Shown here: positions 1-27,766 of the stretch, one piece after another
Layout: each line of letters opens with the position of its first letter
Numbering within the stretch: the stretch's first letter is position 1
Origin: a virus
Length of the DNA: 27,766 nt
Strand: one strand, 5' to 3'
Virus record (IMG/VR): IMGVR_UViG_3300042568_000604
Span: 1-27,766 of that record
Position numbers and translations under genes: made by a program
The notes under the pieces: model-generated
Databases searched by the model: none
What the model saw: only the letters and a program-made list of their open reading frames with translations
Told to the model about the DNA's origin: nothing

Positions 1-1
1 G

Positions 2-427
2 ACAGACGATGTTAAAGCATGCATTCAGTACTGGATGAATTTTGCTGGTAACATTACCAACTGGTACGAAGACTCTGGTTATACCGGAGCTTTTCAGTAT
101 GCCACAGCCCAAGATCGTACCTGGATTCATTGTGATCATACGAGCATGTGGGCAGGAGTATGTTACTTGACTCCTGATGCACCGCTATCGAGTGGTACTG
201 CTATGTATCGGCACAAGGAATCAGGAGAATGGCGATCGCATGAAAACCTTTACGAAGGATACGACTACACCAAATGGGATAAAGTAGATTCGATAGGCAA
301 CAAGTATAATCGACTTATTCTTTATCGTGGAGATCTCTTCCATGCTAGCCTCGACTACTTCGGCAAAAACTTATATGACGGGAGATTGTTCCAGACATTC
401 TTCTTTGATACGGAGAGATTCTCATGA
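2..427 (+). CDS. 2OG-Fe(II) oxygenase-like protein (DUF6445-like), 5' end missing
   Basis: The reading frame is open from the left edge, so the true start lies outside the window; the ATG at 35 is internal. What remains is the C-terminal catalytic half of a double-stranded beta-helix protein. It has WIHCDH, giving an H-x-D iron-binding pair, then a strand rich in hydrophobics, then a distal His in RGDLFHAS and an Arg in GRLFQTFFF, the order expected for 2-oxoglutarate/Fe(II) dioxygenases. From memory it resembles phage proteins labelled DUF6445; this was not checked. It ends in an ATGA overlap with the glycosyltransferase downstream, so the two are probably translated together. Substrate unknown; the neighbouring fibre genes make a protein or glycan substrate plausible. 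Confidence 0.7.
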   Translation, partial: TDDVKACIQYWMNFAGNITNWYEDSGYTGAFQYATAQDRTWIHCDHTSMWAGVCYLTPDAPLSSGTAMYRHKESGEWRSHENLYEGYDYTKWDKVDSIGNKYNRLILYRGDLFHASLDYFGKNLYDGRLFQTFFFDTERFS

Positions 428-1176
428 AGATATGTAAGGTAATATGGTCGACGAATCGACTCGAATATTTGATTCCTACTCTAAAATCACAGCGTGATAT
501 GCTAAACTTTGAAGGATGTGAAGTCGAAGGCATCTTTATTGATGATATGCCAAAAGGTCGCCATGATGGTACGATGTTCGAGCTAGCCAAGAATTTTGGC
601 TTTACTGAGATCTTCCTACATCAGCAGAATATGGGTTTACCATACGTATGGAATCGAACCTTCGAATTGTTGAGAGAACGAGATTATGATTACGTTTATC
701 TATCTGAAGATGATGTGACGTTCAACTGTCCGATTCGAATGCTCGACATGACTCAGATTCTTCACGACTATCAAAAAGTTTCTCAGGTATGTTTAACAAG
801 GCAAAAATGGTATGATTTTGAAGAGGAAACACAGGCTTATGAAACAGACATTACATTCGGAAAATATCGCGGCGAACTTTCTGAGGCATATTTTTGGAGT
901 TTGGCGAGTATTTTTCCTCGCGCGATAGTAGATCTTCCACATGCCGAATCAGTAGGTGAGAAAAACTTAAGCGAGTATGTTGTAGCGAAATCATTGCAGC
1001 AACTTGGCATGCAAACTTGTAAGCTCAAGACCGAAGAAGGCCATAACATCGTAAATCATATCGGCGAATATAGCATCGGTAAGAGGGCAGAACCAGGAGA
1101 TCCTCGTTATGAAGATTTCGCGTCATATGATCCTGAAACGAAATATAGCTCAAAGCACGGAACGAAGTGGGTTTAA
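424..1176 (+). CDS. Glycosyltransferase-like protein, GT-A fold
   Basis: A 250-aa protein with the layout of a family 2-like GT-A glycosyltransferase. The first strand is KICKVIWSTNR. A second strand ends in IFIDD near residue 40. NMGLPYVWNRTFELL (about 69-83) matches the N-x-G-x-x-x-x-x-N helix of family 2 enzymes. LSEDDV (about 94-98) fits the acidic metal/nucleotide-sugar motif. There is no signal peptide or membrane segment, so it should act in the host cytoplasm. The start overlaps the stop of the oxygenase upstream (ATGA). The next gene is a collagen-like fibre, so fibre or host-glycan modification are both possible. Sugar donor and acceptor cannot be told. Confidence 0.7.
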   Translation: MKICKVIWSTNRLEYLIPTLKSQRDMLNFEGCEVEGIFIDDMPKGRHDGTMFELAKNFGFTEIFLHQQNMGLPYVWNRTFELLRERDYDYVYLSEDDVTFNCPIRMLDMTQILHDYQKVSQVCLTRQKWYDFEEETQAYETDITFGKYRGELSEAYFWSLASIFPRAIVDLPHAESVGEKNLSEYVVAKSLQQLGMQTCKLKTEEGHNIVNHIGEYSIGKRAEPGDPRYEDFASYDPETKYSSKHGTKWV

Positions 1177-1208
1177 TCAAAATTGAATTATACTGGCGTC
1201 ATAATTAT

Positions 1209-1216
1209 TATAAATA
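1209..1216 (+). promoter_or_regulatory. T4-type late promoter, TATAAATA
   Basis: An exact TATAAATA lies in the 71-bp gap between the glycosyltransferase stop and the fibre start at 1248, 31 bases before the ATG. This is the T4 gp55-dependent late promoter octamer, which marine T4-like phages also use in the form NATAAATA. A purine-rich ribosome site (around 1232-1242) follows. It probably drives the fibre gene, the repeat protein and the enzyme operon up to 10975. Confidence 0.75.
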
Positions 1217-1247
1217 TAAGTAAATAATCTGTGGGATAGGGAACCAG

Positions 1248-3116
1248 ATGACACCAAATAACTTTCGCGTTAAAAACGGGTTAACCGTAGCGAATGGCGT
1301 AACAATATCGGCAGGCAACGTCGTAATTACGAGCGGTCAACTCGTTATTGGTGCGACTGCGATTAACGCTACCTCACTGAGTGACGGGGCCAATAACGCA
1401 TATTCCAATGCAGTCACTTATACCGATACAAAGATTGGAACTGCCAACACAGCAATGGTAGCCAATGCCGGTGCAGCTTATACGAATGCCATTACAATTG
1501 CTGCGAATGCTAGCAATCTGACTTCTGGTACAGTGGCATTTGCTCGATTGCCTTCATTGTTTGTTGGAACAACGACGATTCAGTCGACGAGTGCCGCGCA
1601 AGCAGTCAGTGGCATTACAACTCTTGCTGCTGGTAACACAACGATCACTGGCGATATCACAGTTTCTGGTAACCTCACTATCAATGGTACCACAACGAAT
1701 ATAAATTCTACAAATCTTCTTGTAGAAGATAAAAATATTATACTTGGTGATGTGACTACTCCAAGTGATGTCACTGCCGATGGCGGTGGTATTACTCTGA
1801 AAGGTGGTACCGATAAGACATTTAACTGGGTTGATGCAACTGATAGTTGGACATCTTCCGAACATTTAGATATTGCAACTGGTAAAACCTATAGGATCAA
1901 TGGTACTACTATTGCTAACTCTACGGCTTTAGGTACTGGAATTCTTGCATCGTCTCTTACCTCTGTAGGCACTTTAAGTTCTCTTACACTCGGCGGAGCT
2001 TTATCTGCGAATGGTGGAGTAGGAACTGCCGGTCAGGTATTAGCATCGAATGGAGCGACTGGTTCTCCATATTGGGTAACAGCAGTCGGTCCTCAAGGTG
2101 CTCAAGGCGCAACTGGTGCAACTGGTGCTCAAGGTGCTACTGGTGCAACCGGTGCTCAAGGTGCTACTGGCGCACAAGGTGTTGCTGGCGCGCAAGGTGC
2201 TCAAGGACTTCAAGGCCCTCAAGGCACAGCTGGCGCAACTGGCGCGCAAGGTGCTACTGGTGCAACCGGTGCTCAAGGTGCTACTGGCGCACAAGGTGTT
2301 GCTGGTCCTATAGGCGGATCCAATACACAAGTCATATTTAATGATAGTAACGTAGCGAATGGTTCTGCTAACTTTACATTTAATAAAACAACTAGTGCAG
2401 TAACTTTTGGTGGACCGGTATCAGGTATCACGACTCTTGCAGCCGGTAATACTACGATCACTGGAAATATTAGCGTTACAAGCGTTGGAAGTTTTGATCG
2501 AGTGACTACTGCTAATAATGGCAGTGGAACAAATATTGGCATCGGTGATGATGCGTGGTTCGGAGATGTTAACATCGCTGACACTGTTCGTATTATGGGA
2601 CAACAAAGTGCCAATAACGGACACATTATCTTTGGTAATGCTGATAATAGTGTAAAACTTGGTAGAACTGGAACTGGTGCTCTTACATGGAACGGAGCAT
2701 TTAGTGTTACTGGTGGTCTAACTACGCTGTCAGCGAACCTTGTGATGGCCAATAACAACATTACTCGCCCAATCTTAACAGGTTATACAGAACACGAAGT
2801 GGCTAATACTGCTGCGACTGGATCATATAGCCTTGATTGCGGTGCTGCTAACTTCTTCGATTTGACTCTCACTGGAAATATTACAATCGCTCCGACCAAT
2901 ATACCTCCGGCGACTCGCGTATGGTCTGGTTCTATTGCAGCCAAACAAGATGCAACAGGAGGTCGTACGATCACATGGCCGGCAGGTACTAAATATGCAG
3001 GAGGAGTTGTGCCTCCTGCGACAACGACTGCAAACGCGCTCGATATCTGGTCGATTATGACGTACGACGGAGGCACGACTTATATTGTTTCATTGTCAGT
3101 GAAAGCGGCGGCATAA
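1248..3116 (+). CDS. Collagen-like tail fibre protein
   Basis: A 622-aa virion fibre protein. Residues 1-280 are Thr/Asn/Ala/Gly-rich beta repeats, including [12 protein letters not shown] followed by [12 protein letters not shown], a module also found in the two fibres at 18195 and 20189. About 25 Gly-X-Y triplets (GAQ, GAT, GVA, GPQ; coded by 2088-2314) form a collagen-like stalk. After a second beta region ([15 protein letters not shown] occurs twice in the protein) comes a C-terminal domain at about 502-622. That domain is clearly related to the end of the fibre at 18195-19940: both carry FDLTL, KQDATG, ITWPA and DGGTTY in the same order. The N-terminus [13 protein letters not shown] is typical of marine phage fibres. 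It likely trimerises and may hold a receptor-binding tip. Only 3 bases separate it from the next gene. Confidence 0.85.
2088..2314 (+). repeat. Collagen-like Gly-X-Y repeat with a 59-bp exact direct repeat
   Basis: This segment codes for about 25 Gly-X-Y triplets using a few 9-bp words. Bases 2130-2188 recur exactly at 2247-2305, 117 bp (39 codons) apart. Slippage or recombination between the copies would shorten or lengthen the stalk in frame. Confidence 0.85.
2442..2464 (+). repeat. Left copy of a 23-bp exact inverted repeat shared with 18634-18656
   Basis: Bases 2442-2464, coding AGNTTITG in this fibre, occur exactly and in the same reading frame on the other strand at 18634-18656 inside the opposing fibre gene. 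The two copies flank about 16.2 kb. Both lie upstream of the related C-terminal domains. Confidence 0.85.
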
Positions 3117-3119
3117 CTT

Positions 3120-4811
3120 ATGGGTATTGGTGGCGGTTCTAAATTTACACTCGAAAAAACCTGGCGAGCAAGCGGTGTCGGTACGACGAAGTTTAATAGC
3201 CCAGGAAATATCGCAATTCCTTATGGTAGGAATAGTATTCTTGTTTCAGGACAAGGTGGATCTGGAACTGCTTTAATTCCTGGGCCTGGAGCTAACTTTA
3301 ATATTGTCGCCGGAAATGCAACCGGTACATTTAATATTATTCCCGGGACCGGAAGCACATTCAACGTAATTCCTGGACCTGGAGCTAACTTTAATATTGT
3401 ACCAGGAAATGCAACCGGTACATTTAATATTATTCCCGGGACCGGAAGCACATTTAATATTATTCCTGGACCTGGAGCTAACTTTAATATTGTACCAGGA
3501 AATGCAACCGGTACATTTAACAAAGTTCCTGGGACCGGAGCTAACTTTAATATCATCTTTCCACAAACAGGCACATTTAATATTCTCTTTCCGGGAACAG
3601 GCACATTTAACATTGTTGCAGGAACTGGAACAGGCACATTTAATAAAGTTCCTGGAACTGGAAGCACATTCAACGTAATTCCTGGGCCTGGAGCTAACTT
3701 TAACATTGTTGCAGGAACTGGAACCGGTACATTCAATAAAGTTGCAGGAACTGGCACAGGTACATTCAATAAAGTTGCAGGAACTGGAGCTGGCTTTAAC
3801 GTTGTTGCGGGAACTGGAGCTGGCTTTAACGTTGTTGCGGGAACTGGAGCTGGCTTTAACGTTGTTGCGGGAACTGGAGCTGGCTTTAACGTTGTTGCAG
3901 GAACTGGAACTGGTAGTTATAATACTAGCGGTGGAAATGCAGTCTCTTATAATGCTCCTAGTATTAAATATGGCCCAGGATTTGTGAATGCATTTAACGC
4001 TATAAGTAATGGTCCTCAAAACTTCAATGCGCCTTCAAATGGTCCACAAAACTTCAATGCGCCTTCAAATGGCCCACAAAACTTCAATGCGCCTTCAAAC
4101 GGCCCTCAAAACTTCAATGCGCCTTCAAACGGCCCTCAAAACTTCAATGCACCTACAAATGGGCCACAAAACTTCAATGCTCCAACGAATGGCCCACAGA
4201 ATTTTAATGCACCTACAAATGGGCCACAAAACTTCAATGCTCCAACGAATGGCCCACAGAATTTTAATGCTCCAACGAATGGCCCACAAAACTTTAATGC
4301 GCCAACGAACGGGCCTCAAAACTTTAATGTCGCGAATGGTCCTCAGAACTTCAATGTCGCGAATGGTCCTCAGAACTTTAATGCGCCAACGAACGGGCCT
4401 CAAAACTTTAATCCTGCAACTAACGGGCCTCAGAACTTCAATGCGCCTACAAATGGTCCTCAGAACTTTAATGCGCCAACGACCGGGCCTCAAAACTTTA
4501 ATGCGCCAACGACCGGGCCTCAAAACTTCAATGCGCCTTCAAATGGCCCACAAAACTTCAATGCACCTTCGAATGGTCCACAAAACTTTAATCCTGCTAC
4601 CAATGGTCCGCAGAATTTTAATGCTCCAACTCCGGCGGTTCCAGGAAATGCAGCAAATGCGCTCGGTATTACTTTCCCCGGATCAAATGCCGGTGGTACG
4701 CCTGCGCCGGTGATAAATAATCAGACGGCAAGCTACTATTCTTTTCCGGATGGCCAATCACATTCGGTAACTGTAGCGCCCGGAGGATATATAGATATTA
4801 CTATTGAATAA
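3120..4811 (+). CDS. Phe-Asn decapeptide-repeat virion protein (probable fibre/adhesin)
   Basis: A 563-aa low-complexity protein of no family I can name. Residues 1-50 form an N-terminal cap (RASG at 16-19, FNSP at 25-28, SGQGG at 43-47). The same cap occurs in the 1120-aa glycine-rich protein at 14817-18179. Residues about 55-270 are roughly ten-residue units of the form TFNIIPGTGS or NFNIVPGNATG. Residues about 297-505 hold 21 copies of NGPQNFNAPT or a close variant. A conserved Phe-Asn pair therefore recurs about every ten residues along almost the whole chain. A short cap follows (SYYSFPDGQ, then VAPGGYIDITIE). Such regular spacing fits a beta-roll, beta-solenoid or fibrous rod. It is cotranscribed with the fibre before it and hydroxylase after it. 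A role as accessory fibre or adhesin is inference. Confidence 0.75.
   Translation: MGIGGGSKFTLEKTWRASGVGTTKFNSPGNIAIPYGRNSILVSGQGGSGTALIPGPGANFNIVAGNATGTFNIIPGTGSTFNVIPGPGANFNIVPGNATGTFNIIPGTGSTFNIIPGPGANFNIVPGNATGTFNKVPGTGANFNIIFPQTGTFNILFPGTGTFNIVAGTGTGTFNKVPGTGSTFNVIPGPGANFNIVAGTGTGTFNKVAGTGTGTFNKVAGTGAGFNVVAGTGAGFNVVAGTGAGFNVVAGTGAGFNVVAGTGTGSYNTSGGNAVSYNAPSIKYGPGFVNAFNAISNGPQNFNAPSNGPQNFNAPSNGPQNFNAPSNGPQNFNAPSNGPQNFNAPTNGPQNFNAPTNGPQNFNAPTNGPQNFNAPTNGPQNFNAPTNGPQNFNAPTNGPQNFNVANGPQNFNVANGPQNFNAPTNGPQNFNPATNGPQNFNAPTNGPQNFNAPTTGPQNFNAPTTGPQNFNAPSNGPQNFNAPSNGPQNFNPATNGPQNFNAPTPAVPGNAANALGITFPGSNAGGTPAPVINNQTASYYSFPDGQSHSVTVAPGGYIDITIE
3286..3930 (+). repeat. First Phe-Asn repeat array, with 30-bp tandem copies
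   Basis: About twenty degenerate units of roughly 30 bp code TFN/NFN decapeptides. Within it, 3781-3900 holds four head-to-tail 30-bp copies; three are identical and the fourth differs at one base. This indicates recent expansion. Changes in copy number keep the frame. Confidence 0.85.
4009..4634 (+). repeat. Second array: 21 units coding NGPQNFNAPT
   Basis: Twenty-one near-identical units, mostly 30 bp, lie head to tail. The copies at 4081-4110 and 4111-4140 are identical. The 60-bp blocks 4141-4200 and 4201-4260 are nearly so, showing duplication of two units at once. Two central units are shortened to a VA linker. There are no spacers. Confidence 0.9.
4712..4719 (+). promoter_or_regulatory. 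Possible weak late promoter, GATAAATA
   Basis: A match to the NATAAATA form lies inside the end of the repeat-protein gene, 113 bases before the hydroxylase start at 4833. Seven-base matches of this kind are expected by chance several times in the window, so position is its only support. Confidence 0.25.
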
Positions 4812-4832
4812 GTGACTTGACGAGGATTTACT

Positions 4833-5426
4833 ATGCCATATATTATTCCTAAATATGGGAAACAATTGAATTGCTTTGCAGTATGGTCGGGAGGATTTAC
4901 TCCTGAAGAAGTCGATAAAATTATCGATCTCGAAAAACTCCAAGAGTTTGAAAAAGGAAAAGTTGGGCTAGAGAAGAATGCCGCAGCTCCGGCTGAAACG
5001 CGAGATTCTGATATCTCGTGGATACATCATGATCAACACAGTGATTGGCTATTTCAGAGAATGTCAGGAATCGTTTCTGTCGTGAACTACGACAACTTTA
5101 TGTATGATATCGAAGGCGTCGAAGCTTTTCAATATACAAAGTACGGACCAAATCAACATTATACATGGCATTGGGATGTTGAATTTGGCTGGCAGAAATA
5201 TATAAGAAAGATCTCAGCATCTCTGCTTCTTTCAGATCCGAGTGAATATGAAGGTGGAGAGTTAGAGATCGTAAACAACGGAAACTTTGAAGACAAAGTT
5301 TCGTTTAAACCGAATAAAGGTGATATCGTATTCTTCGCTTCATGGATGCCACATCGAGTGAAGCCAATCACTTCTGGTTTTCGTAAGAGTCTTGTAGCAT
5401 GGGTAATGGGTGAGAGAGAATGTTGA
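4833..5426 (+). CDS. PKHD-type 2OG-Fe(II) hydroxylase (prolyl-hydroxylase-like)
   Basis: A 197-aa protein with a complete 2-oxoglutarate/Fe(II) dioxygenase site. H113 and D115 in TWHWD and H174 in PHRV would bind iron; R184 in GFRKSLVAW would bind 2-oxoglutarate. LLLSDPSEYEGGELEI is characteristic of the PKHD/prolyl 4-hydroxylase group. Family members hydroxylate Pro or other side chains using O2 and 2-oxoglutarate; the substrate here is not shown. A good GAGGA ribosome site sits 6 bases before the ATG. A paralogue lies on the opposite strand at 12941-13537. It directly follows the repeat proteins and is translationally coupled to the next gene, which suits a role in fibre modification (inference). 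Confidence 0.88.
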   Translation: MPYIIPKYGKQLNCFAVWSGGFTPEEVDKIIDLEKLQEFEKGKVGLEKNAAAPAETRDSDISWIHHDQHSDWLFQRMSGIVSVVNYDNFMYDIEGVEAFQYTKYGPNQHYTWHWDVEFGWQKYIRKISASLLLSDPSEYEGGELEIVNNGNFEDKVSFKPNKGDIVFFASWMPHRVKPITSGFRKSLVAWVMGEREC

Positions 5427-6157
5427 GTTGGAATCCTTTTAAAAAGAAACCTATTATTGAGTTTTATTGCCATCGCGATGATGTTGAGGCATTACCTCAG
5501 CCAAAGCCTGCGGCAAAATATATGCCAGAATGGTATAAAAGAATTCCTCCACTGATTACAGATGGAAGAGATGATCGTGATTGGTCAGGATCTCATAGCT
5601 TTACTGCAAAAAAATGCATGCCGATGATCGACGCAATGTCATTAGGATATGTCATTCCTCTTATCGGCGACTTGACAGTCAGATCAAATCACGACTGCAG
5701 TACAATTGAAGTCACGTCTTCTCCACAGATCAACGTATGTGAGTTTCATGACATTCGACAACTTGGAGAAAGATCTGCTCCTGGATTTCCTGCACCTCCT
5801 TTGAAGTTTGTCAATCCATGGATTGTAAAGACTGCTCCGGGTTGGTCGACTCTTTTCATAGCTCCGATTAATAACTTTGAAAGCCATTTTACATGTCTGT
5901 CAGGATTAGTTGATACAGATACATATCCAAAAGAAGTCAATTTTCCTGCAATCTGGCACACTCCAAATGCCGACGTGCTTTTACTTGCTGGTACACCTTT
6001 AGTCATTGCCATTCCAATTAAGCGTGATGCTGTTCCATCAAAGCCCAATATTCGAAACATGAAAGAAGATGAACATCACTTAATTAATATCATATCAAAG
6101 ATGCAAAACACTCGAAGAAGCGTATATACAAAAGAATTGAGAGTACCAAGAAAATGA
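5420..6157 (+). CDS. Uncharacterised phage protein, DUF6065-like (copy 1 of 3)
   Basis: A 245-aa soluble protein of unknown function. It belongs to a family with three members in this window (also 6154-6894 and 13537-14253 on the other strand). Shared blocks are PEWYKRIP near residue 37, KKCMPMIDAM followed by GYVIPL near 65-83, a central KFVNPW then STLFIAPIN, the pair VNFPAIW, and AGTPLVIAIPIKRD near the end. From memory it resembles marine phage proteins labelled DUF6065; this was not verified. The start overlaps the PKHD hydroxylase stop, and on the minus strand the related gene also abuts a PKHD hydroxylase. That repeated pairing suggests the two act together. Confidence 0.7.
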   Translation: MLSWNPFKKKPIIEFYCHRDDVEALPQPKPAAKYMPEWYKRIPPLITDGRDDRDWSGSHSFTAKKCMPMIDAMSLGYVIPLIGDLTVRSNHDCSTIEVTSSPQINVCEFHDIRQLGERSAPGFPAPPLKFVNPWIVKTAPGWSTLFIAPINNFESHFTCLSGLVDTDTYPKEVNFPAIWHTPNADVLLLAGTPLVIAIPIKRDAVPSKPNIRNMKEDEHHLINIISKMQNTRRSVYTKELRVPRK

Positions 6158-6894
6158 AAAACTTGTTTTCTTTATTAAAACCAAAGAAAGATATTGAATT
6201 CGTAGATACTAAGAAGTTATCTTATCATAACTTTTCTGTTGAACGAGCGATTGATGTTCCAACAAATACTCGCAAGGTTCAACAAGACAAGTATGGCAAG
6301 CATCTGATGCCATACTGTCCGGGAATTTTAGACTATGCTCAATTTGGCTATATCATTCCGGCGTGGGTAGACATTCATATTATGGCAAATAAAGCTGGTA
6401 CTTCTTGGTATCTTGGAGACAGAGGACCGAGAGGAGATCGCGGATTTGACAATGGCGTAAAGATGGATGAAAAATTTGTAGAAGGCGCATTTACTCCAAT
6501 TGGAATTGATCCTACAGCAATCTTATTTCCATCTCCTTGGAAAATTTTTACTCAAAAAAACATTAGCGCATTGTTAATGCCTGCATTTTATCATTCTACT
6601 TTTCTTGAAGATCTATACATAACTCCTGGTTTGGTAGACTATAAGAGTTTCCATATTACAAACTTCATTTGCATGCCGAAAAGAGAATGTAACGTTCACA
6701 TTAAAGCGGGAGAACCTTTGTTGCACGTCATTCCTTTCCTCAATAAAGATATTACTGCTTCTGTTGGCCCAGCTTCAGATGAGATGATAGATAAAACTAT
6801 GAATCTAATTCCCGGAGATGATAAGCAATACTATCGAAAGTATATGGGAATAAAAAAGAAATTTAATATGCAAAAAGAAGAGAATAAACAATGA
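6154..6894 (+). CDS. Uncharacterised phage protein, DUF6065-like (divergent copy 2 of 3)
   Basis: A 246-aa protein that is a distant relative of the gene before it. It keeps the blocks MPYCPGILDYAQFGYIIPAW (about 51-71) and IKAGEPLLHVIPFLNKDI (near residue 190). It lacks the PEWYK block and has diverged in the centre. The conserved GYIIP and AGxPLxxxIP segments mark the family core. No catalytic motif can be recognised. It overlaps both neighbours by ATGA and so is coupled in translation. It may be a partner or specialised duplicate of copy 1. Confidence 0.6.
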   Translation: MKNLFSLLKPKKDIEFVDTKKLSYHNFSVERAIDVPTNTRKVQQDKYGKHLMPYCPGILDYAQFGYIIPAWVDIHIMANKAGTSWYLGDRGPRGDRGFDNGVKMDEKFVEGAFTPIGIDPTAILFPSPWKIFTQKNISALLMPAFYHSTFLEDLYITPGLVDYKSFHITNFICMPKRECNVHIKAGEPLLHVIPFLNKDITASVGPASDEMIDKTMNLIPGDDKQYYRKYMGIKKKFNMQKEENKQ

Positions 6895-7913
6895 ACATTT
6901 TTGTTTCAGTATGCTCGTATCAAGATCCTTTACTTCCTCATACCATCAAGAGTATGATGCAAACCAAATCCAATCGGAATAATGTAGTCTATTCGATCTT
7001 CGAGCAAACTCGTTATGAAGATTCGTTGGCGTGCACAGAACCTGTGCTTGTAAGTCGAGATGATGTCATCTATAAAAGAATCGATCCCGAATACTCTGAT
7101 GGTTGTGTTTGGGCAAGATATATTAATATGTTAAATATCACAAACGAGTATGACTTCATTTATCAAGTCGACTCACATATGTTACATGATATGAATTGGG
7201 ATCGAGCTCTGATTGAAGATTATAAGAGAGCGATGGATATGTGTGAAACCAATAAAGTCATCATTACTGGATCATGTAAATCATTTATAATTGAAGAAAA
7301 AGACGGAGAGATTAAAACTTATCTTTGTCAAGAAGAAAATGATGCTTGTCAAGTCAAGTATTATACTATTGATCCGGATACTTTGATTCCAGATGTACAT
7401 GGAGACGCGATTCCATCGACTGATATGCCAAGACCGGCGTTTCATATTATGGCAGGAAACTTCTTTACGCATGTCGATTGGATTGACAATGTCGGATTAG
7501 ATCCAAAAGTCTTCTTTGTAGGAGAAGAAGTCATGATGACGATGATGTCATACGCTGCTGGATATAAAATGTTCCATCACAGTAAGATGGTTTCATATCA
7601 CTTAGAAGACACGAGTAATTGGCATACGAAAACTCCGCCAGAAGATGCGAAAGCTGCGCGAAGAAGAAAAATACTTTCAGAGATCGGTCGTTGGCAATGG
7701 AAAAAATATCTTGAGGCATGCAGAGAAGATCTTCTTTCTGAATTCCACAAAGAATTTGGTGTAGACTTTATTAATCTTGATATTGAAGATCGTGCTCGAA
7801 CTTATAGTCTTGACGTTGTTCCAGGTAAAATTGATCTTCTTGCTATTTCGAAGAAACCGAAGAAGAAAGTGAAATTGCCGAAAACTCTTTTTATGAGTGA
7901 AGATGAAGAATGA
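6891..7913 (+). CDS. GlcNAc-type glycosyltransferase (PF11397-like)
   Basis: A 340-aa protein resembling the Skp1 GlcNAc-transferase-like family (PF11397). The N-terminus FVSVCSYQDPLLPHTIKSM matches the family's opening strand and helix. QVDSHMLHDMNWD (about 92-104) is its D-x-D-S-H-type metal/nucleotide-sugar site with the following WD. FFVGEEVMMTMMSYAAGY corresponds to the GEE-x-x-x segment. The C-terminal 60 residues are Lys-rich and probably a tail. Relatives glycosylate hydroxyproline in eukaryotic Skp1. A gene of this type within one operon of a PKHD hydroxylase is suggestive of hydroxylation followed by glycosylation, although the acceptor here is unknown. It overlaps both neighbours by ATGA. 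Confidence 0.8.
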   Translation: MNIFVSVCSYQDPLLPHTIKSMMQTKSNRNNVVYSIFEQTRYEDSLACTEPVLVSRDDVIYKRIDPEYSDGCVWARYINMLNITNEYDFIYQVDSHMLHDMNWDRALIEDYKRAMDMCETNKVIITGSCKSFIIEEKDGEIKTYLCQEENDACQVKYYTIDPDTLIPDVHGDAIPSTDMPRPAFHIMAGNFFTHVDWIDNVGLDPKVFFVGEEVMMTMMSYAAGYKMFHHSKMVSYHLEDTSNWHTKTPPEDAKAARRRKILSEIGRWQWKKYLEACREDLLSEFHKEFGVDFINLDIEDRARTYSLDVVPGKIDLLAISKKPKKKVKLPKTLFMSEDEE

Positions 7914-8446
7914 TCGTTTGTTCTCTTCCACGATGTGGTGCTACTCGTTTTTGCTTGGATCTCCAAGAGAAAACAAGTTTACCATTTGTGGGAGAGTTAC
8001 ATCCTGTTCACATTCAAAGTAATAGAAAACAACTTACTCACGAAACTAAGCATCAAACAAATTTTACGCAAGATTCGTTTGCCGACTTGTTACAAGATCA
8101 TAGTGAACACATCGTACTTGTAAATCAACACTCGTATCTTTTAGCCAATCAGGCAAGTTTCTTTATACTTCGTAAAAATATGAGAAACGCTGCTTTAAGT
8201 ATGGCAAATTATTTGCTAAAAGTATATCCCGAATTAAAACCCAATGCCATTCGTTTTAATATTGGTTTGATGTATAATGATTATCGTGCACTCGTCGCGT
8301 ATTTAAATAAATACCAAAAAGAAGTTGTTTGGTACGAAGATTATTATGGTATCGAAGACACACATATGCCTTTACTTGATTCGTATCCTGGCAAAGAGTC
8401 TATTATAAAAGAGATTGATTCGTATTATGAATCTAAAAGTTCATAA
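7910..8446 (+). CDS. Small sulfotransferase-like protein
   Basis: A 178-aa protein that opens with SLPRCGATRF (5-14). This looks like the phosphosulfate-binding loop of PAPS-dependent sulfotransferases, with Cys in place of the usual Ser. ILRKNMRNAALSMANYL (86-102) resembles the second PAPS motif (R-x-x-x-R-x-x-x-S). VWYEDYYG sits where family members have a conserved acidic strand. At 178 aa it is shorter than typical sulfotransferases (230-300 aa). It would transfer sulfate to a hydroxyl or sugar in the cytoplasm if active. It overlaps the glycosyltransferase before it and the desaturase after it. Confidence 0.6.
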   Translation: MIVCSLPRCGATRFCLDLQEKTSLPFVGELHPVHIQSNRKQLTHETKHQTNFTQDSFADLLQDHSEHIVLVNQHSYLLANQASFFILRKNMRNAALSMANYLLKVYPELKPNAIRFNIGLMYNDYRALVAYLNKYQKEVVWYEDYYGIEDTHMPLLDSYPGKESIIKEIDSYYESKSS

Positions 8447-9152
8447 AAGATATGTGCTTACATTCGCGCAATTAGCAGGCCCATTTATTACAATCTGGGC
8501 TCTGATTCAATATGCAACTTTTCCATGGATAATTGTTTCACTCACAGCGTTCTTTTTGATGAGAGTAATAGGTGGATCGATTACGTATCATCGAATCCAC
8601 AATCATCGTACGCATACAATGAATCCTATCGTAGAATTCATATGCACGGCATTCGGATTCTATGGTTCATTTGCTTCGCCGCTTGAATTCTGTGTATCGC
8701 ACGACAATCATCACAAGTATCATGACACTCAGAAGGATCCGCATCCTTACCATTTGCAAGGTTGGAAAATACTTTTTCCAATTCTTTGGAATAATGACAC
8801 GAATCAAATAAATTTGAAAACAACAGTCAGACTGATTCGTAATAAGATTACCAATTTCTTCTATGAAAAATACTGGATTTTGTTATTCTTACCGTTTCTA
8901 TTGTTATTCATATCGTTACCAGCATACTTGTTTATTTACATTGTTCCTGCTACATTGTCGATATGGTCCACAGGAATCGCATCTCTAAATCATGATAAAA
9001 ACGGTCCAAAAGATATGGGATTTTGGTACGGAATTATCAGTGGTGGAGAACATATGCATAAACAACACCACGAACAACCATTTGATACAAGCAAAGAAGG
9101 TTGGATAAATACCATCGCAGACATAATAGCTACAAAGAGAGTTAAGATATGA
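8427..9152 (+). CDS. Membrane fatty acid desaturase
   Basis: A 241-aa integral membrane di-iron enzyme of the acyl-lipid/acyl-CoA desaturase type. All three histidine boxes are present: HRIHNH (55-60), HDNHH (92-96) and HMHKQHH (209-215). Hydrophobic stretches at about 10-50 and 148-182 would form the two membrane hairpins. It is shorter than usual delta-9 desaturases (about 300 aa) but has the full core. I chose the ATG at 8427; an upstream TTG at 8415 is in frame but less likely. It overlaps the sulfotransferase-like gene by 20 bases. It would introduce a double bond into host acyl chains; lipid tuning or lipid attachment during infection are guesses. Confidence 0.88.
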   Translation: MNLKVHKRYVLTFAQLAGPFITIWALIQYATFPWIIVSLTAFFLMRVIGGSITYHRIHNHRTHTMNPIVEFICTAFGFYGSFASPLEFCVSHDNHHKYHDTQKDPHPYHLQGWKILFPILWNNDTNQINLKTTVRLIRNKITNFFYEKYWILLFLPFLLLFISLPAYLFIYIVPATLSIWSTGIASLNHDKNGPKDMGFWYGIISGGEHMHKQHHEQPFDTSKEGWINTIADIIATKRVKI

Positions 9153-9703
9153 ATATTGTTTATACTGTTATAAATGATTTGTCAGAAATAGATTTTGATG
9201 ACTTGTATGAAAGATCAAAGGATGCTATTGATGCGAATTGGCCGGAAAATTCTACATTAACTGACGCCGAACGAAAAACCAACATGCGCACATTAATTGA
9301 AAGCGGAATTAATAATGAGTGGCCAGGATTAAATCCTCATGGCGCAAATGATACTTATATTATGATAAGAGCTTTTGATACTGTAGCTGGAAAAGATATG
9401 GGATTTGTAAGCGGGTTTATCCTTGAAAATGGAACATTAGATGGCAGACATTCACTCACTGCTCCGGATGAAAACGGTTCTAGAAATTACGTTTTTAATC
9501 AAGAAAATGTAACAGCCAAAAATAATTTTAATATTGAAATTGGTATAACTAAACATTTGTATAGAAATATTCCTGCAAATTCAATCTTTCATAGAACTTT
9601 GCGTATGCGAGCAAACGCAGCAAACTATGAACTTTTAGAAGACGTAGATTCTCCAACGCACGGGCCAAATTTTAGAAATATATTAATACAATTAAATCTA
9701 TGA
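9149..9703 (+). CDS. Uncharacterised protein, possibly acetyltransferase-like
   Basis: A 184-aa soluble protein I do not recognise. A central segment, IMIRAFDTVAGKDMGFVSGF then ILENGTLDGRHSL, has the alternating strand and beta-turn pattern seen in GNAT-type acetyltransferases. No acetyl-CoA loop (Q/R-x-x-G-x-G/A) can be identified, so this is only a suggestion. The N-terminus is acidic (DFDDLYERSKDAIDANWP). It overlaps the desaturase before it and the sulfotransferase after it by ATGA, so it belongs to the same coupled operon. Confidence 0.55.
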   Translation: MNIVYTVINDLSEIDFDDLYERSKDAIDANWPENSTLTDAERKTNMRTLIESGINNEWPGLNPHGANDTYIMIRAFDTVAGKDMGFVSGFILENGTLDGRHSLTAPDENGSRNYVFNQENVTAKNNFNIEIGITKHLYRNIPANSIFHRTLRMRANAANYELLEDVDSPTHGPNFRNILIQLNL

Positions 9704-10404
9704 AGTTTTTATTGAATGTAGGAGCCGAGAAATCTGGCACTACTTGGTTATATGAGTATTTTAAAGAACACCCAGATTTCTATGATATGGGAAAAGAACT
9801 GAATATTATTCAGAGAGACGATTTAGTTCCTGTCTTAGAAGATGTAAGCGAATATAGAAAAGACATAGAGTCTTTTTTTCGGGCTGTTTCAAATATAAAT
9901 CAAGTCACAGGCGACTTCACACATTATGAAGGCTCGAGTGAGAACATCTTTCGACTTATTAAAAACGGTTTACTAAAATACGATATCGAAGTAGTACCAG
10001 TTTATATTATGAGAGATCCTATTCAGAGGAGTTGGTCTTCTTGGAATATGATTGGAGGAGGTAAAATTCCAAATCGGTCGTTAGCTTCACGATTTGTCAT
10101 GAGCAATTTCATATCATGTAAATATAAAGAAACTATCGAAGCTTTGGACAGTGTGTTCGCAAATCCGCTCTACTTCTTTTATGAGGATTTTTTTACTCAA
10201 ACCAATATCAATCAGATATGTGACGAGTTAGAAATTTCTCGACATCCAGCAGAATGTGATAATAAAGCAGGAGCTTCTTCCTATAAGAAAATGCCAAACA
10301 GTTTCGTCAAGGCTTTTGGTAAATCTTTAAAGAATAAAGAGGCTGCTAAATATGTTTTTGAAAGATTTGAAAATGTACCATGGAAACTCGAGGATTATTC
10401 GTAG
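9700..10404 (+). CDS. PAPS-dependent sulfotransferase
   Basis: A 234-aa protein with both cofactor motifs of the sulfotransferase domain family. GAEKSGTTWLY (8-18) is the 5'-phosphosulfate-binding P-loop-like motif with the catalytic Lys. MRDPIQRSWSSW (104-115) is the 3'-phosphate motif (R-D-P-x-x-R-x-x-S). Family members transfer sulfate from PAPS to hydroxyl groups on sugars, proteins or lipids. No signal or membrane segment is present. The start overlaps the upstream stop, and the next gene begins inside its 3' end. It is the better-conserved of two such genes in this operon. Substrate unknown. Confidence 0.85.
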   Translation: MKFLLNVGAEKSGTTWLYEYFKEHPDFYDMGKELNIIQRDDLVPVLEDVSEYRKDIESFFRAVSNINQVTGDFTHYEGSSENIFRLIKNGLLKYDIEVVPVYIMRDPIQRSWSSWNMIGGGKIPNRSLASRFVMSNFISCKYKETIEALDSVFANPLYFFYEDFFTQTNINQICDELEISRHPAECDNKAGASSYKKMPNSFVKAFGKSLKNKEAAKYVFERFENVPWKLEDYS

Positions 10405-10975
10405 ATCTACTCTCGATGAAGATATTCGCTTAACTTTTCTTGAAGGTTTAAATAGGCATACGAACATGCATTACTTTGATCGTAATGCGCCTACAAATAA
10501 AACAGATGAAGCTGTGCTTGAATTTCTCGACAGAGAACAGTTTAATTGTAACAAAACTCATATTGAATATTGGTATCAGGCGTATAAATCTTCTGGAGAT
10601 TTGTGGCCTCATGTAGATTTTAATGAAAAGCTTCGGCACAGAATTGAGGCTGGAGAAAAGTTGAAACCAGAAGAATTAATGTCTCCAATTACCATATCGT
10701 GTTACTTAGAAGCAATCGATCTTGAAGGCGGAGAATTTTGTATTTCTGAAAGAAGTTGGTTAGACTATGAAAAAGAACTGAGCCCTCCGGAAGTTTTAAA
10801 AGAAGAATTGTTAAAATATACACACGAGTCTTTTCAACCTACCGAAGGTGCGGTCTTATACTTCGAAGGCAGTCGATACTACCATTGGGTCAATGAAATC
10901 AAAAGCGGCTCTCGCAAGAGCATACTCATCAATTTCTGGGACAATTGTAGTCTTAACTCCACTTCGCCCAATTAA
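10352..10975 (+). CDS. 2OG-Fe(II) oxygenase
   Basis: A 207-aa dioxygenase-like protein. H87 and D89 in WPHVDFN give the iron pair, H178 in YYHWV the distal ligand, and R188 in GSRKSILINFW the 2-oxoglutarate salt bridge. EAIDLEGGEFCI matches the EGG-E strand of prolyl-hydroxylase relatives. The ATG at 10352 has an AGAGG site about 9 bases upstream and overlaps the sulfotransferase by 53 bases; a second ATG at 10373 is possible. It is the last gene of the plus-strand operon. Its stop codon overlaps the stop of the minus-strand operon. A region from about 92-110 is charged and may form a lid. Confidence 0.78.
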   Translation: MFLKDLKMYHGNSRIIRRSTLDEDIRLTFLEGLNRHTNMHYFDRNAPTNKTDEAVLEFLDREQFNCNKTHIEYWYQAYKSSGDLWPHVDFNEKLRHRIEAGEKLKPEELMSPITISCYLEAIDLEGGEFCISERSWLDYEKELSPPEVLKEELLKYTHESFQPTEGAVLYFEGSRYYHWVNEIKSGSRKSILINFWDNCSLNSTSPN

Positions 10976-11580
10976 TTTCTAATGTCTATATTACCAGAAA
11001 TAGAAATACGATGTTCGTCTGAAGTTTGAAACGGATATACCTGATGCTTAAGATAATTTGGAAACATAATAAGAGAACCTTCCCATGTCTTATCAATATC
11101 TAATTGAGTCGTACTAATTCCACCGTCTAATGAGTTATAAATGAATTCAAACTTTGATGCAACTTTATAGTTTGATTCTCTTACATTTGGCATATTTAAT
11201 TCCTCTTCTAAATCATAAGGAATTGCAATCCATATCACCCATGAAATAGCTTTGTGGTGAAAATGTATTGGATTATATTCGTGTTTCTTCTGAAAATTTA
11301 CCCAAGCATCATTATCAATGACATAATTATGATTTTCATAAAAATTAAATTTTCTTCTATATTCAAGAAACGTTTGCTCTATGCATTCTCTAAACTGCCC
11401 GTTAATAACATACTGAAATTCTGTTTCTAATTGCCCAGCTAAATTAGTATTGTATTTTTCCGGATTATTATCAACTTGCTTTTGCAAGTCACAAGTCAAC
11501 TCAGCAAAAATAGAAACTGGAATTCTTGTTTTAAGAACTCCTGGGTTATAAAGTTTTATTTCTGAAAATTCTAAGTTCAT
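10972..11580 (-). CDS. Putative 2OG-Fe(II) oxygenase (PF13759/TIGR02466-like)
   Basis: A 202-aa protein with the signatures of the small phage/bacterial putative 2OG oxygenase family. AWVNFQKKHEYNPIHFHH ends in H106-x-H108. SLIMFPNYLKHQVYPF supplies distal H179 in the usual FP-x-x-x-x-H-x-V context, and R191 lies in EHRISISGNI. The second iron ligand is His where Asp or Glu is classical, as in part of this family, so activity is less certain. The ATG has a GGTGAA-like site upstream. It is last in the minus-strand enzyme operon, converging on the plus-strand operon. Confidence 0.75.
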   Translation of the reverse strand: MNLEFSEIKLYNPGVLKTRIPVSIFAELTCDLQKQVDNNPEKYNTNLAGQLETEFQYVINGQFRECIEQTFLEYRRKFNFYENHNYVIDNDAWVNFQKKHEYNPIHFHHKAISWVIWIAIPYDLEEELNMPNVRESNYKVASKFEFIYNSLDGGISTTQLDIDKTWEGSLIMFPNYLKHQVYPFQTSDEHRISISGNIDIRN

Positions 11581-11598
11581 AATTTCACCGATAATAAT

Positions 11599-11820
11599 TT
11601 AGTTAATAGTAATTGTAGAGGTGTCTTTACATATGCTCATAGTACCTTCGCAACAGATATTCCAATCTTGACCTGTCTTTGCCCCACGGCTTGGAACATT
11701 AATGATAACATTTTTACATAGATATTCTTTACCATCTTCGAAAACGCGCCAGACATGATCTTCTGTCCCGCGATTAGGTTGTCCTCTTGATTGATTGAAT
11801 CTTATCATAAACTCAGACAT
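11599..11820 (-). CDS. Small conserved phage protein
   Basis: A 73-aa protein, Arg- and Asn-rich at the start (RFNQSRGQPNRG) and with three Cys near the end (NICCEGTMSIC). It has the look of a small conserved protein of T4-like marine phages, from memory only. No function can be assigned. It begins one base after the stop of the oxygenase upstream (TAATATG) and lies 18 bases before the next oxygenase gene. This tight position between two oxygenases implies coexpression. Confidence 0.65.
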   Translation of the reverse strand: MSEFMIRFNQSRGQPNRGTEDHVWRVFEDGKEYLCKNVIINVPSRGAKTGQDWNICCEGTMSICKDTSTITIN

Positions 11821-11821
11821 A

Positions 11822-12460
11822 TTAGATTATTTCTGCTGTTGCATCATATACTATAGGTTCAATGTACGGACGTGTACCAATGTTCATGTGAATAAATTTG
11901 AAAGGTTTGGTTGATGTGTTACGAGTAAAGCTATGCGGTAGCCAGGAATTTGCAAACATTAGTTGACCAGGAACTGGCGTAAAATTAATAGACGATGTTG
12001 CTGTGGTAATGTTAGAAGAATTATGTTCGTATAGTGGTAACATAAGTTTCATTGGTCGCGGATCATGAATCACCATTCGCGGAGGATCTTTCGGGCACTC
12101 TAAAAAATAAAAAGCAACTAACTGACAGTCGCTGTGATTATGATACTCCATTGATGAATACTTATGGTGTTCTTGACTCCAACATTCGGTAAGATAAGTC
12201 GAAAGTCCATTCATGTTGTATCCTTGATCGCTCAAAAGATTCCATGCTGTGTTTAATGTGTACTGTATCAGTGGAAGAAGATCTTCTTCGTTAGACACAT
12301 CTGCTTGCACGACTGGATATACATCGTTTATTTTTGTTATTTTGCGCGCGGCCCTTAACGCCGCATTTGATGCTGCTCTTGAGAAATCAAGAAGTTCTGG
12401 CTTCATAATACTATAGATAGGTGAGCTAAAATACTGCCACTGATCAAGTATGTCTGTCAT
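11822..12460 (-). CDS. Putative 2OG-Fe(II) oxygenase (PF13759/TIGR02466-like)
   Basis: A 212-aa relative of the preceding oxygenase type. MEYHNHSD contains H107-x-H109, with D111 nearby. FYFLECPKDPPRMVIHDPRP matches the family's conserved strand-turn. GQLMFANSWLPHSFTRN carries distal H176. The Arg that normally binds 2-oxoglutarate appears to be K188 in KPFKFIHMN. With His instead of Asp and Lys instead of Arg, it may be inactive or use a different cosubstrate geometry. An AAGGATT ribosome site lies about 8 bases upstream of the ATG. Confidence 0.72.
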   Translation of the reverse strand: MTDILDQWQYFSSPIYSIMKPELLDFSRAASNAALRAARKITKINDVYPVVQADVSNEEDLLPLIQYTLNTAWNLLSDQGYNMNGLSTYLTECWSQEHHKYSSMEYHNHSDCQLVAFYFLECPKDPPRMVIHDPRPMKLMLPLYEHNSSNITTATSSINFTPVPGQLMFANSWLPHSFTRNTSTKPFKFIHMNIGTRPYIEPIVYDATAEII

Positions 12461-12475
12461 AATAAAATCCTTATG

Positions 12476-12934
12476 TTATGTATATTGGGAAAGATCAGCC
12501 TCTATCACTGTATCTAAAAACAGTCGGTTTCCAATCTTATTCCAACCACTGTTGACTTGATAAAATATATTTAAACCGTTGTTCAAACCATACTGAATAG
12601 CCCAACTAAGTATTTCGGCTGTTAGCGGAGCGCCTGCTTCAAGCAGTTGTAAAAAGCTAAGATCAGGATTTTCGTGTTGTCTCCAAACCATAATTACGTT
12701 TGATTCGTCTGGTTTCATCCACATCGGAATAGTATCAAGACCGAGTGGAAACTTTTCATTTCCTAACCATACACAGCTAAACGATTTGCACGGATTCTCA
12801 GGTCGTTGTTCATGTATCGAACATCCTTTTGTAGTTACAAAATGACATTTCCTTCCTGGCCAAAATTGATGGCCAAGAGCTTCTCCAGTTAACCAACCGC
12901 AGCACTTCGTGCAACTTCCACATTCTCTTGTCAT
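12476..12934 (-). CDS. YkgJ-type CxxCxxCC cysteine-cluster protein
   Basis: A 152-aa protein with the cysteine-cluster signature of the YkgJ family (PF03692). C5, C8, C11 and C12 form CGSCTKCC. Four further Cys (C30, C38, C49, C54) lie in GRKCHF, KGCSI, NPCK and SCVW. Eight cysteines in the first 55 residues suggest binding of zinc or iron. The C-terminal half is ordinary alpha/beta sequence. Family members are thought to bind metal, but their role is poorly known. It sits between genes for iron-dependent oxygenases, so iron handling or oxidation-dependent assembly is conceivable; that is inference from position. Confidence 0.8.
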   Translation of the reverse strand: MTRECGSCTKCCGWLTGEALGHQFWPGRKCHFVTTKGCSIHEQRPENPCKSFSCVWLGNEKFPLGLDTIPMWMKPDESNVIMVWRQHENPDLSFLQLLEAGAPLTAEILSWAIQYGLNNGLNIFYQVNSGWNKIGNRLFLDTVIEADLSQYT

Positions 12935-12940
12935 ATTATC

Positions 12941-13537
12941 TCACTTAAATTGAGGACCAGCTAACCATACTACTAGAGTTTTACGAATGCCTTTTGTCAC
13001 AGGAGTTACTCTGTGTAAAATAAAGGACGGGAATGCAACTACTAAACCTTTTTGTTTTGTGACTTGAGTCGGCACGGGTGCATCAAATATCTCAAGATCT
13101 CCCCCCTCGTATTCAGAAGGATCAGATAATTGTATTACAAGAGATAATTTGCGAGGCGCATTCGTTGCATTTCCACCTCTGTCAAGATGCCACGTATAAT
13201 GATCGTCTTTTCCATCGTATATAGTATACTGAAAGTCCTCTACAAATCCCCATATATCTAGATTGAAGAATTCACCGTTCAGTTGTCTTGCTATGAAAGC
13301 AATTCTATCATATATAAAATTAGTCTCGGGCGTAAGATTTATCCAACCTATTTTAGATGATCTAACTGCTTCTTCAACTTTACTATCAGGTCCAACACTA
13401 GCAGATTTGATCGTGAGACTATCACCAATACTAACTATTTTATCGATCTCTTCTTCAGTAAAACCATCACGCCATGATGCAAAAGAAATTTCTGGTATAC
13501 CTAACGATGGAGAAGGAGCTATTTGATATACTGCCAT
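12941..13537 (-). CDS. PKHD-type 2OG-Fe(II) hydroxylase, paralogue
   Basis: A 198-aa homologue of the hydroxylase at 4833-5426 on the other strand. H117 and D119 (TWHLD), H175 (LHRV) and R185 (GIRKTLVVW) complete the dioxygenase site. The two share FQYT, HYTWH, LSDPSEYEGG and the GF-x-x-EE-x-DKI start. Sequence outside the core has diverged, so the duplication is old or arrived by separate routes. The ATG overlaps the stop of the uncharacterised family member upstream (TAATG). The pairing is the same as on the plus strand but in reverse order. Confidence 0.88.
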   Translation of the reverse strand: MAVYQIAPSPSLGIPEISFASWRDGFTEEEIDKIVSIGDSLTIKSASVGPDSKVEEAVRSSKIGWINLTPETNFIYDRIAFIARQLNGEFFNLDIWGFVEDFQYTIYDGKDDHYTWHLDRGGNATNAPRKLSLVIQLSDPSEYEGGDLEIFDAPVPTQVTKQKGLVVAFPSFILHRVTPVTKGIRKTLVVWLAGPQFK

Positions 13538-14253
13538 TATTTACGCTCCCAAATATTATCTCGATAATGGGATTCATGACTTTGAAGCTTTCTACGTGTA
13601 CCTTTGAGTGCTTTCAGTTCAGTTTCATTGAATGCTCTACATACATTTTTCGAAAACAAAGTATCTCTTTTAATTGGAATAACCTGCATTAACGGTGTAC
13701 CAGCAGGTAGAATACCTTTAAAATTGGGTTCGTTCCAAACAAATGGAAAGTTAATAAACTCAAAATAACCATCGCAGTCTACCATACCCGAAAAACAAGT
13801 AAATCTTGGATCAGGTCTATTTAATGGTGGAACAAACAACAGTGAGTATCCTTTCGGGCAGTTGATTGCCCACCAGTTCATGAATTTAATTGGAGGTTTT
13901 GGTAAATGTGGAGCGGGGCATTTGTCAGATGTTACTTGCCACTGTAAATGATTCTCGATCATTGCTCTCGGATATTTGCTGTTGTATTCAATGAACGAAC
14001 AATCTTCATTCGAAGTGATTTCAACATCAGCAACGAGTGGAATAATCCAACCCGTGATCATCGCATCAAGAAAAGGTGGGCATCTTTTGAGAGTAGATTG
14101 ATCAAAGCCTACATCCTTCTTCATTGGCAAAGCTTTATACCATTCTGGTATCAGTTTGCGGGCAGGATAAGGTTCTGGTATATTTCCTAAATCATCATCA
14201 TAGCAAAGAAATTCTAGTTTAGGCTCATTCTTTTCAAAAAACGAAAACATCAA
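13537..14253 (-). CDS. Uncharacterised phage protein, DUF6065-like (copy 3 of 3)
   Basis: A 238-aa protein closely matching copy 1 at 5420-6157. Both have PEWYK, a K-x-C-x-P-x-x-DAM block followed by G-x-x-IPL, KFMNWW against KFVNPW, SLLFVPPLN against STLFIAPIN, FSGMVDCDGY against LSGLVDTDTY, and AGTPLMQVIPIKRD. The first 45 residues also align (Phe-Phe or Pro-Phe-Lys, then a Leu-Glu-Phe strand). Function unknown; the Pro-rich core with many aromatic residues suggests a binding or beta-rich fold. It overlaps both neighbours and lies next to a PKHD hydroxylase, as does copy 1. Confidence 0.7.
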   Translation of the reverse strand: MMFSFFEKNEPKLEFLCYDDDLGNIPEPYPARKLIPEWYKALPMKKDVGFDQSTLKRCPPFLDAMITGWIIPLVADVEITSNEDCSFIEYNSKYPRAMIENHLQWQVTSDKCPAPHLPKPPIKFMNWWAINCPKGYSLLFVPPLNRPDPRFTCFSGMVDCDGYFEFINFPFVWNEPNFKGILPAGTPLMQVIPIKRDTLFSKNVCRAFNETELKALKGTRRKLQSHESHYRDNIWERK

Positions 14254-14456
14254 TTTTGTCCATTTCCAGGTTTTTCATAGTGTATTCCACCAGATTCAAT
14301 AAATTTTTTACATTGCTCGACGTCGCTCGCACCTCTCAGAATATGATCATCATGCAAACTAAAATGTAAGCTTGAGATCCATATTCTGAGATGTGGTGGA
14401 AGTTTGTCATAGCAACGCATTACCAATGCCATTCTTTGTATGTTAACATGTTCCAA
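14250..14456 (-). CDS. Small protein of unknown function
   Basis: A 68-aa protein if begun at the TTG at 14456, or 60 aa from the ATG at 14432. A weak GAG ribosome site about 9 bases before the TTG makes the longer form slightly better, but neither start is strong. Sequence features are MRCYDKLPPHLRIW and the segment DDHILRGASDVEQCKKF, which is probably helical. It ends in an ATGA overlap with the uncharacterised family member and would be the first gene of the minus-strand enzyme operon. Function unknown. Confidence 0.55.
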   Translation of the reverse strand: MEHVNIQRMALVMRCYDKLPPHLRIWISSLHFSLHDDHILRGASDVEQCKKFIESGGIHYEKPGNGQN

Positions 14457-14468
14457 ATGAATGACTCT

Positions 14469-14478
14469 ATTATATATA
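14469..14478 (-). promoter_or_regulatory. Possible promoter (TATATATAAT)
   Basis: The short gap before the enzyme operon holds an AT-only TATATATAAT read on the minus strand. It contains a sigma70-like TATAAT and resembles a degenerate late octamer. The start codon is only about 13 bases away, so the leader would be very short. No -35 box is convincing. Confidence 0.3.
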
Positions 14479-14484
14479 TGTAAA

Positions 14485-14790
14485 TTACAGGGCTGCTAGT
14501 TCGACTAAGTTGCTCTCTGTGATGGCATCTAAGCCAATCAATGCTTGTTTGACTGCGGTAAAATCGTCATGTTTTTCATCGTAGATGACAAATGGAAAAT
14601 CAGTAAATTCTCCAATATCCCATGTATTTAGAGCATTGAATACAGATTCGTATTGACTACTATCGTTGTATGATAAATGAGTAAACTCAATGTTATTATC
14701 CTGTAGCCACTGATAGGCTGCAGCAGAGTCGTTGCCACCTGTCGTAGTCAAACCAGTATAAAGATAAACGTCTTTAATTCCTACTAGCAT
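14485..14790 (-). CDS. Thioredoxin/glutaredoxin-fold-like protein lacking CxxC
   Basis: A 101-aa protein with the secondary-structure order of a glutaredoxin. KDVYLYTG is a first strand, NDSAAAYQWLQDNNI a helix, EFTHLSYND a second strand. DFPFVIYDE is a strand opened by the cis-Pro-like F-P, and AVKQALIGLDAI a final helix. The position of the redox Cys pair is occupied by TGLTTTGG and there is no Cys at all. If the fold is right it cannot do thiol chemistry and may be a binding or scaffold protein. It follows the glycine-rich protein gene, with an AAAGGAAA ribosome site. Confidence 0.5.
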   Translation of the reverse strand: MLVGIKDVYLYTGLTTTGGNDSAAAYQWLQDNNIEFTHLSYNDSSQYESVFNALNTWDIGEFTDFPFVIYDEKHDDFTAVKQALIGLDAITESNLVELAAL

Positions 14791-14816
14791 GTATTGTTTC
14801 CTTTTTGTTATTTGTG

Positions 14817-17800
14817 CTAAAATGTTACACTCATCGTACCATTAGCGCTGCCTGTTCCAATATTTATAGAAACTATTTGATATGGGTATACTTTTACTGA
14901 TACTGAATTTGTCGTAGTACCAATATTACCAGCGTTTCCTGATGCTCCAGGATTTGATGTGCCGGCTGTTCCGGCGGTCGCTCCAGTTCCAGCACTACCT
15001 GCTGTGCCAGTATTTCCTGCTGCTCCTGCGCCTCCTGGATTTCCAGCCGCACCATTTGTAGCTCCAGTTCCAGCTGCTCCTGTTGTGCCAGCATTACCAG
15101 CAGCTCCGGCACCGCCTGGGTTTCCAGCCGCACCATTTGTAGCTCCAGTTCCTGCATTGCCAGTCGCTCCAGCATTTCCTGCTGCTCCTGCACCTCCTGG
15201 ATTTCCAGCTGCACCATTTGTAGCTCCAGTTCCTGCATTGCCAGTCGCTCCGGCATTTCCTGCAGCGCCGGCATTACCAGGACTTCCTGCTGCTCCTGGA
15301 TTTGCTCCAGTTCCTGCCGCTCCTGTTGTACCAGCATTTCCGTTGGCTCCTGCACCGCCTGGACTTCCTGCTGCTCCTGGATTTGCTCCAGTTCCTGCCG
15401 CTCCTGTTGTACCAGCGCTTCCTGCAGCGCCGGCATTACCAGGACTTCCTGCTGCTCCAGCGTTTGCTCCAGTTCCTGCGGCCCCAGTATTTCCAGCACT
15501 TCCATTGGCGCCTGCATTACCAGGACTTCCTGCTGCTCCAGCGTTTGCTCCAGTTCCTGCGGCTCCTGTATTTCCTGCGCTGCCTGGTGTTCCTGCATTA
15601 CCTGAACCACCGGCAGCGCCCGAAAGAAGTCCTCCATTGCCGCCTGCGCCGCCGTTGCCGTTAGTAGCACCACTTATGTTGCCTGAATTACCCGCGGTAC
15701 CAGCATTGCCGGCGCCGCTACCACCTTGCTTTAAAGTCCAACCCGATGCTCCGCCTCCGCCTCCGCCGCCTCCGCCGCCTCCGCCTACACCAGCGTTGCC
15801 AGGAGATCCGGAGTTACCCGCCGTACCACCAGCTCCTCCTGCACCACCGGCGCCATTTGTTCCTGGGTTACCAGCATTGCCAGTGGCTCCTGGATTCCCA
15901 GCATTTCCTCTTGCACCGCCTGCACCACCAGCACCGTTATTTCCTGGATTACCAGCATTGCCAGTGGCTCCTGGATTACCAGCATTACCAGCAGCACCGC
16001 CTGCACCACCAGCACCGTTATTTCCTGGATTGCCGGCATTACCAGTGGCTCCTGGATTACCAGCATTACCACCAGCTCCTCCTGCACCACCAGCCCCATT
16101 GGTGCCAGGATTGCCTGTTCCTCCAATACCACCAGATGTCCCAGCTGTACCACCAGCACCACCAGTTCCTGCAGCTCCATTATTACCGGGATTGCCTGTT
16201 CCTCCAATACCTCCGGAAGTACCGGCCGATCCTCCGGCGCCGCCTGTACCAGCAGCTCCATTGTTACCGGGATTGCCTGTTCCTCCAATACCACCAGATG
16301 TCCCAGCTGTACCACCAGCACCGCCAGTTCCTGCAGCCCCATTATTTCCGGGATTGCCTGATCCACCTGGATTTCCAGAAGTTCCGGCCGAGCCAGCTGC
16401 TCCGTTTGTAGCATTTCCTCCAGCCCCACCAGTACCACCGGTTCCACCTGGAAAATTAGCTAAGGAACCAAACGTTGAAACGTTGCCTGGGTTTCCACTT
16501 GATCCCGGATTTCCGTTTGCTGCGCCAGTCCCAGCATTACCAGCAGCTCCGGCACCGCCTGGATTTCCTGCTGCTCCTGGATTAGCTCCAGTGCCAGCAT
16601 TACCATTTGCTCCAGTATTTCCTGCTGCTCCGGCATTTCCAGGGCTCCCTGCTGCCCCTGGATTAGCTCCAGTGCCGGCATTACCATTTGCACCTGGATT
16701 TCCTGCTGCGCCGGCATTACCTGGATTGCCAGTAGATCCAGCGGTTGCCCCTGTTCCTGCATTACCATTTGCTCCAGTATTTCCTGCTGCGCCTGCATTA
16801 CCTGGATTTCCTGCTGCTCCAGCAGTTGCCCCTGTACCTGCGGCCCCTGTTGTGCCGGCATTACCATTAGCACCGGCACCGCCAGGACTTCCTGCTGCTC
16901 CGGCGTTTGCTCCAGTTCCAGCCGCCCCTGTTGTGCCGGCATTACCATTGGCACCAGCTCCACCAGGACTTCCTGCTGCTCCAGCGTTTGCTCCAGTTCC
17001 TGCTGCTCCAGTATTTCCAGCATTTCCATTGGCCCCAGCTCCACCGGGACTTCCTGCTGCTCCAGCAGTTGCCCCTGATCCTGCGGCTCCAGTATTTCCA
17101 GCACTTCCATTGGCACCCGCACCACCTGCACTCCCTGAATTACCAGTCACTCCGCTACCGCCGCCTCCGCCGCCGCCACCGCCGCCGCCGCAAACGCACC
17201 CCCCAAGATTTGCGCTTCCACCAAAGCCACCATTTCCTCCGCCAGGAGAGCCTCCGGCGCCGCCGGGGGCAGAACAAGGCGCAAATGGGGTGCCAAAACA
17301 ACCGCAGCCACCGCCCGGACTACCACCGCTACCGGCTCCGCCACCGCAAGGTCGGGCTGAACCTTGTCCGCCGCCTCCTCCCGTACCTGCGCTACCGCCA
17401 GTGCCACCAGCACCGCCGGCACCATTATTTCCTGGATTTCCAGAGTTTCCTGTGGCACCTGGATTCCCAGCATTTCCTCTTGCACCGCCAGCACCGCCGG
17501 CACCATTGGTACCAGGATTACCAGAGTTTCCTGTGGCACCTGGATTCCCAGCATTACCAGCAGCACCGCCAGCACCGCCGGCGCCATTTGTTCCTGGGTT
17601 ACCAGCATTGCCAGTGGCACCTGGATTCCCAGCATTACCAGCAGCACCGCCTGCACCACCGGCACCATTAGTACCGGGATTGCCGGAGTTTCCTGTCGCT
17701 CCAGCATTTCCAGCAGTACCACCAGCACCGCCAGCTCCGCCAGCACCATTCGTACCTGCATTGCCAGTGGCACCTGGATTCCCAGCATTCCCTGCAGCAC

Positions 17801-18179
17801 CTCCGGCTCCTCCTGGGCCGCCAGCACCGTTTGTGCCAGCATTTCCTGATGCGCCGGGATTTCCAGATGTTCCAGCTGTACCACCAGCACCGCCAGCTCC
17901 GCCGGCCCCGTTTGTGCCAGCATTTCCTGATGCGCCAGGATTGCCAGATGTCCCAGCTGTACCACCAGCACCACCAGTTCCTGCGGCCCCATTATTTCCA
18001 GGATTACCAGCATTGCCAGCAGTACCAGGATTGCCTGCATTACCAGCGTTTCCATTGCCGCCACGACCAGATATATCTATAGAATATACGCCTGCAGGAA
18101 CGACGAATGTTGCGGGGGCATTGAATACTTGTGTGGCTGGAGCAGCCTTACCTGAAGCTCTAAATACATTTAATGGCAT
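14817..18179 (-). CDS. Giant glycine-rich Gly-X-Y protein (probable adhesin/fibre)
   Basis: A 1120-aa protein made almost only of Gly, Ala, Asn, Thr, Ser and Pro, with just nine charged residues by my count. Residues 1-43 are an N-terminal cap (RASG 7-10, FNAP 19-22, SGRGG 37-41) shared with the 563-aa repeat protein. Four Gly-X-Y arms follow at about 44-266, 342-566, 578-798 and 862-1087 (223, 225, 221 and 226 residues). Arms 1 and 2 are joined by a Cys-rich insert (267-341), arms 3 and 4 by an insert with GWTLKQ (799-861), and arms 2 and 3 by a short non-repeat turn around VSTFGSLANFPG. A C-terminal cap (1088-1120) has VSVKVYPYQIVSINIG. Units are 27 residues. Such sequence suits collagen or polyglycine-II packing as in the gp38 adhesins of T-even-like phages. 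GC content is far above that of neighbours because of Gly/Ala/Pro codons. An AGAAGG ribosome site precedes the ATG. Confidence 0.8.
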   Translation of the reverse strand: MPLNVFRASGKAAPATQVFNAPATFVVPAGVYSIDISGRGGNGNAGNAGNPGTAGNAGNPGNNGAAGTGGAGGTAGTSGNPGASGNAGTNGAGGAGGAGGTAGTSGNPGASGNAGTNGAGGPGGAGGAAGNAGNPGATGNAGTNGAGGAGGAGGTAGNAGATGNSGNPGTNGAGGAGGAAGNAGNPGATGNAGNPGTNGAGGAGGAAGNAGNPGATGNSGNPGTNGAGGAGGARGNAGNPGATGNSGNPGNNGAGGAGGTGGSAGTGGGGGQGSARPCGGGAGSGGSPGGGCGCFGTPFAPCSAPGGAGGSPGGGNGGFGGSANLGGCVCGGGGGGGGGGGSGVTGNSGSAGGAGANGSAGNTGAAGSGATAGAAGSPGGAGANGNAGNTGAAGTGANAGAAGSPGGAGANGNAGTTGAAGTGANAGAAGSPGGAGANGNAGTTGAAGTGATAGAAGNPGNAGAAGNTGANGNAGTGATAGSTGNPGNAGAAGNPGANGNAGTGANPGAAGSPGNAGAAGNTGANGNAGTGANPGAAGNPGGAGAAGNAGTGAANGNPGSSGNPGNVSTFGSLANFPGGTGGTGGAGGNATNGAAGSAGTSGNPGGSGNPGNNGAAGTGGAGGTAGTSGGIGGTGNPGNNGAAGTGGAGGSAGTSGGIGGTGNPGNNGAAGTGGAGGTAGTSGGIGGTGNPGTNGAGGAGGAGGNAGNPGATGNAGNPGNNGAGGAGGAAGNAGNPGATGNAGNPGNNGAGGAGGARGNAGNPGATGNAGNPGTNGAGGAGGAGGTAGNSGSPGNAGVGGGGGGGGGGGGASGWTLKQGGSGAGNAGTAGNSGNISGATNGNGGAGGNGGLLSGAAGGSGNAGTPGSAGNTGAAGTGANAGAAGSPGNAGANGSAGNTGAAGTGANAGAAGSPGNAGAAGSAGTTGAAGTGANPGAAGSPGGAGANGNAGTTGAAGTGANPGAAGSPGNAGAAGNAGATGNAGTGATNGAAGNPGGAGAAGNAGATGNAGTGATNGAAGNPGGAGAAGNAGTTGAAGTGATNGAAGNPGGAGAAGNTGTAGSAGTGATAGTAGTSNPGASGNAGNIGTTTNSVSVKVYPYQIVSINIGTGSANGTMSVTF
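14861..14868 (-). promoter_or_regulatory. T4-type late promoter inside a coding region, TATAAATA
   Basis: An exact TATAAATA on the minus strand lies in the 3' end of the glycine-rich gene, 71 bases before the start at 14790. It could drive the thioredoxin-like gene and the enzyme operon down to 10972 independently of the giant repeat gene. About three exact octamers are expected by chance in both strands, so position matters. Confidence 0.5.
14919..15596 (-). repeat. Gly-X-Y arm 4 (B type)
   Basis: Codes residues 862-1087. It has 27-residue units in which one Gly of the triplet series is replaced by Ala (GTGANAG or GTGATNG), as in arm 2. The 81-bp period is visible in the DNA. Confidence 0.8.
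15786..16448 (-). repeat. Gly-X-Y arm 3 (A type)
   Basis: Codes residues 578-798. Units such as GAAGTGGAGGTAGTSGGIGG and GNAGNPGATGNAGNPG keep Gly at every third position, as in arm 1, without the Ala substitution of the B arms. One Arg (GGARGNAG) is at the place equivalent to an Arg in arm 1. Confidence 0.8.
16482..17156 (-). repeat. Gly-X-Y arm 2 (B type)
   Basis: Codes residues 342-566 with 27-residue units of the form GAAGTGANAGAAGSPGGAG. One Gly-to-Ala change recurs at the same place in each unit. Pro stands in the third (Y) position of triplets. Confidence 0.8.
17382..18050 (-). repeat. Gly-X-Y arm 1 (A type)
   Basis: Codes residues 44-266. Gly stands at every third position, and blocks such as GTNGAGGAGGAAGNAGNPG recur every 27 residues (81 bp). 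Confidence 0.8.
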
Positions 18180-18194
18180 CGTATAACCTTCTTA

Positions 18195-19940
18195 TTAACC
18201 TGTATTTGCAAGAGATAAGGCACCGAGATATGTTGTACCTCCGTCGAGGGTAAAGAAACTGAAGACATCGATTTTATTTGCACCAGTTGACATCGTCGGT
18301 GTCGAAGCATTCGGATATTTAACAGAAGCCGGCCACGTGATTATTCTCGATCCCGTGGCGTCTTGTTTACAATGAAGTGTGAAACTGTATGCATTGCCCG
18401 ATGCAGGAGGATTTGAAAATGTAATTGTAATAGACGCGTTGGCCAATGTCAAATCGAATACGTTGGATAGTGATAAATCTACAGTGTGAGTAGTTGTTGT
18501 TATAGTATTGGCAACAACTGCTTCTTTGTATGAAGCAAGCTTAGGATTACTTAACACATTATTTGCCATTGCAACGTTGGCATTAAGAGTAGTAATACCA
18601 GCTACTTGTAGCGTCGAGGTTACGTTGGCAAAACCAGTGATCGTAGTATTACCGGCAGCAAGGGTGGTAATTCCAGATGCAGCACCTGCGGCTACAAGAG
18701 ACGAAACAGCAAGTGGTTGACTGTTTGTAGACCAGCGATCATTTGTTTCATCCCAGACGAACTGAACGTTGGCAGACGTCCCGCGCATGATCTCGAAGCC
18801 AGCATTCTCAGTAGGAGGATTAGCTCCAAGATCTGCATTCAGCGTAACAATATTATCACCAACGTCGAGTGTTGTGGTGTTCACGTAAGTTCTTGTACCG
18901 GAAACTGTCAGGTTACCCGAGAGTGTAAGATCGGCGATTGATAATGTGGAATTCACATGAATACCAGTCGTATTGACCGTAAGTGTTGGCCCAGCAGTTA
19001 CTCCAATTGTACCACTAGTTGTAATCGTTCCACCAGAAAGTCCATTAGCCGTGGCGACTGAGGTTACACCTCCACCGGTGGCACCTTGAGCACCTTGAGC
19101 GCCTTGAGCACCAGTAACACCTTGAGGTCCAGCAACACCTTGAGCACCAGTTGCGCCAGTTGCGCCTTGAACACCTTGAGCGCCGGCAACACCTTGAGCA
19201 CCAGTTGCGCCAGTTGCGCCTTGAACACCTTGAGCGCCAGCAACACCTTGAGCACCTTGATCACCCGTTGTGCCTTGAGCACCAGTTGCGCCAGTTGCGC
19301 CTTGAACACCTTGAGCGCCAGCAACACCTTGAGCGCCTTGAGCACCCGTTGTGCCTTGAGCACCTTGTGCACCGGTTGCACCTTGAGCACCTTGAGCGCC
19401 TTGAGATCCGAGAGTAAGTGAAGCACCATTTAAAGTTGTAACTTGAACAATATCACCAGCAATCGCATTCGATGTAAGCGTTAAGACCGTGGTATTTGTC
19501 GTGTTATAGTCAACGGCCGCAATCTGACGCGAACCATTAATGAAGACGCTTTCAAGCCCTAAAGTATATACGAATGTGTTTGATGTGTCGTCTAATCCTG
19601 TAAACACCGTGGTATTCGATGTGACAGTAAACGTATAGGTATTCATGGTAGCAGCATTTGCCGTACCGCCTGAGCCCCAATAAACTCCTGTTCCATTCGA
19701 TGAAAGAACTTGGCCGTTGGATCCAGAAGATCCGTTGGCTACGATCGTAGTGACAGCGAGAGAAGAGAGATTTGAACCAACTTCAAAGATGGCATTCGCA
19801 GCATCTGAAGAGAAGACTTTACGGTCAGTTAGGTTGACTGCAAATTCACCGTTATCAATAAAGCCGGAATTTGCTACGTCAGTAGTATTAGCTGTACGAC
19901 CAGAAATTGTCGTGCGCTTAAATTGAAATTTATTTGCCAT
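18195..19940 (-). CDS. Collagen-like tail fibre protein
   Basis: A 581-aa fibre protein. The N-terminus [14 protein letters not shown] then [14 protein letters not shown] is the attachment-type start common in marine T4-like fibres. Beta repeats with the motif [13 protein letters not shown] follow. A collagen-like Gly-X-Y stalk of more than 35 triplets is coded at about 19071-19409. Then come an [10 protein letters not shown] fibre module and a C-terminal domain (about 459-581) related to that of the plus-strand fibre at 1248-3116. I chose the ATG at 19940, which has a GAGGTTGAG site directly upstream, over a TTG at 19946. It probably trimerises and is driven by the late promoter at 19991-19998. 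Confidence 0.87.
18634..18656 (-). repeat. Right copy of a 23-bp exact inverted repeat shared with 2442-2464
   Basis: On the minus strand this reads identically to 2442-2464 and codes the same AGNTTITG residues in frame. It lies near residue 429, just before the C-terminal domain shared with the opposing fibre. Confidence 0.85.
19071..19409 (-). repeat. Collagen-like Gly-X-Y repeat
   Basis: Codes an almost unbroken series of Gly-X-Y triplets ([12 protein letters not shown], with one GDQ and one GPQ). Blocks such as [19 protein letters not shown] repeat with nearly identical DNA, so in-frame length change is likely. Confidence 0.85.
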
Positions 19941-19947
19941 TCTCAAC

Positions 19948-19980
19948 CTCTATATAGAGCAACGAAGCGGTTATGTAACC
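19948..19980 (-). other. Palindrome and small inverted repeat in a fibre leader
   Basis: The 5' leader of the 18195-19940 fibre holds a perfect 12-bp palindrome, CTCTATATAGAG (19948-19959), and GGTTATGTAACC (19969-19980), an inverted repeat with a very small loop. The palindrome overlaps the start of the GAGGTTGAG ribosome site, so folding or dimer formation could affect translation. Weak by itself. Confidence 0.4.
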
Positions 19981-19990
19981 CCTAATATTC

Positions 19991-19998
19991 TATTTATA
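19991..19998 (-). promoter_or_regulatory. T4-type late promoter, TATAAATA
   Basis: An exact TATAAATA on the minus strand lies 51 bases before the fibre ATG at 19940. It overlaps the last codons of the 63-aa gene upstream. Position and orientation are those of a genuine late promoter. Confidence 0.7.
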
Positions 19999-20185
19999 CA
20001 GAAGTATCTTCAGCTTTTTTATTTTTATTTCCAAGCTTTTCAAGATCAACAATTTTTGCTTGAAGACTGGTCATGGTTTTATCGGCCATGACCAGTCTTG
20101 TTTCTAGCATGATGTTCTTACTTGTAAGATCATGTACACTCGCGAGTAATCGATTGATGTACTCATTTACAAATTCAGCTTCCAT
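19994..20185 (-). CDS. Small coiled-coil virion-region protein
   Basis: A 63-aa protein predicted to be one long helix. Leu/Ile/Val spaced in heptads run from FVNEYINRLL to AKIVDLEKL, and the tail is Lys-rich. It begins 3 bases after the stop of the large fibre gene. Similar small coiled-coil genes sit between fibre genes in marine T4-like phages (from memory). It may help fibre trimerisation or attachment, but this is a guess. Its codons contain a perfect 14-bp inverted repeat, unusual for so short a gene. Confidence 0.65.
   Translation of the reverse strand: MEAEFVNEYINRLLASVHDLTSKNIMLETRLVMADKTMTSLQAKIVDLEKLGNKNKKAEDTSV
20063..20099 (-). terminator. Perfect 14-bp stem-loop inside the small coiled-coil gene
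   Basis: Arms 20063-20076 and 20086-20099 are perfectly complementary around a 9-base loop. No T-run follows on either strand, so it is not a standard intrinsic terminator. It lies just after the fibre gene at 20189-22138 and before the late promoter at 19991-19998, a place that fits transcript 3'-end formation or RNA processing. The hairpin is certain; terminator function is inferred. Confidence 0.5.
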
Positions 20186-20188
20186 AAA

Positions 20189-22138
20189 TTAGAATGTCCC
20201 GCCGTCGAGGGTTGCGTATACAACTGCTGTACCGTTAGACTGAAGCACGAATCCAGTAGAGCCAACAGCTAATTTTCTAAAACCGTTCGAAGAGTTAGCA
20301 ACTAAAATGTCTTCTGCAGTAACAGTCGCGAGTCCAGTACCACCGCTTGTTCCAGGCAGTGCAGTCGAAAGACTCAATGTATTCGCTGTGATACCAACCG
20401 CGAGTGTCGAGTTCGCAGTAAGAGTAACGTTAGTCGCGTTCGAAACCAAACCACCAGAGTTTAGGAATGCTTGTAATGTAGCAGTAGTATAACCGGCTGC
20501 TGCAGTGTCTACAGTTGTTGTAGGTTCTGTTTGAGAACCAGCAAAGAGCTTATAAACGCCATCTGTAGCATCACGGAAAAGACCGGTATATTTAGCTCCA
20601 GTGGCACCGTATTGACCATAAAGACCGATATCAAGAATGTCGGTTGTTGCGTTTCCGTTTGCAAGCTCGATCAGCGAATCTTGGACTGTCAGGTTGGTAG
20701 TATCGATTGTCGAAAGCGTACCGAGAACAGTCAGATTTCCGGAAAGAGAAAGATCTGTAATCGAGAGTGCAGTATTAACATGGAGTCCAGCAGAGTTGAC
20801 CGTGAGTGTTGAACCAGTGGTAAGGCCAACTGCATCTGCAGTGACATTAATACCGTTAGCAGCACCAACATGAACTCCAGTCGCGTTAGCTGTAAGACCA
20901 TCACCGCCAACAACGTTGATACCAGCGCCATCAACAGAAATACCGTTAGCAGCTTTGGCAAAGACGCCTGAAGTATTCGATACAATACCGTTGTTTGCTA
21001 CAACAGCAATCGTGGCTGCACCACCTTCACCAGATGAGGATCCAGAAATACCGTTACCAGCTGTGATAGTAGCAACATAGTCGCCTGATGTACCCGAACC
21101 AAGAGCAACGTCGCCTGAAAGTTGCGATGTGGCAATTGAAAGTGCAGCAGCATTGACATAAACGCCCGAGGTATTCGAAACAATCGTACCGTTACCAGAT
21201 ACGACATGCACACCTGTTGCGTTCGAAGCAATACCAGCTCCGGCAACAACAAAAACGCCTGTTGCGTTTGCAGATAGACCGTTATTTGCAATAACGTGTA
21301 CGCCTGAGGTATTTGAAGCAAGACCGCTATTTGCAACTACAGCAATCGCGTCTGCAGAGACGCTGATACCGTTACCAGCACCAACATCAAGAGTTACCTC
21401 GCCAGATGTACCGCCACCAGTAAGACCAGAACCGGCTACGACTGATGTAATATCACCATCTTGAGGTGTTACCCAGTATACAGCTGTTCCGTTCGATGCA
21501 AGAACTTGTCCTGCAGTACCATTTGTGCCATTTGCATTAAGAGCAACGTTAGTTCCAATATTGATCTGTGTGGCATTTGCTACGAACGCCGTACCAACAC
21601 TCACAATCGCTGCGTTCACGGTGCCTGTAGAGAATACACCGGTGGCATTCGCAACAAAAGAATTAGAACCAACGACGAAGTTACCGCCAGAGCCAGCAAG
21701 AACGCCGCCGGCAACAGACAGTTTATTATTGGTATTATCAAACGTAAAGTCTGCGTCTCCGGCTAATGCGCCAGAATTATTAAATTGAACTTGTGTATTT
21801 GAACCAGATACGCCAGAAGTAGGAGTTTCCCAATAAGCGGCTGTTCCATTTGAACTCAGTACTTGTCCGTTGGTACCCGTCGAACCATTGGCTGTAACTG
21901 TTGTCACAACAGCGTTAGCAACAATAATCTTGTCGATACCAGAGGTACCATTCGCAACGAGTGCTTGGTTGGCGGTCAGTATACCAGGATTAAATTTACC
22001 GGCAATGGTGATCGAAGCACCATTCGAACCAATAAATAAGTGATCGCCATTTGCTGTAAACGCTAATTCACCGTTAGCTAATGTTGGCGCATCAGCTGTC
22101 GTTAACGACCTTTTAATTTGAATTAAATTGTCTGCCAT
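20189..22138 (-). CDS. Large repetitive tail fibre protein
   Basis: A 649-aa fibre protein without a collagen segment. The start NLIQIKRSLTTADAPTLANG and then ELAFTANGDHLFIGS is a typical fibre N-terminus. [13 protein letters not shown] and [13 protein letters not shown] are tandem copies of a common fibre motif. Residues about 230-440 contain repeated units of about 17 residues of the form NGLSANATGVFVVAG, likely a beta-helical shaft. An LSGNLTVLGTL module and a C-terminus ending LDGGTF follow; the next gene upstream ends in a similar LDGGSF. An AAAGGAAT ribosome site precedes the ATG. Distal or side tail fibre is likely. Confidence 0.82.
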   Translation of the reverse strand: MADNLIQIKRSLTTADAPTLANGELAFTANGDHLFIGSNGASITIAGKFNPGILTANQALVANGTSGIDKIIVANAVVTTVTANGSTGTNGQVLSSNGTAAYWETPTSGVSGSNTQVQFNNSGALAGDADFTFDNTNNKLSVAGGVLAGSGGNFVVGSNSFVANATGVFSTGTVNAAIVSVGTAFVANATQINIGTNVALNANGTNGTAGQVLASNGTAVYWVTPQDGDITSVVAGSGLTGGGTSGEVTLDVGAGNGISVSADAIAVVANSGLASNTSGVHVIANNGLSANATGVFVVAGAGIASNATGVHVVSGNGTIVSNTSGVYVNAAALSIATSQLSGDVALGSGTSGDYVATITAGNGISGSSSGEGGAATIAVVANNGIVSNTSGVFAKAANGISVDGAGINVVGGDGLTANATGVHVGAANGINVTADAVGLTTGSTLTVNSAGLHVNTALSITDLSLSGNLTVLGTLSTIDTTNLTVQDSLIELANGNATTDILDIGLYGQYGATGAKYTGLFRDATDGVYKLFAGSQTEPTTTVDTAAAGYTTATLQAFLNSGGLVSNATNVTLTANSTLAVGITANTLSLSTALPGTSGGTGLATVTAEDILVANSSNGFRKLAVGSTGFVLQSNGTAVVYATLDGGTF

Positions 22139-22156
22139 TTGGCTATTCCTTTTAGG

Positions 22157-22402
22157 TTAAAATGATCCGCCGTCGAGATCTACTGCTAGATCCGCGAATG
22201 ACAGTTGTCTCACCTCATATTTATCATTTTGAGAATTGTAGATTAATGTAGCGCCATTGGCGGCTTCAACGACGCTGACGTCGAGTATGTTTTCAATACT
22301 TCGTATTTCTTGAATTTGATTTTTCAGAGTAATAGGACCAGCAGATGATAATCTGCCGTTGTTATTTGTAATTGTAGCGACTAAACGAGATGCACCTGCC
22401 AT
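22157..22402 (-). CDS. Small fibre-associated virion protein
   Basis: An 81-aa protein. It has polar beta strands (RLVATITNNNGRLS), a helical middle (LKNQIQEIRSIENIL) and a C-terminus VDLDGGSF. That end resembles the LDGGTF end of the next fibre, and such tails recur in marine T4-like fibre clusters. The gene shares 1 base with the stop of the gene upstream and lies 18 bases before the large fibre. Probably an accessory structural protein; function not known. Confidence 0.65.
   Translation of the reverse strand: MAGASRLVATITNNNGRLSSAGPITLKNQIQEIRSIENILDVSVVEAANGATLIYNSQNDKYEVRQLSFADLAVDLDGGSF
22218..22225 (-). promoter_or_regulatory. Possible late promoter, GATAAATA
   Basis: A minus-strand NATAAATA-type match lies 80 bases before the large fibre start at 22138, inside the 81-aa gene. 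Suggestive by position only. Confidence 0.35.
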
Positions 22403-22731
22403 TATCTTGTAACTCCTGGTGTAACTGTGACGATACCTTCAACAAGACGAGAAACTGTTCCGCTGCCATCAGTCAACTCACAGTCATATACGTATCTTCC
22501 GGCTGTAAGGCCATTTGTGGTATTTGCCGACATCGAAAGAGCGACGACGCCAGTCACAGCAGTAATCGAAACTGTAAATGCGGTTTGAGCGGTCGAAGTA
22601 TAATGCTTACGCATCTGAGCGGCACCTGTAAATCCTGTAAGATTTACGATGTTACCATTTTCATCAGTCACATCAATAGACGTAGCAAATGAAGTGCCTT
22701 GATCGATAATGATATTTGCTTTCAGTGCCAT
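22402..22731 (-). CDS. Beta-sandwich virion protein (baseplate/fibre adaptor-like)
   Basis: A 109-aa protein. KANIIIDQGTSFATSIDVTDENGN and NLTGFTGAAQMRKHYTS, then RYVYDCELTDGSG and a final VEGIVTVTPGVTR, follow the strand order of small immunoglobulin-like adaptor domains, such as the N-terminus of BppU-type receptor-binding proteins. Similar proteins are common in marine T4-like tail regions (from memory). GGAAG lies before the ATG. An adaptor between baseplate and fibres is plausible but unproven. Confidence 0.62.
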   Translation of the reverse strand: MALKANIIIDQGTSFATSIDVTDENGNIVNLTGFTGAAQMRKHYTSTAQTAFTVSITAVTGVVALSMSANTTNGLTAGRYVYDCELTDGSGTVSRLVEGIVTVTPGVTR

Positions 22732-22749
22732 TTAATTCTTCCGCTATGT

Positions 22750-23193
22750 TTATTCAAAACTATAAGATGTTACAGTTATCACCCAATATTTAGTTTCTGC
22801 ACCATTTGATGCTGATACGTTAAACGTTTGTTCATTGAAACCACCTGTATAAGCTGCTACAAGTTCAATTGATGAAGCACTTCCTCCACTTGCAACACTG
22901 GCGTATCCACTAAATCCATCTCCTCCAGTATAAGTCCAAACTACGCTTGAAGAAGCTGTGATAGTATAACCTGCTTGGGAACCATACGCTTCGGCAGTGT
23001 CAAAAGTCGGAGATGATATTGTGCCGCCCACGGGACTAAAAGTAACTAAGGCTACATCTGCATACGGACGTATTCCTACATATTGCCACGTAGATCCATT
23101 CCACATTTTAACGGCGGCAAAATCTTGGCTCCCGACCCACGACGAGCCGTTCCAATATTTAACAGGTTTAGCAGATAGGAACGTTAGCGGCAC
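22750..23193 (-). CDS. Ig-like virion protein with WNGSxW repeats
   Basis: A 147-aa protein starting at GTG with an AGGAG site 9-14 bases upstream. The N-terminus holds two copies of a W-N-G-S-x-W hairpin (YWNGSSWVG and MWNGSTWQYV), a motif frequent in phage tail proteins. The remaining 100 residues alternate Ser/Thr/Gly-rich strands and end VSASNGAETKYWVITVTSYSFE, like an immunoglobulin or cadherin-type domain. It may bind a carbohydrate at the cell surface. It lies next to the tail-assembly chaperone. Confidence 0.65.
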   Translation of the reverse strand: MPLTFLSAKPVKYWNGSSWVGSQDFAAVKMWNGSTWQYVGIRPYADVALVTFSPVGGTISSPTFDTAEAYGSQAGYTITASSSVVWTYTGGDGFSGYASVASGGSASSIELVAAYTGGFNEQTFNVSASNGAETKYWVITVTSYSFE

Positions 23194-23196
23194 TTA

Positions 23197-23568
23197 TTAT
23201 TCTCCTGGCTTAGATGGCCAAACAACGTCTGCTGCATTTGTATAAGTCTGAGGAAGATCTCTTAAAGTTTGACGATATGTAGCCCAAGCAGTTTTATCTC
23301 CAGGCCAATCTGCCATTTGAGTATAGTCAGATAAAGCTAGAAGATTATTTCTTTTCGATCTAATTTGTTCCCAAGTAATTACCACGACTCGATCTTGCAA
23401 AACAAGATTTCCTTGTGATAAAACCAATTCTTTATTTTGCATATTCATACCATGGAGAAACTGCTGGTGTTGCTCTGCGGTAATTTCAACAATATCTTGC
23501 GGCAATGACGGATACCCAAAATCAGTATCGTAAAAACCTTTTGTTGTTGGGCTGTAGTAAATTGTCAT
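23197..23568 (-). CDS. Tail fibre assembly chaperone-like protein
   Basis: A 123-aa protein. The N-terminus IYYSPTTKGFYD and VEITAEQHQQFLHG resembles tail fibre assembly proteins (Tfa/Caudo_TAP type). The C-terminus IRSKRNNLLALSDYTQMADW, then WATYRQTLRDLPQ and VVWPSKP, matches the tail-assembly chaperone C-terminal motif (PF16778-like). Such proteins help the C-terminal domain of a neighbouring fibre fold. Here the gene follows the fibre at 23573-25297 with a gap of only 4 bases, so that fibre is the probable client. Confidence 0.82.
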   Translation of the reverse strand: MTIYYSPTTKGFYDTDFGYPSLPQDIVEITAEQHQQFLHGMNMQNKELVLSQGNLVLQDRVVVITWEQIRSKRNNLLALSDYTQMADWPGDKTAWATYRQTLRDLPQTYTNAADVVWPSKPGE

Positions 23569-23572
23569 TTTA

Positions 23573-25297
23573 TTAATATCCCATTGCTAACCAGTAACCG
23601 GTATGAGAACTTTCATCTCCGTTAAACCAACTGAAACCAGTTGTTGATACACTAAAAATGGTTGCACCTTTAGAAGCCTGTCCAAATACGCCTGTATCTC
23701 CTACGCCATTCATCACAGCTCGGGCAACCGCGGTGAACGATGTTGGAAATGATCCAGATCCTGTAGTATTTGGAGTAACAGTTACTGTTCCCCACTGAAT
23801 AATTGCTCCGTTTGGCAACTTAGTCCATCCATTTGACGAGAGACTTTGTGTATATCCTGTAGTTCCTGCAGTGTCAATCCAGATATCACCAGCCGCTGAA
23901 GCAGTAGGTTGAGTCGCTGTTACAAAAACTTGGCCGCCACTTGTAAATCCTGCGGTGACGTGTCTTAGAATAGGCGCGACAGCACCAGATGCACTTCCTT
24001 GGGCACCTTGTGGTCCGGTTGCACCTTGAGCACCTGTTATACTTGAACCTGCCGCGCCTTGAGCACCAGTTGCACCTTGTGCTCCGTTTATTCCAGGAGA
24101 TCCTTGAGGACCAGTTGCACCTTGAGCGCCTTGTAATCCTTGAGCACCTTGAGGACCAGCAACTGAAGATGCTGCACCTTGTGCACCTGTAAGGCCTTGC
24201 GGTCCCTGTGGTCCTTGGATACCTTGCAAACCTTGGGCGCCTTGAGGACCGGCAACGGTTGAAGCAGCACCTTGAGCACCAGTTGTTCCTTGCGGTCCCT
24301 GAGGTCCGATAATTCCTTGTGCACCTTGTGGTCCCGTCGGTCCTTGAACCGAAGGTCCTTGTGGTCCTTGAGAACCAGTTGTTCCCTGTGGACCCTGGGA
24401 ACCAGTTATTCCTTGCGCGCCTTGTGGACCAGGAACTGTCGAAGCTGCGCCTTGAGCACCAGTTGGTCCTTGAGAACCGGTAGATCCTTGTGCACCTTGA
24501 GCACCAGTTGCACCTTGCGCACCTTGAGGTCCAGCAAGTTGCGTCCACACCAAGTTAGCTGTCGCTCCACTTGATGCAAGGACGAAACCTGTTGTTCCAG
24601 CAGATTGTGTAGGTAGAAGGTTATTGATCGATCCGCCTGTACCGCCCCGAGATGTAGGAAGTGTACCGACAGTAATAGCAGATGCATCAACAAATACGCC
24701 TGCCGCGTTTACTGTTAAACCAGCATTCGCTACAAAACTAATCGTAGGATTTCCAGAAACGCCGTTGCCGTTTGTTACGCTAATGCCGTTCGTAGAAGCA
24801 ATCGATACCGTAGTACCTGTTCCTGTACCAGTTCTGACTACGATACCATTCGCCGAGATATTGTATACGGTGTTAGCATTGCTTGCTGTACCAGTATAGA
24901 GCGACGAGTTAACGCCTGCTCCACTCGGGAAATTCACCGTATTTGTAACGGTGATATTGTTTGCAAAGACATCAAAGCGAGCAGTCGTAGTACCAAGTGC
25001 ACCACCGTTTGCATCTGGTCGTAGTGTTCCATAAGATGTCGTATTAAATACGAAAGCATTGAAACGGTTTGAAGTATTACCGAGTGGCTGCTGATCTGCA
25101 ATCAGAAGAACCCCGCCTTGACCGATGGTAACGTTGGCGTATACAAGAGAACCATTTACTACAAGGTTACCAGATACAACAAACAAGTCGTTTTTAAAGT
25201 GCGCGTTGGCTTCTACGTCGACACGATCATAGAAGATCGCGTTGCCAGAAGCAACTAGACCGTTATCAACCTTAAATCTATTATTTGCGCCTGACAT
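23573..25297 (-). CDS. Collagen-like tail fibre with gp53-like C-terminal domain
   Basis: A 574-aa fibre protein. [20 protein letters not shown] opens the chain, followed by beta modules ([29 protein letters not shown]). A collagen-like stalk of about 180 residues is interrupted by short breaks such as [11 protein letters not shown] and AASSVAG. The C-terminal domain has [27 protein letters not shown] and the final YWLAMGY, the pattern of the phage tail fibre gp53-like C-terminal domain, probably the receptor-binding head. Its chaperone gene follows immediately. A TAAGG ribosome site precedes the ATG. Confidence 0.87.
23985..24534 (-). repeat. Interrupted collagen-like Gly-X-Y repeat
   Basis: Codes about 180 residues of Gly-X-Y triplets rich in GPQ, GAQ and GTT. 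Five short breaks (AASTVP, PSVQ, AASTVA, AASSVA, AAGSSIT) punctuate it. Pro is nearly always in the X position here, unlike the large glycine-rich protein. Confidence 0.85.
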
Positions 25298-25305
25298 ATA
25301 TTACC

Positions 25306-27360
25306 TTACTTAATGAATTGAGCAACAACTTTTGCAGCCGTGCTAGATCTTGTTTGATTGACATATACTCTTACGTTTGCAGTAGCCACGTTCGCAGAGA
25401 AAGTACCAAGTAAGCTGACTCCGGAATTAGCTGCAACAGGTGAAGAAACCGTACCATATGTTGTAAGCTGCGCAGTCGAATTATCATGAGCAAGTAGTAC
25501 TTCAGAGATCTGTGTATTACCAGCATTTTTCAATTGAATGAGAAGTTTAGCAGTGCTATAGTCTGCCTTTGGATATTCGAAGACAAGAAGATCTGAACCA
25601 GTCGTAGCTCCAAGATTTCCGTTTGCAAAGATATCAACTACGTGCTCAGTCTTGAAAGTCACGATGTTTGCATGTGTAGCAGGACCAGTCACTGCGAGCG
25701 TATTCGCTAGAGCAGTTGCTCCTGTTACTCCAAGAGTACTCGAAAGCGTTGTAGCTCCAGTTACAGTGAGCGTATTCGAAAGATTCGTATTTCCTGTAAC
25801 CGTCAGCGTATTTGCAAGAGCAACGTTCGAACTGACTGTCGCAGCACCTACAACAACAAGATGGCTTGTCGGCGTAATGGTAAGATTCGCAGATGCAGTG
25901 ATCGATCCATTACCAATCGCCGTATTAAACGTTGCATTCCCAACAAGAACCGTAGTAGCATTTGCAACGACATTCGCTCCGACTGCAACAACTGTTTGGT
26001 TAGCAGTAACAATACCTGCAAAGAATCCTGTCGGTGTAACGTTAGATGTCGACGTTGAGTTGACAATGCTAACAATTCGAGTATTCGCTAAAACGGTATT
26101 ACTACCTTCTGCGGTGAAGAATCGAAGCGATGTTAACTCAGAAGCGTTAAGCGTATTACCTACAAATACTCCGCTACTATTTGCTACAACGTTACCAATC
26201 GCACCTGTTCCAGTGATTTGCACTGTACCACCATTGGTAGCATTTGCCGTGACGTTTGCGCCGAGCGAGATCTGAATAGTATTGGCAGTAAAGATGCCAG
26301 TTTTAAATGCGTTCGGTTCGATGTTTGCAGTGGCACTCGAGTTAGCGATGCTAATGATTCGAGTATTTGCAAGAGTGGTGTTTGAACCTTCAGATGCAAG
26401 GAAACGAACTGATGTGACTTGTGAAGAGTTTAAAGTATTACCTACATGCAGGCCACTACTATTTGCAACCGTATTGCCGACCGTACCAGTTCCTGTTACT
26501 TGGATCGTGCCGCCGTTGGTAGCATTCGCAGTGACATTGGCACCAAGTGAAACTTGAATGGTGTTAGCTGTAAAGATGCCTGTCTTGAAACTGATAGGAT
26601 CAATATTTGCAGATGATGTTGTATTGGCAATGCTAATGATCTGATTGTTTGCGAGTACGGTATTGCTACCTTCTGCGGCAAAGAATCGAACACTCGTCAT
26701 CTGACTGTTCGTAACAGTATTGCCTACATATAGGCCGCTGCTATTTGATACACTGTTACCTACTGCTCCGGATCCTGTGACTTGGATCGTACCACCATTC
26801 GTGGCATTAGCAGTGACATTGGCACCTAATGTAATCTGAATCGTGTTCGCTACAAACAATCCAGTGCTAAAGCTAATTGGATTCATCGTAGCAGTGTTAG
26901 TGCTATTCGCGGCAACAACTGCGAATGCAGTTGCTGTTGTATTCGTGGTCGAGTTCGACTGAATCGTCAGCTTCGTTGTGTTAGCGACAAGGTTTGCACC
27001 AGTCAAACCAGCATGTAGACCGTACTGCCACATGAATGTGTTCGAAGAACCATTGGCAACTTCCAGACGAATTTCGGTCGATGTCACGTTGCTCAGAACA
27101 GTGTTCGTACTGATCATGAGATTCGCAAACGAACCGTTGACGTTTCCGCCTTTCATCCAGTTTGTTACGACGAGATTATTAGCCCCGAATGTTCCGTATA
27201 GCTGAGCTGTTCTTGGAAACGCAGTGTTACCCGTGTTTGCATACGTGCTATTTGCAGTGATGATTTCTGTCGAAAGCGCGTGAAGAAGTTCATTGGTCTC
27301 GAGGAGCCAAACCTCGAACGAGTCGGTAATTACATCAACATTAGCTACTGGTCTTGACAT
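25306..27360 (-). CDS. Large tail fibre protein with three 94-residue repeats
   Basis: A 684-aa protein. The N-terminus MSRPVANVDVITDSFEVW then LLETNELLHALSTEII is a well-conserved start among T4-like marine phages and probably joins the baseplate. Residues 162-255, 256-349 and 350-443 are three tandem units starting ISFKTGIFTANTIQ and containing GANVTANATNGGT and EGSNT. A fourth partial unit follows. Next come short NTLTVTG repeats (about 515-560), and a C-terminal beta domain with LLVFEYPKADYSTAKLLIQL. Its start overlaps the stop of the small gene upstream (TAATG). A proximal or long tail fibre role is likely. There are no collagen triplets. Confidence 0.83.
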   Translation of the reverse strand: MSRPVANVDVITDSFEVWLLETNELLHALSTEIITANSTYANTGNTAFPRTAQLYGTFGANNLVVTNWMKGGNVNGSFANLMISTNTVLSNVTSTEIRLEVANGSSNTFMWQYGLHAGLTGANLVANTTKLTIQSNSTTNTTATAFAVVAANSTNTATMNPISFSTGLFVANTIQITLGANVTANATNGGTIQVTGSGAVGNSVSNSSGLYVGNTVTNSQMTSVRFFAAEGSNTVLANNQIISIANTTSSANIDPISFKTGIFTANTIQVSLGANVTANATNGGTIQVTGTGTVGNTVANSSGLHVGNTLNSSQVTSVRFLASEGSNTTLANTRIISIANSSATANIEPNAFKTGIFTANTIQISLGANVTANATNGGTVQITGTGAIGNVVANSSGVFVGNTLNASELTSLRFFTAEGSNTVLANTRIVSIVNSTSTSNVTPTGFFAGIVTANQTVVAVGANVVANATTVLVGNATFNTAIGNGSITASANLTITPTSHLVVVGAATVSSNVALANTLTVTGNTNLSNTLTVTGATTLSSTLGVTGATALANTLAVTGPATHANIVTFKTEHVVDIFANGNLGATTGSDLLVFEYPKADYSTAKLLIQLKNAGNTQISEVLLAHDNSTAQLTTYGTVSSPVAANSGVSLLGTFSANVATANVRVYVNQTRSSTAAKVVAQFIK
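26032..26877 (-). repeat. Three tandem 282-bp repeats
   Basis: Three in-frame units of 94 codons within the large fibre gene. They are clearly related but diverged, mostly at third codon positions and at surface residues, so the expansion is not recent. Confidence 0.85.
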
Positions 27361-27569
27361 TAATTTCTTCCATTCACTACTTGTAAGAGTAGAGTTTTAA
27401 TTTCTTTGAGATCGTCTTCGACTGCACTGATTCTATTCGATAGCTCTTTGCTATTCTTCGCTTTCGATCTCTCTGCTACAAACTTTGCATAAGATGCATC
27501 GTCTGTATTTATGAAAGCTCCAGTAGAAGTATCTTTCATGAATCCATCAGTTTCAGTCTTGACTAACAT
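27360..27569 (-). CDS. Small conserved coiled-coil protein
   Basis: A 69-aa protein. LVKTETDGFMKDTSTGAFIN followed by TDDASYAKFVAERSK and a C-terminal coiled coil (LSNRISAVEDDLKEIKTLLL) matches a small protein I recall next to fibre or baseplate genes in T4-like cyanophages and pelagiphages. Function unknown; a structural or assembly part is likely. It overlaps by one base the stop of the larger gene upstream and by one base the start of the fibre downstream. Confidence 0.7.
   Translation of the reverse strand: MLVKTETDGFMKDTSTGAFINTDDASYAKFVAERSKAKNSKELSNRISAVEDDLKEIKTLLLQVVNGRN
27506..27513 (-). promoter_or_regulatory. Possible late promoter, CATAAATA
   Basis: A minus-strand NATAAATA match inside the small coiled-coil gene, about 146 bases before the 684-aa fibre start. 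Weak: far from the start and one mismatch from the strict octamer. Confidence 0.25.
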
Positions 27570-27766
27570 TATGCGGAAACTCCGATAACCTGAATAGCCT
27601 CTACCTTTGGAACAATGTGAGATTGCGTTGCAAGAAGAACGATCTTAATTTGCATCGATGTATAGCGATCGAACTCTACATATTCTGAGTTGACATATCT
27701 TACAGTGTTATCATTTTCAACATTGTTCCATGCAATATTTCTGTACTTCAGTTTATCGATAACAAT
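27569..27766 (-). CDS. Baseplate/tail structural protein, C-terminal part only
   Basis: Reading the minus strand back from a TAA at 27571-27569 gives an open frame to the window edge, about 65 residues. It includes VRYVNSEYVEFDRYTSMQIK, then VLLATQSHIVPKVEAIQVIG and the end VSA. The pattern (F-D-R/K-Y-T-S-x-Q-I-K-I-V-L and later VPKV-x-x-x-x-x-IG/IA at the end) resembles C-termini of baseplate or tail structural proteins in T4-like marine phages, from memory. The start lies outside the window, so family assignment is uncertain. Confidence 0.6.
   Translation of the reverse strand: MVIDKLKYRNIAWNNVENDNTVRYVNSEYVEFDRYTSMQIKIVLLATQSHIVPKVEAIQVIGVSA

What the first reader, a model, noticed from the sequence alone, without database searches (positions are those of the whole stretch)
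14817..18179. Giant glycine-rich protein has four nearly equal arms: possible out-back-out-back adhesin
The Gly-X-Y series is broken only at two inserts (267-341 and 799-861) and one turn (567-577), giving arms of about 223, 225, 221 and 226 residues in an A-B-A-B order. Equal lengths are expected if each B arm folds back beside an A arm. The inserts would then lie together at one distal tip, and the caps and turn at the base. T-even gp38-type adhesins use packed polyglycine-II helices with variable tip loops, on a far smaller scale. If helices are extended (about 0.3 nm per residue), arms would be near 70 nm.
Basis: partly seen in the sequence, partly recalled or inferred. Interest (0 to 1): 0.82.

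Follow-up and report, generated by a model that had tools for sequence, protein, structure and literature searches.

The report
Giant four-armed glycine fibre-tip adhesin
A phage tail-fibre protein appears to run out and back twice along two giant glycine-rich hairpins rising from one small base, and across relatives all four arms lengthen and shorten together, which suggests a new long version of a known kind of phage receptor-binding tip.

Summary
The 1120-residue protein (14817-18179, minus strand) is laid out as described: cap, arm A1, tip, arm B1, central turn, A2, tip, B2, cap. One correction: each B arm loses the in-phase glycine eight times, about once per 27 residues; A arms almost never do. 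All four arms share a 27-residue repeat.

Across 27 non-redundant family members (arms 9-380 residues) the four lengths move together (ICC 0.97; 16 giants, contrast r 0.93). In 10 of the 16 giants the repeat period is also matched between arms, or B exceeds A by three where B carries a short insert; six show no clear common period. Four close variants changed one arm only, so equality is not absolute.

AlphaFold models of two shorter homologues are confident only at both ends, the central turn and the arm roots, with 3+2+3 strands; that these form one base is inferred. The best phage match is Pam3 gp24 (modest Z), whose glycine loops run out and back.

Not shown: polyglycine-II packing, ~70 nm length, oligomeric state, receptor binding. 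Verdict: out-back-out-back topology supported; a greatly elongated variant of known glycine-rich fibre tips.

The parts
18066..18179 (-). N-cap (residues 1-38): three strands of the base by homology to modelled relatives
   Evidence: strands modelled in L067 and L121, not in the window protein itself
17382..18065 (-). arm A1 (residues 39-266): 76 Gly-X-Y triplets, no missing Gly, 27-residue repeat
17154..17381 (-). tip 1 (residues 267-342): Cys/Phe-bearing insert flanked by polyglycine
16485..17153 (-). arm B1 (residues 343-565): return arm, 27-residue repeat, in-phase Gly replaced 8 times
16443..16484 (-). central turn NVSTFGSLANFPGG (residues 566-579): two strands of the base by homology
15786..16442 (-). 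arm A2 (residues 580-798): Gly-X-Y, one missing Gly, 27-residue repeat
15621..15785 (-). tip 2 (residues 799-853): polyglycine plus GASGWTLKQGGSG insert
14919..15620 (-). arm B2 (residues 854-1087): return arm, 27-residue repeat, in-phase Gly replaced 8 times
14820..14918 (-). C-cap (residues 1088-1120): three strands of the base by homology
18195..19946 (-). upstream collagen-repeat tail fibre, proposed docking partner of the tip protein (gp37-like position)
   Evidence: phrog_9017 and other tail-fibre hits; fibre-like ends, judged by eye, lie upstream of 12 of the 13 non-redundant giants examined (not L084; L149-L151 not examined)
13537..14253 (-). phrog_7084 protein; likeness to DUF6065 is by eye (no Pfam match)
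   Evidence: similar-looking proteins follow several homologues
12941..13537 (-). 2OG-Fe(II) oxygenase of the same gene set
3120..4811 (+). probable paralogous capped protein: one hairpin, non-collagen arms, 21 and 21 repeats
   Evidence: motif counts by my regular expressions; cap likeness read by eye

Best explanation
A tail-fibre tip adhesin with an out-back-out-back fold. Modelled in two homologues: 3 strands in the N-cap, 2 in the central turn and 3 in the C-cap. Inferred: these eight strands form one jelly-roll base built from three distant pieces of the chain; both excursions leave between an odd and the following even strand, hence from the same end. Each excursion runs out along an A arm of nearly unbroken Gly-X-Y, makes a variable tip, and returns along a B arm that pairs with A repeat for repeat and tolerates one or a few non-Gly per repeat. 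Inferred: the arms are left-handed polyglycine-II helices packed side by side; at 9.2 A per triplet (PMC7830552) 225 residues span about 69 nm. The termini lie at the base and dock onto the fibre encoded just upstream, as gp38 docks on gp37; the two tips meet the host. If the base trimerises as in Pam3 gp24, a rod would hold 12 helices. Length is set by repeat number, which evolves in step in all four arms.
For: Anatomy and phase. Lockstep lengths: window 228/223/219/234; L091 284/280/273/281 (about two 27-residue units more in each arm); L108 195/196/192/235 as parsed, where B2 swallowed part of tip 2 (192). ICC 0.956 for 16 giants, 0 of 20000 permutations; contrasts r 0.93. Matched periods in A and B arms of different sequence: 27/27 (window, L091, L108), 33/33 (L089), B = A+3 where B carries an AP(C/N)(T/S)WP-type insert (L135, L128, L090, weakly L121), 24 or 48 in L149 and L151. 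Non-Gly at the Gly position in 16 giants: A arms 9 of 2202 triplets, B arms 321 of 2280. AlphaFold: L067 and L121 have the three base segments at block pLDDT about 79-98 with 8 strands; beyond about 30 residues from the base nearly all is under 50. Pam3 gp24: Z 6.6, 84 residues, rmsd 2.5, 27% identity, model range 17-329, best of the 10 chains aligned (L067); Z 6.0, 85 residues, 21% (L121). Pam3 loops run out and back to variable tips. Tips diverge faster than arms in several pairs. Gene order. A probable paralog with unrelated arm chemistry has repeat counts 21/21, and relatives 27/27 and 24/24. Window change points in repeat type lie 4.0-4.33 units from the base in all four arms (P 0.027).
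Against: Single-arm length variants exist: L038 (+27, B2), L040 (-27, A2), L113 (-27, B2), L138 (-90, B2); the window gene has no exact repeat of 61 nt or more, so assembly collapse is not an easy excuse there. The change-point test is not significant over 7 giants (P 0.09). Six of 16 giants have no clear common period (L073, L134, L084, L136, L150, L133). One relative of the paralog counts 25 v 27. Distal arms have pLDDT under 50 and no prediction of the window protein was made. The aligner gives only first and last aligned residues, so contact of the central turn with the caps was not seen directly. Unrelated proteins score 6.1-6.4 with the L121 model, above Pam3. In 11 short relatives equality is loose (ICC 0.56). 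Base and C-cap boundaries were chosen by hand.
Confidence: 0.65

Rival explanations
1. Same base and topology, but the arms are not 70 nm rods: each repeat folds as a short zig-zag of polyglycine-II helices (3-4 triplets each, as in snow-flea antifreeze protein and gp38), giving a thick short stack.
For: PGII sandwiches are described with helices of three to four triplets (PMC7830552 passages); matched periods would also follow; the recurrent G(T/S)GA(T/N)x motif in B arms could be a turn (my reading and 42 outputs).
Against: A1 runs 76 triplets without losing a Gly, and I recognised no turn motif in its 27-residue unit; window B arms break once per unit, not two or three times. An unbroken Gly phase does not by itself exclude turns.
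Confidence: 0.21
2. Collagen-like: three chains pair arm by arm into parallel Gly-X-Y triple helices (one for A arms, one for B arms, per hairpin) above a trimeric base.
For: Pfam Collagen scores 74.8 bits (cut-off 27.2) on the protein; Gly-X-Y strict in A arms; C1q/TNF-type domains form trimers in known relatives (recalled; Pam3 gp24 trimer).
Against: Collagen-like stretches of three fibres in this window (107 triplets) have Pro in X 17%, Gly in X or Y 0%, Gln 30%; the arms (278 triplets) have Pro in X 0.4%, Gly in X or Y 13%, Gln 0%. B arms lose Gly every repeat. A single continuous parallel trimer is unlikely if the inferred base is right.
Confidence: 0.13
3. No pairing: arms are a disordered glycine brush, and equal lengths reflect duplication and homogenisation of repeats.
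For: Tandem repeats slip easily; close variants differ by one to three units in one arm; six giants have no clear common period.
Against: A and B units are different sequences yet keep matched period and number in 10 of 16 giants; lengths stay equal across lineages of different period; codon mixing at the Gly position suggests selection; the probable paralog shows repeat parity with unrelated arms.
Confidence: 0.07

Closest known systems
Pam3 gp24 tail fibre (PDB 7YPX; PMC9608196, passages read)
   Same: TNF-like base; glycine-rich loops running out and back along the axis; conserved stem, variable tip
   Different: Pam3: six short loops (12 motifs in a 125-residue domain), N-terminal helical baseplate domain, all in one fibre protein. 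Here: two loops with arms of about 225 residues, no helical N-terminal domain, separate gene after a fibre gene
gp38 of S16/PP01 (PDB 6F45; PMC12892980, passages read)
   Same: Tip protein at the end of a long tail fibre; glycine motifs carrying variable loops
   Different: gp38 has a beta-helix domain and a lattice of 10 short motifs (S16, as told in the Pam3 paper); no gp38-type match of the window protein appeared in PHROGs or the phage records (low-complexity masking limits the latter)
PE_PGRS / snow-flea antifreeze PGII sandwiches (PMC7830552, passages read; PE_PGRS structure there is a homology model)
   Same: Gly-rich triplets
   Different: Helices of 3-4 triplets; here arms of up to 114 triplets (L128 A1). 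A split jelly-roll base is not known to me for those
Phage collagen-like fibres (PF01391)
   Same: Gly-X-Y
   Different: X/Y composition, B-arm interruptions and inferred hairpin topology

Membership tests
Pam3 gp24-type glycine-rich fibre adhesin | TNF-like jelly-roll base with glycine-rich loops inserted between strands | tested here: inconclusive
   AlphaFold models of two homologues fit (7ypx Z 6.6 and 6.0), but Z is under 8, unrelated rows score as high with L121, and the window protein itself was not modelled
Pam3 gp24-type glycine-rich fibre adhesin | Variable distal tips on a more conserved stem | tested here: met
   L107/L126 arms 91-98% identical, tip 2 52% (their tip 1 difference is partly a parsing difference); also lower tip identity in window/L091 and L149/L151; not in L091/L135
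Pam3 gp24-type glycine-rich fibre adhesin | N-terminal helical domain for the baseplate | tested here: not met
   Protein starts with a 38-residue cap; no helices in the two homologue models
Polyglycine-II sandwich proteins | Packed PGII helices | tested here: inconclusive
   Gly phase and composition fit; arms pLDDT under 50
Polyglycine-II sandwich proteins | Helices of 3-4 triplets | tested here: inconclusive
   A1 has 76 triplets without a missing Gly, which suggests longer helices but does not exclude turns
T-even gp38 adhesin | Separate gene directly after the fibre gene | tested here: met
   Window order (15 nt gap); in seven of 13 giants examined the gap is 330-420 nt
T-even gp38 adhesin | Sequence similarity or beta-helix attachment domain | tested here: inconclusive
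   No gp38-type match in PHROGs or phage records, but the tblastn low-complexity filter limits this and the beta-helix domain was not tested
Collagen-like proteins | Strict Gly-X-Y throughout | tested here: not met
   Window B arms lack Gly 16 times; B arms of 16 giants lack it in 321 of 2280 triplets
Collagen-like proteins | Parallel three-chain triple helix | not testable with these tools
   needs CD, diffraction or cryo-EM

The most novel reading that the evidence does not exclude
A general fibre-building scheme: one small split jelly-roll base carries hairpin arms of arbitrary chemistry whose out and back strands pair repeat for repeat, so fibre length is set by a count kept equal in every strand. 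Gly-X-Y arms (four per chain) and, in the same genome, FNIVPG/NGPQNFNAPT arms (two per chain) would be two materials on one chassis, reaching tens of nanometres without a trimeric coiled rod.
Probability: 0.43. Interest if true: 0.86.

Novelty: new variant of a known kind. Interest (0 to 1): 0.72.

Why it matters
The glycine-rich tips of phage fibres found in the papers read here are small (Pam3: 12 motifs in 125 residues). A version whose arms are about twenty times longer per strand, with lengths locked together over evolution, would be a new way to make a long fibre from a folded-back chain, and would place variable receptor loops on a very long reach. It gives a sequence-only rule (equal repeat number in paired arms) for recognising such hairpin fibres. 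No Pfam, PHROG or NCBIfam model matched the caps of the proteins tested.

Tried and rejected
Searches that gave nothing: megablast of window 11000-27766 and tblastn of the whole protein, of its N-cap and of homologue L067 against 50,697 phage records (low-complexity masking limits these); Pfam on isolated caps at E 10; Foldseek of the L067 model against PDB, best E 1.9. BFVD gave 97 matches up to E 10, two at E 0.001 or better, with TM-scores of 0.25 or less in the rows shown, taken as uninformative. Two named phages with a related fibre end (DC31, CRP-603) carry a different, not glycine-rich protein in the next position; the next genes of CRP-9, Mel-JY34 and S-MbCM7 were listed but not translated. 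One genome-contig scan found one locus, a collagen-like MAG protein. Further loci hold ordinary collagen-like proteins (L099, L100, L105, L129, L146). PDB sequence hits are mainly collagens and 8zxl/9ius 'spindlefibril'; no paper for the latter was found.

Parsing: a first arm parser ran through the tips and was discarded; swallows part of tip 2 into B2 for L108 (235) and L135 (283), where one search gives 192 and 258; one search was run both as parsed and with B2 set to 205 and 258. In one search I trimmed L108 B2 to 205. One search's null for change points was badly matched and was replaced, whose result is weak (window P 0.027, four 27-family proteins P 0.025, seven giants P 0.09). Rows left out of the 27: six length variants or near-duplicates (L038, L040, L113, L138, L107, L126), truncated ORFs (L064, L082, L092, L097, L115, L116, L117, L123, L131, L132, L152), L119 (second half lost), other near-identical copies, and an unrelated L133 ORF. 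With the six put back, 22 giants give ICC 0.952. Literature: (listings) and passages of PMC9608196, PMC12892980, PMC7830552; no long-arm version was seen in those searches.
Full report
What is there. The ORF at 14817-18179 (minus strand) encodes 1120 residues. It reads N-cap 1-38, A1 39-266, tip 267-342, B1 343-565, turn 566-579, A2 580-798, tip 799-853, B2 854-1087, C-cap 1088-1120 (differs by a few residues). The four arms are 228, 223, 219 and 234 residues. All four arms share a 27-residue repeat of nine triplets, though A and B units are different sequences. Gly codons at the in-phase position are mixed and repeat units share only 43-52% of codons at identical residues; I infer that the pattern is old and selected.

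Relatives. Of 62 IMG/VR loci returned for the window protein, 59 encode it identically, L037 has two substitutions, and L038 and L040 differ by 27 residues in one arm. Degenerate DNA patterns that excluded the window's own codons and scans with homologues found divergent complete relatives from 317 to 1599 residues. They share the N-cap (about FNxPGTFxVPxGVxxVxVTGRGGxGN), a central motif ending FPGG or similar, and a C-cap, with four arms between. Four of 11 larger virus records tested carry a T4-type gp23 capsid gene, including the 198 kb and 360 kb ones.

The decisive comparison. I parsed arm lengths with a left-to-right HMM after setting base and C-cap strings by hand: 29 of 30 proteins, then four more. 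After removing six variants or near-duplicates, 27 remain (window protein included), 16 with A1 over 80 residues. Single arms range from 9 to 380 residues, yet the four arms of a protein agree: ICC 0.966 (27) and 0.956 (16), 0 of 20000 permutations reaching either; within-protein CV 7% against 36% between giants. With a tree from the caps, contrasts of the 16 giants correlate at mean r 0.93, and all four arms change in the same direction in 13 of 15 contrasts, 14 after correcting two B2 values; for all 27, r 0.89 and 21 of 26. L091 exceeds the window protein by 56, 57, 54 and 47 residues, about two repeats in each arm. In 11 short relatives the agreement is looser (ICC 0.56).

Register. A and B arms keep the same period in the window, L091 and L108 (27/27) and in L089 (33/33). 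In L135 (27/30), L128 and L090 (33/36), and more weakly L121 (33/36), the B period is three longer and those B arms carry an AP(C/N)(T/S)WP-type insert. L149 and L151 show 24 or 48. That is 10 of 16 giants; L073, L134, L084, L136, L150 and L133 have no clear common period. Across the 16 giants the Gly position is non-Gly in 9 of 2202 A-arm triplets and 321 of 2280 B-arm triplets. In the window protein the repeat type changes 4.33, 4.0, 4.11 and 4.33 units from the base in A1, B1, A2 and B2 (P 0.027); over seven giants the same test gives P 0.09, so I count it as weak.

Structure. AlphaFold on L067 (329 aa, 12-row alignment, mean pLDDT 64) and L121 (669 aa, 14 rows, mean pLDDT 51) gives the same picture: strands in three groups (3, 2, 3) in N-cap, central turn and C-cap, those segments and the roots of the arms at block pLDDT of about 79-98, and most of the rest below 50. 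I saw no coordinates or PAE; that the three groups form one base is inferred from their joint confidence and from alignments to single domains of other proteins that run from N-cap to C-cap. VIA-align's best of 10 chains for L067 is Pam3 gp24, Z 6.6 over 84 residues, 27% identity. For L121 it scores Z 6.0, below a lactobacillus protein (6.4) and several carboxylase and complement chains (6.1-6.3), while C1q/TNF-type domains score 3.9 to 5.4. These Z values are modest. That both loops leave the same end is my inference from odd-to-even strand order in an antiparallel jelly roll. In Pam3, glycine-rich loops run parallel to the fibre axis and end in less conserved tips (PMC9608196 passages).

Not ordinary collagen. 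Collagen-like stretches of three fibres in the same window have Pro in X 17%, Gly in X or Y 0% and Gln 30%; the arms have 0.4%, 13% and 0%. Pfam nevertheless calls the protein collagen, which I regard as composition only.

Setting. One search examined 13 of the 16 giants (not L149, L150, L151). By eye, 12 of 13 follow a fibre gene whose end resembles that of 18195-19946, five of them at 12-37 nt and seven at about 330-420 nt, where a small gene can lie between (seen for L091); L084 and most short relatives follow 2OG-oxygenase-like genes instead (label by eye). I infer that the giant is the exchangeable tip on that fibre. The window holds a fibre, tip, DUF6065 or DUF6065-like, 2OG-oxygenase set twice (the likeness of 13537-14253 to DUF6065 is by eye). 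The second tip gene, 3120-4811, has cap motifs like these but one hairpin, with A and B repeats of 11.8 and 10 residues, counted as 21/21; relatives give 27/27, 24/24 and 25/27 (regular expressions chosen by me after seeing the sequences).

Tips. Identity of tips is lower than of arms in window/L091, L149/L151 and for tip 2 of L107/L126 (arms 91-98%, tip 52%), but not in L091/L135.

Against. Four variants changed a single arm by one to three units. The window gene has no exact repeat of 61 nt or longer, so these may be real; strict equality is then a long-term tendency, not an absolute need. No experiment or confident model shows the distal arms, and the window protein itself could not be aligned or modelled.

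Verdict. The out-back-out-back reading is supported; polyglycine-II rods of about 69 nm (225 residues at 9.2 A per triplet, PMC7830552) are the likeliest form. Novelty: an extreme, length-locked variant of the known glycine-rich fibre-tip adhesin.

Noticed in passing
window 3120-4811 (+); L066, L069, L070: Probable paralog with similar caps but arms of FNIVPGxxTGT and NGPQNFNAPT repeats; A and B repeat counts 21/21, 27/27, 25/27, 24/24, suggesting the same pairing rule in a different material.
   Followed up: partly
window 4833-5426, 10352-10975, 10972-11580, 11822-12460, 12941-13537: Five 2OG-Fe(II) oxygenase genes near proteins whose arm prolines are almost all in the Y position (42 Y against 1 X in the window arms): the phage may hydroxylate its own Gly-X-Pro arms. 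Untested.
   Followed up: partly
window 1248-6157 and 12941-19946: A fibre, tip protein, DUF6065 (or DUF6065-like by eye) protein and 2OG oxygenase set occurs twice in the window, on opposite strands.
   Followed up: partly
B arms of L135, L128, L090 and relatives: B repeats carry an AP(C/N)(T/S)WP-type insert and the B period is three residues longer than the A period: possibly a regular bulge along the rod.
   Followed up: no
L038, L040, L113, L138: Close variants differing by one to three whole repeats in a single arm: possible natural unbalanced alleles.
   Followed up: partly
window 22402-22731 and 23197-23568 (-): Two proteins with PHROG matches to tail-fibre assembly families (the first has its best match in a family of unknown function); one could be a folding helper of these fibres.
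   Followed up: no
window 9700-10404 (+): Sulfotransferase-domain gene (Pfam) in a phage tail-fibre region.
   Followed up: no
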